Assembly (NCBI RefSeq): GCF_034092415.1
Contig: NZ_CP139304.1
Coordinates: 790,001 to 854,000 of the forward strand
Direction: 5' to 3'
Origin: Prochlorococcus sp. MIT 1341
GTDB lineage: Bacteria; Cyanobacteriota; Cyanobacteriia; PCC-6307; Cyanobiaceae
Length of the DNA: 64,000 nt
Under the pieces are notes generated by a model, which saw only the letters and a list, made by a program, of their open reading frames with translations, was not told the DNA's origin and made no database searches. Within the stretch, counting starts at the first letter, position 1. Each line of letters starts with the position of its first letter. Of this stretch, positions 1-64,000 are shown piece after piece. Position numbers and translations under genes: made by a program.

Positions 1-46
1 CCTCTGTGTGCCAAGGTATCCACCGTGAGCCCTTTGTAGCTTGACC
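1..46 (-). rRNA. rrl: 23S rRNA, 5' end only
   Basis: The reverse complement begins GGTCAAGCTACAAAGGGCTC and runs into the conserved block CACGGTGGATACCTTGGCA, which is the start of bacterial 23S rRNA. Only the first ~46 bases are inside the window; the gene continues leftward on the minus strand. It is the third element of the operon 16S - tRNA-Ile - tRNA-Ala - 23S. The exact 5' base is set by similarity to the usual start and could be off by a few bases. Confidence 0.93.
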
Positions 47-503
47 AAATTAACCTCTATAGCTGTCTACGCAGTTGAAGGCGTATTTCTCGTTGATTCA
101 TATTTTCTTAAAACCCAAGACAGAAAATCTGACTAAAAGCAAAGAAAAAGAATCAAAGATCGAACTCTTTATGATGATATTACATAAAAAGAAAAGCTAT
201 AGAGTCTCTGCTCTTGCTCAGAAATAACACTATTTTAGTTTAAGTCTTTAATTTAAAAAATAAAGATTTAAACGGTAAAACAATGCATCCATGAGATGCT
301 TTATTTTTTCCAGACTCACTATGCAGTTGTCAAGGTTCTGCTGAACATCTCTCTTTCCTTTTTTAGGAATGAAATGAGCCCAGCGTCCTTTCAACCTTGC
401 CAAAATGGCATGGTATGAGAGGAAGCTAGGTTCCAATCAGCTAATCATCTAAATCACGTCTCATAAAGGTCCTCTAACTAAATCGTGGAAAGGGGTCGGC
501 CAG
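47..503 (-). other. Internal transcribed spacer between tRNA-Ala and 23S
   Basis: This 457-bp spacer of the rRNA operon is AT-rich and holds no gene that I accept. It carries a cyanobacterial box A-like antitermination motif (listed separately at 321-338). A 62-codon minus-strand reading frame at 248-436 runs straight through this motif and is judged fortuitous. Confidence 0.85.
321..338 (-). promoter_or_regulatory. box A antitermination motif of the rRNA spacer
   Basis: Read on the minus strand the bases are GAACCTTGACAACTGCAT. This matches the box A element (GAACCTTGAAAACTGCATA type) found in cyanobacterial 16S-23S spacers downstream of tRNA-Ala. Box A recruits Nus-factor antitermination complexes during rRNA transcription. 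Placement between tRNA-Ala and 23S is as expected. The assignment rests on motif identity and position. Confidence 0.75.
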
Positions 504-576
504 TGGAGGTAAGCGGACTCGAACCGCTGACATCCTGCTTGCAAAGCAGGCGCTCTACCAGCTGAGCTATACCCCC
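504..576 (-). tRNA. trnA: tRNA-Ala (TGC)
   Basis: A 73-nt cloverleaf on the minus strand. The acceptor stem GGGGGTA pairs with TACCTCC, followed by discriminator A. The anticodon stem-loop CTGCT-TTGCAAG gives anticodon TGC, and the T arm reads GGTTCGAGTCC. CCA is not encoded. It lies in the rRNA spacer, downstream of tRNA-Ile, the standard cyanobacterial arrangement. Confidence 0.97.
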
Positions 577-585
577 AACACCGAA

Positions 586-659
<74 letters not shown>

Positions 660-841
660 AGGAGTAACCCTTATGGGGTGTGACCTAGACAAGTTTAGGA
701 ACTGAAATTAATACTTTAAATTATTCATTTAATGAATAACGGTCTAGTTAATTAATCTGAGGTACCGATCGACCTAAGGTGACAGGATCTTGGTCTAATA
801 ATAGTTAAATCAAACATCAAGATCAGTTATTTGTCTCCCTG

Positions 842-2326
<1,485 letters not shown>

Positions 2327-3012
2327 AGATCAAGCCCTTTTAGTTGTTGACCAAAGATCAACTCGTTCAACTTGATTTGCTCCACCCAATCCAAAGCGCT
2401 GACGCCAGTTGGAAAAGTTGTCGCCTCCTTCTTCTGACAGAAGGGTTCTATTAAGAGTGCACTTCAGAATCTCTTCATTCGTGACTTTCCAGGATCTTGG
2501 ATCCGGTAGTTGAAAAACCAGTTACGTAATTTCAGAAGAATAATTTGCCGTGAGAGCGAATTATTCTTCCTGTAACTAGGGTTGTTCAACAAAATTTCTT
2601 TTGACGGGACCTCACACCTTTATCACTTATCAATTCAAACCAAATAAAGTTGAAGCTATACAGCTCAACTCCTAAGGCCTAAACGCGACAAAAGCGTCAG
2701 TTCCTAAACTTTTCGATTGTCCAGGTTCTGCTCTTCAACTCCTTGACAGGAGCTTTAGAAGCCGCGACTCAAAAAAGCCGCTTATAAAACTTACAACACC
2801 AAAGGAATTAACATCCTGGTCTTGTAAGAACCCACCCGCATAGCCTGGGCTGTTGCCCAAACTGCCTGATGGGATGCACTTCAGAGCTCAGCTCCTTGCA
2901 CATCTCTACAACATAGACCATTAAGGGACTCAAAGGCAACAAAATAAATCTTGAATCATCTGAAGACTTCCTTTAAGTGGGCGAATCGGGAGTTATAACA
3001 ATAATCAGGGCG
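2327..3012. other. rRNA operon upstream region, no gene seen
   Basis: About 690 bp between the 16S 5' end and the duplicated invertase 5' region. It must hold the minus-strand rRNA promoter and leader, but I cannot place a convincing -35/-10 pair. A perfect 11-bp hairpin is present at 2535-2569. An imperfect inverted repeat (GTTGAAGCT...AGCTCAAC) lies near 2651-2671. No protein-coding frame with a plausible start and ribosome binding site was found. Confidence 0.6.
2535..2569. repeat. perfect 11-bp inverted repeat in rRNA leader
   Basis: GAAGAATAATT (2535-2545) is followed by a 13-base spacer and by its exact reverse complement AATTATTCTTC (2559-2569). It lies ~210 bp upstream of the 16S start, in the minus-strand leader. 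It could be part of the leader stem used for RNase III processing or simply a leader hairpin. There is no adjoining U tract, so a terminator is unlikely. Confidence 0.7.
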
Positions 3013-3208
3013 GACATAGCTTTGATTAAATAGCAAAGGACTTCGGTCAAAAGAACAAACCGGTTCGTGCTCACTCAAATGAAACCCAAGTAATCATGAG
3101 GGCTAAAGAACATTTCAAGCAAAATGAGAATTTACACAAAACCAAATCTGGTGGGCGTCGTTGCAGTACTTGTACATCCTGCTAACAATGAAACAGCATT
3201 TGGCAATG
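3013..3208 (+). pseudogene. decayed tandem copy of the invertase 5' end
   Basis: This segment aligns to the region that immediately follows it with an offset of 196 bases (195 after one indel). Both copies begin with GACATAG (3013 and 3209), then ATTAAATxGC, then a series of shared blocks such as GTTCG, CTCAAATGAAA and AACAATG. In this copy the ATG of the invertase is ATA. Reading on gives a peptide resembling invertase residues 1-35 (for example RAKEHF is retained), then a frameshift and a stop at TAA near 3182. It is therefore a broken partial duplicate covering the leader and about the first 59 codons of the functional gene. Confidence 0.85.
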
Positions 3209-3225
3209 ACATAGGGGTTTATTAA

Positions 3226-4683
3226 ATGGCAGAACGCTTCAGCCAAAAGCACAAACGAGTTCGCCCCAACTCAAATGAAAATCAAGTCATTAAAAGGGCC
3301 AAAGAGCATTTCGAACGAACTCTTATTGAAATTGGAGGAAGTCTGGCGGGCAGCGTGGCAGCACTTGAACACCCAGCCAACAATGAGGCTCTGAATTATG
3401 GGGAAATTTTCCTACGAGACAATGTCCCTGTGATGATCTACTTGCTTACTCAAAAGCGATACAGCATCGTCAAGCAATTTTTGAGTGTTTGCCTTGATCT
3501 GCAAAGTACTTCATATCAAACCAGAGGAGTCTTCCCTACAAGTTTTGTAGAAGAAAAAGGTGAACTGATCGCTGACTACGGACAAAGATCTATAGGTCGA
3601 ATTACATCAGCAGACGCAAGCCTCTGGTGGCCAATATTATGTTGGTTGTATGTGAGACGAAGCGGAGATAACAACTTTGGTACAAGTCAAAAAGTCCAAA
3701 GGGGGGTTCAGCTTCTCCTTGACTTAGTTCTCCATCCAACATTTGAAGGCACGCCTGTTCTCTTCGTCCCAGATTGTGCCTTCATGATTGATCGACCAAT
3801 GGATGTATGGGGAGCCCCTCTGGAGATTGAAGTACTGCTTTATGCATGTCTAAAAAGCTGCATTGAACTAATGGAATTAAGCAGAAAGGAGCAAATAAGT
3901 CGTTTATTAGATCAAAGACTTGTATTAACAAGGCAATGGGTTCATGATCTCCGCCAATTCCTGCTCAAACACTATTGGGTAACCAGTAAAACAATGCAGG
4001 TGCTTAGAAGAAGACCAACCGAGCAATATGGAGAAGATCAACATCAAAACGAATTCAATGTTCAGCCCCAAGTAGTTCCATCATGGCTACAAGATTGGCT
4101 TGAGAATAGAGGTGGATATTTAATTGGAAACATCAGAACAGGAAGGCCAGACTTTCGTTTCTACAGCTTGGGAAATTCTCTTGCATGCATGTTTGGAGTT
4201 CTAACTGCGCCCCAACAAAGAGCTCTTTTTCGACTAGTTCTCCACAACAGACAACATCTGATGGCCCAGATGCCAATGAGGATTTGCCACCCTCCAATGG
4301 AAGGGGCTGAATGGGAGAACAAAACTGGTTCAGACCCAAAGAATTGGCCTTGGAGTTACCACAATGGAGGACACTGGCCAAGTCTCCTATGGTTTTTTGG
4401 TGCCTCAATCCTCCTTCATGAAAAACGTTATCCAGATGCTGACGTGCTTCTAATGGGGCAAATGCGCGCACTATTAGAGGAATGCTATTGGAGCCAACTC
4501 AACCAATTACCAAGGCAAAAATGGGCTGAATACTTTGACGGGCCAACTGGAACATGGGTAGGTCAACAATCAAGGACATATCAAACCTGGACAATTGTTG
4601 GGTTCCTAATGCTCCACCATCTATTAAGAGTAAGCCCTGAAGACGTTTTAATGCTTGATATACAAGATCTAATTCAAGAGTAA
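3226..4683 (+). CDS. invA: alkaline/neutral invertase (GH100)
   Basis: 485 residues, the usual length of cyanobacterial alkaline/neutral invertases, which hydrolyse sucrose to glucose and fructose in the cytosol. Family marks in order: ALNYGEIFLRDNVPV near residue 65, the SADASLWWPILCW block with the probable catalytic Asp at 130, and the C-terminal block WAEYFDGPTGTWVGQQSRTYQTW near 430-452. The ATG at 3226 has AGGGG 10 bases upstream. Sucrose is a compatible solute in picocyanobacteria, so the enzyme fits sucrose turnover. Its leader and first codons have been duplicated upstream (see pseudogene). Convergent with petD 48 bp away. Assignment is by motif; glucosylglycerate-type activity is not supported by anything seen. 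Confidence 0.93.
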   Translation: MAERFSQKHKRVRPNSNENQVIKRAKEHFERTLIEIGGSLAGSVAALEHPANNEALNYGEIFLRDNVPVMIYLLTQKRYSIVKQFLSVCLDLQSTSYQTRGVFPTSFVEEKGELIADYGQRSIGRITSADASLWWPILCWLYVRRSGDNNFGTSQKVQRGVQLLLDLVLHPTFEGTPVLFVPDCAFMIDRPMDVWGAPLEIEVLLYACLKSCIELMELSRKEQISRLLDQRLVLTRQWVHDLRQFLLKHYWVTSKTMQVLRRRPTEQYGEDQHQNEFNVQPQVVPSWLQDWLENRGGYLIGNIRTGRPDFRFYSLGNSLACMFGVLTAPQQRALFRLVLHNRQHLMAQMPMRICHPPMEGAEWENKTGSDPKNWPWSYHNGGHWPSLLWFFGASILLHEKRYPDADVLLMGQMRALLEECYWSQLNQLPRQKWAEYFDGPTGTWVGQQSRTYQTWTIVGFLMLHHLLRVSPEDVLMLDIQDLIQE

Positions 4684-4731
4684 ATTATTAAGCAAAAAGC
4701 ATTAACCTCAGTAAGTAAGAAATTTAATTAA

Positions 4732-5214
4732 TCAAAAAAGTCCAAGTGTTAAAGACTTATCAATTGGCAATGTAGCTCCTATACCCAGATAAATAGTAAC
4801 GGCCGTTCCAAACAGAAATACAACCATAGCAACTGGTCGCCTGAAGGGATTCTGGAATTTATTTACATTTTCTATAAAAGGAATGAGCATTAATCCTAGA
4901 GGGACAAGAGTTTGTAATGCTATTCCAAGCAATTTATTAGGTACTACTCTAAGAATCTGAAAGACTGGATACAAATACCATTCGGGCAAGATCTCTAATG
5001 GTGTCGCAAAGGGGTTAGCTTTGTCCCCTAACATTGCAGGGTCTAAGACAGCAAGTCCAACTACACAAGCAATTGTTCCAAGAATAACGACAGGAAAGAT
5101 ATATAAAAGATCATTTGGCCATGCAGGCTCACCGTAATAATTGTGACCCATTCCTTTAGAAAGTTTCTCTCTAAGCTTGGGGTCACTTAGGTCTGGCTTC
5201 TTGAGAATATGCAT
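4732..5214 (-). CDS. petD: cytochrome b6f complex subunit IV
   Basis: 160 residues, the canonical length. Subunit IV forms, with cytochrome b6, the quinol-oxidising core of the thylakoid b6f complex. The start [12 protein letters not shown] and the segments [13 protein letters not shown] and [20 protein letters not shown] (the conserved PEWY quinol-site motif near residue 78) are diagnostic. Three hydrophobic transmembrane stretches follow. It lies 77 bp downstream of petB on the same strand, the standard petB-petD operon. Confidence 0.98.
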
Positions 5215-5291
5215 TGGATTAAAGCTGTTTAAGTGGAATCTAAAGGTCGTTTGAAGATGTTGAGTGGATCGATTAAAAGTAGGTCATCGAC

Positions 5292-5948
5292 CTACAAAGG
5301 GCCAGAAATCCCTTGTTTCCTGATCATGAGGAAGTGCATCAACATAAATACTGCAAGAAGCCAAGGTAAAACAAATGTATGCAAGCTGTAAAAACGAGTA
5401 AGAGTTGCTTGACCAACACTCTCACCCCCTCGTAAAAGAACAACCATGAAATCTCCCACTACAGGAATTGCAGCGGGGACTCCTGAAACAATTTTGACAG
5501 CCCAATAACCCACTTGATCCCAAGGAAGTGAATAACCAGTCACACCAAAGGAAACAGTAATAACTGCCATGACCACTCCGGTTACCCAGGTGAGCTCACG
5601 AGGCCGCTTAAATCCACCTGTCAAATAAACACGAAACACATGGAGAATAAGCATCAAGACCATCATGGATGCACTCCATCGATGCACTGATCTGATAAGC
5701 CATCCAAAGCTGACATCAGTCATCAGATAACTAACCGAGCTATATGCTTCGGCGACTGTGGGCTTGTAATAGAAAGTCATTGCGAAGCCAGTCGCAAATT
5801 GAATCAAAAAACAAACCAAAGTGATGCCACCCAAGCAATAAAAGATGTTGACATGGGGGGGGACGTATTTTGAAGTGACATCGTCAGCTATGTCTTGAAT
5901 TTCAAGACGTTCCTGAAACCAGTCGTAGACAGGTGAGGAGTTCGCCAT
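5292..5948 (-). CDS. petB: cytochrome b6
   Basis: 218 residues with four transmembrane helices and the b-heme histidine pairs ([21 protein letters not shown], and [19 protein letters not shown]). [12 protein letters not shown] at the N terminus, including the conserved stretch before Cys-38 (NIFYCLGG; Cys-38 region carries heme c'), is typical. It works in linear and cyclic photosynthetic electron flow in the thylakoid membrane. First gene of the petB-petD unit and divergent from ctpA across 60 bp, so both promoters sit in a very short spacer. Confidence 0.98.
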
Positions 5949-6008
5949 GCACAGTTGGGCTTTATATAAAACGATTCTACTGAACGTGCCCCTAGTAATG
6001 TCTATGAG

Positions 6009-7352
6009 ATGAAGCCAATGTCTTCAAAAAAGAGTCAATTTTCACGAACTCTGCAGCGAACCCTTTTTTCGCTAATGAGCTTAGTGCTTTGTTTATTCCT
6101 TTTTGGGACTAGTGCAAATGCGCTAAATGATGGTCAGCAACTTGTTTTAGAAAGTTGGAGCCTAGTTAATCAAGGATATATAAACCCAGAAAAATTCAAT
6201 GAGGTCCAATGGCGAAAACTTCGACAAAAGGCCCTAGAAAGTCCTATCTCAAATTCTGAGGATGCTTATGCCGCCATTGAGAAAATGCTTCTTCCTCTTG
6301 GAGATCCTTACACCAGACTTTTAAGGCCCAATGACTACGCTGCAATGAAAGCGGGAAATATTGGCAGCGAAATTAATGGCGTAGGGCTTCAACTTGGAGC
6401 AAGACAAAACGATGGTCAAATCGTTGTAATAGCCCCACTTGAGGGGTCGCCAGCAGCAGAAGCAGGCGTTATTAGCGGAACAATCGTAGTAAAAGTAAAC
6501 GGTGAATCACCAAGATTACTTGGTTTAGAAGCAACAGCAGCAAAACTCAGAGGAGAAATAGGTTCACAAGTTGTAGTAGAAGTTCAACCTCCTAATGCAG
6601 AAATCGAAGAATTAACTCTTGAGCGCAGAAGCGTTGATTTAAGGCCCGTAAGGACAAAACGTCTTAGAAACGAAACTCACACTCTGGGATATCTCCGAAT
6701 CACCCAATTCAGTGAGGGAGTGCCGCAACAAGTAGAAGAAGCTCTTCAGGAACTATCTGAAAAAGATGTAGAAGGAATCGTCTTAGATCTAAGAAACAAT
6801 TCAGGAGGCCTAGTAAGCTCTGGCCTCGCTGTAGCAGATGCATTTCTGAGTAATGCACCAATTGTTGAAACAAGAAACCGAGAGGGCTTAAAAGATGAAA
6901 TACGTTCAGGAAAAGAAACCCTTTTCAACGGCCCTATGGTCACACTTGTAAATGGCGGCACTGCGAGTGCGAGTGAAATCCTTGCAGGAGCATTACAGGA
7001 CAATGATCGTTCATTGCTAATAGGCAGTAAAACTTTTGGTAAAGGCCTAATTCAATCTCTTTCCACACTTACTGATGGAAGTGGCCTTGCAGTCACAGTT
7101 GCCGGCTATCAAACGCCTAGCGGCAGATATATCCAAAACCTTGGCATTGAACCAGATCGCATCCTTGATGAACCAGAACCACTAAACCCTGGAGGTGCAG
7201 AAGACAGGTGGTTAAATGATGCTGAATCAATACTGGGAGCAAATCTTGACCTCCAAAGCCTTGAAAACACATCGAAAGAACTAATAAGAAACGAGGAATA
7301 TTCGGATGAAAAAATAAATCAAATTGATCCACTGCAAAACTCGGAAGCATGA
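6009..7352 (+). CDS. ctpA: carboxyl-terminal processing protease (S41)
   Basis: 447 residues. An N-terminal hydrophobic signal (about residues 15-38, ending SANA) sends it to the thylakoid lumen or periplasm. A PDZ domain spans about 105-190 and the S41 tail-specific protease domain about 200-385. The Ser-Lys dyad is visible as Ser-320 in TASASE and Lys-345 in TFGKG, with the usual 25-residue spacing. CtpA in cyanobacteria matures the D1 protein of photosystem II by cutting its C-terminal extension. The position beside petBD is common in this group. The stop overlaps the next start (ATGA). Paralogues CtpB/CtpC cannot be excluded by eye. Confidence 0.93.
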
Positions 7353-8605
7353 GCCTCCGCACATATCACGATCCACTCCATCGAGGTATCAATCTAGACA
7401 GTAATAAGCCTGAGGAAGCCATGGTAATGGCTTTAATTGATACTGAACCCTTCCAAAGGCTCAGAAGAATTCGTCAATTAGGTCCAGCTTATCTGACTTT
7501 TCATGGTGCAGAATCCAGTCGTTTTACACATTCATTAGGCGTTTTCCAACTTGCTCGAAGAGCATTACAAAAACTTGAGAAGCATGCACCTTCCCTCTCT
7601 CAATATAGGGGGGTTTTGTTTGGTTCGGCCCTATTACATGACATTGGTCATGCACCACTAAGCCACACTGGTGAAGAGATTTTTGATATCGATCATGAGC
7701 AATGGTCAGCTCGAATTGTTAGAGAACACCCTTCTGTTTATTCCGCTCTAGAAAGCTTCTCCTCAGGCACAGCTGAATCTGTGGCTTGTCTTTTAAGCAA
7801 AGGAATAGCCCCTCAAAAAGTCATCAAATCTTTAGTCAGTAGTCAATTGGATTGTGATCGCTTGGATTATTTGATGAGAGATAGCCACAGCACTGGTGCA
7901 AGATACGGCCAACTAGATCTGGATCGCATCATTAATGCCCTCACAATTGCCCCCGACGGTGACATCGCTATCAACCCAAAGGGTCTAATGGCAGTTGAGC
8001 ACTATCTAGTTGTTAGAGATCTGATGTACAGAACTGTCTACAACCATAGAAAAAATGAAGTTTGCAATTGGATTCTTGAACAAGTAGTTCGGACAGCACG
8101 ACAAATGGGGGCAAAGAAAGTTTGGGCCGACACTGCGATGTCTAAATGGTTATGGAATCCAGCAGGAGTTGATTTGAAAAATTTCCTCGCAAATGATGAC
8201 CTCCGAGCGGGATATCATCTTTTACGTTGGCAAGATGAGGCCCCAAATTATCTTTCTGAGTTATGCAGAAGATTTTTACAAAGAGATTTATTAAAAGCAC
8301 TGCCTGTTGATCATCTTGAGAATAGCCAACAGCTAGAAATCCTATCCATATCGAGACAATTAACTCAAAAACAAGGTCAAGATCCTGATTTTTGCTGCGG
8401 TCTACGCCGTCAAAATTGGCATGGCTATTTGCCCTACAAAGGAGGGCTTCGCATTTGGGATGGAAAGAATCTCAGTGCTCTTGAAAAAAACTCAGCCTTA
8501 ATTGAAAGCCTAATTACTCCAACCTCCTCCGCTTGGTTAATTCACCCTAAGGAGGTAAATAAAGCACTTGAAAATGAGCTCAAGTCATTCGAATCCCAAA
8601 GATAA
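7349..8605 (+). CDS. HD-domain phosphohydrolase
   Basis: 418 residues. The HD metal-binding signature is clear: the first His in RFTHSLGV, LLHDIGHAPLSH near residue 98, and the later Asp in DCDRLDYLMRDS near 172. These belong to the dGTPase/YdhJ-like group of HD hydrolases that act on nucleoside triphosphates or related phosphate esters. The substrate cannot be told from sequence. The start ATG overlaps the ctpA stop by 4 bases (ATGA), suggesting translational coupling, though no functional link is known to me. Confidence 0.88.
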   Translation: MSLRTYHDPLHRGINLDSNKPEEAMVMALIDTEPFQRLRRIRQLGPAYLTFHGAESSRFTHSLGVFQLARRALQKLEKHAPSLSQYRGVLFGSALLHDIGHAPLSHTGEEIFDIDHEQWSARIVREHPSVYSALESFSSGTAESVACLLSKGIAPQKVIKSLVSSQLDCDRLDYLMRDSHSTGARYGQLDLDRIINALTIAPDGDIAINPKGLMAVEHYLVVRDLMYRTVYNHRKNEVCNWILEQVVRTARQMGAKKVWADTAMSKWLWNPAGVDLKNFLANDDLRAGYHLLRWQDEAPNYLSELCRRFLQRDLLKALPVDHLENSQQLEILSISRQLTQKQGQDPDFCCGLRRQNWHGYLPYKGGLRIWDGKNLSALEKNSALIESLITPTSSAWLIHPKEVNKALENELKSFESQR

Positions 8606-8635
8606 CCTCAGCCAACCTACAGAAACACCTTAAAA

Positions 8636-9313
8636 ATGTCCGTGAACGTTAAAACTCAGACGATTACTCTCCCTCCGACTAGAGAAGTAGAGTGGAGAAG
8701 AATTCTCCCCAAATTAATAAGTGAATTAAAGCCAGGAAATACTGAGTTGAACTGTAATGACTGGGAGCTTGGAATTACAGAACTACAGCAAATAATCAAT
8801 TCCATTCGTAAAGCAGGTTTAAATCTAACAAGAGTCTCCTCAAGTGTTCCATTGACAATTGTCAGCGCCGCCGCAATAGGCCATCAAACACATCTTGTCT
8901 CAAAAGAGCCATACAAATCTAATTACAAACATACCTTTAATGAGAGATCTAACACTAAAAAAAATTCCCCTAAAAAGCTCCTCTTTCATGAGGGCACATT
9001 GCGTTCAGGAGACCATTTGACAACCGAAGGAGATCTTCTTGTTTACGGAGATGTAAATCCTGGAGCAAGGATTTCTGCAGGAGGCGATGTGATGATTTGG
9101 GGAAAACTTAGAGGTATTGCCCATGCAGGTAAAAACGGAAACGAAACATCGAAAATCTCTGCATTACAATTAAGGCCTCTGCAGTTAAGGATTGCAGAAG
9201 TAATTGCAAGAGGCCCTGAGGAAAAGCCTCTTCAAGGTTTAGCTGAACAAGCAAGGTTAGTCGAGGGGAAGATCATCATTGAGCCTGCTAAAACCAGGTT
9301 TATTAATGAATAG
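8636..9313 (+). CDS. minC: septum site-determining protein MinC
   Basis: 225 residues. The C-terminal half shows the MinC beta-helix pattern: LRSGDHLTTEGDLLVYGDVNPGARISAGGDVMIWGKLRGIAHAG near residues 120-165. This is the domain that dimerises, binds MinD and inhibits FtsZ. The N-terminal domain is more divergent. It starts 30 bp after the HD gene and is followed by minD and minE, giving the order minCDE. Confidence 0.95.
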   Translation: MSVNVKTQTITLPPTREVEWRRILPKLISELKPGNTELNCNDWELGITELQQIINSIRKAGLNLTRVSSSVPLTIVSAAAIGHQTHLVSKEPYKSNYKHTFNERSNTKKNSPKKLLFHEGTLRSGDHLTTEGDLLVYGDVNPGARISAGGDVMIWGKLRGIAHAGKNGNETSKISALQLRPLQLRIAEVIARGPEEKPLQGLAEQARLVEGKIIIEPAKTRFINE

Positions 9314-9443
9314 CCCTTTCCCGAAACAACAAGAGAGAGTTGCTAAAGCCCTATCGCATGAATTTAGAGATACGTGGGAATGCAAACCTTATTTATTTTC
9401 TATTGGGCTTTTGACAAAGGCCAGCTAACCTTTCAACACTCTA

Positions 9444-10268
9444 ATGTGCCCCGTGGCGCCAAATACAAGAATCATACTTATCTGCTCAGGCAAAGGAGGA
9501 GTCGGCAAAACGACTCTTACTGCGAACCTGGGAATTGCACTTGCCATGCAAGGAGTTAAAACTGTTGTGCTCGATGCCGACTTTGGGCTTCGCAACCTGG
9601 ATCTTCTTCTTGGCTTAGAAAACCGAATTGTTTACACCGCTCAAGAAGTACTTGAGGAGGCCTGCAGACTTGACCAGGCGCTTGTAAAGCATAAACAGCA
9701 ACCAAATCTCTCGCTCCTTCCGGCAGGGAATCCCAGGATGCTCGAGTGGCTAAAGCCTGACGACATGCAACGCATAGTCAAAATGCTCAAAGAGCATTTT
9801 GACTATGTACTAATTGATTGCCCTGCCGGTGTCGAAGACGGTTTTAAAAATGCCGTATCAGCATCAAAAGAAGCAATTGTAATTACAACTCCTGAAGTCT
9901 CGGCTGTAAGGGACGCTGATCGTGTAATAGGACTTCTAAACACCCATGGAGTTCAGCCTGTTCAATTAGTCCTGAATAGGGTGCGTCCAAAAATGATGGA
10001 AAGCCAAGAAATGATTTCGGTTGATGATGTAACAGACATTCTCGCCCTTCCATTACTTGGATTAGTTCTTGAAGATGAACAAGTCATCATTAGTACTAAC
10101 AGAGGGGAACCTCTTACTCTTTCAGGGAAGAATTCACCAGCAGCTCGATGCTATTCAAATATTGCAAAGAGGCTGCAAGGCGAAAACATTCCACTAATTG
10201 ACCCTTCTAAGGAGGGAGGAGGACTTCGTGACAAATTCCTCCGTTTGATGCAAACCAAGATCCTTTAA
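9444..10268 (+). CDS. minD: septum site-determining ATPase MinD
   Basis: 274 residues. The deviant Walker A motif CSGKGGVGKTTLT begins near residue 14. A switch region with VVLDADFGLRNLDLLLGLENR and the Walker B LIDCPAGV follow. The C-terminal stretch (GLRDKFLRLMQTK) fits the amphipathic membrane-targeting helix. MinD binds the inner membrane with ATP, recruits MinC and is driven to oscillate by MinE. Start: ATG 9444 is used here; an in-frame GTG at 9453 would give a start more like other MinD proteins. No clear ribosome binding site decides. Confidence 0.96.
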   Translation: MCPVAPNTRIILICSGKGGVGKTTLTANLGIALAMQGVKTVVLDADFGLRNLDLLLGLENRIVYTAQEVLEEACRLDQALVKHKQQPNLSLLPAGNPRMLEWLKPDDMQRIVKMLKEHFDYVLIDCPAGVEDGFKNAVSASKEAIVITTPEVSAVRDADRVIGLLNTHGVQPVQLVLNRVRPKMMESQEMISVDDVTDILALPLLGLVLEDEQVIISTNRGEPLTLSGKNSPAARCYSNIAKRLQGENIPLIDPSKEGGGLRDKFLRLMQTKIL

Positions 10269-10272
10269 ATAA

Positions 10273-10566
10273 ATGACATTGCGCGACCTCATCAACAAAT
10301 TGCTTGGGCGGCAACAATCGAGTGCATCAACTGCACGGGAACGCCTTCAACTCGTATTAGCTCATGATCGAAGCGATCTCAGCCCTGAGCTGTTAGATCA
10401 AATGCGTAAGGAAATCCTTGAAGTAGTTGCCAAATACGTTGAAATAGATATGGAAGAGGGCGCCGTAAGCCTTGAGACAGAAGATCGCATGACAGCCTTA
10501 GTAGCAAATCTTCCTATCAAACGTTCCCTACTAAACCCAGATGAAACCAAACAAAAAGCCTCTTAA
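10273..10566 (+). CDS. minE: cell division topological specificity factor MinE
   Basis: 97 residues. It begins with a short amphipathic N terminus ([12 protein letters not shown]), then the anti-MinCD segment [18 protein letters not shown], then the dimerisation part with [13 protein letters not shown]. This is the MinE layout. It starts 4 bp after the minD stop, so the two are surely cotranscribed. MinE stimulates MinD ATPase and confines MinC activity away from midcell. Confidence 0.95.
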
Positions 10567-10638
10567 AGAAACAAAAAGTCGAACCACCAACAGCTAGGTA
10601 ATAAAGTTAGTTAAAAGCAACGTCAAACACTCTCAATT

Positions 10639-10710
10639 GCCGGCTTAGCTCAGTGGTAGAGCAGCGCTTTTGTAAAGCGAAGGCCATCGGTTCAAATCCG
10701 TTAGCCGGCT
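10639..10710 (+). tRNA. trnT: tRNA-Thr (TGT)
   Basis: A 72-nt cloverleaf: acceptor stem GCCGGCT/AGCCGGC, D arm GCTCAGTGGTAGAGC, anticodon loop TTTGTAA giving TGT, and T arm with GGTTCAAATCC. CCA is not encoded. The outermost anticodon-stem position is a G-A mismatch, which is tolerated. It lies between minE and a small minus-strand gene. Confidence 0.96.
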
Positions 10711-10753
10711 TAACTATTCAAACAAAACTTTCTTTATGCCAAGCCTTAAGCAA

Positions 10754-10918
10754 CTAACCTATCTGTCTCCTCCCACTAAAAAGCCAAATCAATAAAAGGC
10801 AAATCCCAAACCAAATCGAATGAACTTCAAACAACGGTGTGGTCCAATTAATTGCTGGCTTGAGAATCCAATGAAAGCAAAATTGAAGAATGCCGACTAG
10901 AAATAAAAGCCAAAACAT
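10754..10918 (-). CDS. small membrane protein, 54 aa, unknown
   Basis: A 54-codon reading frame below the usual length cutoffs. The start MFWLLFLVGIL is preceded by GAGGAG 9 bases before the ATG, a good ribosome binding site. It encodes two hydrophobic segments (about residues 2-16 and 35-48) separated by a short polar linker (KPAINWTTPLFEVHS) and ends in a basic tail (SGRRQIG). That is a two-helix membrane hairpin. It fills the otherwise empty 330-bp gap between tRNA-Thr and tsaC. I do not recognise the family. Support is a good start signal, uninterrupted frame and coherent hydropathy. Confidence 0.6.
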   Translation of the reverse strand: MFWLLFLVGILQFCFHWILKPAINWTTPLFEVHSIWFGICLLLIWLFSGRRQIG

Positions 10919-11044
10919 AGTTTGAAACTCCTCTAAGGTTGATTTTCATGGCTTAAAGATCAATAAATAAAAATCTAATAATCTCTCAGGTTGCAAGAAT
11001 TCATTTCTTTCTAGCTAAAGGCTATAGAAACGCCAATTTTAACT

Positions 11045-11641
11045 TTATTCTTTTTTACTCAAATCAGGATTTACCTGACCACGCCTTAAAACCTTCCAGG
11101 AACTGTCTTGTTCCCATTTAAGAACGGTACTAGCTAACCCAGATGAAGATGGCCATGGAATGGGACCTAACAAAGGTAAATCAGGAAAAACCGCTGAAGC
11201 CTCCTCCGAATTCTTAGTGGGTTTATTGCCCGCCAAATTTGCACTTGTTGTTGCAAGTGGACCAGTTCTAGCTAAAAGTGATGTTGTAAGAAGACAAGCT
11301 GGAACCCTTAGTCCAATCGATAAAGATCCTGGGTTCAGAGCCTCTACGATCTCTCCTGAAGCTGGCAATACTAAGGTTAATGGACCAGGCCAATAAATTT
11401 CAGCCATTTTTAACGCATCATTTAACGCACATTCATATACATACTCAAACAAATCCTGAGGTGTTGCCCCCATCAATATCAAAGGCTTATCAAGTGGTCT
11501 CCGCTTTATTTCCCATAACTTTGATGCCTTATTTGGAGAAACAGCCAAAGCAGGTAGGGTGTCGGTAGGCAGCAAAGCAGGAACACCTTCAGCAATCTTT
11601 AAAGCTAAAGATTTTTGATCTAAGACACAGGATGGTTGCAA
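11045..11641 (-). CDS. tsaC: threonylcarbamoyl-AMP synthase (Sua5/YrdC family)
   Basis: 198 residues. The YrdC-type core is seen in ALLPTDTLPALAVSP near residue 22, the basic KRRPLDKPL loop that binds nucleotide and bicarbonate/threonine, the WPGPLTLVLPA block and the GPLATTSANLAG block. The enzyme makes threonylcarbamoyl-AMP for the t6A37 modification of ANN-decoding tRNAs. It lies 21 bp downstream of prmC on the same strand, so likely cotranscribed. The length fits the TsaC/YrdC short form rather than Sua5 with its extra domain. A YciO-type paralogue is the alternative. Confidence 0.88.
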   Translation of the reverse strand: MQPSCVLDQKSLALKIAEGVPALLPTDTLPALAVSPNKASKLWEIKRRPLDKPLILMGATPQDLFEYVYECALNDALKMAEIYWPGPLTLVLPASGEIVEALNPGSLSIGLRVPACLLTTSLLARTGPLATTSANLAGNKPTKNSEEASAVFPDLPLLGPIPWPSSSGLASTVLKWEQDSSWKVLRRGQVNPDLSKKE

Positions 11642-11662
11642 ATGCTTACCTCTAGATTGAAT

Positions 11663-12544
11663 TCAACAAGGTTTTCTGGCCATAGCGAAACGACGAACTC
11701 CCTCTAGATCCATTTCAAATTCAACATTATCCAAGCCAGCCTTTAACATCAATTCCAATACAAGTTCGCTCTGGTCATAGTGATGCTCAATGCATAGCAC
11801 TCCACCATCATTGAGGGCATTAGAAACTCCATCAATGACCTTCTTGACCTCTTCCAGACCATCTTCACCACCCGAAAGGGCCAAATGAGGCTCGTTATCG
11901 CGTACCACCGGATCAAGCTCAGCAATTAATCCATTAGGGATATAAGGAGGATTAACCACTGCCAGTGAAACTGACCCCCACCAAGGTCTTAGGGGTTCCC
12001 ACCAACTCCCCCAATGAACAGACCACTTAACTGATGATGGGGACAATCTCTGCAAATTGGTTCTTGCAAGAATCAATGCATCATTACTTACGTCGACGGC
12101 ATGCCCATACCATTCCGGCAAGGCCCTGGCCAATGCAACAGCAATAGCTCCTGAACCAGTCCCAAGATCTGCCCAATGGCCTGAAAGGTCTGGGTTTATG
12201 CGATCCAAAGCAAAATCCACCAACAATTCAGTTTCTTGACGGGGGATAAGAACAGCTGGGGTCACCTGAAGCTCGAAATCTCTCCAAGGGCAAAGGCCAA
12301 CAAGATATTGCAAGGGAACATGCTTCTGAATATGTTCAGTCCATATTCTGTCTAATTCATCCAAAGGCCTTTTTGTTTGGATAGAAGCCCTGGGTTCAAT
12401 ATGTATTCTCTGTAAAGAGGCCCAACTAATTCCACCTCCAAACTCCAGCAACCAATCTAAATCCGCGCAAGCTCCCCCTTTCGACAATTGATTCTTCCGC
12501 CAAGAGAAAAGTTCCTTTGAATCCAATTGGTTAGGTGATGTCAT
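11663..12544 (-). CDS. prmC: peptide chain release factor glutamine methyltransferase
   Basis: 293 residues. The N-terminal helical domain is followed by PLQYLVG and LIPRQETELLVDFAL near residues 98-125, then the SAM-binding motif ADLGTGSGAIAVAL, and the catalytic NPPYIP motif near 197. NPPY holds the glutamine side chain of the GGQ motif of RF1/RF2 for N5-methylation. This is the HemK/PrmC signature. Upstream partner of tsaC, both being translation-quality genes. Confidence 0.95.
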   Translation of the reverse strand: MTSPNQLDSKELFSWRKNQLSKGGACADLDWLLEFGGGISWASLQRIHIEPRASIQTKRPLDELDRIWTEHIQKHVPLQYLVGLCPWRDFELQVTPAVLIPRQETELLVDFALDRINPDLSGHWADLGTGSGAIAVALARALPEWYGHAVDVSNDALILARTNLQRLSPSSVKWSVHWGSWWEPLRPWWGSVSLAVVNPPYIPNGLIAELDPVVRDNEPHLALSGGEDGLEEVKKVIDGVSNALNDGGVLCIEHHYDQSELVLELMLKAGLDNVEFEMDLEGVRRFAMARKPC

Positions 12545-12588
12545 TTAGAATCAATTAAAAACATCAGGTTGACCTTAAAAGCTATTTA

Positions 12589-13032
12589 CTAAGGTCCCTT
12601 TCGCAGGTTGGTTAATGCCTCTTCAACTTGCAATGGAACGTTCTTAACAAGCTTAGTATTACCTACCTCCTGTTTAACAAGAACTAATTCCACCTCTGCT
12701 ATTGCAATAACTTCTCCCCCTTCTTTAAAAAAAACTGTTTTCCATGGTAAGCGTAAGCGATTTCTAGATAAATGAACACTCTCCATTACAACTTCATCAC
12801 CATGAATTGCAGCCTTTAAGTATTTTATATTCAACCTCACAACAGGCATTTCAAAGCCTTGTGACGTCAATTCCTCATATGGCAGGCCAGCCATTTCCAA
12901 CGCTTGAACACGTGCCTCTTCCAACCATGCAATATACGCACCATGCCACATGACTCCAGCATGGTCTGTATGCTGAGGGAGAACTTTTTTCACTAGTCTC
13001 CATGGATTGTCAGGTACATTATTGAAGGTCAA
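12589..13032 (-). CDS. hotdog-fold acyl-CoA thioesterase
   Basis: 147 residues, single hotdog domain of the 4-hydroxybenzoyl-CoA thioesterase type. The active-site segment is HTDHAGVMWHGAYIAWLEEAR near residues 21-41. The cyanobacterial member of this family (slr0204-like) hydrolyses 1,4-dihydroxy-2-naphthoyl-CoA in phylloquinone synthesis, which is the most likely role here. General thioesterase activity is the alternative. A strong inverted repeat lies upstream between it and psbM. Confidence 0.82.
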   Translation of the reverse strand: MTFNNVPDNPWRLVKKVLPQHTDHAGVMWHGAYIAWLEEARVQALEMAGLPYEELTSQGFEMPVVRLNIKYLKAAIHGDEVVMESVHLSRNRLRLPWKTVFFKEGGEVIAIAEVELVLVKQEVGNTKLVKNVPLQVEEALTNLRKGP

Positions 13033-13116
13033 AAATCCCTCCTAAATTATCAATTAAATTCAGAACAAATAATAACTTAAACAGAACAAATAAACACTTT
13101 CTCTATGGTTTTGATA

Positions 13117-13171
13117 ATTTCCTTTTTACTCACAAAAATCCATGCTGGATTTTTGTGAGTAAAAAGGAAAT
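13117..13171. repeat. perfect 26-bp inverted repeat, 3-base loop
   Basis: Bases 13117-13142 are the exact reverse complement of 13146-13171, separated by TGC. The arm includes TTTTTACTCACAAAAATCC. It sits in the 246-bp gap between psbM and the thioesterase gene, both on the minus strand. As RNA it would be a near-perfect hairpin. It lacks the GC-rich stem and U-tract of a normal intrinsic terminator, so its role (psbM 3' end, RNA processing, sRNA or a cruciform) is open. Confidence 0.9.
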
Positions 13172-13278
13172 AAAAAATCACATGAAAATAAAACCTCCTC
13201 AAAAAATATCCAGGAGGCAATTTCAGGAGAAATTAAACCTTGAACGAAATGGCTTACCTAGGCTTGGCAGATAAGCGA

Positions 13279-13428
13279 CTACTTTCGGCCAAGCTTGCCC
13301 TTGACAATGTCGGAAGAGAAACTCGACTTGTCCCCGTTATTGGTAGCAATGTAGAGACCAATAAGGAAGATCGTCGGAACCCCAACGAACAGAAGACTGG
13401 CAACAAAGCCGAAGTTGGTGGTTTCCAT
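13279..13428 (-). CDS. psbM: photosystem II protein PsbM
   Basis: 49 residues: starts METTNFGFVASLLFVGVP, one transmembrane helix (about residues 6-28), then a polar tail ending GKLGRK. The pattern of a short N terminus, a helix with VPTIFLIGLYIAT and a hydrophilic C-terminal extension fits picocyanobacterial PsbM, a one-helix subunit at the PSII dimer interface. The neighbourhood (ferredoxin, psbB, psbT) supports this. Larger reading frames covering the same bases (13240-13521 plus, 13254-13460 minus) are spurious. Confidence 0.88.
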   Translation of the reverse strand: METTNFGFVASLLFVGVPTIFLIGLYIATNNGDKSSFSSDIVKGKLGRK

Positions 13429-13579
13429 AACCGCAAATTGCTATCCCGAGAAGGTATCACCGACAGGCGCTATAAGCTCATTAATGTCAGGGCTCGTCAT
13501 CGTGGATATCAGCAAAAGTAATTTTTCAGGAGAAGGCGAATAGGCTTGCGATCACTGAAAAAAAACACGTTTCAATGGC

Positions 13580-13945
13580 CTAAACAGGTAAATCTCTCTC
13601 TTTTGCTTCTTTAATAATTGCGTGTGAATTCTTAAAGGAAGACTGTGGCTTTGTCAGAACTATCACAGATTCCATAACCAAAGTCTGGCAGGAAAGACGC
13701 CAGCTCTTAGACCTCCGTTTGAGCTTCAACTTCTCCACCTCAGTCAGTGGGGACAGGGCGCAATCATCCATCTCTTCAAGAACCTCTACAAAACAAGTGA
13801 TGCATTGGCCACATCCATTGCAATTCCCCAAGCTCCCCTTTAATCCATAGATCTCAATCCCCTCCTTTAATGCAACCTCACGAAGATTGGCTCCGACAGG
13901 ACAATTAACGTCCCTCTCTTCTCTTACAAAACGGATGGTCGGCAT
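13580..13945 (-). CDS. 2Fe-2S ferredoxin-like protein
   Basis: 121 residues from MPTIRFVREE. Plant-type beta-grasp ferredoxin fold with cluster cysteines in GNCNGCGQCITC near residues 41-52 and the fourth in RLSCQTLV near 86. The cysteine spacing C-x2-C-x2-C differs slightly from photosynthetic PetF (C-x4-C-x2-C). Its likely role is electron transfer from photosystem I to a specific acceptor. An upstream in-frame ATG at 13954 adds only MFF; the inner ATG matches the family start. Sits between psbM and psbB as in related genomes. Confidence 0.85.
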   Translation of the reverse strand: MPTIRFVREERDVNCPVGANLREVALKEGIEIYGLKGSLGNCNGCGQCITCFVEVLEEMDDCALSPLTEVEKLKLKRRSKSWRLSCQTLVMESVIVLTKPQSSFKNSHAIIKEAKERDLPV

Positions 13946-14196
13946 GAAAAACAATCACTCAAACACGACAACAATGACATTTTTTCATTCTTGGCATTGC
14001 GATTTGTGACCGGGCCAACAATTTTTTGGAGCCCCTAAAACCCCGCCCTCTTCCCACCAATACAGAGCATTGAGAAATTGTTCGAGTATCACTAGACGTT
14101 GCAGCTAACAAAAATAATGCTCCTCTAATCATGGGGACCCTTTACGATCAGTCGGTCTAGCTGCTTCGAGCAGCTTCGTTACACGAAACCTGACCC

Positions 14197-15768
14197 ATGG
14201 GATTGCCCTGGTATCGGGTGCACACAGTCGTCCTAAACGACCCTGGCCGTCTTCTGGCCGTGCACCTCATGCACACAGCACTTTTAGCCGGCTGGGCCGG
14301 CTCCATGCTCCTTTATGAATTAGCAATTTTTGACCCAACTGATCCTGTCCTGAACCCAATGTGGCGTCAGGGCATGTATGTAATGCCCATGACAGCCCGC
14401 CTAGGCGTAACTAGTAGCTGGAGTGGATGGGATATTACTGGTGGTGTTGGCTCATTCGACTTTGATTCTTTGGGTTTCTGGGGCAAGGCGCTTCCGTACT
14501 CAACATTTGAAGGAGTTGCAGTAGCACATATCGTCTTCAGTGGCTTGCTGATGTTGGCAGCCATCTGGCACTGGACTTACTGGGATCTTGAACTCTGGGA
14601 AGACACCAGAACTGGCGAGGCCGCTTTAGACCTCCCAAGGATCTTCGGTATTCATCTCCTCCTAGCAGGCTTAGTCTGTTTTGGTTTTGGAGCATTCCAC
14701 TGCTCTTCAGTAGGCCTTTGGGTATCTGACCCATATGGTCTGAATGGCCACGTTGAAAAAGTTGCTCCGGTTTGGGGTGCTGATGGATTCAATCCATTCA
14801 ATGCAGGAGGAATAGTCGCCAATCATATTGGTGCTGGACTTCTTGGAATCATTGGAGGGGTTTTTCATATCACCAACCGTCCTGGAGAAAGGCTTTATAG
14901 GAATTTAAGGATGGGCAGCCTCGAAGGTGCCCTTGCCAGCGCACTAGCAGCCGTTCACTTCGCTGGAATGGTTGTTGCAGGCACCATGTGGTATGGCACA
15001 GCCAGCACTCCTATTGAGCTCTTCGGTCCAACTCGTTATCAATGGGATAACAGCTACTTCAAGACCGAAATCAACCGCCGTGTCCAATCCGCTATGGATA
15101 AAGGCTCAAGCAAAGCCGAAGCTTATTCCACAATTCCTGAGAAACTGGCCTTCTACGACTATGTAGGTAACAGTCCTGCAAAAGGTGGTTTATTCCGCAG
15201 CGGTGCGATGGTCAATGGCGATGGCCTTCCAACTGGTTGGCAAGGTCACATTGCTTTCACAGACAATGAAGGTAATGATCTTGAAGTACGCAGAATTCCA
15301 AACTTCTTTGAGAACTTCCCAGTAATTCTTGAAGATCAAAATGGAAACGTTAAAGCTGACATCCCCTTCAGGAGGGCTGAGGCGAAGTACTCTTTTGAAC
15401 AAGTTGGTGTTACTGCTACCGTCTATGGCGGTGAGTTAAATGGCAAGAGTTTCACCGACCCAGTTGTTGTTAAGCGTCTTGCACGTAAAGCTCAACTCGG
15501 TGAAGCCTTTAAGTTCGATAGAGATCGCTACAAGTCTGACGGTGTATTCAGAAGTGGTCCCAGGACATGGTTTGCCTTTGCGCATGCCTGCTTTGGATTG
15601 CTATACATCTTTGGCCACTGGTGGCATGCTTCTCGTGCCCTTTACCGCGATGTATTTGCTGGTATTGATCCAGACATGGGCGATCAAGTTGAATTTGGCC
15701 TATTCCAGAAACTTGGAGACCCCTCCACACGTCGTGTCCCAGGACGCGGAGTTGCTGGAAGCGCTTAA
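14197..15768 (+). CDS. psbB: photosystem II CP47 chlorophyll protein
   Basis: 523 residues, close to the usual ~508-520. Begins [20 protein letters not shown], with six transmembrane helices carrying chlorophyll-binding histidines ([72 protein letters not shown], and [19 protein letters not shown] near the C terminus). The large lumenal loop lies between helices 5 and 6. CP47 is the inner antenna that passes excitation to the PSII reaction centre. Followed 45 bp later by psbT. Confidence 0.99.
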
Positions 15769-15813
15769 TTCCAATCCAAATCCCCTAATCCCTTTAGCTG
15801 AAAGCCCTTACCG

Positions 15814-15906
15814 ATGGAAGCCTTCTCTTACGTTCTAATCCTCGCACTGGCGCTAGGCACATTGTTCTTTGCAATTGCATTTCGCGATCCGCCTAAGTAC
15901 AAATAA
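15814..15906 (+). CDS. psbT: photosystem II protein PsbT
   Basis: 30 residues: [19 protein letters not shown], then [11 protein letters not shown]. This is a textbook PsbT, one transmembrane helix and a short basic tail, located near the D1 side of the PSII dimer interface. It directly follows psbB, as in other cyanobacteria and plastids, and is followed by a strong terminator, so psbB-psbT form one transcription unit. Confidence 0.97.
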
Positions 15907-15914
15907 AGTGCAAA

Positions 15915-15951
15915 CATAAAAAAACCCCGCAATTAGCGGGGTTTTTTTATG
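15915..15951 (+). terminator. intrinsic terminator of psbB-psbT
   Basis: A perfect 16-bp inverted repeat, CATAAAAAAACCCCGC - AATTA - GCGGGGTTTTTTTATG, begins 8 bases after the psbT stop. The core is a GC-rich stem followed by a run of seven T. Because the A and T runs mirror each other, it can work in both directions. Confidence 0.95.
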
Positions 15952-16071
15952 TTGTGCAATCCTCAATAAAGACTTGAAAAAGGAAAATACTTAAGATTTC
16001 AGATGTAAAGCCCTTCTCAATTCCCTAATCAATGTATACAGTTAGATCAAGAACCTTGAGATTCAAAGGGC

Positions 16072-16548
16072 ATGCAGTGCCCCTCCTGCCAAAACACAGA
16101 TAGTCGCGTCCTCGAATCACGTGCTGCCGATGCTGGCAGAAGTGTTAGAAGAAGGCGCGAGTGCTTAAATTGTGATTTCCGATTTACAACCTATGAGCGT
16201 GTAGAGACCGTACCTATTTCAGTAATCAAAAAGAATGGAAACAGAGAAATATTCAATCGCAACAAGCTCATGGAAGGACTTACAAGAGCTTGTGAGAAAA
16301 CAACTATCAATACAAATAAACTTCAGATATTGGTTGAGGAACTTGAAGTCAAAATCCAACAACGTAGTAATCGCGAGATTTCAAGTTCCGAAATAGGGAG
16401 AATGGTTCTTGAAGAGCTTAGATCTTTAAGCGAAGTAGCTTTTGTAAGATTCGCTTCAGTTCATAAGCAATTTCGAGGAATAAGTGATTTTGTAAATGCT
16501 CTCGAAAGTATTAACACAAGAGAAGAGCGACTGGCCTCTGTAAGCTAA
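16072..16548 (+). CDS. nrdR: transcriptional repressor NrdR
   Basis: 158 residues, standard size. The N-terminal zinc ribbon reads MQCPSCQNTDSRVLESR...RRRECLNCDFRFTTYERVE, with paired cysteines at 3, 6 and 31, 34. An ATP-cone domain fills the rest. NrdR senses ATP/dATP and represses ribonucleotide reductase genes by binding NrdR boxes. Position between psbT and rpsA is conserved in picocyanobacteria. Confidence 0.96.
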   Translation: MQCPSCQNTDSRVLESRAADAGRSVRRRRECLNCDFRFTTYERVETVPISVIKKNGNREIFNRNKLMEGLTRACEKTTINTNKLQILVEELEVKIQQRSNREISSSEIGRMVLEELRSLSEVAFVRFASVHKQFRGISDFVNALESINTREERLASVS

Positions 16549-16652
16549 TCAAATAAGTGCCTCTGTAGAGTAATTTACTAAATCCTCAGGGTCGGCGGGC
16601 CTAAAGGATTTCTTTCATACTGCTAAATAGCAGACCGCCATCTACAACCTCT

Positions 16653-17756
16653 GTGACTTCCTCTGATCAAGCCCAAGAACAGACTCCATCGACTGATGAC
16701 AAAACCACTGCGGTGAACAATTCAGCCGATGAATCAAACTCTTCAAAAGAAGAGCAAAAGGACCAGGATTTTGATATTCCTGAGGAAGTTCCTACAGCAG
16801 ATGATCCATCCAGCAGAGTCACCAAAAGAGATTTCAATGGGGCAGGATTCACCATCGACGAATTTGCTTCTTTACTAAGCAAATACGACTACAACTTCAA
16901 GCCAGGAGATATTGTTAATGGGACGGTTTTTGCTCTTGAACAAAAAGGAGCAATGATTGATATAGGCGCTAAAACTGCAGCCTATATGCCTCTTCAGGAA
17001 GTTTCGATTAACCGTGTAGAAGGTCTTAGCGAAGTTCTTCAGCCCTCTGAAGTGCGTGAATTCTTCATTATGAGTGAAGAAAATGAAGATGGGCAACTTT
17101 CACTTTCAATCCGGAGAATTGAATATCAACGCGCTTGGGAAAGAGTAAGGCAATTACAAAAAGAAGATGCAACTATTTTTTCAGAGGTCTTTGCAACAAA
17201 CCGTGGTGGTGCACTTGTACGTGTTGAAGGATTAAGGGGCTTCATTCCTGGTTCACACATAAGTACTCGTAAAGCAAAAGAAGAGCTAGTTGCGGACTTC
17301 TTACCTCTCAAATTTTTAGAGGTTGATGAAGAAAGAAATCGTCTTGTCCTTAGCCATAGACGAGCCTTAGTAGAGAAGAAAATGAACCGTCTTGAAGTAG
17401 GGGAAGTTGTTATTGGTACTGTTCGAGGCATCAAGCCATATGGAGCATTTATAGATATTGGAGGTGTAAGCGGATTACTTCACATTTCGGAAATCAGTCA
17501 CGAGCACATTGAAACGCCACATACAGTCTTGAATGTTAACGATCAAATGAAAGTAATGATTATCGATCTTGATGCCGAGCGTGGACGCATCTCACTTTCG
17601 ACCAAAGCTCTTGAGCCAGAACCAGGAGACATGCTTACAGATTCACAAAAAGTTTTTGACAAGGCTGAAGAAATGGCTGCTCGATATAAGCAAATGCTTC
17701 TAGAGCAAGCTGAAGAGGATGATGATCAAGCAGGTGTTTCTCTAGCTGAAGCGTGA
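16653..17756 (+). CDS. rpsA: 30S ribosomal protein S1
   Basis: 367 residues, the short cyanobacterial S1. An acidic, Ser-rich N-terminal tail (about 1-50) is followed by three S1 (OB-fold) repeats: GDIVNGTVFALEQKGAMIDIG near 87, a middle repeat with GGALVRVEGLRGFIPGSH near 180, and GEVVIGTVRGIKPYGAFIDIGGVSGLLHISEIS near 250. S1 binds mRNA leaders and helps initiation. The start is GTG at 16653. Cyanobacteria have more than one S1-type gene; this is the main form by length. Confidence 0.94.
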   Translation: MTSSDQAQEQTPSTDDKTTAVNNSADESNSSKEEQKDQDFDIPEEVPTADDPSSRVTKRDFNGAGFTIDEFASLLSKYDYNFKPGDIVNGTVFALEQKGAMIDIGAKTAAYMPLQEVSINRVEGLSEVLQPSEVREFFIMSEENEDGQLSLSIRRIEYQRAWERVRQLQKEDATIFSEVFATNRGGALVRVEGLRGFIPGSHISTRKAKEELVADFLPLKFLEVDEERNRLVLSHRRALVEKKMNRLEVGEVVIGTVRGIKPYGAFIDIGGVSGLLHISEISHEHIETPHTVLNVNDQMKVMIIDLDAERGRISLSTKALEPEPGDMLTDSQKVFDKAEEMAARYKQMLLEQAEEDDDQAGVSLAEA

Positions 17757-17765
17757 TTTTTATCA

Positions 17766-18581
17766 ATGCCTAATCTGCTTCTTAGAGGCATCCCAATAGG
17801 TGAAGTAAAAGGTGTTCTATTCGATAAAGATGGAACACTGTCAAATAGTGAGGCACACCTCAAGGATCTCTGTGAAAGAAGAATTAAAAACGCGCTTTCT
17901 CTCTTCAAAAGGGGCAAGGCCTCAAGAAATGAGCAAATACAGTTAAAACAACTGTTGACAAAAGTCTATGGTTATACATCCCAAGGAATAAACCCATCTG
18001 GAACTCTTGCAGTGGCCTCACGGCAAGATAATTTAGCCGCAATGGCTAATATTTTCTGCCTTGTTGGTGAAACTTGGCCAGAAGCAAGTCAAACAGCTGA
18101 AGAAGTCTTCTCAAGAGTTGATATAGAACTATCAGAAGAATCTTCAAATATCACAAGGAATAACTTACTGCCAGGTGCATTGAAACTCCTGGAAAATCTA
18201 AATAATCACGGCGTAATTTGCGCCTTGATTAGTAATGACAGCTCTGCTGGTATTGAAAAATTCCTAGCAGTAAACAACCTAAGCAAAAAATTTTCTGACA
18301 AATTTTGGAGTGCGGATAACTTTCCAAAAAAGCCTGACCCAGGTGCCGCAAAAGGTCTCTGTAATTTACTTGGTTTAGCCCCAAGTCAATGCGCAATGAT
18401 TGGAGATTCTGATTCCGACCTAAGAATGGCCAAAAAAGCAGATCTCCCAATTATCCTTGGATATATCTCTGGATGGAGCATGTCTCCAACACTCTCACAA
18501 CATCAAAACCTGATTTACCACTGGGATGACTTAAACATACAGGCAACTACTAAAATTCCTCACGAAATGAATGCATTATGA
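17766..18581 (+). CDS. HAD-superfamily phosphatase
   Basis: 271 residues. HAD motif I is [15 protein letters not shown] near residue 19, motif II is ALISNDSS near 156, and motif IV is [17 protein letters not shown] near 214. The helical cap lies between motifs I and II. It resembles phosphoglycolate phosphatase-like enzymes, and 2-phosphoglycolate removal is a plausible but unproven role. The stop overlaps the metK start (ATGA), suggesting coupled translation. Confidence 0.88.
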
Positions 18582-19807
18582 GTAATTACGTATTTACATC
18601 AGAATCAGTCACTGAAGGCCATCCAGACAAAATTTGCGATCAAGTTAGTGACGCCGTGCTCGACTCCCTACTTGCAAAAGATCCAACCAGTCGTGTGGCT
18701 TGTGAAACCGTAGTCAATACAGGTCTTTGTCTGATTACTGGAGAGATCACCTCATCAGCACAAGTAGATTTCATTCAAGTTGTGCGACAAGTTATTGCAG
18801 ATATTGGATATCAAGGGGCTAGAGCAGGGGGGTTTGATGCGAATAGTTGTGCCGTTCTTGTTGCTCTAGACCAACAGTCTCCTGATATCGCTCAAGGTGT
18901 TGATGATGCAGAAGACCACATGGCGGGTGACCCTCTCGACAAAGTAGGAGCAGGTGACCAAGGAATCATGTTTGGGTATGCATGCAATGAAACCCCCGAG
19001 CTAATGCCACTTCCAATTAGTCTCGCCCATAGATTATCTAGGAGGCTTTCAAAAGTTCGCCATGATAAAACCTTGGAATACCTACTGCCAGACGGAAAGA
19101 CACAAGTAAGCGTGTTGTATGAAAACAATAAGCCAATTGCTATAAACACAATTTTAATCTCTACTCAACACACCTCAGAAATAGAAGGAGTAACAAATGA
19201 AAAGGAAATTAGAGAAATAATCACAAATGATTTATGGAGCAATGTTGTTGAACCTTCTACCGCAGATCTTTCTATAAAGCCGGATCCAAATGAAACACGC
19301 TTCTTAGTAAATCCAACAGGAAAGTTTGTGGTAGGAGGTCCCCAAGGTGATGCTGGGCTAACTGGAAGAAAGATCATTGTCGACACCTATGGGGGTTACG
19401 CTAGGCATGGTGGAGGAGCCTTTTCGGGAAAGGATCCAACCAAGGTAGATAGATCGGCTGCATATGCCGCTAGATTTGTTGCCAAATCTCTAGTAGCAGC
19501 TGGCCTAGCTGAAAGAGCAGAAGTTCAATTAAGTTATGCAATTGGCGTAGCCAATCCTGTTTCCATACTTGTCGAATCATTTGGAACAGGGAAAAAGTCG
19601 AATGAAGAGCTTACCGATTTAGTTGAAAAATACTTTGATCTCAGGCCTGGTGCAATTATTAAGCAATTCAAACTAGATCAACTTCCCAAAGAAAGAGGTG
19701 GTCGTTTCTATAGAGATACTGCAGCATATGGTCACTTTGGCAGGCCAGATCTAAACCTGCCATGGGAAGATGTTGAAGAGATCTCAGAAAAACTTAAGCG
19801 CGATTAA
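18578..19807 (+). CDS. metK: S-adenosylmethionine synthetase
   Basis: 409 residues. Start [29 protein letters not shown] contains the ATP-binding His and metal Asp. [12 protein letters not shown] lies near 127, and [21 protein letters not shown] and [19 protein letters not shown] lie near 250-290. It condenses methionine and ATP to SAM. No SAM riboswitch is possible directly upstream because the start overlaps the HAD gene stop. Confidence 0.98.
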
Positions 19808-19841
19808 AATCATTTTCTTTCTAAGACAGCTACAGGTTTAA

Positions 19842-21095
19842 ATGGTAGGGAGAGGTTTATTATTTCTTGGGATTGATCTAGGAACTAGTGGAGTAAGGCT
19901 AGTGGTGATAAATGAAAAAAAAGCGATTGTCTATTCATCAAAAACATCTTACAAGACGAGTATTATCTGCCCACAAGATTGGAAGAGCTGTTGTGAAAGA
20001 CTTATAAAAGATTTACCTAAAGGAATTAGTCAAAGGCTTGAAGCCGTTGCTATTGACGGAACTTCAGGCACATTACTGGCTTGTGATCAGAATGGTTACC
20101 CATTAGGTAAGGCTTTACCTTATAACCTATCTTGTCCCGAACAAACGATCAAAATTAAAGACTTATCTATTAATAAGGGGCCAGCAAGTACGTCAAACGG
20201 AAGCATTGCTAGAGCTCTTAGGCTTATTAATAAACATGGTGAGAAAATACTTCTAAGACATCAAGCAGACTGGATTAATGGATGGCTTCTCGGAAATTGG
20301 CGCTGGGGTGAAGAAGGCAACAACATAAAACTTGGTTGGAATAATGTCCTTAGAGAATGGCCTTCTTCCTTCGACAAACTTACTTGGAAGAAAGCTCTCC
20401 CTGAAATAGTTTCAAGCGGAGAAATTCTAGGGAAAATATGCCATGAAGTTTCCCAAAGACTATCTTTACCTCCAAACCTTAAGGTAGTTGCTGGAACAAC
20501 GGACTCCAATGCAGCTGTCATAGCAGCAAACTCAGGACCCGAAGACGGGATAACGGTCCTTGGGAGCACCCTTGTAATCAAGCGCTTTGTAAAAGAACCA
20601 ATCCACGGACCTGGGCTTACAAATCACTATCTTGATGATCAATGGCTATGTGGAGGGGCCTCAAATACAGGATGCGTTGTTCTCAAGCAATTCTTTAATG
20701 ATTCCGAGCTAGCGGAGCTAAGTAGACAGATAAATCCAAACGTCAAAAGTGGTTTATCACTTAGGCCGTTATCACGCCCAGGAGAACGTTTCCCAATCAA
20801 CGATCCTTCTCTGCTCCCTATCATGGAGCCTCGACCAATAAGTGATTCACTCTATTTACATGGCCTTTTAGAAGGTATCGCAAATATTGAAGCCAAGGGA
20901 TGGGAAACCCTAACTAAACTTGGGGCTATCTCTCCAAAAAGGTTAATAACAATAGGAGGAGGAGCAAGGAACCCTCAATGGAGAAAAATACGTGAAAAGA
21001 TTATTGGAATTCCCATCAGGACAAGCACAATCCCTCCTGCAGCAGGAACAGCTCTACTTTGCTATAAGGCAATAAAAAGAGCGGTGGAAAACTAA
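19842..21095 (+). CDS. FGGY-family sugar kinase, probably D-ribulokinase
   Basis: 417 residues. The first ATPase fold opens with LGIDLGTSGVRLVVIN near residue 8; the sugar-side motif AVAIDGTSGTLL lies near 67. The second fold holds AGTTDSNAAVIAANSG near 215 and the adenosine motif ITIGGGARNPQWRKIREKIIG near 367. The length is shorter than bacterial xylulokinases (~480-500) and fits the cyanobacterial/plant group shown to phosphorylate D-ribulose. Substrate is inferred from that group. It begins 34 bp after metK on the same strand. Confidence 0.85.
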   Translation: MVGRGLLFLGIDLGTSGVRLVVINEKKAIVYSSKTSYKTSIICPQDWKSCCERLIKDLPKGISQRLEAVAIDGTSGTLLACDQNGYPLGKALPYNLSCPEQTIKIKDLSINKGPASTSNGSIARALRLINKHGEKILLRHQADWINGWLLGNWRWGEEGNNIKLGWNNVLREWPSSFDKLTWKKALPEIVSSGEILGKICHEVSQRLSLPPNLKVVAGTTDSNAAVIAANSGPEDGITVLGSTLVIKRFVKEPIHGPGLTNHYLDDQWLCGGASNTGCVVLKQFFNDSELAELSRQINPNVKSGLSLRPLSRPGERFPINDPSLLPIMEPRPISDSLYLHGLLEGIANIEAKGWETLTKLGAISPKRLITIGGGARNPQWRKIREKIIGIPIRTSTIPPAAGTALLCYKAIKRAVEN

Positions 21096-21233
21096 AAACT
21101 TCTTTGAAAACGATCATTATTGAATTTCTCATATTGCTTTTGAATAACTAAGGATTGGCACTACGCCCATTAAAATCAACTCTCATAGACCTCAATAACC
21201 AGGATTAAAACCGACCATCTCAATACTCGGAAA

Positions 21234-21515
21234 GTGAATCTCGTGAAACAAGAACCCCTGACAAATGAGGTCAGCAAAAGAATTTGCTCTCACATGAACA
21301 AGGATCATTCTGATGCAGTTATTGCATTTGCTCATTACTACGGAGGGCTAACAAACGTAAATTCAGCAACGATGGTTTCGATCAGCTCCAACACCATCAA
21401 CATTGAAGCTGATGGCAAACAACTGAAGATCCCCCTTCCGCACGAAATCACTGATAGCGGACAAGCTCATCGAACTATCGTTGAGATGCTTCAGCAAATC
21501 ACAAAACCGTCGTAA
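21234..21515 (+). CDS. DUF2470-domain protein
   Basis: 93 residues with the DUF2470 core: RICSHMNKDHSDAVIAFAHYYGG near residues 17-39, and a C-terminal half rich in short beta strands. In larger proteins this domain sits at the C terminus of pyridoxamine-phosphate-oxidase-like, heme-related (HugZ-type) proteins; in cyanobacteria it also occurs alone. The start is GTG 21234. It may bind a tetrapyrrole, but this is inference from the family. Lies upstream of tRNA-Phe. Confidence 0.8.
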   Translation: MNLVKQEPLTNEVSKRICSHMNKDHSDAVIAFAHYYGGLTNVNSATMVSISSNTINIEADGKQLKIPLPHEITDSGQAHRTIVEMLQQITKPS

Positions 21516-21648
21516 CTGAAGCTAAAATCTTTTTCTTGGAATGCATCCTCAGCGATTTGACTTACAGAGAGTTTTGTTCTTAAAAGCACTTTGCAGGCAT
21601 TAATGCAAAAAAAACTTCTCTCTGTGATCTAATATCAAGTGTGCTCAA

Positions 21649-21721
21649 GCCGGGATAGCTCAGTTGGTAGAGCAGGCGACTGAAAATCGCCGTGTCCCCA
21701 GTTCAAATCTGGGTCCTGGCA
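21649..21721 (+). tRNA. trnF: tRNA-Phe (GAA)
   Basis: A 73-nt cloverleaf: acceptor stem GCCGGGA/TCCTGGC with one G-T pair, D arm GCTCAGTTGGTAGAGC, anticodon loop CTGAAAA giving GAA, and T arm with AGTTCAAATCT. Discriminator A; CCA not encoded. A 69-codon frame that begins inside this tRNA (21692) is not accepted as a gene. Confidence 0.97.
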
Positions 21722-21992
21722 CCTCTCACATTTGGAAGATTATCTAGAAAGCCATGCCTAAGGTGTAGGTTCGTCTATCTAATTGCTTTAAGCAACTTTC
21801 CTGAAAATGACAACTTTTACATGATCTACGTCCCATCCAAAAAGGAGAAGGGGATTACTTCTAAAGATTGGCTCGAAGTTGTGCAAAAAGCCTGCCTCTA
21901 AGATAAAAAACTCGGGTTTTAGATTTAATTAATACAGCCTATAAAAGGTCTAAATGTATATAATTAAAATCAATACTATTAAAAGTATATAT

Positions 21993-22733
21993 CTAATAGC
22001 TCCTCGAATTTAAAGATTCTTGTTGGCGAACAAGCTCAAAGAATTCTTGCTTAAGACTAGGGTCGTGACGGAAGTCACCTCTTACAACAGAGTTAACCAT
22101 ACTTGTACTTGGCTCTTTTACTCCTCGCCATTTCATACAATAATGTTGTGCTTTAACGATAATCCCTAATCCCTGAGGTTCACATAAACGCTCTATCTCA
22201 TCAGCAAGTATCATCACAGCCTCCTCTTGAATATGTGGTCTTGAAAAAACCCAATCAGCAACTCTTGCAAACTTTGATAGTCCGATAACACGAGACCCCG
22301 GTTTAATTCCAATCCAACAATCTCCCAAAATAGGGACTAAATGATGTGAGCATGCAGACCGAACAGTTATTGGTCCAACTGTATAAATTTCATCCAAGTT
22401 CTTTTCATTTGGAAAGCTAGTAACCTTAGGCTGATTATGAAATCGCCCTTTAAATACTTCACTTAGATACATCCTGGAAACTCGTTCAGCAGTTTCTTGA
22501 GTGTTATGGTCATGTTCAACATCTATCAAAAGGCTCTTAAGCAAATCTCGAACTTTCTGAGCAACTTCTTTCTCCAACTCAACAAGCTCACCTTTGTAAA
22601 TATATTCTGAAATATTATCATTAGCGAAATACCTTGCACCCATAGCATCCATCCGTGAACGGATTTTTTCCGAGATCAGTGCAGAAGAGTTTTTCCCTTC
22701 ATCAATATTCTTTTTAGGAAGTGTTGAGGTCAT
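21993..22733 (-). CDS. folE: GTP cyclohydrolase I
   Basis: 246 residues. The catalytic core shows VEHDHNTQETAERVSRMYLSE near 92, the zinc site SACSHHLVPILGDCWIGIKPG near 147 with Cys and paired His, and the C-terminal EAVMILADEIERLCEPQGLGIIVKAQHYCMKWRGVKEP, with the second zinc Cys in AQHYCM. It makes dihydroneopterin triphosphate, the first step to folate and pterins. About 60 extra N-terminal residues precede the conserved part and look low in conservation. Confidence 0.96.
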   Translation of the reverse strand: MTSTLPKKNIDEGKNSSALISEKIRSRMDAMGARYFANDNISEYIYKGELVELEKEVAQKVRDLLKSLLIDVEHDHNTQETAERVSRMYLSEVFKGRFHNQPKVTSFPNEKNLDEIYTVGPITVRSACSHHLVPILGDCWIGIKPGSRVIGLSKFARVADWVFSRPHIQEEAVMILADEIERLCEPQGLGIIVKAQHYCMKWRGVKEPSTSMVNSVVRGDFRHDPSLKQEFFELVRQQESLNSRSY

Positions 22734-23151
22734 AAAGATGCTGAGATTGAGGAAGCAAATACTAAAAGTCAGATCAAGAGAACGCTATCCTGATGGTTGA
22801 TAACCTAATGAACATATCTTAAATCATAGAGGGGCAGGACCAAAGGCCACTGGACCCAGTGCAGATGTACTATCCTGCTGAGTGGGTTTCTGAGGACTAG
22901 GCTTAAATACAATGGAAAGTTATATAAGCACTAAGTCAGTAGCGGTGATCAGAATTTGGTCAAAAGGAAAAGCATTATAAAAAAACAAAGCAATTTGCAA
23001 AAGCAATATAGCTAAAAAGATGGGGAGAATGCTGGAAGCCATAAGAGCTCTCCCTCTTTATACAACCATCCTCTAAATAAAAACTCCTAACTAAGTACTC
23101 ACCTTTGGATTAAAATAAAAGTATCTCCTTAAACGTATTCAAATCATCAAA
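22734..23151. other. intergenic region with one possible small gene
   Basis: 418 bp between folE and the small gene at 23152. The only coding candidate is the 40-codon frame at 22920-23042. A short hairpin CACTGG-AC-CCAGTG lies near 22848-22861, within a locally GC-richer stretch that could be transcribed. I see no terminator or recognisable riboswitch. Confidence 0.5.
22920..23042 (-). CDS. possible small one-helix membrane protein, 40 aa
   Basis: Starts MASSILPIFLAILLLQIALF: a single hydrophobic helix (about residues 4-22) followed by a short tail (YNAFPFDQILITATDLVLI). On the mRNA strand GAGGGAGAG precedes the ATG by about 8 bases, a plausible ribosome binding site. The size and shape resemble the many one-helix thylakoid proteins, but I do not recognise it. 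It fills the middle of a 418-bp gap. Could be chance because it is short. Confidence 0.4.
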   Translation of the reverse strand: MASSILPIFLAILLLQIALFFYNAFPFDQILITATDLVLI

Positions 23152-23382
23152 ATGGCTAATAAAGATATTAGTAGGCACTTCAATAATGCTGACAGCTTTG
23201 CAAGTGCCTTTGATGATGCATGGAAAACTTATAGTCTTAGTAAGGATTCTTACAAGAAGACCATTGATCAGAAACTCGATGAAGTGTTTAAGCTCATCAA
23301 AGAACACCCTCTTTTCAAAGAATCACCATCACAAGCTCGAGAAATAGCTAACTTTAGGATCAGACTTCTAAAGCTTGATTAA
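23152..23382 (+). CDS. small conserved-type hypothetical protein
   Basis: 76 residues, soluble, mixed charge, predicted mainly helical (FNNADSFASAFDDAWKTYSLSKDSYKKTIDQKLDEVFKLIKEH). No signal peptide or membrane segment and no motif that I recognise. It ends 3 bp before the end of the convergent gene on the opposite strand, so the pair share a terminator region. Accepted as a gene because of its uninterrupted frame, regular helix pattern and lack of any better frame here. Confidence 0.6.
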   Translation: MANKDISRHFNNADSFASAFDDAWKTYSLSKDSYKKTIDQKLDEVFKLIKEHPLFKESPSQAREIANFRIRLLKLD

Positions 23383-23385
23383 GAA

Positions 23386-23841
23386 TCAAGCAGAAAGCAA
23401 AGGCATCTCATCTTCATTTAAATATTCAGTATCTTCAAAATGATCTTGTTTTTGGGGATTCTCTTCCTTCGAGAAACCATCATTTAATTCCCCGGAGTGA
23501 TCCTCTATTAGCTCCATTGCATGAACAGATTCTGATTGCGAGTCCACAAGGACTTCGCCTGCCTCATATTGTTCTTCTAGGAGAGTTAGAGGCTTTTTAG
23601 GCTCTCTATCAACATCAAGCAAGCCCTGTAAATTTCTAACTCTTTCCTCACTCTTTGCAAGCAATTCCTCAGCAGCATCTTCGGCAGAGAAACCTTTAAG
23701 ATGATTGCTTCCCTCTAGAATTTGCACCCTTTCTTCAAGCTCTAGAAGCCTTAATGTAACTATCTCGCACAATTCACTTAATCCATGCAACTGCTGACTC
23801 AGCAAGTGTGGAAATTTATTCGGCTGATCACAACTGGCCAT
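23386..23841 (-). CDS. acidic coiled-coil hypothetical protein
   Basis: 151 residues. The first third (LLSQQLHGLSELCEIVTLRLLELEERVQILEG) has a heptad-like leucine pattern typical of a coiled coil. The rest is very acidic and probably disordered (VDSQSESVHAMELIEDHSGELNDGFSKEENPQKQ). No catalytic motif is seen. Convergent with the small gene at 23152 and divergent from the PucC-family gene 91 bp away. Function unknown. Confidence 0.65.
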   Translation of the reverse strand: MASCDQPNKFPHLLSQQLHGLSELCEIVTLRLLELEERVQILEGSNHLKGFSAEDAAEELLAKSEERVRNLQGLLDVDREPKKPLTLLEEQYEAGEVLVDSQSESVHAMELIEDHSGELNDGFSKEENPQKQDHFEDTEYLNEDEMPLLSA

Positions 23842-23932
23842 AAGAGCGAGCCTCTACGAGGGGAGTCTTGCCGATGGTATCGGTGCTGAGCAAACTGTCC
23901 ATCTCCTCCGAAAAAGGAGTCAAAATAGAAGA

Positions 23933-25366
23933 ATGACTTTTTCAACAAATACAGAACGGATTAATGGCCCTGAGGTAAAGAATCCTGCTCGGGGCCTACA
24001 TCCATTGCGCCTTGCGAGGCTAAGCATCTTTCAAGGTTGCATGGGATGCCTTGCAGTGATTTTTGCAGGAATGCTGAATCGCGTGATGATCTCTGAACTC
24101 GCTTTCCCTGCCTTATTAGTAGGCGGTGGACTGGCATTTGAACAATTAATGGCTCCGTCCCGCGTACTATTTGGGAATATTTCTGATAGCCGGCCGATAA
24201 TCGGCCGGCTAAGAACACCCTATATATGGCTAGGAACAGCAGGTTTTTGCCTAATAGCAATGCTTTCAATACCTCTAATTTTCTTTACCGAGACAATCCT
24301 TAGACAAGGAGACTTTATTGCTATCGCTTGCTGCTCATTAGCTCTTTGCGGTTTATTTGCCCTATATGGCCTTGCTGTTTCTTTAGCTACTACGCCATAT
24401 TTAGCATTAGTAATTGACCTTACAACTGAAGAGGAGCGCCCTAGGGCGGTTGGAATTATTTGGGCAATGCTAACGATCGGAATAGTCATAGGAGCAATTG
24501 CAATATCAAATACTATGCAAGTTATTGATGGGGTAACTGATCCTTTAGTTCTGCAGCCAGCATTACAAGACTTCATGATCAAGGTATCTGCCATTATTTT
24601 CTGTTTATCTATCTTTTCATGCTGGGGAATTGAACCAAAATTCAAACCAATCAAGAACAATAGAGAATCAAACCCAAACTCTGTAGGACTTGTTAAGGCC
24701 TGGAGGCTTATTAAATCAAGTCCTCAAATAATTATTTTCTTTAGCTTCCTAATTCTCTATACACTTGGCCTTTTCCTTCAAGATCCCATATTAGAGAGCT
24801 ATGGTGCGGAAGTATTTTCAATGCCAATATCTAAAACCACATTACTAAATGCCTACTGGGGCATTGGAACTCTTGCAGGCCTACTTATCGCAGGAATACT
24901 TATAACACCACGGCTAGGAAAACTATCGACAGCAAGAATGGGGTGTTGGATGATAATGATTTCTTTAATACTTCTAATTATATGTGGGGTTTCTCGTAGC
25001 AAAGAAGCCCTGTTTGTAGTTATGGGTATTTTTGGGTTATCTGCAGGCATTGGGACTAACAGCGCCCTTTCGCTAATGCTTGATTTAACTCTTCCTGAAG
25101 TGGCTGGTACATTTGTTGGAGTATGGGGTCTTGCCCAAGCTCTTTCAAGGGCCATGGGAAAAGTTTTTGGAGGAGGATTATTAGATATTGGTAGAAATTT
25201 GACTGGGGGAGAAAATCAGCTCCCAGCATTCGCTTTTGTCTTCTCGCTTGAAGCATTGCTAATGGTTATGGCAATAGTCGTACTCAACAAAGTAAGTGTC
25301 AATCAATTCCGAAAGGATACTTCCACAAAAATCCAAGCCTTGCTAATTGACGACTTAAGTAATTAG
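23933..25366 (+). CDS. PucC/BCD family MFS protein
   Basis: 477 residues with about 12 transmembrane segments. Family marks: LARLSIFQGCMGCLAVIFAGMLNRVMI near 30, the loop GNISDSRPIIGRLRTPYIWLG near 82-102, and TEEERPRAVGIIW near 165. The PucC/LhaA group is linked to (bacterio)chlorophyll delivery or light-harvesting complex assembly; picocyanobacteria have several copies. Likely role is in chlorophyll-protein assembly in the thylakoid, inferred from the family. A GC-rich palindrome lies inside the gene at 24188-24210. Confidence 0.9.
   Translation: MTFSTNTERINGPEVKNPARGLHPLRLARLSIFQGCMGCLAVIFAGMLNRVMISELAFPALLVGGGLAFEQLMAPSRVLFGNISDSRPIIGRLRTPYIWLGTAGFCLIAMLSIPLIFFTETILRQGDFIAIACCSLALCGLFALYGLAVSLATTPYLALVIDLTTEEERPRAVGIIWAMLTIGIVIGAIAISNTMQVIDGVTDPLVLQPALQDFMIKVSAIIFCLSIFSCWGIEPKFKPIKNNRESNPNSVGLVKAWRLIKSSPQIIIFFSFLILYTLGLFLQDPILESYGAEVFSMPISKTTLLNAYWGIGTLAGLLIAGILITPRLGKLSTARMGCWMIMISLILLIICGVSRSKEALFVVMGIFGLSAGIGTNSALSLMLDLTLPEVAGTFVGVWGLAQALSRAMGKVFGGGLLDIGRNLTGGENQLPAFAFVFSLEALLMVMAIVVLNKVSVNQFRKDTSTKIQALLIDDLSN
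24188..24210. repeat. GC-rich 11-bp palindrome inside the PucC-family gene
   Basis: AGCCGGCCGAT - A - ATCGGCCGGCT is a perfect inverted repeat with one central base. It lies in codons for the loop SDSRPIIGRL. In an AT-rich region, an uninterrupted GC-rich palindrome of this size stands out. Confidence 0.85.
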
Positions 25367-25405
25367 CCTTCAAATAACTCTTTGTTAATTATTCTCATTA
25401 AGATA

Positions 25406-25867
25406 ATGCCTAGGAACTTTAAAAGTACAAATATCGAAACCGTCTTAAAAAAGTCAAAAGGTGAGCTTGAGATTCAGCTACAATCAAATGGCAAGTTTTT
25501 CAAGATTGACCTTAAACCTGAAAATCTTCATTTATGGAGAGAAACTTTTGAAAGATATCAGAATCCTTACAATCTTCTCTTATCGTGCGAAGACGATTCC
25601 TGTGACTTGGGAGAAACACATTTAACATGGGTAGTTGGCTCAGCTATAAGGCCTTTTAGAAGCAAAAACTGTCAGGAAGCGATCGAGTTGTTAAAGGTAA
25701 TTGGCGTAGATTATGCAGTAGCAGAGTTAATCAAGGAAAACTGCGGAGGTCTTGGAGAGAATGAGAGTTGGTCATTTTTCCTAGATCGACATAATATACT
25801 AACTGCATCTCCAATCTTATGTACTAGAGATATAGATCTCCTATCTACATTCATATCTAAGCTCTAA
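25406..25867 (+). CDS. hypothetical protein, cyanobacterial DUF type
   Basis: 153 residues from ATG 25406 (a TTG at 25382 would add 8 residues, but MPRNFKS is the better start). No membrane segment. Recognisable texture includes a beta-rich first half (GELEIQLQSNGKFFKIDLKPENLHLWRETFERY) and CDLGETHLTWVVGSAIRPFRSKNCQEAIELLKVIGVDYAVAELI. It is likely one of the small soluble proteins restricted to cyanobacteria, but I cannot name it. It lies 39 bp after the PucC-family gene and upstream of the phycoerythrin cluster. Confidence 0.7.
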   Translation: MPRNFKSTNIETVLKKSKGELEIQLQSNGKFFKIDLKPENLHLWRETFERYQNPYNLLLSCEDDSCDLGETHLTWVVGSAIRPFRSKNCQEAIELLKVIGVDYAVAELIKENCGGLGENESWSFFLDRHNILTASPILCTRDIDLLSTFISKL

Positions 25868-26024
25868 AAAATCTCTGCAATATCAATAGGGGAGAGGTAA
25901 TACTTTTACAATTATATCACTTTCACATTCTGAGCTTTTTGAATGTCATAATATAGTGTAAAAAGAGCTCAATTCCGCACCCACTTCTTCAAAGGCCTTA
26001 AAACCCCAATCTCTTTTCTTTAAA

Positions 26025-26918
26025 ATGTACTCAATACCATCAGCTGCCGTTAAGTATGGGGGATTGAATTTATTCGAAGATGAAATTAAATATAGCAAGT
26101 CAAGATTCTCAGGAAGCACTAATCTCTCTTACATAATGTGCATCAATGCTGGCTGCATGCCAGGACAAGTTAATATTTTCACTCCTAATCCCAGGATTCC
26201 CATCCCTTTAGGCTCCCCAATCAATGAAAACCTCTCAATAAATGCTTTCAAAAGAGAATCTTACCTAAAATGTCACTTGCCAATTGGTCCTCAACCCAAC
26301 TGCTGTTCAGCTTCAGATGCATTTACTTTTGACAAGAATCCTCCATATGACGACACATCTTATGTCCTTGCTGTAAAAGCATCTTATAGGCAGATATATG
26401 GCAATTTTCAGATAATGGACAGTGAAAGATCAATAGATCTTGAGAGAAGACTAAGGAATGGAGATATCACAATTCAGGAATTCATTAGAGGTTTAGCGAA
26501 ATCGCCTTTCTACAGATCAAACTACTTTGAAGTGGTAAGTCAACAACGTTTTATTGAACTTAGTTTCAAGCATATACTCGGTCGACCTCCAGAAAACCAA
26601 GAAGAAATTATCTCTAAGATTGAAAGTCTCAAAGAGAATGGTTTTGAGAGTCACATCGATACATTAGTAGACTCAACAGAATATCAAGAAGCCTTTGGTT
26701 CAGACACTGTGCCTTTCCCAAGGTGCTGGAATTCCCCTTGTGGACTAACGACTTCAAGTTTTATAAAACAGGCTGTATTAACAAAGGGATTTGCAACAAG
26801 TGACAATGCAATTCACAAAAGGCCAACCCTTGCAGATGCTCAAGGAGGGTCTAGCCAACTGATCCGAGGAATCCTGCCAGGACAAGCGCCAACGATCAAG
26901 AGGTCTGAAAAGATGTGA
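26025..26918 (+). CDS. ppeC: phycoerythrin-associated linker (PBS linker domain)
   Basis: 297 residues. A phycobilisome linker domain (PF00427 type) spans about residues 110-225: YRQIYGNFQIMDSERSIDLERRLRNGDITIQEFIRGLAKSPFYRSNYFE and FKHILGRPPENQEEIISK. The N-terminal ~100 residues contain several cysteines (CINAGC, CHLPIGPQPNCC) that might carry bilin, as in gamma-type linkers. In low-light Prochlorococcus a single such linker (PpeC) accompanies phycoerythrin III. It leads the cluster linker - repeat protein - cpeS - cpeT. The gene symbol is by analogy. Confidence 0.85.
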   Translation: MYSIPSAAVKYGGLNLFEDEIKYSKSRFSGSTNLSYIMCINAGCMPGQVNIFTPNPRIPIPLGSPINENLSINAFKRESYLKCHLPIGPQPNCCSASDAFTFDKNPPYDDTSYVLAVKASYRQIYGNFQIMDSERSIDLERRLRNGDITIQEFIRGLAKSPFYRSNYFEVVSQQRFIELSFKHILGRPPENQEEIISKIESLKENGFESHIDTLVDSTEYQEAFGSDTVPFPRCWNSPCGLTTSSFIKQAVLTKGFATSDNAIHKRPTLADAQGGSSQLIRGILPGQAPTIKRSEKM

Positions 26919-27095
26919 ACCTCGTAATAGAGACATCCCTCTCTGAAGGTTTACCTATTTCAGTACTAAAATGTCTAAATGATTTCCAAGGGGGGAAACA
27001 AACAGCAGTACAAGTGTATTTCACCTCTTGCAACTAACCTCTACGTAAAACAGGCCCGAACAAGGGCTTCTAAACGCATCAACCTAATTTTATCT

Positions 27096-27407
27096 ATGCC
27101 ACATTTTCGGCCACCCTCCAATGATCGACCGGATGAGCAGTCATCATTGACTCCCTCAGGGAAAAAGGTGCCAATGGCTATGTCAATGATGGTCGATTCG
27201 ATGGTCCGTATGATTCAAAGAGCAAAAGAAGATATAGAGCTTGTTGACCAAAGAGCAAGAGAGGATCTAGAACGCATTGATCAAAAAGCCAGAGAAGACC
27301 TAGAACGTATTGACCAAAAAGCTAGAGAAGACCTAGAGCGCCTTGACCAAAAAGCTAGAGAAGATATTGAGCGTTTTAAATCATCAACATCCCTAGATGA
27401 GAATTGA
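27096..27407 (+). CDS. hendecad-repeat protein in phycoerythrin cluster
   Basis: 103 residues from MPHFRPPSNDR. An in-frame ATG at 26979 would add 39 residues, but that stretch does not look coding. After a Pro/Ser-rich start and a helix (MAMSMMVDSMVRMIQ), five consecutive 11-residue repeats of the form KAREDLERIDQ run to near the end. The 11-residue periodicity and alternating charges predict a long, highly charged coiled coil. It overlaps cpeS by 11 bases, so it is in the same operon. No known phycobilisome protein that I recognise. It may be a scaffold or chaperone for phycoerythrin or its lyases. Confidence 0.75.
   Translation: MPHFRPPSNDRPDEQSSLTPSGKKVPMAMSMMVDSMVRMIQRAKEDIELVDQRAREDLERIDQKAREDLERIDQKAREDLERLDQKAREDIERFKSSTSLDEN
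27219..27383 (+). repeat. five tandem 33-bp coding repeats
   Basis: Five in-frame 33-bp units, each encoding (R/K)A(R/K)ED(L/I)E(R/L)(I/V/L/F)(D/K)(Q/S). The middle copies are nearly identical at nucleotide level (for example AGAGAAGACCTAGAACG recurs), while the first and last have drifted. The unit number could vary by slippage. Confidence 0.9.
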
Positions 27408-27927
27408 AGAGTTCATCTCAAAAAGTGAAGGCAAATGGCGCTCAATGAGGAGCTCACACTCACTTGCATTCCAACAATTTGAAGAAACGGTTAGCCATCT
27501 GAAGATTGAAAGAATAAGTCCAGCCGATATGGAAATCATTTCTTTATTGAAAAGTAACGGGTATAAGGATTGCAAAGATTTATTATTTCCGGTCAAAATG
27601 AGATGGGAAATTTCAAGTGATTACGAGAAGGGAAATGATCAGGATGAGGTTTGTGGCACATGTTATCTAATTCCAATTCCAATTTCATTGCATTCTGGTG
27701 AAATGATCCGAAGTGAAGGTTATACCGAAAAGACCAAAGTAATATCCAAATATCATTTCACATCAGATGGGACATTTCTTCTTGACACAAAATATGATCA
27801 AGCAATTTCTGAGGAAAGGATCTGGTTCCTTTCAAGAAATGTTCGTTGCCGTTCCTCCGTAATTAAAACTTCCGAAGGGGCTGGCATACTCCAAACATCA
27901 TTTGCATCTGAAGTTCGTCTAAATTGA
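27397..27927 (+). CDS. cpeS: phycobiliprotein lyase CpeS
   Basis: 176 residues, CpeS/CpcS family (lipocalin-like beta barrel). Signature segments: MRIEEFISKSEGKWRSMRSSHSLAFQQFEE at the start, and the late block EERIWFLSRNVRCRSSVIKTSEGAGILQTSFASEVRL with conserved Trp/Arg. CpeS attaches phycoerythrobilin to the Cys-82 site of the beta subunit; Cys-82 is present in the cpeB product here. It overlaps the repeat-protein gene upstream and is followed 29 bp later by cpeT. Confidence 0.93.
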   Translation: MRIEEFISKSEGKWRSMRSSHSLAFQQFEETVSHLKIERISPADMEIISLLKSNGYKDCKDLLFPVKMRWEISSDYEKGNDQDEVCGTCYLIPIPISLHSGEMIRSEGYTEKTKVISKYHFTSDGTFLLDTKYDQAISEERIWFLSRNVRCRSSVIKTSEGAGILQTSFASEVRLN

Positions 27928-27956
27928 GCCAGTTTCTGTTATAAAAACTAATTATA

Positions 27957-28574
27957 ATGAAGAAAAATCCGATAGTTGATTTAGGAAAAGTATTGGCTGG
28001 TAAGTACTCTAATAGAGATCAGGCTTATGAGCATTCAAAACTCTTTGCCCATATCAACATCTATTTTTTACCTATTGATTGGGAGATTCTAAATGGTCCT
28101 GGATTCTATTCAGAGCAAAGCCATGACTATTCTCCATGGTCTCCATATCGACAATCAATTAATCATTTGTCTGTCAAAAGAGACATCATTGTCCTAAAGA
28201 ATTATGGATTAAAAGATTCCATCCGGTTTGCCGGTGCAGGTCACCATCCTGAACTCTTAGAAGAAATCAAGGCTCAAGATCTTTTCTATAGAAAAGGTTG
28301 TGATATGCATTTCAAGAAAATTTCGCAAGAACATTTCACTGGAAGAGTTGAGCCTGGAGAAAAGTGCCTAATAGAAAGGGAAGGCCAAAAAACATGCTTG
28401 GTCAGCAACGTAAAAGTTTTAAGCAATCTTTTAATAACTTATGATAAGGGGATTGATATCTCTTCAAGACAAAAATCATGGGGTTCAGATCATGGTCCCT
28501 TAATCTTCAAAAAGATATTCAGCTGGGAGAATCTTCTACCGCAAAAATGGGGCTCGAAACAGAAAGAAACGTAA
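27957..28574 (+). CDS. cpeT: phycobiliprotein lyase CpeT
   Basis: 205 residues, CpeT/CpcT family. Begins with VLAGKYSNRDQAYEHSKLFAHINIYFLPID; later blocks are GPGFYSEQSHDYSPWSPYRQSINHLS and RKGCDMHFKKISQEHFTGRVEPGEKCLIEREGQKT. Such lyases add bilin at the beta Cys-153/165 site; the matching Cys is at residue 163 of the cpeB product. Same operon as cpeS. Confidence 0.92.
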   Translation: MKKNPIVDLGKVLAGKYSNRDQAYEHSKLFAHINIYFLPIDWEILNGPGFYSEQSHDYSPWSPYRQSINHLSVKRDIIVLKNYGLKDSIRFAGAGHHPELLEEIKAQDLFYRKGCDMHFKKISQEHFTGRVEPGEKCLIEREGQKTCLVSNVKVLSNLLITYDKGIDISSRQKSWGSDHGPLIFKKIFSWENLLPQKWGSKQKET

Positions 28575-28607
28575 TTAGAATAGTATTATTTCTATTAATA
28601 TTTTAAA

Positions 28608-29966
28608 TTAAGTGAAGCCATAATTATGACTTATTGCTTTTGCTTTGACTCTTACAAATCTATGAGAGTCCTGCAGACAATACTTTAAATATTTACCAGC
28701 TTGCCTAAAAGAATGATCTTTAAGGCTTGTCTCTAAGGCCATTAAAGTAGCATATCTTGAAACCCAGTAAGGTGTTTTTTCATGATCTAACCACCTTGAA
28801 AGGTTTTCATGTAACATGTCAGGCCTATACAAAGTTAGAGTCAGAATTGATATCGGCCTGAACTTCATATAATCAGGCCAACTATTGCCCAATGAAAAAA
28901 GCAATAGATTTTGAATTCTTTGATAACCATCCCTACTCCAGCCTGACTTTAAGTTAAATAACTGCACAAAGAAATATATGGCACCATAATCTTTATAAAT
29001 TTTATCCCAAACATCATCTAGTAATGGCTCTAACTCCTTTGTCTCCCTATTAAGTAAAGTTTTAAGAGCCAGGTAGCATCTGTTGAAGTCGGTGCCAAAT
29101 AACTCTTTAACAAGAAAGCTATTTTTGGGTTCGCTTGCGTATTTAGTGAGAACATCTATTTCTTTAGGGTGGTCAGTTATGAGTTTATCCAAGACATGAG
29201 TCAATTCCATTTGGCCTTTTTTTAAAATGTCTTTGGGCCATAGCAAATTAATTGCCTGAAGGCGAAAGGATGGCGAAACAGGTGCTCTTAAAAGGATTCC
29301 TAGTTGATTAAAATCTTTCGAATCAACAATGTCATGAAAAGCGCAGTGCCGATCATTTTGATTATCAACTCTTAAATGGTCATGTAATTCTAGAATATGT
29401 TCCCTTTGCCCAAACAAAGAGGACATAGCTGAAATTGAAGCGCCACGAATACCTATTGGAGTGGAAGGATCTTCAATAAAGGCTTTTATCTTGTCCAAAA
29501 CTCTTTGATCACCTAAAGCAGAGATACTCTTAATAAGAGATCTTCTATGCTGGATAGGGTCATCCAAAAGTAGAATTAACCTTTTTATCAAGTCAACATC
29601 TTTGCACTTAAGTGACTGCAATGCCCAAGCAGCAGTCTCAACGAGGTAAGGGTCGCTACTATTAAGACAATTCCCTATGCTTGGGATTGCACGTACACAA
29701 CCCAATTTTGCGAGGGTATCAACTGCCTTCCTCCTCCCAAGCACAACAGATTGCTCTAAACTTTTAGATTCAACTAAATCAATTAAAGCCTCTTCCGTTT
29801 TCAGGCCTGGGTATCTAGCTAAGTGAAATGCTGCTTTATAATAATCGCTAGACATTTTCAACTCATTTGCTGGTCTAGATAGTATTTCCAATGCCTGTTG
29901 ATGAGTCAGAGGAGGCAAATTGTCAAAAGGACTGTTTCTCAATGGGTTATGTAATTCAGAGGTCAA
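28608..29966 (-). CDS. cpeY: HEAT-repeat bilin lyase CpeY
   Basis: 452 residues, all-helical with HEAT/PBS-lyase repeats through most of its length (for example SLEQSVVLGRRKAVDTLAKLGCVRAIPSIGNCL and DPYLVETAAWALQSL). The N terminus FDNLPPLTHQQALEILSRP and overall length match CpeY. With CpeZ, CpeY attaches phycoerythrobilin to alpha Cys-82. It is on the strand opposite to cpeT, tail to tail with a 33-bp gap, and divergent from the CpeF-like gene. Confidence 0.88.
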   Translation of the reverse strand: MTSELHNPLRNSPFDNLPPLTHQQALEILSRPANELKMSSDYYKAAFHLARYPGLKTEEALIDLVESKSLEQSVVLGRRKAVDTLAKLGCVRAIPSIGNCLNSSDPYLVETAAWALQSLKCKDVDLIKRLILLLDDPIQHRRSLIKSISALGDQRVLDKIKAFIEDPSTPIGIRGASISAMSSLFGQREHILELHDHLRVDNQNDRHCAFHDIVDSKDFNQLGILLRAPVSPSFRLQAINLLWPKDILKKGQMELTHVLDKLITDHPKEIDVLTKYASEPKNSFLVKELFGTDFNRCYLALKTLLNRETKELEPLLDDVWDKIYKDYGAIYFFVQLFNLKSGWSRDGYQRIQNLLLFSLGNSWPDYMKFRPISILTLTLYRPDMLHENLSRWLDHEKTPYWVSRYATLMALETSLKDHSFRQAGKYLKYCLQDSHRFVRVKAKAISHNYGFT

Positions 29967-30156
29967 TATTTATATTTCTAAGTAGCTTAGCTAAAGCCAA
30001 CACAGAAAGATAATCTACAAATGCAGATGAAAAGGTTTTAAAATTATTAATTACATCAAATTCACCAACTCTTTTCCATCTTAACAGTAACATTTAAGGG
30101 ATCCAAAGCAAAAGCTTACAATAAGCTAATTATTTGTCCTAAGTACCTATCTTGCT

Positions 30157-31026
30157 GTGACCATTGAAAAAGAATTACTTAGCACTTCTGAAGCTGACAA
30201 ATTAGCAGCAGAGTTGAAAGTAATTCTAAGAAATGGAGAAAAGCCAAAAAATGATCCTGATAGTATCAACAAAATGGTTGCTGGCCTGGGAGACCCAAGA
30301 GGCCTTATTCGACGTACCTTTGCTGAGGCTCTAGGAGTCACTGGTTCATTTGCTACTCCAGCACTAAGAGAAGCATTAATTCACAACAAAAATGTAACCA
30401 TCAGAAGGGCAGCCGCAAAAGCCTTGAAATTAGTGGCAGATCCGAGCGCATTGCCTGATCTTTTGAAAGCTCTAATAACTGACGAAGACCCTGTTGTACA
30501 AGGCTCATCTGTAGGGGCAATAGCAATCTTCGGAGAAAAAGCTATAGATCTTTTGCAAGTAGTGCTTCTTGATCCAAAAAGCAGTGCTATGCAAAAGGGA
30601 TTGGCAACCTGGGGCATAGCATTTGCAGGAGCCGAAGCCCCAGAAGCAATAAAAAATGCTTCGAAGTCAAAGCATGAGGCAATTCGTGCAGCAGCAATAG
30701 CTGCTTTGGGGGGGCAAATCCAATCCTTGGAAGATGAAGAGGCTAAAAAGATCCTCATTCAAGCTATAGATGACAAATCCAGTAAAGTAAGAGCAGAAGC
30801 AACAGCCCTCATAGGGGGCTTAGAAAGTGCCAAATGGGCTGAATCAAAGCTAAAAGCCAAACTGAACGATAAAAGTGCTCAAGTACGAAAAAACTCTGCT
30901 CTTTCACTTATGAAATTGCAATCAAAAAACTCACTAGAAGAAATAAAACTTAGAAAAATGCTTGAAAAGGATCCTCAAGTTTTAAAAGTGTTAGAGCTTG
31001 CAATAAAGCATTTAAAAGAAAACTAA
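30157..31026 (+). CDS. HEAT-repeat bilin lyase, CpeF/MpeU/MpeV type
   Basis: 289 residues, helical repeats throughout: GDPRGLIRRTFAEALGVTGS, NVTIRRAAAKALKLVADPSALPDLLKALIT, DPVVQGSSVGAIAIFGEKAIDLL. The length and the start (ELLSTSEADKLAAELK) fit the CpeF/MpeU/MpeV group. CpeF in other cyanobacteria serves the doubly linked bilin at beta Cys-50/61; both cysteines are present in this cpeB product. GTG start at 30157. I cannot separate CpeF from MpeU by eye. Confidence 0.82.
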   Translation: MTIEKELLSTSEADKLAAELKVILRNGEKPKNDPDSINKMVAGLGDPRGLIRRTFAEALGVTGSFATPALREALIHNKNVTIRRAAAKALKLVADPSALPDLLKALITDEDPVVQGSSVGAIAIFGEKAIDLLQVVLLDPKSSAMQKGLATWGIAFAGAEAPEAIKNASKSKHEAIRAAAIAALGGQIQSLEDEEAKKILIQAIDDKSSKVRAEATALIGGLESAKWAESKLKAKLNDKSAQVRKNSALSLMKLQSKNSLEEIKLRKMLEKDPQVLKVLELAIKHLKEN

Positions 31027-31072
31027 TTCCTTTAAATTTATCGTTATAATATTAGCTAGAGATTTAAAAGTT

Positions 31073-31681
31073 TCACTTAAGGTTTTCAAGGGATACATTA
31101 AGACAAGATCTAACAATTGGGTCAAGGTTCTTTTCTAAAAAAAGTGCTTGCAAAGGTTCTTCAACGAGTTGAGCTTCCATCTCACCAAGTGCCATGATTG
31201 CAGCAGAAGACTTAAGAAGATTTTCATCCCTTGCACAATCCAAAAGGATTGGCAAGCCTTGCTCTCCAAGAAGTTTCAATAGAGGAATAACTGTTAATAT
31301 CAACTCAGGTATTTCTTCATTTAAAGATAATTCAATCACCTTTATCGCCTCCTTAGGGAAGGGTAGGTTCTTAGCATTAATAGCCACCCTTACAAAGGTC
31401 TTCATACAACTAACTAAAACATTCTTGTTTTTTGCTTGTCGATAAATGACTACTAAAGGGTGCAAAACTTCCTTTCCATAAAAGCCTAGTGCTTTTACAA
31501 CCTTTCTCCTAATTAGCAAATCATCATCATCTAGTCTCTTCAGTAATATGTCCATAGATTCTTCAGGCCAGTACCTTTGCATATTCACATATGCATTCTT
31601 ATTTATATTTGGATTCGGATGATCAAAATCCTTGAATAAAGATTCAAGGCTCGGCTTTTCATAATCTTCTTTTTTGCACAT
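31073..31681 (-). CDS. cpeZ: HEAT-repeat bilin lyase partner CpeZ
   Basis: 202 residues with several HEAT-like repeats (PNINKNAYVNMQRYWPEESMDILLKRLDDDDLLIRRKVVKALGFYG). Size and start fit CpeZ, which acts with CpeY and as a chaperone for phycoerythrin subunits. Located downstream of cpeBA on the same strand, 94 bp after the cpeA stop, so possibly cotranscribed. Confidence 0.87.
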   Translation of the reverse strand: MCKKEDYEKPSLESLFKDFDHPNPNINKNAYVNMQRYWPEESMDILLKRLDDDDLLIRRKVVKALGFYGKEVLHPLVVIYRQAKNKNVLVSCMKTFVRVAINAKNLPFPKEAIKVIELSLNEEIPELILTVIPLLKLLGEQGLPILLDCARDENLLKSSAAIMALGEMEAQLVEEPLQALFLEKNLDPIVRSCLNVSLENLK

Positions 31682-31775
31682 ACTGGACTGATTGCAAGCA
31701 AGAATCAGGAATTCACTGCATTAGAGTTTTGTTCAAGATGGCTGCTAAGAGAAGAAGTCCTTAAACAAAGGGCTC

Positions 31776-32246
<471 letters not shown>

Positions 32247-32316
32247 TTACCTTCTCTTTTAAGAAAAAAGTGATTTTTGGGAGTGGGAGGATTGATGCCC
32301 AGCTCAATAGAGCTAA

Positions 32317-32865
<549 letters not shown>

Positions 32866-33322
32866 TTATATGGAAGACAAACAGTTGGCAGAAATCATTT
32901 TGTCAGCTATTACCCCGGCATCGACTCCACTAGTCTCAACAAAGCACCACCAGGCCCTAAATACTGAGGTAGTTGCCTCTTTAAGGGATGATTAGCTGGG
33001 TCAATGAGGGAATCGTTAGCTGTATAAATAGATAGCCAACCTCGTAAACCTAATCCTTCTAGGAAGACCGTAAGTGGATATCACCAGCCACCGCAATGGT
33101 TCGTAACCAAGGGGCCTTGCGGCAGCACCTCCCCCCTACCCATAGCCTCATAAATGCCATAAGAGCTTGCTAACAAAGAAAATTGAACAATCAATAATTA
33201 GAATTCGAAAAATCAGGCAAATCCAAGCATTAAGCTCAACTATCCCAGATTGAAAAACCTAAAAGCCTTACGGCTCATAATGTTCAGGAACTACTCCTAA
33301 AAAGTTTAAGAATCAAGTAACT
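32866..33322. other. cpeB upstream region without a gene
   Basis: 457 bp between the divergent cpeB and the small gene at 33323. It must hold the cpeBA promoter on the minus strand. I cannot place a convincing -10/-35 pair. It holds a structured element at 33091-33122 within a locally GC-rich stretch (about 33060-33150), which looks more like a transcribed RNA than promoter DNA. Confidence 0.5.
33091..33122 (+). ncRNA. possible structured RNA element
   Basis: CCGCAA-TGGTT-CGT-AACCA-AGGGGCC-TTGCGG: an outer 6-bp stem (CCGCAA/TTGCGG) encloses an inner 5-bp stem (TGGTT/AACCA) with a 3-base loop, and AGGGGCC forms a one-sided bulge. The surrounding bases are also GC-rich compared with the genome. 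The orientation is not known, since the structure forms on either strand. It matches no riboswitch that I recognise. Confidence 0.35.
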
Positions 33323-33535
33323 ATGGCTTCTCCAACATCCAGCGAGTTAAAGGAATCTATCAAAGAGCTTTCAGAATACAGACAAAGGCTTGCTGAAGAA
33401 ATAACAGGAATCGCTAAGAAGCTAAAAATGCCTCCAAAAAAAATTGACAAAATCGTTAAAGATCATCCCGAGTTAACCCAAATAAGCAGGGTGATTTTAC
33501 AACTGAAAGCACAACTAAATGCTCTCGAAATCTAG
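33323..33535 (+). CDS. small helical hypothetical protein
   Basis: 70 residues, soluble and highly charged: LKESIKELSEYRQRLAEEITGIAKKLKMPPKKIDKIVKDHPELTQISRVILQLKAQLNALEI. Two amphipathic helices around a KMPPKK turn suggest a helical hairpin. No motif for function. Clear ATG start and uninterrupted frame; it has the look of a conserved small protein of picocyanobacteria. Confidence 0.7.
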   Translation: MASPTSSELKESIKELSEYRQRLAEEITGIAKKLKMPPKKIDKIVKDHPELTQISRVILQLKAQLNALEI

Positions 33536-33701
33536 TGTTAAATATGCAGTAAAGCTCCCTAAGTGAAATTCAGATCATTTCTAGTGGCAAAGTCATTCAC
33601 ATTTAAAGGTTTTATTTACTAGAGGCTCAGTCTCATGTACATTAATAATTGTAAGCAATATAGTTAAATCATAGCTATTAACAAGAAAGCTTCATCTATC
33701 A

Positions 33702-34781
33702 GTGCGACAAATTTCTTTTCTGGTTCCAGGTACTACAAAAAAATTCCACGGTGGTGGACTCAATGTAGAACTACAAGCTTCAAGGGTACTCCAAAAAAAG
33801 TTCCCAAATAAAGTAGTCACCTATCGGCAACGTGAAAAAGCGTACCCCTTCTTTGAAGATGAATTAGATAAAGAAGGCTCAAAAACGTCAACCCTTTGGA
33901 TTATTTCTTGGGGTTATGACATCCCAGAATTGTTAAGGAAGCTACACGGCAGGGCAATTGCATATCATGCACATAGTACCGGCTACAACTTCCATTTACC
34001 TCGAAGCATTCCTATTTTAGCCGTAAGCAAAAATACACTTGGATACTGGGGAGCCAAAGCACCTAGCAACCCATTATTTCTTGTCCAGAATTCGCTGGAG
34101 CCCCATTGGCTCAAATATGGCAACCGAATAAATAGCCATGCATCAGACCCTGGAGTCGCATCGGATAGAAGAATCGATGTTCTAGTTCAGACGAAGAAAA
34201 ATAGCGCTTATGTAATCAATGAACTCGTTCCCGCTCTTAAAAGAAAAGGAATAAAAGTATACCTTCAATCTGAATGGATAAAAGATATCGTTGGTTTATA
34301 TAATAACTCCAAAGTCATACTTTATGACTCCTCAGAGTACTGGAATTTAGCTGGACTTTCTGAAGGTTTTGGACTCACTCCTCTTGAAGCTATTTCCTGT
34401 GGTTGTATTGTTTTTAGTAGCCTTAACCATGGGTTATCAGACGTTCTTATTCCAGGGAGAGTTGGCTATCAGCTAGGTTCCAATACTCTAGGAATGGATG
34501 TTCAAAGAATTTGCGCAGCAGTAAAAAATCCAAATGATTGGGTGACTAGAGAAGAAGACCTACAGGTGTTAATGAAAACACATAATGAAGAAGAGCTTCT
34601 AAAGAACTGGAGTATAGCTCTAAAAAGTATTAACCAGCATTGGGATAATCAAACGATCTATCATTATCACCCCTTATATAGAAGTAATAGGAACCTAAAT
34701 ATCTTAACTTTGGTCAAAAAAATTTCAATTAAATACCTAAGAAAGATAAGAATGTTTATTCGTTACCTTTTAGCCTTCTAA
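33702..34781 (+). CDS. glycosyltransferase, GT4-like (GT-B fold)
   Basis: 359 residues. The N-terminal domain opens with ISFLVPGTTKKFHGGGLNVELQASRVL, a donor-side Gly-rich loop. The C-terminal Rossmann part holds SEGFGLTPLEAISCGCIVFSSLNHG near residue 225, the E-x7-E motif of retaining GT4-type enzymes. The C terminus is basic with a hydrophobic end (IRMFIRYLLAF). GTG start at 33702. Its 3' end overlaps that of the convergent glycosyltransferase by 12 bases. Substrate unknown; surface polysaccharide or lipid glycosylation is likely. Confidence 0.8.
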   Translation: MRQISFLVPGTTKKFHGGGLNVELQASRVLQKKFPNKVVTYRQREKAYPFFEDELDKEGSKTSTLWIISWGYDIPELLRKLHGRAIAYHAHSTGYNFHLPRSIPILAVSKNTLGYWGAKAPSNPLFLVQNSLEPHWLKYGNRINSHASDPGVASDRRIDVLVQTKKNSAYVINELVPALKRKGIKVYLQSEWIKDIVGLYNNSKVILYDSSEYWNLAGLSEGFGLTPLEAISCGCIVFSSLNHGLSDVLIPGRVGYQLGSNTLGMDVQRICAAVKNPNDWVTREEDLQVLMKTHNEEELLKNWSIALKSINQHWDNQTIYHYHPLYRSNRNLNILTLVKKISIKYLRKIRMFIRYLLAF

Positions 34782-35837
34782 GCATTGAAGAACATCCTCA
34801 ACTATCCTTGCTGATCTATCCCATCTATAAAGAGATAATCTATCTTCACCATTAGCAACTAGCTTGTTCCTCAAAGAGGAATCTAGAAGAATATCCCGCA
34901 TAGCAGAAGAAATTTCGTCGATCTTAAAAGGATTTACCAATAATCCTGCATTACCAACCACTTCTGGCAATGCACCTGCATCAGAAGCTATTACTGGTGT
35001 GTGGCAAGCCATAGCTTCTAGTGCTGGCAATCCAAATCCTTCCCAAAAACTTGCTATCAAAAGAGCTTGACAACTATTTAAAAGCCTAAGTCTTTCCTCA
35101 TCACTAACCCAAGGCAACCACCTACATCGACTAGAAAGACCTAAATCCTCGGAACATTTTTTCAACTTAGGGGTATAACGCCTATCATGAGGGCCTACGA
35201 ACCAGACCTCTATTTCTTTATTTTTAATCCTTGAAAGTGCTTTAAGGACCCTTAAGATATTTTTATGAGGATTATGTCTTCCTAAAACTAAAAAAAAGGG
35301 TTTTCTTTTTAGTTTTAAATGCCTTAGATTTAGCTTATTAAAGCCTAAAGGAATTGTTATCAACTTCCTAATGGGTACACCTAAAAACCTATTAATCTCT
35401 CTTGCCGTAGCTTCGGAATTACATAAAACCTTACTGGCTGAATGAAGCACAAGCGGAACATAACTCGCAGTGTATAAAAGCAATGGATTTACTCGCGGAT
35501 AACGTAGAGGTAATAAATCATGCGCTATTACAACTGAGCGCGTTCCCTTCAACAAAGGAGCTTCAGGCAATGGTGAAAGCAATATTGGCGAACCATTTTT
35601 CCGAAGGATTTCCGGCAATTTGGTTTGAGTCCAAATCAAACGTCTTATATGTGCTCTCATTCCCAGCTCAGGCATTAGATCATTTCTGATAGGGATACTC
35701 CCAGGACGTGAGCCTCCAAGAGGGTCGAGAAGGGGAACCATTTCTGGATCCAGTTCTCCAACTAAATCTCGCGCCACAACACCTATCCCAGTAGGGCATC
35801 TCCCGAGATAGCTCCCATTAAAAAGTGCTAATGACAC
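34770..35837 (-). CDS. glycosyltransferase family 4
   Basis: 355 residues. N-terminal part MSLALFNGSYLGRCPTGIGVVARDLV is typical of GT4 enzymes that begin with a small glycine loop. The nucleotide-sugar side shows FFLVLGRHNPHKNILRVLKAL near 190 and FWEGFGLPALEAMACHTPVIASDAGALPEVVG near 265, the E-x7-E motif. Convergent with, and overlapping, the gene at 33702. The two form an isolated pair between the phycoerythrin cluster and the helicase. Confidence 0.88.
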   Translation of the reverse strand: MSLALFNGSYLGRCPTGIGVVARDLVGELDPEMVPLLDPLGGSRPGSIPIRNDLMPELGMRAHIRRLIWTQTKLPEILRKNGSPILLSPLPEAPLLKGTRSVVIAHDLLPLRYPRVNPLLLYTASYVPLVLHSASKVLCNSEATAREINRFLGVPIRKLITIPLGFNKLNLRHLKLKRKPFFLVLGRHNPHKNILRVLKALSRIKNKEIEVWFVGPHDRRYTPKLKKCSEDLGLSSRCRWLPWVSDEERLRLLNSCQALLIASFWEGFGLPALEAMACHTPVIASDAGALPEVVGNAGLLVNPFKIDEISSAMRDILLDSSLRNKLVANGEDRLSLYRWDRSARIVEDVLQCLEG

Positions 35838-35937
35838 TTGAAGACTTCAGAAAGAATCCGCAACACTTAGTCTGACAAAATTTGGAGTAAGGCTAAGTAT
35901 TCAAGAAGTTTTTACCGAGCGGAGATATCCTTCATCG

Positions 35938-38352
35938 ATGACCTTTATGGATGGCTTAAACAGTGCTCAACAACAAGCAGTGGATCACGTAGAGGGTCCA
36001 CTGCTTGTTGTTGCTGGTGCAGGTAGTGGCAAGACAAGAGCTCTAACGCATCGAATTGCACATCTAATAAGCCACCACTGTGTTGATCCAAGCAACATCC
36101 TGGCAGTCACCTTTACCAACAAGGCTGCTCGAGAAATGAAAGAGAGACTTGAGATACTGCTAGCCAAAAAGGTAGCTTTTGATCAATATGCTCAGCCATT
36201 CAGCACTCTGGAGATGGGGCAACAAAGAGACCTAAGGACAAGAATTTATCGTGAAATAACTAAAGATTTATGGATTGGCACTTTTCATGCTCTTTTTTCT
36301 CGCTTGCTAAGGTTTGACATTGATAAATTAGAAGATAGTGACGGACTTAAATGGACCAGACAGTTTTCGATCTATGACGACAAGGATTCTCAAAACCTAA
36401 TTAAAGAGATTATTACTCAGGATTTGCAATTAGACCCAAAAAGGTTTGAGCCTAAAAAAATTAAGTGGGTAATTGGTAATGCAAAGAATCAGGGTTGGTC
36501 GCCAGATAGGCTTGAGACAGAAAGCGAAGGCCATCGAGGGAAAATTGTCACCGAAATCTATAGGCTTTATCGCAAGGCGCTAGCAGCAAATAATGCTCTT
36601 GATTTTGACGACCTTCTTTTACTTCCTGTACAGTTACTTCAACAAAATGATCAGATAAGAACTTATTGGCATACAAGATTTAAGCATCTATTAGTAGATG
36701 AATACCAAGATACAAATCGAACACAATATGAACTTATAAGGCTTCTTAGTACAAACAATACTTTACCAGAGACCTACAGGAACTGGAGCAATCGCTCTAT
36801 CTTTGTAGTCGGAGATGCTGACCAAAGCATTTACAGCTTTCGAGCTGCAGACTTCACAATCCTAATGGACTTTCAGAAAGACTTTGGCGATAGTCAGCCA
36901 GATTCAGTTACGAAAACAATGGTTAAATTAGAAGAGAATTATCGCTCAACTGCAACAATCTTAGATGCTGCAAATGCATTGATTAGCAATAATACAGAAC
37001 GGATAGACAAAGTACTAAGAGCAACGCGCGGAGAAGGAGACCTGATAAGCATAACTAGATGTGATGATGAGATTGCAGAAGGTGAAGCAGTAATCCATAG
37101 GTTAAAAATTCTTCAATCAAATCACCCCCAGTTGAACTGGAGAGACATGACTATCCTTTATCGAACAAATGCACAATCACGCTCCATAGAGGAATCTTTA
37201 GTTCGCTGGAGCATCCCATATGTAGTCGTCGGAGGGCTGCGTTTTTACGACAGAAGAGAAATTAAAGACATCCTTGCATATTTAAAACTGCTAATAAATC
37301 CTTCAGATACGATTAGCTTGATACGTGTGATCAATACACCAAGAAGAGGAATTGGCAAAACAACTATTCAAAGATTAACTGATGCTGCGAATCAACTATC
37401 AATACCACTTTGGGATATTGTAAGTGACCCTGAAGCAGTAAGATCTTTAGGAGGAAGGTCAGCCAAAAGTCTATTACAGTTCTGCGAGTTAATTAATTCT
37501 CTAAAACAACAAATTCATATATTAAAAACTCATGAGCTGATTCAATATACAATTGAGCAAAGTGGTTATTTAAGCGAACTTATCGCAGAGGCAACAGAAG
37601 AATCTGAAGAAAGAAGACGAAATCTACAAGAATTAATCAACGCTGCTATTCAGCATCAAGAAGAAAATGACGAAGCAACAATTGAAAGCTTCCTTGCTTC
37701 AGCTGCACTTTCTAGCGATGCCGATGACAAAGATATTGCAAGTGATCGTGTCACCCTAATGACATTACATAGTAGTAAAGGATTGGAATTTCCTGTTGTA
37801 TCCATTGTGGGCATGGAACAAGGCCTTTTCCCAAGTTATCGCTCTTTGGACAACCCCTCATCACTAGAAGAGGAAAGAAGACTTTGTTACGTGGGAATAA
37901 CAAGAGCGAAGGAGAAATTGTTCCTTTTTCATGCATCTGAAAGACGCCTATGGGGAGGGATGAGAGAGCCAGCTGTTCCCTCTTTATTTCTATCGGAGCT
38001 TCCTGAAAGTCTCTTAAAAGGTGATTTACCACAAAGCGGAGGCGCTTCTCTCCGAAGAGGTAATCGATTGGAAAGGTTAACAAGAGTTGATCGCAAAGAA
38101 AATTTGCAAGCCCTTTCGGATGGGGTGGGGAGTACACCCTTGAATGCTGTACGAAAAGTTCATTCAGGACCATCCCCTGGGAAGTCATGGGAAGTAGGTG
38201 ATCGAGTTATACATTCGAGTTTCGGTTTAGGCGAAATAACTCATACCTTTGGGAGTGGTCAAAAAACATCTATTGCAGTCAAATTCAAAGGCATGGGCCC
38301 AAAAATCCTCGATCCAAGGCTTGCACCAATACAACCCGCTGGCAACATTTAA
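35938..38352 (+). CDS. pcrA: UvrD/Rep/PcrA family DNA helicase
   Basis: 804 residues, usual size. Walker A AGAGSGKT is at 26-33, motif Ia AVTFTNKAAREMKER near 59, motif II LLVDEYQDTNRTQ near 253, motif III VVGDADQSIYSFRAAD near 287, motif IV LEENYRSTATIL near 330, motif V VTLMTLHSSKGLEFPVV near 605 and motif VI EEERRLCYVGITRAKEKL near 645. The C-terminal region has a PcrA/UvrD-type tail (GDRVIHSSFGLGEI). It is a superfamily 1A 3'-5' helicase for repair and replication restart. PcrA versus UvrD naming is loose in cyanobacteria. Confidence 0.94.
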   Translation: MTFMDGLNSAQQQAVDHVEGPLLVVAGAGSGKTRALTHRIAHLISHHCVDPSNILAVTFTNKAAREMKERLEILLAKKVAFDQYAQPFSTLEMGQQRDLRTRIYREITKDLWIGTFHALFSRLLRFDIDKLEDSDGLKWTRQFSIYDDKDSQNLIKEIITQDLQLDPKRFEPKKIKWVIGNAKNQGWSPDRLETESEGHRGKIVTEIYRLYRKALAANNALDFDDLLLLPVQLLQQNDQIRTYWHTRFKHLLVDEYQDTNRTQYELIRLLSTNNTLPETYRNWSNRSIFVVGDADQSIYSFRAADFTILMDFQKDFGDSQPDSVTKTMVKLEENYRSTATILDAANALISNNTERIDKVLRATRGEGDLISITRCDDEIAEGEAVIHRLKILQSNHPQLNWRDMTILYRTNAQSRSIEESLVRWSIPYVVVGGLRFYDRREIKDILAYLKLLINPSDTISLIRVINTPRRGIGKTTIQRLTDAANQLSIPLWDIVSDPEAVRSLGGRSAKSLLQFCELINSLKQQIHILKTHELIQYTIEQSGYLSELIAEATEESEERRRNLQELINAAIQHQEENDEATIESFLASAALSSDADDKDIASDRVTLMTLHSSKGLEFPVVSIVGMEQGLFPSYRSLDNPSSLEEERRLCYVGITRAKEKLFLFHASERRLWGGMREPAVPSLFLSELPESLLKGDLPQSGGASLRRGNRLERLTRVDRKENLQALSDGVGSTPLNAVRKVHSGPSPGKSWEVGDRVIHSSFGLGEITHTFGSGQKTSIAVKFKGMGPKILDPRLAPIQPAGNI

Positions 38353-38402
38353 GTAAATGTCTAAAAGCTCTTTGAGAATGCAACATACAGGTTTTTAAGT
38401 TC

Positions 38403-39665
38403 ATGACAAATACGAAGGCTCAATCACACTCTGAAGAAGACTTTCCAGACATGCCAAGTGACATAAGAAAAGTATTTATTCAAGCTGCAGTGGAAGCAAA
38501 TATCCAACGAATTGCATTAGTAGGTGGCGCAGTAAGAGATTGGCTCTTAAAAGACAAGATTCAGCTTGATTTCTCAAATAAAACCGATCTAGATATAGTT
38601 GTCGAGGGATCTGCTGAGGTTTTCGTCGCATCATTAGAAAAAAAATTAGATGCTAGTAGACTAAAAAATATAAAATCAAGCCACACATATGACTCTATTA
38701 AGCTCACAATCGATGAAACCATTATAGACATTTCTAGCTCTCGAGAGGAAACTTACTCTGCGCCAGGCGAAAACCCCATCGTTAAGCCTTGTTGCTTAGA
38801 AAAGGACCTACTTCGAAGAGACTTTAGTGTTAATGCAATAGCCATTGAACTATGCAAAAAGGAAATACTTAAGCTGGAAGGAAGCCTGGTGGATTTAAGC
38901 TCTAAAAAACTGAGCTTCCTACATAATAAAAGTGTAGAAGAAGACCCTACAAGAATCATTAGGGCCGCAAGATATGCCGCAAGATTGGGATTCACCTTAT
39001 CTGAAGATTCTCTAAATCAAATACGCTCTACATTGCAAAATTGGCCATGGCTTTGGGAGCTTGGAGACAACCCAAAGAATGCACCACCCGCTCTATCAAC
39101 ACGACTCAAAATGGAGCTAAATCTAATGTTCAAGAATGAGCCCTGGCAAGAAAGTTTAAACCAATTAAGGAGTTGGGGAGCCCTCAAGCTACTGGACGAG
39201 AAGTTAAATGATCTTGAAGAGTTAAATGATCAAATTGAATTAGGTAATACCCTAGGGCTTAATGAACTGACAATTCTCATAGCAAAATCAGGTGAATGCT
39301 TATTTATTGCAGAGCGTCTTTTTCTACCAGACAAACAATGTCGAATCCTACAAGAAAGTGTTGAACTTCAAGAACTTCTAAGTTCAAAAAAGATCTATAA
39401 CGAGTTTCATTCATGGTTACCTTCTATGTGGTGCAAAGTTGTTGAGGAGAGAAATCTCCTTCCTGACTCGATAGCTTTAACCGCTTGTTTAATGGTTCAA
39501 GCAAGAAGCTATCTATTAGATTGGTTGAGATATTGGCGAAAAGTCAAGCCAATGATATCTGCAGAGAAACTGCAAGACCAGGGCATAAAGAAAGGTCCAA
39601 AGCTAGGCGCCGAATTAAGGAGTCTCAGACTTAAGGAAGTAGACAGGATTTACGCTAGGAAATAA
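38403..39665 (+). CDS. tRNA nucleotidyltransferase / poly(A) polymerase family
   Basis: 420 residues. The nucleotidyltransferase head has RIALVGGAVRDWLL near residue 39 and the metal-binding DLDIVVEG near 62. RRDFSVNAIAIEL and EEDPTRIIRAARYAARLGFTLS lie near 140-200. These are the class II CCA-adding/poly(A) polymerase motifs. Because the tRNA genes here do not encode CCA, a CCA-adding role is expected; a polyadenylation role is the alternative. It begins 50 bp after the helicase gene. Confidence 0.9.
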   Translation: MTNTKAQSHSEEDFPDMPSDIRKVFIQAAVEANIQRIALVGGAVRDWLLKDKIQLDFSNKTDLDIVVEGSAEVFVASLEKKLDASRLKNIKSSHTYDSIKLTIDETIIDISSSREETYSAPGENPIVKPCCLEKDLLRRDFSVNAIAIELCKKEILKLEGSLVDLSSKKLSFLHNKSVEEDPTRIIRAARYAARLGFTLSEDSLNQIRSTLQNWPWLWELGDNPKNAPPALSTRLKMELNLMFKNEPWQESLNQLRSWGALKLLDEKLNDLEELNDQIELGNTLGLNELTILIAKSGECLFIAERLFLPDKQCRILQESVELQELLSSKKIYNEFHSWLPSMWCKVVEERNLLPDSIALTACLMVQARSYLLDWLRYWRKVKPMISAEKLQDQGIKKGPKLGAELRSLRLKEVDRIYARK

Positions 39666-39736
39666 ATCAAAAGGAAACTTCTAGGAAGGCTAGAGAGGGT
39701 TGTTGAAGGAACCATTTATGTAAAGCATTTTAAAGT

Positions 39737-41932
39737 TTAAACGTAGAAGACGTTCCCAATTTTATGCCAATTGCCCTTCACTAAAAGTGCATCAGCAAAA
39801 TCTTCTTCACAGCTAATCATTAATGGACCACATGTCTGGGGGTCAACTATCAGCTCCTTTATAGCCTTATGCATAGAACTTTCTGGAGTGATTTTACCTA
39901 AAACCAAGCTAACTAATCCTGACTGATCAATTCGCGGGGAAAGTAATGACCAAAAAGAGCGGTTAGCAGGAGCTAAAGAACTACAATAGCCTGCCTGAAG
40001 AAGATCAAGTGCACCAGGTAGAGAAGGTATTTTCTCAGCATTAATATGCACTCTAATGGATGAATTATCCCCTGACAGTCTTAATTTCCTAGACGTTATA
40101 TCTAGCATCTCACCTAAATGCCCTAACAGTCCAAATCCCGTGACATCAGTGCAAGCATGAACTGGGTTTGGTGTTAAATATTGTTCTTGAAAAGATCTCA
40201 ACTCCATAAACAAATGATATTGACTAAATGAAAGCTGTTTCGAAGCAAAATCAAGGTGGCTTGGAGCTGCTTTACCAAACATCTCTGCTGCAAAAAGGAC
40301 TCCTGTACCTAATGGCCTGCTTATTAGCAATGCATCTCCATGTTGAATCAATCCTTTTTTTAATTTCGCCATTCCAGATGTTAATTTCCCATTAACACTA
40401 AGAGCCACCTCTAAGCCTAAACTTATAATTTTTGGAGGTATACTTCGTACCTCATAAGTATGTCCTCCAATTAATTTAGCTCCCTGGGGTTTAAGAGCTG
40501 ACTGAATGCCTTGAAGAGTCTGTGAAAGTAATTCCTGCTGAACTTCCTTTGAGGCTGAAGGCAATCCAATCAAGGCCTGTGCAGACACGACTTCTGCACC
40601 ACTCGCCCATAAATCTGAACTTGCATGCAAAGCTGTAATTCTTCCATTTAGCCAACTATCAGAAACCAAAGCGGGAAATCCATCGACACTCTGAAAAAGT
40701 TCACCTCCTTGAGAATCTGGATCTATCTCAACTGCATCCTCAGGATCACTTCCCAAGCTAGAAAGGCCCGCCTGATGCAAAGCAGCTTTTAAAGGACTTG
40801 ATGCAAGTTTTGAAGCACAACCTCTACATTCCATAATCTCAAAACTCATTGAAGAATCAAAAGTCTTTCTCAACCGACCATCAAAAAGAGACATAAAGTG
40901 AAGATCTATTGTTTTTTTTAGCCACCACAAAAATCGACTCGGTCCGACAACAAACCCTCCCCACATAGCTATCGCAGAAGAACTATTAAGGCCCTTTTGA
41001 AAACCAATCAATTTCAAGGCATCTTTTTGAGGCTCCCATTCTTTTAATTGACGCCCCCTCAACAAAAGCTTGAGATTAATCCCAAGAGGCTTCGCAGATC
41101 TAACTGCCCAAACCCCTGAGGGGGGCCTAGGAGAAGATCTAATTACAGCACAATCTCCTACTGCAAACACACTGGACTCAGTTATCGACTGAAGAGTTTT
41201 AGAAGTAAAAACCCTTCCCAAAGGGTCAACAGAAAGGCCACTCAACGCAAGCCAGCCTGGAGACTTGCTTCCTGTGCACAACAAAGCCGAACTTTCTAGT
41301 GGCTGATTAGAAGAGACAAGCTCTATTGATGAATCTTTAAGGACTTTTTGAAAAGTATTGGAGAGGCTCGAAGGATATGCACTTAGGTAAAGCTTGCGAG
41401 AGGGCCAGCGGCGTCTCAAAGCCAACACAACCTCAACCCCAGCCAAACCAGCTCCGACAACAGTAAACCCTGTCCGCGTATCAGCAGACACATAACGATC
41501 CTGTTCCCTCAACCAATCCAATGCATTTTCCAAAGGCTTTATAGGTACGACCTCAAAAGGTCCAGACTTCAATTCAGCCTCCTCAGGTCTCTTTATTTCA
41601 GCGCCAACATCAAGGCTAAGAATATTAAATTCTTTTGGAGGCCTATCAGCTAATAGAACTTTTTTCCTGACAAGGTCCAATCCAATGATTTCTGCAATGA
41701 CTAAAGCGACGCCACTTTTTCGCGCTAAGAACCTGAGATCTATCTCAAGCTGTTTTTTCGAATAATGACCAGAGATCAAGCCAGGGATCATTCCAGAATA
41801 AAGAGTCGTACTTCCCCTATTGATGAGAGTGATCTCAGCGAGAGGACGCAACTTGGGATTCATAGCCCATTGCCTTAACAACAAGACATGGCTATGTCCC
41901 CCACCAGCTAAAACAATCTTTTCATTCCTCAT
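39737..41932 (-). CDS. selD: FAD oxidoreductase - selenide water dikinase fusion
   Basis: 731 residues in two domains. Residues ~1-360 form a pyridine-nucleotide disulfide oxidoreductase-like (NDH-2-like) flavoprotein: LAGGGHSHVLLLRQW near 6, TGFTVVGAGLAGVEVVLALRRRW near 157, and SVFAVGDCAVI near 250. Residues ~366-731 are SelD: catalytic Cys-372 and Lys-375 in GCASK, SVDGFPALVSDSWLNGRITALHASSDLWASGA, and TDVTGFGLLGHLGEM. SelD makes selenophosphate. This fusion is found in a number of cyanobacteria. The flavin domain may supply reduced selenium or respond to redox state (inference). Divergent from the MFS gene. Confidence 0.93.
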   Translation of the reverse strand: MRNEKIVLAGGGHSHVLLLRQWAMNPKLRPLAEITLINRGSTTLYSGMIPGLISGHYSKKQLEIDLRFLARKSGVALVIAEIIGLDLVRKKVLLADRPPKEFNILSLDVGAEIKRPEEAELKSGPFEVVPIKPLENALDWLREQDRYVSADTRTGFTVVGAGLAGVEVVLALRRRWPSRKLYLSAYPSSLSNTFQKVLKDSSIELVSSNQPLESSALLCTGSKSPGWLALSGLSVDPLGRVFTSKTLQSITESSVFAVGDCAVIRSSPRPPSGVWAVRSAKPLGINLKLLLRGRQLKEWEPQKDALKLIGFQKGLNSSSAIAMWGGFVVGPSRFLWWLKKTIDLHFMSLFDGRLRKTFDSSMSFEIMECRGCASKLASSPLKAALHQAGLSSLGSDPEDAVEIDPDSQGGELFQSVDGFPALVSDSWLNGRITALHASSDLWASGAEVVSAQALIGLPSASKEVQQELLSQTLQGIQSALKPQGAKLIGGHTYEVRSIPPKIISLGLEVALSVNGKLTSGMAKLKKGLIQHGDALLISRPLGTGVLFAAEMFGKAAPSHLDFASKQLSFSQYHLFMELRSFQEQYLTPNPVHACTDVTGFGLLGHLGEMLDITSRKLRLSGDNSSIRVHINAEKIPSLPGALDLLQAGYCSSLAPANRSFWSLLSPRIDQSGLVSLVLGKITPESSMHKAIKELIVDPQTCGPLMISCEEDFADALLVKGNWHKIGNVFYV

Positions 41933-42080
41933 GGTTGAACCTCTGAAAGCACTTAAAGAATTGAGAAATCACACCTAGAGCTTTTACAAAGTTATTCCCT
42001 AGAAGCCTCAAAAGCTTTCCTACATACAGCTAATCTGACAAATAACTTTTTGGATATCCTGTTACCTCAATTCCTTGAGA

Positions 42081-43400
42081 ATGAGGAATAATTCCTTAAT
42101 GCCATTAACAAAAACAAAAGCAAACAAGACCTTTTTTTACCTTTGGTTAGCGCAGTTAATATCTAATCTTGGGACTCAAACAACCCTTTATGGAATAGGT
42201 CTATGGCTTTTTTCAAACACCCAACAATTAACTGACTTCGCCTTAGTGGCTTTTGCTGTCCAATTAGCAAGAATAATTGTTTTACCTCTAATAGGAAACC
42301 AAATTTCTGCCTGGCCTAGAAGACAGGTAATGCTCATCTCGAACTGCATTGGAGCTCTATGTACTCTTGGGTTTGCAATGGTGCTTCTTCAAAGTGAAGA
42401 CATCCCTCTTTTGGCACCTCTTCTTCTTCTTCAAGGGCTTGCTGCAATGGCAGAAGCCACATTAATCCTGAGTTTCTCAAGTCTTATTCCTGCTCTAATA
42501 ATCAATAAGCAGTCTCTAATCAAAGCTAACGGCCTTTTCGCAAGCACAGATAGTGTTGTACTTGCAATAGCGCCATTCCTTGGAAGCTGGCTAGCCGGAA
42601 CAATTGGCTTAGAAGGGGTTCTCAGCCTGGATGCTTGCAGTTTTATCCTCGCTTTTATATGCGTTCTTGCCGCACCATGGTCCACTCAACTAAATAATCC
42701 ATCAGGCTTATCAAAACCCTGGAGAGGTCTTCATCTAATTAATCATTGGGAAACAATCAAGGAATTGTGGAGGGCCAGTCCCCTCAGCCAAATTGCTCTG
42801 ACCATTAGTACCTGCGTAGCTTTCTCCTATGCCGCAACCGAAATACTTTTCCCAGCCTGGGTTGCTGTGACCTATGGCCCAAAAAGAATGGCTCTAGTCA
42901 TTCTTGCAGCCATTCTGGGATACCTCCTAGGCCTTCTTGCCTGGCAGACCCAAATAGGAAACTACTGGAAAGGAATATGGCAAAAAATGATTTACATCCA
43001 AGCCTTAATCCTTATGGGGGCAGGATTACAGATTTTTGAGTCAACAACTCTCATCTGGTTTGCAGGTGTTTTCATCTTCAGCGGTGGCATACCTATAGTT
43101 ATGTCTTCAATCCAGCAAATATGGAGTCATATAGCTCTCCCAAAAGACCTCCCACGTTTTTTTGCCATTAGATACGCATTTGAATGGTCAGCAAGATTAA
43201 TTGCTTTCATTACTGTCTCGATAGGGGTAGATCAATTAATTCAACCTGTCCTACTTTCGGCTAATTTGCCTCCCTGGATAAAATTATCTTTAGGCACAGG
43301 AGAGGGAAGAGCTATCGCAGTAGCGCTTGGGGCAATGGGATGGGTACTATTTCTATCCGGAATCAGCCAAAAAAAGAACTTGCGTTCAACTTTTAGGTAA
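42081..43400 (+). CDS. MFS transporter at head of PKS cluster
   Basis: 439 residues from ATG 42081 (a TTG at 42075 and an ATG at 42102 are alternatives). About 12 membrane helices; the first loop pair shows LAQLISNLGTQTTLYGIGLWLF and ISAWPRRQVMLISN, the MFS-3/enterobactin-exporter-like pattern. Ends 15 bp before the GT28-like gene. Most likely exports or flips the cluster product or an intermediate; drug-efflux-like substrates cannot be ruled out. Confidence 0.85.
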   Translation: MRNNSLMPLTKTKANKTFFYLWLAQLISNLGTQTTLYGIGLWLFSNTQQLTDFALVAFAVQLARIIVLPLIGNQISAWPRRQVMLISNCIGALCTLGFAMVLLQSEDIPLLAPLLLLQGLAAMAEATLILSFSSLIPALIINKQSLIKANGLFASTDSVVLAIAPFLGSWLAGTIGLEGVLSLDACSFILAFICVLAAPWSTQLNNPSGLSKPWRGLHLINHWETIKELWRASPLSQIALTISTCVAFSYAATEILFPAWVAVTYGPKRMALVILAAILGYLLGLLAWQTQIGNYWKGIWQKMIYIQALILMGAGLQIFESTTLIWFAGVFIFSGGIPIVMSSIQQIWSHIALPKDLPRFFAIRYAFEWSARLIAFITVSIGVDQLIQPVLLSANLPPWIKLSLGTGEGRAIAVALGAMGWVLFLSGISQKKNLRSTFR

Positions 43401-43415
43401 ATCATTCAATCATCT

Positions 43416-44537
43416 ATGCGAGTTCTAATTCTTACTTCAAGTGGAGGTACTGCACATGACGCGGCAGCCTATTCAATAAAAAATTGGTTATTGAAGTGGG
43501 ACCCTGATGGCTCAGCATCTGTGGAGCATTTACTTGAAAAAGCAAGCCTCGTTATGAGAGCAAGCGTAAATCTCTACAACTGGATTCAAAAACACTGGCC
43601 ATGGCTTCATAAAATTTATTGGCGATTGGTGGAATTCGAAGATCTCGTAAAACCTTCCACCGTTTTGTTTGGCAGAAGCTATTTCATACGCTTACTAAAA
43701 CATTTTCGCCCAGAAGTCATTATTTCAACCCATCCACATATAAATCGAGGTCACTTTGATCTCGCAAAGAGAATTCTTGGAGAGTCATTGAGATGTATAA
43801 CATGTTGCACTGAACTGGATGGCGGCTTCGGTTTCAGTAGGAACTGGGTATCCCAAAGAACCGACAGCTTCTGGGCATTGACACAAGAGGTCAAAAGCGA
43901 AGTGATACATCGAGGCATCTCGCCCAATCGAGTAGAAGTATTAGGTCCATTATTTGACCCTGCTTTTGAGTCAGTATTAGAACAATCAACTAATAAATCT
44001 GCCAAGGAAAACCCTCTACCCCTAATCGTTCTCGGGGCCGGAGCAAATGGATCTAACAACCACTTGCATTTACTAAATGCACTTCTTCCTCTTTCTGGTC
44101 GAATTCGCATAGTTGCATTATGTGGGAAACGAAAAAGTTCCAAAAAAAGAATTGATGCTTGGCATTCTGTTCACCCAGAGATTGCAGTTGAAGCTGTTGA
44201 CTTTCAGAGTCCAGAACAGATGGCAATTCTCTACAAAAAAGCTTGGGTCATGGTCGCTAGGCCAGGCGCTAGAACTGCCACTGAAGCTATAGCCTCAGGA
44301 TGTGTACTGATCTTCAACGGGTTTGGAAGCACCATGCCTCAGGAGTTACTTGCAAGGTATTACTTCTCGTCTAGAGGTATAGACATTTCCATCAATAAAC
44401 CTGAAGATCTAATGGGAATACTTAGTCAATGGCTCGAAGACCCCAAACAGCATAGGCTTATTGAAGAAACCTACAACTGCAACCAACTAAAAGGAAACCT
44501 TGATGGCATTAAAAAGTTGATACTGGGGATGGCTTGA
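43416..44537 (+). CDS. MGDG-synthase/MurG-like glycosyltransferase (GT28)
   Basis: 373 residues. The N-terminal half has the MGDG-synthase pattern (VLILTSSGGTAHDAAAYSIKNWL, then FRPEVIISTHPHINRG near 103). The C-terminal half holds the UDP-sugar site VLGAGANGSNNHL near 207 and ARPGARTATEAIASGCVLIFNGFGSTMPQE near 285. This family moves a hexose from a UDP-sugar to a lipid hydroxyl at the membrane face. The TGA stop overlaps the PKS start by one base (TGATG), so it is translated together with the PKS. Its acceptor is probably the PKS-derived alcohol or a lipid carrying it (inference). Confidence 0.85.
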   Translation: MRVLILTSSGGTAHDAAAYSIKNWLLKWDPDGSASVEHLLEKASLVMRASVNLYNWIQKHWPWLHKIYWRLVEFEDLVKPSTVLFGRSYFIRLLKHFRPEVIISTHPHINRGHFDLAKRILGESLRCITCCTELDGGFGFSRNWVSQRTDSFWALTQEVKSEVIHRGISPNRVEVLGPLFDPAFESVLEQSTNKSAKENPLPLIVLGAGANGSNNHLHLLNALLPLSGRIRIVALCGKRKSSKKRIDAWHSVHPEIAVEAVDFQSPEQMAILYKKAWVMVARPGARTATEAIASGCVLIFNGFGSTMPQELLARYYFSSRGIDISINKPEDLMGILSQWLEDPKQHRLIEETYNCNQLKGNLDGIKKLILGMA

Positions 44538-47500
44538 TGCCTTTGCAAGATCCCATCGCAATAATTGGCATTGGATGCAACCTTCCTGGTGGGATCCAAT
44601 CACCAGATCAATTCTGGGAAGTCCTTCGTGATGGGAAGGATGCAATTAGACAAATCCCTAATGAAAGATGGGATCTTGACTTTCACTTCAACCCAGACCC
44701 CAAAAAACCTCTTACCCAGCATGTGCGAAAGGGTGGTTTCATTGAGGATATCGATCTGTTTGACCCAGGTTTTTTTGGAATCACACCAAGGGAAGCCATA
44801 TGCATGGACCCTCAGCAACGCCTTTTGCTCGAAGTGTCCTGGCGTTCTATTGAGGATGCTGGTGTCCCAATCGACAAAATTAGAGGGCAATCTGTTGGAG
44901 TATTTGTTGGCATCTCAAGTGCTGACTACAGCTCCCTACTTTGGGCTTCCAGTGAGGACTATCTCACTCCTGACAATGAACCCTTTATTCTTCCAGGTAA
45001 CACAGGATGTATTGCTGCCAACAGGCTTTCCTATTTTTTAGATCTAAAAGGACCAAGCTTCACAGTTGATACTGCTTGTTCCTCTTCTTTAGTTGCAGTG
45101 CATCTAGCCTGTGAGAGTCTCCAAAAAGGCGAATCAGAACTAGCAATTGCTGGCGGAGTCCAAGCACTTCTCCATCCAGGAATACAAATGAGTTTTTGTA
45201 AGGCAGGCTTACTCTCCCCTGAGGGCCGATGCAAAAGCTTTGATTCTGAAGCAAATGGATATGTTCGCTCTGAAGGAGCAGGAGTAGTGCTCTTAAAACC
45301 TCTAAAAACTGCTTTAAGAGATGGTGATCAGATTCATGCTTTGATTGAAGGTACCGCAATCAACTCAGATGGACGCAGTCAGGGCCTAGCCGCACCAAGC
45401 CAACGTTCTCAATCTAATTGTGTTCGCAAGGCCTACGAAAGTGCGGGTTTAGCACCAAATCAAACCCAATATGTTGAAGCCCATGGGACGGGGACACGTC
45501 AAGGCGACCCTATTGAGCTAAGAGCTTTAGGTAGCGTTCTAAGGGAAGGTAGACCTAATAACCAACCATGTCGAATAGGCTCAGTCAAAACAAACCTTGG
45601 TCATGGCGAAACTGCTGCAGGAATAACAGGTCTTATCAAAACCGTACTTTGTTTAAAAGAAAGGAAAATACCCGCGAGCTTACATTTTCACAAACCAAAC
45701 CCCTCTATAGATTTTGAAAAACTTGGTTTAAAAGTTCAAACTAAGCTTGAATCATTTCCGAATCCTAAAAGCAAATTAATCGCAGGAGTGAGCTCCTTTG
45801 GGTTTGGGGGAACAAATGCTCATGCGGTTTTAAGTGAATCCCCTAAAACAAAAAATTTACTAATAAATAACCACGATGAAAAGGTAGAGCCCCCAATATA
45901 TTTCCTCTGCATTTCTGCAAGAACAACTAAAGCGCTTGAGATTCTGAGAAAAGAATATGTTTTTCTCTTAAAGAATAACCCTTTATTAAGTATCAATGAC
46001 GTCGCGGCAAGCACACATCTTGGGAGAAGTATGTTCCCTCATAGATTGATCGCAATAGGAACAAATCGAGATGAGTTAGTTTCTCAACTTGAACTTCAAG
46101 AAGAGCCAGCCTGGAATGGAGAAACGTCACTTGTAAGCTCTAGTACAAGCAAAAGCAATGAACCTCTTGAAAAAATAACTCTTGGCTTATCTGGTGAAGA
46201 AGGGAAAAAGAAGCTCAAAAAATTAGCCCTGGAAATTGGAAAAGGTGAAAAATTTGACTGGAAAATCTTTCACCATCCATTCCCTCACAAACGCGTGAAT
46301 GTTCCTGGTCATCCATTCATAAAACAACGTTATTGGTGGAATAAACCAGAAAATGAAAAGAGCAAATCAAGTCTTTGGCTGGATCATATAGGTAAAACAA
46401 ATAAAAAGGCATCAAGTGTAAATAAGGAACGAATCTTACAATTTGAACAACTTGAACTCCCTGGCTCATCTGAACATTTCCATGCAGAATTAAATCCTAT
46501 CGAGATCTTAGATTTAGGCGACCATTTAGTTCGTGATTGGGTGGTTTTCCCTGCTGCAGGATATATTGCATTGGCACTTGATCTAAAACGAGAAAGGAAT
46601 CAAGAGTCTTTTCTTTCTGATTTTGTTTTAGATACTCCCCTTAGAATTCAAGACAAATCCAGCACCTTACAGGCTGTATTAGAAGGAGGTAAAATGAGCT
46701 TTTACAGTAAAGATTTAGGGAAGAAAACATGGCTAAAACATGGCGAACTAATTCTTAAAGATAGAGGGAATCAAAGATTTAATAATATTGTTCTGCAAGA
46801 CAAGGTGGCTAATTCTTTTTCGGACATTGAATCTATTTCCACAAAATCTTTCTATGAAAGCTTGTCCACCATTGGTCTTAACTATGGAAAACTTTATCAG
46901 CCAATCAAATCGCTACGCTCCAGGCCTTATCAAGCATGGGTAGAAATAGAAAGGCCAAATAGTGCTCCAGACAGATGCCTAATAGATGGCTGTTTTCAAG
47001 CAGTTGCAGCTTGTTTAGATGTTAGAGAAACAAATGGTCAATTATTTCTTCCAGTTGGTCTGAAAAATCTTGAGTTCACAGAATGGCCTTTACCAGACAA
47101 GTTCAATTGCAATATCTTATTGCATCCACCCCAGGACCACAATTCAACAATAATAGCTGATTTAGAATTAGAGAAAGAAGGTAAATGCATCGGCAAACTA
47201 GTTGGTCTAAAGCTAAGAAGACTAACCCGATCAGTGCTAGACCTTCTATTCCCAAAGAAAGAGTCCTCAAAAATCAAGCCAAGTTTATTACACTCTAAAT
47301 GGTCACCAATAAGCATTCAAAAAGACAAAAAGCCAACATTCAACAATAATCAGATAATTGTAATTGGACCAGATAAGTCTCGAATTGAAAATTTAAATTG
47401 TTGGGCCAATGTTGAAGACCTATCCCTCAATAGAATACCTCTTAGAGCTGAATTATCACAGGTTCATACACCCCTTATCTTATGGCCAAGAATCACAAAA

Positions 47501-50500
47501 GAAAATCCAGAGAATTTGCTGAATATACTCTTAAAAGTTTTTAAATCCCTATCAAATGATCACCAAGAGCCTATTTTACTTGTTTTAGAAGGTGATTCCC
47601 CAACAACAAGTTCCCTAAAAGCTTTCCAACGCTCCGTGATGCTTGAACGCCCAGACTGGAAATTGACAACCTTGCATCTACCCTCTGAATTAGATCAACA
47701 TCCAAAACCTGAAGACTGGGGAGAAATCTTCTTAGCAAGCGAAAAATTTTCCGAAATCTCTTACTTAAATGGCGTCCTAAATAGCCCACATTTAGAAGTA
47801 GTAGAAAATGAGAGGTTCCAAATAAGAACTGATGGGACTGGGCGTTTAGAAGGTCTACATCGCAAGGCAATGCCTCCCACAGAACTATTGCCAGGTGAAG
47901 TTGAAATAGCTGTTGAAGCGACTGGCCTTAACTTTCGAGATGTACTCAATTCCCTAGGATTACTAAAGGATCATGCAGCTTCGCTTGGAATAGACGACCA
48001 AACCCGTTTGCCATTTGGAGGGGAAGCTGTTGGGAAGATAGTGGATATTGGCCCTAATTTATCCAGCGAACTTATTGGGCAAAGAGTTGTTGCAGCCCTA
48101 ACAATTGGCAGCCTCGCGAGTCATGTCATTTCAAGAGAAGAGCTTTGCATACCTATGCCCCCAGGCATGAGTGCAGAAGAAGGAGCAAGCTTTTCAACTG
48201 CTTTTCTGACAGCTGCATATGGCCTAGAAAAGCTTGCAAAATTAGAACCCAACCAAACCGTTCTTATACATTCCGCGGCGGGAGGGGTCGGTCAAGCAGC
48301 AATGCAAATAGCAAAACGTTCCGGAGCAAAAATTTTTGCCACCGCCTCTGCTGGCAAGCAAAACCTAATCAAGGAACAAGGCGTAGAAGGAGTATTTGAT
48401 TCAAGAACTCTAGATTTTGCTGATCAGATTTTGGATTGCACTAATGGTGTTGGCGTAGATGTAGTACTTAATAGTCTTAAAGGAGAATGGGTTGATGCCA
48501 GTTTCAAGTGCCTAAAAAAGGGAGGAAAGTTCTTAGAACTTGGCAAGATTGATATCTGGAGCGATGCACAAGCAAAGGAGAAAAGACCAGACGCCAAATA
48601 TCTTCCTTTTGATTTACTGGAAGTTGCTACCGCTGAACCATTGAAGATAAGAAGTCTTCTTCTCAGAATTAGCAAAGAAATATCTACTGGTTCGTTGCAA
48701 AATATACCATCTAAAGCTTGGCATATAAATGAATTCAAAGATGCTTTCAAGCACATGGCTCAAGCAAGGCATATAGGTAAGGTTGTAATCAAACAACCGA
48801 TACAACCTGAACAAATTTCCATCAAAGAAAATGCAACCTATTTAATAACTGGTGCTTTAGGCGGCATTGGGTTGAAACTTCTTAAATGGGTTACATCCCA
48901 GGGAGCAAAATCATTAATTTTAGTTGGTCGTTCATTTAAAGACCCTAAAGAAGATGCTCAGAGAGTGTTAAAAGAGCTGAGGGGTAAAGGGGTTAAATAT
49001 ACTTGCATCGCTTATGACCTTTCAGAAACAAAAAATTCTACAACTTCTCAAGAACTTAAAAGGACGATCAATCTCCTCCCTAATACTAAACCTTTACGTG
49101 GCATTTTTCATACCGCAGGCCTACTCCGCGATGGTCTTCTATCAACGATTGATGAGGATTGTATTAAATCAACTATGGATCCAAAACTTCAAGGATGGAA
49201 ATTATTTGAAAGCCTAATAAAGAAAGAGTCTGATTTAGATTTTATTATTGGGTTCTCTTCTATAGCAGCTTTACTTGGTTCCCCAGGGCAAGCAGCATAT
49301 GCAGCCGCAAATGGTGCCATAGAAGGATATTGCAAAAGAGAGTCTTCATCTCCAATCAGACTTGCAATCCAATGGGGACCTTGGTCAAACACAGGGATGG
49401 CAAAGGGGTTAGAAAGTCGTTTTGAAAAAATAGGTATGAAAATGATTGCCCCAGAAGATGCTTTTGAGTCACTAAATAGACTTCTAAAAAGAGGAGAAGG
49501 AGGGGTGATCTCTGTCGCAGATAATGACTGGCAAATGCTTGCATCTCAAGCATTACCAAGGCAAAAAGATTGGTTTAATGACTTGCTTGAAAAGATCGGG
49601 CCATCACCTTCTGAGCGCCTTTGGAAGAAGTTGAAAGCACTGCCAAAATCTCAGCATCAATTGATTCTAATGCAGGAGTTACGAGAAAGATTGGCAAGAG
49701 TAATGGCAGCAGAATCTGATTCGGAAGATTTACTAGAGGCCTCTTCTATTGATTCAAGTGAATCTCTCTTTAACCTTGGGCTTGATTCATTAATGGCAGT
49801 TGAATATGCAGCTGTAGTTCAAACAGAACTTGGGATTCGACTTGATCTTGAAGCTCTTGCAGATGACCCCACCCTTGATGCACTTGCCGAACTTGGGCTC
49901 AAACAATTAACACCTAAACAGGGTCAATCCCATAATGAATCTTTAAATCTTGAGCAGGAGGCAAAGCTAGATAAAGACTGGTCCTGCCCTTCTCTAAATC
50001 CAAGTCTTTGTCCCGGCAACTCAATATTCCTAACAGGGGCATCTGGCTTCCTGGGTGCATACTTATTAGCAGGACAACTTAAACGTTGGGAGGATCTCAA
50101 TGTACGCTGTCTGGTAAGAGCAAAGACCGTTGAAATTGCTCTTGAGAGAATAAAGAAAAACTTATATTTTTATGGTCTCTGGGAACCAAGTTGGGAGAGG
50201 AGAATAAAACCAATACTTGGTGATTTATCACTCTCAAGATTTGGGCTTGAAGAAGAACATTTCAAAAAATTATCAAATAAAATTGGAGGAATCCTTCATA
50301 ACGGTGCGCAACTTAGTCAAATGGCACCTTATGCGCAGTTGACAGCTGCCAATGTAGGAGGAACCCGAGAAATATTAAACCTAGCGACTATCTCTAACCC
50401 TATTCGCTTAGAGCATGTTTCGAGTGTTTCTGTTTTCGAAGGAGCTGCCTATAGAAATCGTGAAATAGATGAGTGTGACGACCTTAACTGCTGCGAGGGC

Positions 50501-51121
50501 ATTCATATTGGTTATTCACAAACTAAATGGGTTAGCGAGAGGCTTGTAACTCAGGCAGGTCGACTTGGATTACCAATAAGCATTTACCGTCCACCATTAA
50601 TAGGGGGACATTCCATCACCGGTCACTGGCATGAAGGGGATCTTCTGCAAAGACTTTTACAAGGTTGCTTAGCATTAGGACAAGCTCCTCAGCTTGCTTG
50701 GGAATTGGATCTTGTCCCTGTCGATTACGTTGCTGACTCCATAAGTGCTCTTGCTTGGAATAAAGAAACTGCCGGGAATTGTTTTCACCTACAACATCCA
50801 CGTCCTTTAATGCTCAATGATCTTTTGACAAAGCTCATATCGGACGGCGCACCTTTACAGCAAGTGCCTATGAAGGAATGGCTTCAGGCAATTTCAGAGG
50901 ATACGAACAATCCGCTTAATCCTCTTAAGGCTTTCTTCCAACAACGCTGGGGGCCAGAACAACTCACATATCCGGAGTTAAATGCATTGGGCGTAAGAGC
51001 TCGCCCAAGTTGCAAACTAACCATCTCCGCCTTAGAGAAGAAAAATATCCACTGCCCAGATTTTGAAGACCTTATTGATACTTGGGCTGCCTCACTTCTG
51101 AAAAGTTCAGTAGCAGCTTGA
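44537..51121 (+). CDS. type I polyketide synthase KS-DH-ER-KR-ACP-TR, no AT
   Basis: 2194 residues. Ketosynthase ~5-435 with the intact triad Cys-181 (DTACSSS), His-316 (EAHGTGT) and His-356 (NLGHGE). A KS-to-AT linker (ISARTTKALEILRKEY...GRSMFPHRL) spans ~455-505 and a post-AT linker (FDWKIFHHPFPHKRVNVPGHPFIKQRYWW) ~573-601. The ~300-residue acyltransferase that should lie between them is absent. Dehydratase ~645-900 has His-663 and Asp-817 (DGCFQ). A structural KR half ~905-1085 follows. Enoylreductase ~1095-1430 has HSAAGGVGQAA at 1245-1255. Ketoreductase ~1433-1680 has TGALGGIG at 1438-1445 and Tyr-1588/Asn-1592. ACP carries Ser-1751 in LGLDSL. C-terminal thioester reductase ~1828-2194 has TGASGFLG near 1833 and Tyr-1993/Lys-1997. 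It should build a fully reduced chain and release it as aldehyde or alcohol. The missing AT must be supplied in trans. ATG 44537 is preferred over a TTG three bases earlier. Confidence 0.95.
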   Translation: MPLQDPIAIIGIGCNLPGGIQSPDQFWEVLRDGKDAIRQIPNERWDLDFHFNPDPKKPLTQHVRKGGFIEDIDLFDPGFFGITPREAICMDPQQRLLLEVSWRSIEDAGVPIDKIRGQSVGVFVGISSADYSSLLWASSEDYLTPDNEPFILPGNTGCIAANRLSYFLDLKGPSFTVDTACSSSLVAVHLACESLQKGESELAIAGGVQALLHPGIQMSFCKAGLLSPEGRCKSFDSEANGYVRSEGAGVVLLKPLKTALRDGDQIHALIEGTAINSDGRSQGLAAPSQRSQSNCVRKAYESAGLAPNQTQYVEAHGTGTRQGDPIELRALGSVLREGRPNNQPCRIGSVKTNLGHGETAAGITGLIKTVLCLKERKIPASLHFHKPNPSIDFEKLGLKVQTKLESFPNPKSKLIAGVSSFGFGGTNAHAVLSESPKTKNLLINNHDEKVEPPIYFLCISARTTKALEILRKEYVFLLKNNPLLSINDVAASTHLGRSMFPHRLIAIGTNRDELVSQLELQEEPAWNGETSLVSSSTSKSNEPLEKITLGLSGEEGKKKLKKLALEIGKGEKFDWKIFHHPFPHKRVNVPGHPFIKQRYWWNKPENEKSKSSLWLDHIGKTNKKASSVNKERILQFEQLELPGSSEHFHAELNPIEILDLGDHLVRDWVVFPAAGYIALALDLKRERNQESFLSDFVLDTPLRIQDKSSTLQAVLEGGKMSFYSKDLGKKTWLKHGELILKDRGNQRFNNIVLQDKVANSFSDIESISTKSFYESLSTIGLNYGKLYQPIKSLRSRPYQAWVEIERPNSAPDRCLIDGCFQAVAACLDVRETNGQLFLPVGLKNLEFTEWPLPDKFNCNILLHPPQDHNSTIIADLELEKEGKCIGKLVGLKLRRLTRSVLDLLFPKKESSKIKPSLLHSKWSPISIQKDKKPTFNNNQIIVIGPDKSRIENLNCWANVEDLSLNRIPLRAELSQVHTPLILWPRITKENPENLLNILLKVFKSLSNDHQEPILLVLEGDSPTTSSLKAFQRSVMLERPDWKLTTLHLPSELDQHPKPEDWGEIFLASEKFSEISYLNGVLNSPHLEVVENERFQIRTDGTGRLEGLHRKAMPPTELLPGEVEIAVEATGLNFRDVLNSLGLLKDHAASLGIDDQTRLPFGGEAVGKIVDIGPNLSSELIGQRVVAALTIGSLASHVISREELCIPMPPGMSAEEGASFSTAFLTAAYGLEKLAKLEPNQTVLIHSAAGGVGQAAMQIAKRSGAKIFATASAGKQNLIKEQGVEGVFDSRTLDFADQILDCTNGVGVDVVLNSLKGEWVDASFKCLKKGGKFLELGKIDIWSDAQAKEKRPDAKYLPFDLLEVATAEPLKIRSLLLRISKEISTGSLQNIPSKAWHINEFKDAFKHMAQARHIGKVVIKQPIQPEQISIKENATYLITGALGGIGLKLLKWVTSQGAKSLILVGRSFKDPKEDAQRVLKELRGKGVKYTCIAYDLSETKNSTTSQELKRTINLLPNTKPLRGIFHTAGLLRDGLLSTIDEDCIKSTMDPKLQGWKLFESLIKKESDLDFIIGFSSIAALLGSPGQAAYAAANGAIEGYCKRESSSPIRLAIQWGPWSNTGMAKGLESRFEKIGMKMIAPEDAFESLNRLLKRGEGGVISVADNDWQMLASQALPRQKDWFNDLLEKIGPSPSERLWKKLKALPKSQHQLILMQELRERLARVMAAESDSEDLLEASSIDSSESLFNLGLDSLMAVEYAAVVQTELGIRLDLEALADDPTLDALAELGLKQLTPKQGQSHNESLNLEQEAKLDKDWSCPSLNPSLCPGNSIFLTGASGFLGAYLLAGQLKRWEDLNVRCLVRAKTVEIALERIKKNLYFYGLWEPSWERRIKPILGDLSLSRFGLEEEHFKKLSNKIGGILHNGAQLSQMAPYAQLTAANVGGTREILNLATISNPIRLEHVSSVSVFEGAAYRNREIDECDDLNCCEGIHIGYSQTKWVSERLVTQAGRLGLPISIYRPPLIGGHSITGHWHEGDLLQRLLQGCLALGQAPQLAWELDLVPVDYVADSISALAWNKETAGNCFHLQHPRPLMLNDLLTKLISDGAPLQQVPMKEWLQAISEDTNNPLNPLKAFFQQRWGPEQLTYPELNALGVRARPSCKLTISALEKKNIHCPDFEDLIDTWAASLLKSSVAA

Positions 51122-52299
51122 CACTCAGGGATCTTCTACCACTACTTTTTGCTGTGGTTATTGCCACTCAAGTCATTTTAGTGGCATTTTTCAAATTCAA
51201 AATCAAACAACTGCAAAGAGGGAAAACTTTTCGCGCGGGAGAACCTTATCAACTATGGCCAGAAGTTGAAGTTGTTTTGTGCTTACGAGGAGCAGATAAG
51301 ACACTTCCTGGAATGCTCAATTCTCTTTCTAAGCAAAACTATCCCGGGCTATGGCGCCTAAAAATTGTAGTGGACTCTGCATCAGACCATGCATGGGCAA
51401 TCGTTCAAGAAATGATTGATTCTGAAGGTAAAAACAACCAAAAAACTTCTTCATGGGCTGAAGCAATTGTTGAAGTTCTCGAAGAAAAGGAAACAAAAGG
51501 TTCCCTCAAATGTGCATCTATTAGGCAAGCTTTTAAAGGACTTCACCCTAATTCAAAGGTGGTTGCATTAGTCGATTCAGATGCAGTTGTACCGTCAGAT
51601 TGGCTAAAAACATTAGTTTATGAATGCTGCCAGGAAAATATTGGAGCTGTATCTGGAAACAGATGGTACGAGCCGACTAGAAATACACTTTCTGCGTGCA
51701 CTAGAAAAGTTTGGAATGCAGGAGCCCTGGTAATGATGACAATTTTTAAAATCCCCTGGGGAGGCTCACTTGCTGTAAAAAGAGAATTAATCAATTCTGA
51801 TCTTTGGGTAAACCTTCTTGAAAGCTCTCTCTGTGAAGACACATGCCTACACAAACCACTCAAAGAACTAAACTTAGAATATAGGTTTATCCCCGAACTT
51901 TTAATTATTGACCGTAGTTATGACATAACTATGCCAGGATTAGCGAAATGGCTTTCTCGTCAGGTTCTCACAGTACGTCTTCATCACCCTGCATGGCCAC
52001 TTATCATGATTCATGGCCTTGGAACAACATTAGTACTTGTTTTAGGGTTATTTTCCGGGACATGGTTTTCATTGATAGTATATGAATTATCTTGCCTTTT
52101 ATTGTTAGGCTGGATTGAAGTAATAGCCAGAAATAAAACGCCTAAATCTACAAGAAATTTTGCTTTTTCACTTATAGCGGGACAATTAATCAATGGCTGG
52201 TCAACTTTAATGGCTCTTGTTGCAAAAGAAGTAGAGTGGCGTGGAATTAATTACAAGATAACCCTAAACCCTAAAGGGGTTGAGAGATTGCAGGACTAA
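51118..52299 (+). CDS. membrane glycosyltransferase, GT2/GT21-like
   Basis: 393 residues from a TTG that overlaps the PKS stop (TTGA). A TTG at 51082 would overlap by 40 bases and is less likely. An N-terminal membrane helix (LLPLLFAVVIATQVILVAF) is followed by the GT-A domain: the DxD motif in LVDSDAVVPSDW (Asp-153/155), EDTCLHKPL near 244, and WLSRQVLTVRLHHP near 277. Two or three C-terminal membrane helices follow. This layout resembles ceramide glucosyltransferase and HpnI-type enzymes that glycosylate lipids at the membrane. Coupling to the PKS suggests that it adds a sugar to the PKS product. Its 3' end overlaps the SRPBCC gene on the other strand by 29 bases. Confidence 0.85.
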   Translation: MTLRDLLPLLFAVVIATQVILVAFFKFKIKQLQRGKTFRAGEPYQLWPEVEVVLCLRGADKTLPGMLNSLSKQNYPGLWRLKIVVDSASDHAWAIVQEMIDSEGKNNQKTSSWAEAIVEVLEEKETKGSLKCASIRQAFKGLHPNSKVVALVDSDAVVPSDWLKTLVYECCQENIGAVSGNRWYEPTRNTLSACTRKVWNAGALVMMTIFKIPWGGSLAVKRELINSDLWVNLLESSLCEDTCLHKPLKELNLEYRFIPELLIIDRSYDITMPGLAKWLSRQVLTVRLHHPAWPLIMIHGLGTTLVLVLGLFSGTWFSLIVYELSCLLLLGWIEVIARNKTPKSTRNFAFSLIAGQLINGWSTLMALVAKEVEWRGINYKITLNPKGVERLQD

Positions 52300-52837
52300 C
52301 CATTAACTCATATAGAATTTTCATAGACTGATTCAAGTTTGTTTCGCTAAGCTCACGAAAAACAGGTTTAAAAACTTCTGGAATCTCTGGGTCAATATCA
52401 ATACTATGGCTCACCATTGTCCCTCCATCAATAGGCTTCAATTTCCATTTACCTCTCAGTGATCGAATAAGATCCCCCTTCAATAATTTATATTCAATCA
52501 TTTTTTTTGGGGTTTCTTTAACATGAATCAAAGCTGAAATCTCCAAACCAAAAGTGTAGGGTGCTTGATAAGTCTGAGATAATCTAAGGGAGTGTCCATT
52601 CCGAAAAATAATTTTCACCTTTTTGATATCTGGCATTTGTATTGCTGTGCTTTCATAACCTGTCAAAACCTCCCATGCTCTATTAAGTTCAACAGGAACG
52701 GTGATTGTGGAGGTTGTCACTCCTGAGAGTCTTGTTAACTCAGGCTGGTTACTTTGACTTTGTGCAAAAACTAAGCCGATCGGAGCGGACACACCTACTA
52801 TCAGACCTAATAAAACAGCTCTACTTGATTTCCCCAT
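52271..52837 (-). CDS. secreted SRPBCC-fold (polyketide cyclase/START-like) protein
   Basis: 188 residues from ATG 52837 (MGKSSRAVLLGLIVG), which gives a clean signal peptide ending near VFAQS. An upstream ATG at 52873 would add 12 residues and overlap the divergent gene. The mature part fits the SRPBCC / polyketide_cyc pattern: STITVPVELNRAWEVLTGYESTAIQMPDIKKVKIIFRN, then beta strands and a long C-terminal helix ending ESNLNQSM-like. Members bind hydrophobic ligands in a deep pocket. Its position within the cluster suggests binding or carrying the lipid product across the periplasm (inference). Opposite strand, so separately transcribed. Confidence 0.75.
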   Translation of the reverse strand: MGKSSRAVLLGLIVGVSAPIGLVFAQSQSNQPELTRLSGVTTSTITVPVELNRAWEVLTGYESTAIQMPDIKKVKIIFRNGHSLRLSQTYQAPYTFGLEISALIHVKETPKKMIEYKLLKGDLIRSLRGKWKLKPIDGGTMVSHSIDIDPEIPEVFKPVFRELSETNLNQSMKILYELMVSPAISQPL

Positions 52838-52843
52838 TCGACA

Positions 52844-54046
52844 TTGCTTGTGCAGGAATCTAGTACTAACCATGATGGAAGGAGAGTTGAATTAAAGCGC
52901 ACAAGGGAAAACTGTGCGTCACTTCCTTGCTCTAGAACTTATTTCGTTAGTGGGTTTGACCCAAGAGGTGCAAACCACTATCTAGCTCTATTTCAAAAGG
53001 AGCTACAAGCTAGAGGGGCTAGTACTGGTAAAAGAATAACCAATGGGCTAATAACTCGCTGGCCGATAAAGAAAAAAACAGGAAACGAGAAAACCCAAGA
53101 AGTTGAAACGCTCCACCAATCAGAACTTTGTTTCCTCCACTGGGACGATATAGCAAGAGCAAACTGGCCTAAACAACCCTTAGAAATCCTTAAGCAGTGC
53201 ATGTCATATGCGTCTTTTTACCTCTTCAGAGGATGGGTTTTTCGAATAGCCAAATTGTGCCCTGGTGTAGCTTTATGTGGAGCCTACCCATTACTTTTCT
53301 TACTTATTGCATTGTGTTTTGCCACAATTACAGCAACCCTCTCAATAGAACTATTTGAAATATTTTCCATTCCAGCAGGGAAATACTTAATAAGTTTAAC
53401 TTTGTGGTTTTCAACCCTTTTCGCAGCATGGAAACTGGCAGAAGCACTTGGTGTGATTTGGCTCACAAGATCAATCCTATTCACCCACCGCCTGGGCCAA
53501 GCCAAGGAAAAAGATTTACGCCAAAGGGTATGCGACCTAGCAGTTCTATTAATCAACCTCGAAGAAAAAGAACCTGCAGAACGTATTATTATTATTGGAC
53601 ATAGTAGCGGTAGTTTTGTTGCTGCAATGCTCGCCGCTGAATTAAAAAGACAAGACAATTCGGCTAACTTACTTTCTCGAATAGAATTACTAACACTTGG
53701 GCAAAACTTGACAAATTTATCTATATATCCAGAGGCAAAATCTTTCCGAGATGACCTCAAATTTTTAGCAGAACAGCCAAGGTTTCCATGGAGGGATGTC
53801 ACATCCCAAGAAGACTTACTATGTTTCGCAGGGGTGAACCCTTTTATAACCTGCGGGATTGCCATACCAAAAGGCAGCCTATATCCAAAAATGGAAATTA
53901 TCTCACTAAGTCTTCCAAGAAAAGGTCGAAAGCAAAAAAGAATTTTGCTTGATCAGTTTGACATACATTTTGATTACCTTCGTAATCATTGCCCTGACGT
54001 TGATTTACCTGGATTACTTACTAAGCCTTTATCAAGGGAATACTAA
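52844..54046 (+). CDS. membrane-associated alpha/beta hydrolase
   Basis: 400 residues if TTG 52844 is used; GTG 52850 is equally possible and no ribosome binding site decides. The conserved part begins YFVSGFDPRGANHYLALFQKEL. Two adjacent hydrophobic helices occur near 150-215 (YPLLFLLIALCFATITATL and LISLTLWFSTLFAAWKLAEAL). The nucleophile elbow GHSSGSFVAAML is near 255, and DQFDIHFDYL near the C terminus may supply the catalytic His. It looks like a membrane-bound lipase or acyltransferase-like hydrolase. Likely role: acyl transfer or ester cleavage on the lipid product (inference). The stop overlaps the P450 start (TAATG). Confidence 0.7.
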   Translation: MLVQESSTNHDGRRVELKRTRENCASLPCSRTYFVSGFDPRGANHYLALFQKELQARGASTGKRITNGLITRWPIKKKTGNEKTQEVETLHQSELCFLHWDDIARANWPKQPLEILKQCMSYASFYLFRGWVFRIAKLCPGVALCGAYPLLFLLIALCFATITATLSIELFEIFSIPAGKYLISLTLWFSTLFAAWKLAEALGVIWLTRSILFTHRLGQAKEKDLRQRVCDLAVLLINLEEKEPAERIIIIGHSSGSFVAAMLAAELKRQDNSANLLSRIELLTLGQNLTNLSIYPEAKSFRDDLKFLAEQPRFPWRDVTSQEDLLCFAGVNPFITCGIAIPKGSLYPKMEIISLSLPRKGRKQKRILLDQFDIHFDYLRNHCPDVDLPGLLTKPLSREY

Positions 54047-55464
54047 TGACTGAGGTCACTAAACAACAAAGGAATGAACCCCCCTGGCCGAAACCATTGC
54101 CATATACTGCAAATATTTTGCATAGACTTGCGCGTGGCTGGAAGACATGGCTTGGACTACTAAATGAATGGGATTTTCGTATACCCATTGGTGAAATCAA
54201 TATACTTGGACTCCCTGTATTTCTTATCAACGACCCTCCACTTGTCCGAAGAATTCTTGTTGATGAAGTGGAAAATTTCCCTAAGCATCCATACACACTA
54301 TGGATTCTAGAACCATTGATCGGAAGAGCCATCTTTTCAGTAAATGGTGAAGAGTGGCAATGGCAAAGACGTCTTATAGATCAAGCATTCCAAGTCGCAA
54401 AGTTAAACCGTGTCTTCCCATCAATGGCTGGTGCAACAGAAGACTTTATAAAGCGTCTCCATGAGCATAAATCTCAACAACCAATAGATATTGATGCCGA
54501 AATGACATTAGTGACTGCTGATGTAATTATGCGTACAATTCTTAGCAGGCCTTTGAGTGAAGGGGAGTCCAAGAAGATTTTTCTTGCTTTTTCCAGATAT
54601 CAAAGAAAAGCTGGCAGAGCCTTAGTACTAAGGTTTTTAAACCTTCCAAAAAGCTTGATTCAAATTAACTTAAAGAATGATGCAAAAATAATCAGAGACT
54701 GGATACACATAGCGATTAAAGAAAGATTGAAGAAACATGCTGAAGGAGATGAAACTTCTTCCACCTCAATGGATCTTCTAGATTGTTTAATAATGGCAAA
54801 TGATCCGGAAACTAAAAGAAAATTCAGCGAGAAGCAGCTTGTAGATCAAATATGCTTTCTTTTTCTAGCAGGTCATGAAACATCAGCGAGCTCTTTAGGA
54901 GTCGCAACATGGTTACTCGCCCTATACCAGGATATTCAACAAAAGTTACGAGAAGAAGTCCTTTTAGTTTCAGCTGGTAAGCCCGTTCAAGAACAATTAG
55001 AACAAGTCGAAATAAGAAAATTAAATTATTGCTCTGCGATATTTAATGAAACACTTAGATTATATCCACCAGTTAGTTTCTTTATACGGGAAAGAATAAA
55101 GACAGATACTAACTTCTTTGTTTCTGGAGAGAAGAGCAAGTGTCCTCTAGGGGCACTTCTTACACTCTCACCTTGGGTCATTCAACGTCATGAAAATCAT
55201 TGGGAAGATCCTCAGGTTTTTAAGCCAGAGCGTTTCTTAAAAACGAAAGAATCCAGGTGGGTCAAAGAAGCTTTCCTCCCTTTTGGTATAGGGCCAAGAA
55301 AATGTCCTGGGGCTGCTTTTGCACAACAAGAAGCTGTATTAGTACTCGCCGAACTAGTTAGAAACTTTAAAGTTTCACCTGCCAAGGGACACATTCCAAA
55401 TCTCACAGGCCGCCTAACTTTACGTTCATCTAATGGGATAAAACTATTACTTCAAAAAGTCTAA
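54046..55464 (+). CDS. cytochrome P450
   Basis: 472 residues, full length. I-helix oxygen-activation motif AGHETSAS begins at residue 275; the K-helix ExxR is Glu-335 to Arg-338 in NETLRLYPP; the heme loop is FGIGPRKCPGAAFA with Cys-420. General architecture resembles the CYP110/CYP4-like group of cyanobacterial P450s that hydroxylate fatty acids and alkanes. Coupled translationally to the upstream hydrolase (TAATG). Probably hydroxylates the aliphatic PKS product. A redox partner is not in the window; host ferredoxin could serve. Confidence 0.95.
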   Translation: MTEVTKQQRNEPPWPKPLPYTANILHRLARGWKTWLGLLNEWDFRIPIGEINILGLPVFLINDPPLVRRILVDEVENFPKHPYTLWILEPLIGRAIFSVNGEEWQWQRRLIDQAFQVAKLNRVFPSMAGATEDFIKRLHEHKSQQPIDIDAEMTLVTADVIMRTILSRPLSEGESKKIFLAFSRYQRKAGRALVLRFLNLPKSLIQINLKNDAKIIRDWIHIAIKERLKKHAEGDETSSTSMDLLDCLIMANDPETKRKFSEKQLVDQICFLFLAGHETSASSLGVATWLLALYQDIQQKLREEVLLVSAGKPVQEQLEQVEIRKLNYCSAIFNETLRLYPPVSFFIRERIKTDTNFFVSGEKSKCPLGALLTLSPWVIQRHENHWEDPQVFKPERFLKTKESRWVKEAFLPFGIGPRKCPGAAFAQQEAVLVLAELVRNFKVSPAKGHIPNLTGRLTLRSSNGIKLLLQKV

Positions 55465-55472
55465 CTAAACAA

Positions 55473-57551
55473 TTAAAAGACGATACTAACCTTAGTCCCA
55501 AGTCTTAAATCATCAGATCTAATCATTTGTCCAATGTCTAGCATCCCCGCTGCATTACTAATATAAAAATCTACATATGTTGTATCTGGCCTAGCAAGCC
55601 ATCGCAAAGCAAGTGTCATGTTAGTCGCTTCTCGGTGAGAACCAACCAAGTTAATTTCAGGAATCAACTGAAAACTATTACCTAGTTGCATGTTTGCACT
55701 AAGGCCTACACCCCAAGGGTCACTGACTCCACTGATTACAGCCTTGGGGTTTACATTCACTGCTAGCCAAGAATTTACCTCGTAAGTATTTATAGATTCT
55801 GCAAAAATATATCCTTGATAACTCTTTGCGTCATTATTACGCCCCAAACTTATACGTCCAGAGGTCCAAATTGGGGCCCCTCTCAAAGGACTTAATGCCA
55901 CTGCCTTTCCACCAACTCGCCAATGCAAACCATCGTCAGTGGTGTAATTACGTTCCAAACTTGACGAAGGCTCTCCGCCAACACTATCAACCTGACTAAA
56001 TAGACCAGCCTTGTATAGATCTAATTGAAAGATATTAGAAATCGAATAAGATAAAGATCCAAAAATATTTCCTCTGTTATCCAGGTTCCCCCATAATTGA
56101 GTAGTGCCATCGGGCGGAACTAGTGCAGTATTAACAGTCAAGCCTCCTGAAGCAAGTGAATGTTGACGTTTAGTCAGAGGCAACTGAGGAGTATCAGGTG
56201 CACCACTGTTATATACAAACTTAGCCGAATAACCTAACTGGTTGGAAGAAGGGAGAGCAAGTAAAGATGTTGCAGGTGTGGCCCCCCAGCCATTAGTTAA
56301 AGCGCCCTCAAGTGCAATCCGAGGGTTTAAATTCCAAGTTAATCCACCTGTGAAAATAGGAACTCTTTCAAAATTCAAGTTTTTATCAAAGCTATTATTA
56401 CCTGGCCCTAGAGACAATAAGGTAGAAGTAAATAGCTCTATCTCTGGAATAGGCTTCCAAAACAAACCTCCTGAAACCCAATAATTATTTCCATAGAAAT
56501 CACCAGCACCTCCCTGGCCTGAGCCCTGTTTCTCAGGGAGAAAACTTACGCCTGGAGAAAAAGTCAGTTGGGAAGTTGAGGAGGTATTCCAACTGATAGG
56601 CAAGGCTATAGAGCCAATGACATTTCTTGTAAAAACTCTTTGACCTGAATCATTAAAGATATTTGGAGAAGCATCATTATTACCCTTACATAAGGCTGAA
56701 TCACATCCACCACTTCCAACATTCCAACCTTCGATTGATGCAGCTAATGCAAGATTCCAATATTTCCCAGGAGCGTCCTGATATAAGCCATAAGGATCGC
56801 TAGCCAACCTAAATTTAAACTCAGCACCAAAGCTCTCCCAAAAATTTCCTGGCTGAGAACTTAGTGATTCTATTTTCGCGAAAAGTGGGTCATCAGCTTG
56901 TGATGCAAATCCAGAGAGTTGAAGCCTATCAGTGATCCCAAAGTCAAACTGTATTGAATAATTCTGATTACCGGTTCCACCAGACTCACCAGGCATAAAA
57001 GGCGATATTTGATAAGCATTTAATCTGATGTCAGATTCAAATACTTGATTTGCAGTAGGAACAGCATTCCCAATTCTTAATGGCAATTGATAATCTTCCG
57101 GACGTGGCTCTAGCTGATTAAAAACAGCTTGCGCTTCTCCATAATTATTAGGGATTTTTAGTTCTCCAAAGTACTCTTTAATCTCCTTTTCCTTGTCAGG
57201 GAGTTCTTGATCTTCGATAACATCCCAAACCACAGGGGCGTTACCTGGATATTTATCCTCAGGAATATTTTCCCAAATTACAGGTTGACTGGAACTATTA
57301 TTTTTGCTGGCCGGGAAAGTCTCCCAGGTTAAATTAGATTTCTTCTTAAAAGTTTGAATAGGTCCAACTTGAGGTGAAATTTGTATTTCTTTAGGACTAG
57401 ATTCTTGGAAGGACTTAAGAGTTCCTGAAGTCTCTTGACCTATTTGGAGCCCATCCCAAACTATCTCAGCATGACTAGCGGATATTGGGACTATTTGCAT
57501 AAATAAAGTCCCACTAAGAAATTTTATCATCGAACTAATTCTTAGCATCAA
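55473..57551 (-). CDS. predicted outer-membrane beta-barrel protein
   Basis: 692 residues with an N-terminal signal (MIKFLSGTLFMQIVPISASHA). Residues ~30-130 carry four spaced copies of a short W-motif (VWDGLQ, TWETFP, IWENIP, VWDVIE), then a segment RIGNAVPTANQVFESDIRLNAYQISPFMPGE. The remainder alternates short amphipathic strands and Gly/Ser/Asn turns (QYSIQFDFGITDRLQLSGFAS). It ends in Phe (TKVSIVF), the usual OMP C-terminal signature. Likely a channel or export barrel for surface polysaccharide or lipid given the Wza/Wzz neighbours; 103 bp separates it from the Wzz-like gene upstream. Ligand unknown. Confidence 0.75.
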   Translation of the reverse strand: MMLRISSMIKFLSGTLFMQIVPISASHAEIVWDGLQIGQETSGTLKSFQESSPKEIQISPQVGPIQTFKKKSNLTWETFPASKNNSSSQPVIWENIPEDKYPGNAPVVWDVIEDQELPDKEKEIKEYFGELKIPNNYGEAQAVFNQLEPRPEDYQLPLRIGNAVPTANQVFESDIRLNAYQISPFMPGESGGTGNQNYSIQFDFGITDRLQLSGFASQADDPLFAKIESLSSQPGNFWESFGAEFKFRLASDPYGLYQDAPGKYWNLALAASIEGWNVGSGGCDSALCKGNNDASPNIFNDSGQRVFTRNVIGSIALPISWNTSSTSQLTFSPGVSFLPEKQGSGQGGAGDFYGNNYWVSGGLFWKPIPEIELFTSTLLSLGPGNNSFDKNLNFERVPIFTGGLTWNLNPRIALEGALTNGWGATPATSLLALPSSNQLGYSAKFVYNSGAPDTPQLPLTKRQHSLASGGLTVNTALVPPDGTTQLWGNLDNRGNIFGSLSYSISNIFQLDLYKAGLFSQVDSVGGEPSSSLERNYTTDDGLHWRVGGKAVALSPLRGAPIWTSGRISLGRNNDAKSYQGYIFAESINTYEVNSWLAVNVNPKAVISGVSDPWGVGLSANMQLGNSFQLIPEINLVGSHREATNMTLALRWLARPDTTYVDFYISNAAGMLDIGQMIRSDDLRLGTKVSIVF

Positions 57552-57654
57552 TCGACTATTCTTCTAAATATATAAAAGGGACCTATTAAGATTAAATTAA
57601 TTAGTAAAAACAAATCAACTAATTGTTTGGAGAGCATAAAGTACATTTGTTTAA

Positions 57655-59331
57655 TTAGATATAAGGATCTATTAACAGCCAGCCAGCTAATAAGGGCTTC
57701 TGAAGCAAAATCTGATTTGCTATTCTTTCTAGGTTTACGTAGGTAATAGCTCCAGGGCTGGTTACAAGAATTTGTGTTGAACAGCCAGCCAGGTCAAACA
57801 TATCTCCAGAGATTAATAACTCCCTGCCTCCAAGACCATCCTTAATGCACTTACTGAGCAGCTTTAGGTAACCAGAATCCACATCTCCAACATATAACAA
57901 ACCAACCTTTCCTTTTTCAGATGAAGAAAACAGTCCTTGCAAAATCAACGCAATAGATCCCTTCCATGAAGAAGTGTCTGATACAGGCAATCTTTGCAAA
58001 AGCTTTCCAGGGATTCTTTTCTCAATATCACCTATAAGATAGATCTTGCCTTCAAATGCCTCTTTGATAAAAAGCAATAGCGAGCCAACTAATAAGCCTA
58101 TACCGAATCCAATTAGAGCAATATCTTTTTTAACTGGAGAAATTGGCATCTCATCAACCAAAGTAGGCACAGAAATTAATTGCCATGGTTGAGAGGAGCG
58201 AGCTTGCTCAAGGCTGAGAGAGTGAAGCATACTCTCTAAAGAATTAAGTGTATTTTGATATCGTTTTGTCCTACGTTTTAGTTCTTTATAATCAAGCATA
58301 ATAGTTTGTGCTTCCTCTTTACTTCTAGGTTGATAAGTTGGCGAAGCGAGCGATCCACCTGCACTAAGTGCGATGTAATCACTAATTGCTTTCCTTTCTC
58401 TAATAAGTGTTTTAATGCTTGGATCATTTTCTGTGAAAATCCTCTTTCTTCTTAGAAGTTCCCTATTGATTTTTGCCAGATCAACTATTGGATTATTTGT
58501 AGCTTTAATTGAAGAAGTTGCTCCAGATGATGCGCCAGAAATGCCCTCTATGCCTGACTTCAGGGAAAACATGGCTTGTCCACCATTTTGCCTATCTTGG
58601 AAAAGTGCGGTTTGACTTTCTTGTTCATTCCATTTATCAGATGAACGTATTCCATGAAGTAACTCAAAATTATCAAGCACACGGTTTGATGCATTTGATT
58701 TATCTTTAAAGATTTTAATCTGGCTTCTTGCATATGCAATACCATTGGACAATGACTCTGAGCGATCTTTATTTGAATAAGCCTGATAAGCATCTTTCAT
58801 TCTATTTAGTACTGGTATAATTAATCTTTTTTCAGTATCTCTATACTTGATGGTTAGAGCCTTTGTTTTAGATATTTGCTTAACAGTCACATTATTTGAA
58901 AGCCATGGTTTAAATGTCGGCATTTTGCCAGAGCTTGGCAAAGAATCTTTCAGTTCAGAAGCAAATTCATAAACCGGTCTCAAAACTGAAGGACTTCTTA
59001 GAATTACTAGATCTGTTTTCAAAGTAGAACCTAAATCAGGTTCAGCAATACCAGCAATACTTGCAAGACTATTCATCATCTGTGCTTGAGCCATAGGGTT
59101 ATTAAACCCACCGGAAGATCTCCCTTTACGAGAGACAACAATCTGAAAACTTCCTTCCCACCGTGGAGGCAAAGTATAAGCATATACAACACTTATAGAG
59201 CTAGAGATTAAAGTAATTAACCCAATTGCAAACTTTCTTCTACGGAAAAAGTTAACGACATCAACAAAATTAATGCCGCCTTCCTCGCTTACATTAGGAT
59301 TGTATACATTTTTGGAGTTAACGTCAGTCAT
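57655..59331 (-). CDS. Wzz/Wzc-like polysaccharide co-polymerase without kinase
   Basis: 558 residues. Starts with FVDVVNFFRRRKFAIGLITLISSSISVVYAYTLPP, the first membrane helix of the Wzz family. Long periplasmic coiled-coil part from ~100 to 400 with EAQTIMLDYKELKRRTKRYQNTLNSLESML; then PISPVKKDIALIGFGIGLLVGSLLLFI, the second helix. The C-terminal ~140 residues resemble a degenerate BY-kinase fold lacking a Walker A motif. It sets chain length of, or couples synthesis to export for, surface polysaccharide. Starts 9 bp after the Wza-like gene, the same operon. Confidence 0.87.
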   Translation of the reverse strand: MTDVNSKNVYNPNVSEEGGINFVDVVNFFRRRKFAIGLITLISSSISVVYAYTLPPRWEGSFQIVVSRKGRSSGGFNNPMAQAQMMNSLASIAGIAEPDLGSTLKTDLVILRSPSVLRPVYEFASELKDSLPSSGKMPTFKPWLSNNVTVKQISKTKALTIKYRDTEKRLIIPVLNRMKDAYQAYSNKDRSESLSNGIAYARSQIKIFKDKSNASNRVLDNFELLHGIRSSDKWNEQESQTALFQDRQNGGQAMFSLKSGIEGISGASSGATSSIKATNNPIVDLAKINRELLRRKRIFTENDPSIKTLIRERKAISDYIALSAGGSLASPTYQPRSKEEAQTIMLDYKELKRRTKRYQNTLNSLESMLHSLSLEQARSSQPWQLISVPTLVDEMPISPVKKDIALIGFGIGLLVGSLLLFIKEAFEGKIYLIGDIEKRIPGKLLQRLPVSDTSSWKGSIALILQGLFSSSEKGKVGLLYVGDVDSGYLKLLSKCIKDGLGGRELLISGDMFDLAGCSTQILVTSPGAITYVNLERIANQILLQKPLLAGWLLIDPYI

Positions 59332-59340
59332 TTAATGCCT

Positions 59341-60522
59341 CTAAAATGCTTTGTCGATAAGTTGATACAATGAATACACACCAACAAATGGACTAGAAAC
59401 CTCCTTAATAATCTCCATTGAACTGGTAAAGATAGAGTCTTTAACACGAACAATATCCCCCGGCATAAGCAAAGGATTTCTATAATCTGAAACTGCTGCC
59501 GAAGGTTTAAAGGTAAATAATCTTCTGTCCACTTCACCACCCTTAGTAAACCTAACAAACTCAACCTTTCCACGCAAAAGCTTAGGGGATGCCGCTAATA
59601 ATGCCTTGTTAAGACTAGAGCCCTGAGGGAGTGTGATTGCACCTGGGGACTCAACACGACCGCTAACAAATACACGGAAAAATTGTGGGCTTAAATTAGT
59701 CTGACTTGCATTTAAAAGCTGTTCTCTTAGCACCACATTACTCTTTTTGACTTCTACATAATCACCATCAAAAAGTCTAAGGTTTTGTGATTCATCCCCA
59801 TCGGTAATCAAAGTCAAGAAATCGACTTGGGTACGCTTGCGCCCGCCACCTTCTTCAACAGGACGCTTACGCGTAACCTGTACTTTTGACAAGTCTGAAT
59901 AAGGCGTAATTCCCTGTCCGACTCTGATCGCATCAAAAACAGTAGGAAAGACACTAATTGATGTTTGCACAGCGTCTGATATATCTTTTCCAGTCATGGC
60001 TTGAGGATTAATATCGCCAAGTGTTGTAGTCCTGTTTATCTGACCACCATCAGCACTAATACTCCCTAGGGTGTTTCCCTTAAGGGTGTAATAACCTGGT
60101 CTATTAACTTCACCACCAACATATATCCTTATCGGTCGATATTCTGCTATGAATATATACATCTCTGGGTCTTTTACAAACCTCTTATAATTACTAACCA
60201 AGAGTTGTACAAGGCCATTAATGGTTAATCCATCAACCTTAACTGCTCTAAGCCTAGGAAGATATATCGACCCATCTAAACCTACTTTGAAAAACCCAGA
60301 CAGTTCAGGTATATCAATCATCTCTATAAAGAGAACGTCTCCTGGCCCAACAATATAAGAGCTTTGCGACTTATCTTTTAAAATTGTCTTGTTCCCAAGA
60401 GCTGCAACAGATGTAGGGTAACTAACTGAAGTTTCTGCTTTTGCTAAAAATACCGGACTACAAACTAGGGCAGTTACACTCGCAGCAAAAATCTGCCTGC
60501 AAATAGTCTTTACCCTTTTCAT
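59341..60522 (-). CDS. polysaccharide export protein, Wza-like
   Basis: 393 residues. A signal peptide (FAASVTALVCSPVFLAKAE) is followed by the Poly_export domain (YIVGPGDVLFIEMIDIPELSGFFKVGLDGSIYLPRL near 56-90) and SLBB-like repeats (YRPIRIYVGGEVNRPGYYTL near 128 and FRVFVSGRVESPGAITLPQGSSLNKALLAA near 280). Wza-type proteins form the outer-membrane and periplasmic export channel for capsule or exopolysaccharide. It precedes the Wzz-like gene by 9 bp. Confidence 0.92.
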   Translation of the reverse strand: MKRVKTICRQIFAASVTALVCSPVFLAKAETSVSYPTSVAALGNKTILKDKSQSSYIVGPGDVLFIEMIDIPELSGFFKVGLDGSIYLPRLRAVKVDGLTINGLVQLLVSNYKRFVKDPEMYIFIAEYRPIRIYVGGEVNRPGYYTLKGNTLGSISADGGQINRTTTLGDINPQAMTGKDISDAVQTSISVFPTVFDAIRVGQGITPYSDLSKVQVTRKRPVEEGGGRKRTQVDFLTLITDGDESQNLRLFDGDYVEVKKSNVVLREQLLNASQTNLSPQFFRVFVSGRVESPGAITLPQGSSLNKALLAASPKLLRGKVEFVRFTKGGEVDRRLFTFKPSAAVSDYRNPLLMPGDIVRVKDSIFTSSMEIIKEVSSPFVGVYSLYQLIDKAF

Positions 60523-60703
60523 GCTGAAGAACTTATTCCTGAGAGCCCGAAAAATCTAGTCAGGGTGGTCGGTCAGAGTACTGGCCTCAAAACTCAAGTA
60601 AAATGCACAACTTAAGGCTTTCGACTCACTTAAAGTCCTAACCTTCTTACCACTTCTCTTGAAATAACTCAAAAACTTTTCAACTAATCAACTTTAATCC
60701 TGA

Positions 60704-61726
60704 ATGTCTGTTCTAGTTACCGGTGCAGCAGGCTTTATTGGCTTTCACCTTGCAAAAAAACTACTAGAGATTGGCACCCCAGTCCTGGGGATAGATAATC
60801 TCAATCCCTATTACGATCCCACTCTTAAGAAAGCTCGCTTGGATCAACTTGATTTGACCGCCTCAAGTAGCCAAACAGATTTGCAAATCATTCAAGGAGA
60901 TATCGAAAACAATAGTGTTCTTAGAGAGGCCTTCGAAGTTCATAAGCCAAAAATTGTCGTGAACCTTGCTGCCCAAGCAGGCGTGAGATATTCAATAGAG
61001 AATCCTAATGCCTATATCCAATCCAACCTGGTTGGATTTGCAAATGTCCTTGAGTGCTGTCGCCACCACAAAGTTCAAAATCTTATTTATGCAAGCAGCA
61101 GCTCTGTTTATGGAGGGAATACAAATATGCCATTCTCCGAGAAGCAGGGTGTGGATCATCCAGTGAGCCTTTATGCAGCGACTAAAAAGGCAAATGAGCT
61201 AATGGCTCATACCTATAGTCATCTTTATGGGTTACCTGCAACAGGTCTTCGCTTCTTTACGGTCTATGGTCCATGGGGGCGACCAGATATGGCCCTTTTC
61301 CTTTTTACTAATGCAATGCTCAAAGGTGAGCCTATAAAAGTCTTTAATGAAGGGAACATGATTAGAGATTTCACCTTCATAGACGACATTATCGAAAGCG
61401 TTATAAGACTCATTGAGAAGCCAGCCATACCCGATAAAAGTTTTGACCCAATAAGCCCAGATCCTTCTTCCAGCTGGGCTCCACACCGGATTTTCAATAT
61501 TGGCAACTCAAAACCTACTCCATTGATGGAGTACATCAATGCTCTTGAGGAGGCTCTGGGAATTAAAGCAAAAAAAACTTATCTGCCAATCCAACCTGGC
61601 GATGTCCCTGCGACATCATCTGATACCAGAGCCCTTCAAGAATGGATAGGTTTCAAACCAAACACCTCGGTCAAAGAAGGGGTTGACCGTTTTGTTGCTT
61701 GGTATCGGGACTTTTATGACATCTAA
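60704..61726 (+). CDS. UDP-glucuronate 4-epimerase-like SDR
   Basis: 340 residues. NAD motif [17 protein letters not shown] near 5 and [18 protein letters not shown] near 29, typical of Cap1J/UDP-GlcA 4-epimerases. [10 protein letters not shown] near 130, the catalytic YAATKKANE near 154, and [20 protein letters not shown] near 180. It converts UDP-glucuronate to UDP-galacturonate for surface polysaccharide. A related UDP-sugar 4-epimerase cannot be excluded. Overlaps the dehydrogenase gene by 11 bp. Confidence 0.9.
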
Positions 61727-63101
61727 AAGAACCACATTTTTCAAAGCTAGATTTCCAGAGTCATCTTCTTGCACAATTGCAGTAATTGGTCTTGGGTATG
61801 TAGGTCTCCCTTTAGCTGTCGAACTAGGAAAAGCTAAAAAATGCTTAGAGACAGGGGAAACCTTAAAGAGAAGAGTAATTGGCTTTGATATAAATCAGAA
61901 AAGGCTGGTGGAATTAAATAAAGGAATTGACATTACAAATGAAACAAGCATTTTAGATCTTCGCGCAGCAACTTTTCTAGAATTCACAAGCGATCCTGAA
62001 GTACTAAAAAGCGCGAATGTTTTCATAGTGACGGTACCAACTCCTATAGACTCCGCAAAAAAACCTGACTTCACCCCGCTAAAAGAGGCAAGTAAAACTG
62101 TTGGGAAGGCATTAAAAGTAAGATCAGAAAATTTAAAAGAATCAGATGAAAACCTCAATCCATTGATCATCTACGAGAGTACTGTATATCCTGGTGCAAC
62201 AGAAGAGATCTGTGTACCAATTCTTGAAAAAGAATCTAAACTAAAGTTCAATAAAGACTTTTTTTGTGGCTATAGCCCTGAGAGAATTAATCCCGGTGAC
62301 ACAGTCCACAAGCTGACCACAATAACTAAAGTAACGAGTGGTAGCAATCCACAAGCTGCTGAATGGGTTGACAAGTTCTATCGTTCAATAATTAAAGCTG
62401 GTACACACCTAGCTCCAAGCATAAAGGTGGCAGAAGCTGCAAAGGTAATAGAGAATACCCAAAGAGATCTAAATATCGCTTTGGTTAACGAGCTGGCAAT
62501 AATCTTTCAAAAATTAGGAATAGATACACTCGACGTACTAGAAGCTGCTGGAACAAAATGGAATTTCCTACCTTTTAGGCCTGGGCTTGTAGGTGGACAC
62601 TGTATAAGTGTCGACCCGTATTATTTAACTCACAAAGCTGAGCAAGTTGGCTATACCCCTCAAGTAGTTCTGTCTGGAAGGAGAATTAATGACAGTATGG
62701 GGAATTGGGTTGTTCAGCAAATGGTTCTTGAAATGGCTAAAAGAGGGTTTAATCTAAGCACTTCAAAGGTATTAGTTTTAGGGTTATCTTTTAAAGAAAA
62801 TTGTCCTGACATTCGCAATACTCGTGTAGTGGATGTAATTGAAGCCCTTTTTCACTATGGTATGAAAGCTGTAGTAGTGGATCCTTTGGTGAGCATCAAA
62901 GAGGCTAAGGTCTGTTATGGCATTGATGTCCAGAAAAGTCTCCCGGAATCAACAAAGTTTCACGCAATAATCGCAGCAGTCGCTCATCAAGAATTCAAAT
63001 CTCTTTCTCAGAATAAATGGAAAAATCTTCTGCTTGAAAAAGGTATTTTAATTGACCTAAAAGGCATTACGCCTAGAGAACTGAACCCAATTCGCCTGTG
63101 A
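61716..63101 (+). CDS. UDP-N-acetylhexosamine dehydrogenase-like (TviB/WbpA type)
   Basis: 461 residues from ATG 61716 ([10 protein letters not shown]). A TTG-type frame extension to 61683 is less likely because it overlaps the epimerase by more. NAD domain [19 protein letters not shown] near 25; the block [18 protein letters not shown] near 155; catalytic Cys-296 in [22 protein letters not shown]-terminal domain with [24 protein letters not shown]. These are the WbpO/TviB features for oxidation of UDP-GlcNAc or UDP-GalNAc to the uronic acid. UDP-glucose dehydrogenase is less likely by the [12 protein letters not shown] motif. Stop overlaps the ABC gene start by 4 bases. Confidence 0.9.
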
Positions 63102-64000
63102 TATATAATAACTTAAGTAGTGAAAGAACAACTAGAATTTTCTCAGAGAAGACCCCACTGAGAATCCTCCTAAAAACACTTTGGTCTCATCTAAGCAATA
63201 GAAGGCGTCGTCAAGTAGGCTTGTTAATTTTACTGATGTTGACCAGCAGCTTAGCTGAAATCATTAGCCTTGCTGCAGTATTACCTTTTCTCGCAGTTTT
63301 AGCAAATCCAGAAGAACTTTGGAGGCAAAAAATCGTCCAGCAGATAGCTCCTTTCCTTGGTTTTTTAGAACCAAGAGAGTTACTCTTACCAATCACAATT
63401 AGCTTTGCTTTAGCTGCAATAATTGCAGCAGCAATCAGATTATTAAACTTAAAGCTTAGAGATCAGTTCGCGTCAGCATTAGGCTCAGATATCAGCTGTG
63501 AAGCATACAACCGAACAATTTATCAGCCATATGCTGTTCATTTATCAAGAAATAGTAGCACAATGATTTCTGGAATGATAATTGACATAGATAGAACTGT
63601 TGGTCAAATATTTATTCCATCGCTTCAGCTATTAAGCTCACTCCTAATTATTATTGGCCTAGCTATTACCCTAATAGCCATAAACTGGGCAATCGCAATT
63701 GGGACAGGCTTTTTAATCGTTTTTGTATATTTATTTGCAGTGCAAATTGCAAAAAAACAACTTATAAGATTAGGCAAGGAAGAAGCCTTTCTTCAAAGGC
63801 AATTAATACAGGCACTACAAGAAAGTCTTGGGGCTATTCGAGAGATTTTACTAGATGGAAGTCAAGATCTATACACTAATTTATACAAGCAAACTGATAG
63901 GCCACTACGAAGAGCTGCTTGCAAAAGTGGGTTCTTAAGTGCATACCCACGGCTGGCATTGGAGCCAGTTGGCATGGTGGTAATTGCTGTGGCTGGATAC
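63098..64000 (+). CDS. ABC transporter half-molecule, membrane domain (partial)
   Basis: The first 301 residues of a gene that runs off the window. GTG start at 63098 overlaps the previous stop (GTGA). A basic N terminus ([15 protein letters not shown]) is followed by membrane helices of the ABC exporter type 1 fold ([62 protein letters not shown] and others). The coupling-like stretch [27 protein letters not shown] is typical of PglK/MsbA-type flippases. The ATPase domain lies beyond the edge. Probably a glycan- or lipid-linked oligosaccharide flippase. Confidence 0.85.

Follow-up and report, generated by a model that had tools for sequence, protein, structure and literature searches.

A conserved Prochlorococcus gene block with an acyltransferase-less reducing polyketide synthase and a predicted envelope-glycolipid pathway

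The locus lies in a 64,000-nucleotide stretch of the genome of Prochlorococcus MIT1341xe, hereafter the window. As the earlier sequence-only reading had supposed, the host is a unicellular picocyanobacterium; it belongs to the LLVII grade of the low-light ocean. Pfam and NCBIfam profiles assigned the seven genes of the block, each at the place where that reading had put it:

42081..43400, + strand: MFS transporter (ATG start; PF07690, E 4.7e-15)
43416..44537, + strand: GT28/MGDG-synthase-like glycosyltransferase (PF06925, PF04101; MGDG_synth)
44537..51121, + strand: single-module type I polyketide synthase (PKS), 2194 aa (ATG start; Pfam domains; alignment)
51118..52299, + strand: membrane GT2 glycosyltransferase, GT21/HpnI-like (TTG start; PF00535, PF13506)
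52271..c.52837, - strand: SRPBCC (START-like) protein, antisense to the block (PF03364)
c.52844..54046, + strand: alpha/beta hydrolase (GHSSG nucleophile; S245 and H366 invariant)
54046..55464, + strand: cytochrome P450 (PF00067, E 4.1e-71; haem motif FGIGPRKCPG)

The block thus holds the two lipid-type glycosyltransferases and the transporter that had been proposed. The GT28-like protein matches NF010135 (diglucosyl-diacylglycerol synthase) and the GT2 protein matches TIGR03472, both below cut-off, and both families contain lipid glycosyltransferases. The MFS gene adjoins GT28 in relatives as well, and its product shows weak similarity to TIGR00900, below cut-off, and to macrolide-efflux models. 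The SRPBCC protein has a long open reading frame from 52873, but the second methionine, at 52837, is the likelier start; a comparison of N-termini showed this end to be signal-peptide-like. The hydrolase carries an inserted hydrophobic helical hairpin. TesA heads the fold matches of its structure model (pLDDT 87; Z 12.2, 3.5 Å over 172 residues), but other esterases and thioesterases score equally well, and we therefore claim no specific function for it.

The tight junctions reported earlier are all present: a 15-bp gap between MFS and GT28, TGATG at GT28/PKS, TTGA at PKS/GT2, where the TTG start of GT2 overlaps the PKS stop, and TAATG at hydrolase/P450. The GT28 stop overlaps an ATG (TGATG or TAATG) in most of the orthologous loci whose PKS lacks an acyltransferase (AT). 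At the PKS/GT2 site, three relatives (G052, G109 and G171) have ATGA in place of TTGA, which supports the TTG start of GT2. Judged from these sequences, the overlaps exceed chance. The SRPBCC gene, however, lies antisense between GT2 and the hydrolase, flanked by two sense blocks (MFS-GT28-PKS-GT2 and hydrolase-P450). Of the proposal of one co-selected operon, the co-selected set therefore stands, its content and order being kept in many genera, whereas a single operon is too strong a claim and was rejected. Promoter and terminator scans of the block gave a signal below shuffled expectation.

Cluster content, order and, mostly, orientation are common to many genera. The orthologues are not scattered or independently present and absent, the outcome that would have counted against a co-selected set; they stay together across divergent Cyanobiaceae, and P450 and a cluster-type PKS occur together in 34 of the 37 P450-positive genomes. 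One genome, G221, which we take to be CC9311, has the cluster without hydrolase and P450, so those steps appear dispensable there. The block sits between UvrD/SelD-fusion genes and Wzz, as it does in relatives of several genera. This shared position and the absence of a GC anomaly led us to reject recent horizontal import into MIT1341. A search for related loci in named genomes gave one, AG-402-C09. The cluster probably falls within the orphan PKS family CF-20, described in 2014 as widespread in marine and freshwater picocyanobacteria, with conserved gene order and inferred vertical inheritance with losses (PMC4247773); the MIT1341 cluster shares this picocyanobacterial distribution and conserved order. 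The main text of that paper makes no mention of AT absence in CF-20.

The PKS has the domain order KS-DH-ER-KR-ACP-TR, where TR is a thioester reductase, with the AT absent between KS and DH. A Pfam domain search did not find PF00698 (AT) in the protein. In other genera, the orthologous enzymes of this cluster still have a cis-AT, about 300 aa long and bearing a GHSxG motif; alignment with them makes the deletion visible, with the linkers on either side of the AT still in place. These enzymes share the domain order and partner genes of the MIT1341 block, but keep the cis-AT that it has lost. The AT is absent from 15 full-length orthologues and from one further sequence cut off by a contig end. 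On the tree, a branch with 100/100 support separates the AT-less forms from the rest, a single change. From alignment and tree, we conclude that the AT was lost once, in the common ancestor of a clade of 15 genomes of marine picocyanobacteria. We found no description of this loss in the literature, and it had escaped the sequence-only reading.

The remaining domains retain their motifs: Cys-His-His in KS, Ser-Tyr in KR, the nucleotide site of ER, the DH His, the ACP Ser and Tyr-Lys in TR. DH motifs vary, with the conserved Pro replaced by Ala in the g34 forms. Both PF07993 and TIGR01746 score over cut-off for the thioester reductase. Fully reducing domains followed by TR agree with the reduced-chain PKS with reductive release that had been predicted. 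Outside the family, only the KS matched well. The mycobacterial mycocerosic acid synthase and Pks2, which share the single-module KS-DH-ER-KR-ACP plan, are among the best sequence matches; they differ in having a cis-AT and are not known to carry a TR domain. The MIT1341 enzyme shows one trait of trans-AT PKSs, a module without an AT domain, and lacks another, a dedicated stand-alone AT encoded with the PKS. The PKS tree, which covers AT-less and AT-bearing forms, gives clear orthology to the AT-bearing enzymes of the same cluster.

Each of the 15 AT-less genomes has a single PF00698 gene, and we therefore rejected a dedicated trans-AT encoded away from the cluster. In MIT1341 this gene passes the FabD cut-off and lies about 240 kb from the PKS; this genome yielded no more than two carrier domains and a single PPTase. 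FabD is thus the likely trans-loader of the AT-less PKS, on the evidence of gene content. Relative to within-group divergence, no other stretch sets the AT-less apart from the AT-bearing forms as strongly as the ACP (1.50 vs 1.22 +/- 0.09, the top score of 190 windows compared). A more acidic ACP as an adaptation to FabD was considered and rejected: the acidity surplus of AT-less ACPs is slight and lies outside helices II-III, so acidity does not explain FabD recognition. FabD acting as a trans-AT has a precedent in barnesin biosynthesis (PMC13096860). Like the MIT1341 PKS, BrnF has no cis-AT and no discrete AT in its cluster, and is loaded by FabD, as we infer for MIT1341. Barnesin, however, comes from an NRPS-PKS hybrid with thioesterase release, whereas the MIT1341 enzyme consists of one fully reducing module and releases its chain by TR, and its type has surviving AT-bearing orthologues in the same cluster.

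Taken together, we consider it fairly probable that the block encodes an envelope-glycolipid pathway built on an iterative, FabD-loaded, reductively released PKS, the product being a prediction. From sequence, we infer FabD loading, iteration, starter, product, glycosylation, export and location as follows. The PKS would be an iterative, fully reducing synthase that has lost its cis-acyltransferase once; iteration is assumed from the single module. The single PPTase would activate the PKS ACP, and FabD would load malonate onto it in trans. A fatty acyl chain probably primes the KS, which would elongate it; KR, DH and ER would reduce the chain, and the C-terminal thioester reductase would release it as aldehyde or alcohol. 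The P450 may then hydroxylate the chain, one or both glycosyltransferases may add sugar, and the hydrolase may trim or edit intermediates. The MFS and SRPBCC proteins would move the lipid outward. The MFS protein is as similar to drug-efflux families as to lipid exporters, which counts against a glycolipid.

Next to the P450 gene lie three genes that are linked to the block but not part of its core:

55473..57551, - strand: outer-membrane protein (OMP), 692 aa (signal peptide, terminal Phe)
57655..59331, - strand: Wzz-type polysaccharide co-polymerase (PF02706; adjacency in relatives)
59341..60522, - strand: Wza/OPX polysaccharide export protein (PF02563, SLBB; adjacency in relatives)

This Wza-Wzz-OMP polysaccharide-export unit often adjoins the PKS block, an adjacency absent from the earlier reading. 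An ABC gene at c. 63.1-64.9 kb in window numbering, PglK/MsbA/HepA-like, lies among polysaccharide genes. The OMP model (pLDDT 78) predicts two tandem 12-strand beta-barrels. Compared one at a time, the two halves of the protein resemble KdgM (Z 18.4) and FapF (Z 18.7); Foldseek matches to 22-strand receptors were discarded (TM 0.12-0.19, rmsd about 20 Å or more). The Wza-Wzz-OMP order in MIT1341 and relatives couples an outer-membrane beta-barrel gene to an OPX gene, as in the composite OPX/beta-barrel translocon (PMC9601211). That system has one 18-stranded barrel, whereas the MIT1341 protein is predicted to have 12+12 strands in two barrels. Because the OMP gene also occurs beside Wza-Wzz in the absence of the PKS, we rejected a place for it among the core genes of the cluster.

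The lipid could anchor or prime the exopolysaccharide made next door, with the PKS block and the Wza-Wzz-OMP unit forming one surface-polymer system; this is compatible with the glycolipid explanation but a stronger claim. The unit stands beside the PKS block in many genomes, and the adjacency survives inversion (G018 and G118 vs MIT1341, G125, G261 and G170). However, G001, G046 and G050 have OMP and Wza-Wzz but no PKS, about 30 kb separate the unit from the block in G157, no Wza or Wzz was found next to the block in MIT1307, and the adjacency may reflect one shared island. We regard a single system as possible but doubtful. Equally tentative is a broader proposal: that the AT was excised cleanly, once and in place, turning a cis-AT iterative PKS into a FabD-dependent maker of an undescribed envelope-glycolipid class, made alongside a polysaccharide layer that leaves the cell through the tandem-barrel OMP, a heterocyst-envelope-like arrangement reached independently in unicellular cells.

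A secreted small polyketide, which the MFS pump would export as a signal or allelochemical, is an unlikely product. The weak macrolide-efflux matches and the patchy distribution of the cluster across the family would suit it, but a membrane lipid agrees with TR release, with the GT28 and GT21-like enzymes and with an SRPBCC protein that has a signal peptide. Gene order is kept over deep divergence, and vertical inheritance with losses was inferred for what is probably the same family (PMC4247773).

It is very improbable that the AT loss marks decay of a dying, inactive gene. An essential domain is missing, as is a dedicated trans-AT gene, but in 15 genomes, with identities as low as about 50%, frames of about 2,200 codons are free of internal stops, and core catalytic motifs are conserved. 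The loss is single and old, and decay would have broken the frames over that time.

Kinship with heterocyst-glycolipid synthesis (HglE/HglB/HglT), to which the earlier reading drew a parallel, was not supported. The KSs of that (hgl) pathway were assigned to the PUFA/PfaA type (PMC4247773). In our KS tree, where PfaA/PUFA-type KSs stand for the hgl enzymes, the MIT1341 KS falls in a clade separate from this type; its identity to cyanobacterial PfaA/PUFA-type KSs is 33-35%, against 55-60% for the closest remaining KSs of the class. We therefore rejected hgl orthology and treat the shared features (a PKS-made chain, reductive release by a thioester reductase, glycosylation and a proposed envelope destination) as analogy, not homology. 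The block transporter is MFS_1, with no linked ABC/TolC exporter (hgdBCA) in the block, and the host has no heterocytes. Membership of the hgl pathway in a unicellular host is thus scarcely credible, although the PKS, thioester reductase and glycosyltransferase logic recurs and some cyanobacteria without heterocytes have hgl-like islands (PMC11804610, whose main text mentions neither Prochlorococcus nor Synechococcus).

AT-bearing and AT-less versions of this cluster, one loss apart, form a natural before-and-after pair. This pair makes it directly testable whether the fatty-acid loader of the cell can take over a PKS, and which ACP changes that would need. Two described strains, MIT1341 and MIT1307, are cultured carriers suitable for lipid analysis. 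The cluster points to a surface lipid, so far unrecognised, in one of the most abundant phototroph groups.

The stretch analysed (positions 790001-854000) belongs to one 1,937,096-bp contig. All seven gene assignments proposed for the block from sequence alone (MFS, GT28, PKS, GT2, SRPBCC, hydrolase and P450) were confirmed by Pfam and NCBIfam, and the four junctions described are present in the sequence. The stop-start overlap between GT28 and the PKS is retained in most AT-less orthologues, which lack the acyltransferase (AT) domain, and the GT2 start TTGA becomes ATGA in three relatives. The proposal of one simple operon is not sustained, because the SRPBCC gene is antisense and separates two sense blocks. 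SRPBCC and hydrolase are divergent, and their starts overlap or nearly touch (window 52837-52873), leaving no space for an intervening promoter; this gap is wider, about 200-400 bp, in some relatives with AT-bearing PKSs.

We surveyed an evenly drawn sample of 300 Cyanobiaceae genomes. A PKS match at 1e-60 was found in 54, and 45 of these carry the cluster-type PKS (E <= 1e-190); the AT-less form is represented by 15 full-length proteins and one truncated by its contig. The suggestion of a co-selected gene set is supported, with all seven genes, including antisense SRPBCC, kept together in AT-less and AT-bearing genomes. Exceptions are G221, which is without hydrolase and P450 and has a relocated MFS gene, and G294 and G276, where MFS and GT28 are swapped. 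The P450 was detected at 1e-60 in 37 genomes, 34 of which also have the cluster-type PKS (Fisher 9e-32, relatedness ignored). G199, G243, G279 and G062 carry a two-PKS variant of the cluster. At the loci fetched from G279 and G062 (L069, L070), the second PKS is shorter (about 1650 aa; KS and C-terminal KR-ACP-TR match), likewise lacks an AT, and has a KS in a separate, long-branched clade. G261 holds two copies of the AT-bearing PKS, with partner genes at only one of the two regions fetched (L062, L063).

Pfam assigns KS, DH, ER, KR, ACP and thioester reductase (TR) domains to the MIT1341 PKS and no AT; the TR scores over its NCBIfam cut-off. Alignment with AT-bearing orthologues showed that the KS-AT linker and the post-AT linker (VPGHPFIKQRYWW) are retained, while the AT core, roughly 300 residues, is absent. 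The KS Cys-His-His, DH His, ER nucleotide motif, KR Ser-Tyr, ACP Ser and TR Tyr-x-x-x-Lys are all present. Catalytic motifs are conserved across the AT-less set, as seen in the motif table and in columns checked singly (KS second His, DH His and ER); the DH motif Pro is changed in one set of forms, g34.

In a tree built on 2,070 columns, none of them from the AT region, the AT-less PKSs form one side of a single branch (support 100/100), and AT presence or absence requires one change in 200/200 bootstrap trees. As AT-bearing PKSs diverge first with the outgroup used, a single AT loss is the simplest history.

Each of the 15 AT-less genomes, some incompletely assembled and several 99-100% complete, has one PF00698 gene, and that of MIT1341 scores over the FabD cut-off. 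MIT1341 has one PPTase (PF01648) and two PP-binding domains: the PKS ACP, and a presumed AcpP that adjoins the second KS gene, itself presumed to be FabF. By elimination, therefore, FabD is the likely loader of the PKS, for which barnesin provides a precedent (PMC13096860). When divergence between AT-less and AT-bearing PKSs is scaled to that within each group, the 70-residue stretch that scores highest is the ACP (ratio 1.50; mean 1.22, sd 0.09 over 190 such stretches), which would fit adaptation to a new partner. ACP net charge differs only slightly between the groups, and not in helices II-III. KS residues about 221-290 (window c. 45.2-45.4 kb) form a second stretch of high between-group divergence (1.38-1.50).

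Two flanking genes are:

39737-41932, minus strand: oxidoreductase/SelD-related fusion protein (TIGR04369, over cut-off), adjoining the block in many relatives
55473-57551, minus strand: predicted outer-membrane protein, 692 aa, with a signal peptide and C-terminal Phe

Neither Pfam nor NCBIfam gives a match to the 692-aa protein, and by sequence it has no relative of solved structure. In a model of it (pLDDT 78), 24 main strands fall into two halves that correspond separately to 12-strand barrels (KdgM, at 1.8 A over 171 residues, and FapF, at 2.7 A over 199 residues), so a tandem-barrel protein of two 12-strand beta-barrels is predicted. The gene is grouped with Wza and Wzz and also occurs without the PKS, and is therefore assigned to polysaccharide export. 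Coupled OPX/barrel arrangements are known with single 18-strand barrels (PMC9601211); the coupling here is alike, whereas the predicted architecture is 12+12 strands. Small-genome Prochlorococcus that lack the PKS encode distant relatives of this protein (about 29-41%). Downstream lie genes for an EpsG-family protein, a PglK/MsbA/HepA-like ABC transporter, a glutamine-hydrolysing amidotransferase and a GT4 enzyme. The PKS block adjoins the Wza-Wzz-outer-membrane-protein unit in many genomes, even after inversion, though not in every one.

The parallel drawn with the heterocyst-glycolipid pathway does not extend to kinship. The KSs of that pathway are classed as PUFA type (PMC4247773), whereas the KS here shares 33-35% identity with PfaA-type KSs against 55-60% with its nearest counterparts elsewhere in the class; the likeness is at most a functional analogy. 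The PKS cluster is probably the one described as CF-20, an uncharacterised family of PKSs that is widespread among picocyanobacteria, keeps its gene order and has a history read as vertical inheritance with losses (PMC4247773). With its glycolipid nature taken from enzyme families and not from chemistry, the block is best supported as an envelope glycolipid pathway, a reading that we favour with moderate confidence.

Follow-up and report, generated by a model that had tools for sequence, protein, structure and literature searches.

We analysed a stretch of 64,000 nucleotides from Prochlorococcus sp. MIT 1341 (NZ_CP139304.1:790001-854000; hereafter the window), which contains a gene cluster built around a polyketide synthase (PKS) that lacks an acyltransferase (AT) domain (Table 1). 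The synthase is encoded by a single open reading frame with an ATG start, directly preceded by an in-frame TTG at position 44534, and its Pfam matches are, in order, KS, KS C-terminal extension, CurL-like linker, DH, ER, KR, ACP and NAD_binding_4, the last of these marking a thioester reductase (TR). The KS triad sits at precisely the residues named in an initial annotation of this DNA, and the DH, ER, KR, ACP and C-terminal TR listed there are likewise present with their catalytic residues. A single module with KS, DH, ER, KR and ACP is a trait of iterative cis-AT reducing type I PKSs, which the window PKS shares according to Pfam; the integrated AT, also a trait of this class, is absent from it and present in its AT-bearing orthologues. 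It does not have the KS and architecture of the PfaA type found in PUFA and heterocyst-glycolipid synthases, as it scored 293 bits against TIGR02813, for which the cut-off is 1010. The order of the eight genes from the MFS exporter to the 692-aa protein is found at most AT-less and many AT-bearing loci.

Table 1. Genes of the PKS cluster and domains of the PKS (positions in the window; residue numbers refer to the PKS).
Feature	Position	Strand	Basis
MFS exporter, conserved neighbour	42075..43400	+	PF07690; synteny
MGDG-synthase-like glycosyltransferase, stop overlaps PKS start	43416..44537	+	PF06925 5e-12; synteny
AT-less monomodular PKS, 2194 aa, KS-linker-post-AT linker-DH-ER-KR-ACP-TR	44537..51121	+	ORF + Pfam
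KS domain, residues ~5-433, Cys181/His316/His356	44549..45835	+	PF00109 6e-92, PF02801 3e-40
KS-AT linker domain, ~440-522, retained	45854..46102	+	PF22621 CurL-like 5e-15; aligns to CurL 484-587
Junction filler, ~523-556, site of relatives' AT	46103..46204	+	Alignment, linker-to-DW interval
Post-AT helix + post-AT linker, ~557-604, LKKLALEIGKGEKFDW...VPGHPFIKQRYWW, retained	46205..46348	+	Aligns to CurL 893-936, after CurL's AT; conserved in all groups
DH domain, ~634-905, His663/Asp817	46436..47251	+	PF21089, PF14765; residues conserved
ER domain, ~1097-1420	47825..48796	+	PF08240, PF00107, PF13602
KR domain, ~1430-1640, Ser1574/Tyr1588/Asn1592	48824..49456	+	PF08659 2e-42
ACP, ~1715-1795, Ser1751	49679..49921	+	PF00550 2e-10
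Thioester reductase, ~1830-2190, Tyr1993/Lys1997	50024..51106	+	TIGR01746 281 bits, above cut-off; PF07993
GT2 glycosyltransferase, HpnI-like; probably starts downstream of TTG 51082	51082..52299	+	PF00535; TIGR03472 1e-16, below cut-off; synteny
START/polyketide-cyclase-like lipid-binding protein	52271..52873	-	PF03364 3e-8; synteny
Alpha/beta-hydrolase-like protein	52844..54046	+	Weak PF01764 2.5e-4, just below cut-off; synteny
Cytochrome P450	54046..55464	+	PF00067 4e-71; synteny
692-aa protein, outer-membrane beta-barrel look by eye	55473..57551	-	No family above cut-off; conserved PKS neighbour

First, the PKS has no recognisable AT, while the linkers on both sides of the missing domain are kept. 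PF00698, the AT family of Pfam, gave no match in the whole protein even at E<=1 and none in the linker region searched alone at E<=10, and a profile built from the orthologues' own AT scored below 0 bits on the AT-less proteins versus 260-568 bits on the AT-bearing ones. The earlier claim that the protein contains no acyltransferase is borne out by these searches, none of which uncovered the hidden, divergent AT that had been considered as a counter-explanation. The KS-AT linker described in the initial annotation is present, but it does not end at GRSMFPHRL and extends to about residue 520. Similarly, a stretch of ~65 residues had been called low-complexity; its last ~15 residues form a conserved helix, which in relatives comes after the AT, and the poorly conserved filler amounts to ~34 residues. 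The interval from the end of the KS-AT linker to the conserved DW of the post-AT linker measures 56 aa in 14 of the 18 AT-less proteins and 32-55 aa in the other four, compared with 343-368 aa (about 348) in 23 of 24 AT-bearing orthologues. When aligned with the solved cis-AT synthase CurL, the query matches residues 484-587 and picks up again at 893-936, skipping the AT, whereas its alignment with the trans-AT synthase PksL is unbroken. The spacer lengths, the gap against CurL and the unbroken PksL alignment together indicate that the excised piece was the AT domain and that the linkers were kept, which supports a clean removal from between the two. As read from the sequence alignment, the retained linker probably keeps the fold of a linker domain. 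An AT-less module with both linkers kept is what is seen in trans-AT type I PKSs.

Second, the absence of the AT is not an assembly error, as 17 further genomes share the AT-less protein. These were recovered from 400 genomes of the family, drawn evenly from a larger group (all counts are therefore those of a sample), in which we found 18 AT-less proteins including that of the window; this contradicts a sequencing deletion confined to one assembly, a possibility raised in the initial annotation. The AT-less PKS is full length in all 4 genomes of the genus, and Prochlorococcus sp. AG-402-C09 (L006) is one of its carriers; in one draft genome (G088) the gene is cut at a contig end, leaving 17 complete AT-less genes. 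Phycobilisome genes number 2 in the window's genome and in ten further carriers, which we take to be the Prochlorococcus pattern, and 12-13 in the carriers of group g34, presumably the Synechococcus pattern; the AT-less synthase belongs to Prochlorococcus and marine Synechococcus. The only two phycobilisome-family genes of the window's genome lie in the window itself (31782-32844, minus strand) and are probably the phycoerythrin pair of low-light Prochlorococcus. Orthologues that still carry the AT, for which a search had been suggested, do exist: they were found in other picocyanobacteria with the same gene order, measure 2446-2680 aa and, according to Pfam, contain the AT inside the PKS frame.

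Third, the loss of the AT raises the question of how the ACP is malonylated, and our genome searches point to FabD. The genome of the window (1.94 Mb, one contig, 99.98% complete) encodes one PF00698 protein, FabD (TIGR00128 282 bits, above the curated cut-off), whose gene adjoins fabH; neither Pfam nor the profile of the lost AT revealed a dedicated trans-AT gene, and the free-standing AT-family protein that characterises trans-AT systems is represented here by FabD only. Two KS genes were found, namely the window PKS and a 440-aa FabF-type frame, together with one phosphopantetheinyl transferase. The 16 further AT-less genomes each contain a single AT, located outside the PKS, and the profile of the lost AT retrieved FabD only, in seven AT-less genomes; in the draft G088 FabD was not found. 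Nearly all AT-bearing genomes have an additional, separate AT of FabD size. As no other AT-family protein was found in this genome, FabD is by elimination the best candidate for the loader of the PKS ACP and probably serves as such. FabD loading of an AT-less PKS has been demonstrated (PMC12828459) and indicated for another (PMC13096860). We also considered the charge of the ACP as a sign of adaptation to FabD, but the ACP of AT-less forms is only slightly more acidic than that of AT-bearing relatives and this small difference is unconvincing.

The ACP could alternatively be loaded by an unrecognised acyltransferase outside PF00698 or by slow self-malonylation from malonyl-CoA. The ACP of an AT-less PKS has been found to self-acylate at 25 uM and above (PMC12828459), and our genome searches cover the AT family (PF00698) only; however, the cluster contains no acyltransferase-like gene, and its sole hydrolase-like member is, together with the P450, absent from two AT-less clusters, L043 (G221) and L048 (G300). 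We regard loading by a route other than FabD as unlikely. Loss of the AT would also be tolerable if the ACP needed no malonylation, that is, if the PKS did not elongate with its own malonyl-ACP and instead accepted preformed acyl chains (or malonyl-AcpP) supplied by the type II FAS, mainly to reduce them and release them via the TR, which is well conserved. This is difficult to reconcile with the KS, whose triad does not vary among the 18 AT-less and the 24 AT-bearing proteins and which, with 0.70 identity between Prochlorococcus and Synechococcus, is better conserved than any other domain, and with the DH, ER and KR, whose catalytic residues are kept too, and we consider such a use of the synthase quite improbable. 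Finally, many picocyanobacteria are wholly devoid of the cluster, as might be expected if the gene were decaying after AT loss and made nothing. Yet the reading frames are uninterrupted in 17 divergent genomes, the checked KS, DH, ER, KR, ACP and TR residues are intact in 17 of 17 AT-less proteins with a complete gene, the operon is mostly kept, and dN/dS is 0.12-0.16 for AT-less pairs versus 0.13-0.26 for AT-bearing pairs, most of which the AT-less values resemble. Since the checked residues are kept and dN/dS is low, decay is contradicted by the selection data and highly improbable.

Fourth, our phylogenetic analyses place the AT-less forms within an AT-bearing family. We rooted a KS tree with an outgroup of 24 other cyanobacterial PKSs, of which 22 contain both AT motifs, one contains the first motif only and one, L087, contains neither. 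In this tree, the AT-less proteins form one nested clade (97/95), with several supported AT-bearing branches between this clade and the root. The same AT-less clade was recovered in an ER-TR tree, and the neighbouring glycosyltransferase likewise splits AT-less from AT-bearing loci. As the AT-less forms are a single clade nested in AT-bearing ones, these results support a single AT loss, on the branch leading to the AT-less picocyanobacteria. The view put forward in the initial annotation, that this is a formerly cis-AT enzyme which lost its AT cleanly, is in line with the syntenic AT-bearing orthologues, the exact position of the gap and the rooted KS tree. The window KS groups among cis-AT cyanobacterial KSs rather than with a trans-AT KS clade; this tree held no trans-AT KS, but among solved structures the KS block matched CurL (cis-AT) with 508 bits versus 419 bits for PksL (trans-AT). 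The Brevibacillus protein 7zma (774 bits, PDB) was rejected as a close trans-AT relative, because its score sums two KS domains (taken separately, 412 bits for chain 7zmc and 371 bits for chain 7zm9), which makes CurL the best single-module solved relative. The reverse course of events, in which the ancestor was a trans-AT PKS and an AT was inserted in other lineages, would fit the end-to-end alignment of the KS-linker block with solved trans-AT KSs, but is virtually negligible in view of the AT-bearing branches that part the root from the AT-less clade and of the better match to CurL.

We consider it likely that the common ancestor of the AT-less picocyanobacteria lost the AT in a single clean excision between the two linkers, and that the synthase now works iteratively with malonyl units supplied in trans. 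FabD, the malonyl-CoA:ACP transacylase of fatty-acid synthesis, would malonylate the PKS ACP, the lone KS would condense repeatedly, the KR, DH and ER would reduce every unit to methylene, and the thioester reductase would free the chain as an aldehyde or alcohol. We infer iteration because the synthase has a single module, which is the sole module of the genome. The P450, the exporter and both glycosyltransferases probably act on this chain, and the product is perhaps a long-chain alcohol that has been glycosylated and hydroxylated. Neither the P450 nor the hydrolase appears to be essential to the core, since the clusters of G221 and G300 lack both. In most lineages the gene for the 692-aa protein neighbours the PKS, also in clusters with a two-gene PKS, where no GT2, START or hydrolase gene was found; the protein may export or anchor the product. 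If this is true, a specialised lipid of abundant ocean phototrophs is tied to the FabD pool of fatty-acid synthesis. In three related AT-less clusters (L044-L046), a local rearrangement has placed the glycosyltransferase before the MFS gene, with a few hundred bases between the MFS gene and the PKS. Genes for a Wzz-like chain-length protein and a polysaccharide export protein with SLBB domains, indicative of capsule or exopolysaccharide export, adjoin the cluster (57655-60522, minus strand).

The origin of trans-AT PKSs from cis-AT ones is debated. Like the trans-AT PKSs PksJ and PksL of bacillaene and the Brevibacillus 7zma protein, the window PKS has an AT-less module that keeps KS, linker domain and post-AT linker, but it differs from them in that its KS is of the cis-AT cyanobacterial kind, it is one module rather than a multimodular assembly line (the other KS of the genome being the FabF-type frame), and its genome has FabD but no dedicated trans-AT gene. 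By architecture it is trans-AT-like; by the ancestry of its KS, as judged from sequence, and by its single module it stands outside the classical trans-AT family and is a cis-AT-derived monomodular synthase. For PipC of pseudotetraivprolide (PMC12828459) and BrnF of barnesin (PMC13096860), the cluster is similarly AT-less and the FabD of the genome is the only candidate or the demonstrated loader; however, both are modules attached to NRPSs, whereas the window PKS is stand-alone, fully reducing and equipped with a thioester reductase. Trans loading and repeated use, as we propose here, are also known from the iterative trans-AT PKSs of chejuenolide and epifadin; such systems are called very rare, with chejuenolide named as the only one before epifadin, which uses three modules together with a discrete AT dedicated to them, where the window has one module and FabD as a candidate (PMC11310079). 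The AT-bearing picocyanobacterial orthologues have the same cluster and gene order and differ by carrying the AT. The cluster itself is probably CF-20, a PKS family described in 2014 as uncharacterised, widespread in marine and freshwater picocyanobacteria and conserved in gene order (PMC4247773); we matched the two by description, and the main-text passages on CF-20 make no mention of AT loss. Our search of the open-access literature brought up no account of an AT having been lost from this cluster. The initial annotation's statement that no system like this had been described in Prochlorococcus is nevertheless too strong, as the cluster is likely CF-20 and FabD-served and iterative trans-AT PKSs are known (PMC4247773, PMC12828459, PMC13096860, PMC11310079). 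The novelty is a single-module, fully reducing PKS that stands between the cis- and trans-AT states. A displacement of the AT from cis to trans has also been proposed for algal type I PKSs, with little evidence for the iterative trans-AT intermediate that it requires and that was called missing (PMC4661987). The algal trans-AT forms are multimodular; the window PKS looks like this missing iterative intermediate, in bacteria.

Moreover, AT-less KS proteins are not confined to this cluster. An independent AT-less monomodular PKS of 2239 aa (L087/L106; KS-DH-ER-KR-ACP) occurs in another cyanobacterial family, where it ends in a class I/II aminotransferase-type domain (PF00155, aminotransferase/oxoamine-synthase-type) and, at L106:7879-14598 (genome G643), adjoins a P450 and an SDR. 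Its KS is placed among AT-bearing KSs in the rooted tree, and the sole AT-family protein of its genome is a stand-alone frame of 298 aa. We think it somewhat more probable than otherwise that one-module, fully reducing cis-AT synthases have repeatedly been converted in nature into FabD-dependent iterative trans-AT ones, that the two states survive within a single gene family and cluster, and that this represents the intermediate reported missing. The change from cis to trans is directly testable here because orthologues with and without the AT share the cluster in related genomes, and the extent of the removed AT, with the linkers left in place, should be useful for PKS engineering. A third AT-less KS type of about 1640 aa, with the order KS-KR-ACP-TR (L065:2338-7284, with similar reading frames in L064, L066-L070 and L072), directly adjoins KS-AT-DH-ER-KR-ACP partners of about 2150 aa; either the partner or FabD may load it.
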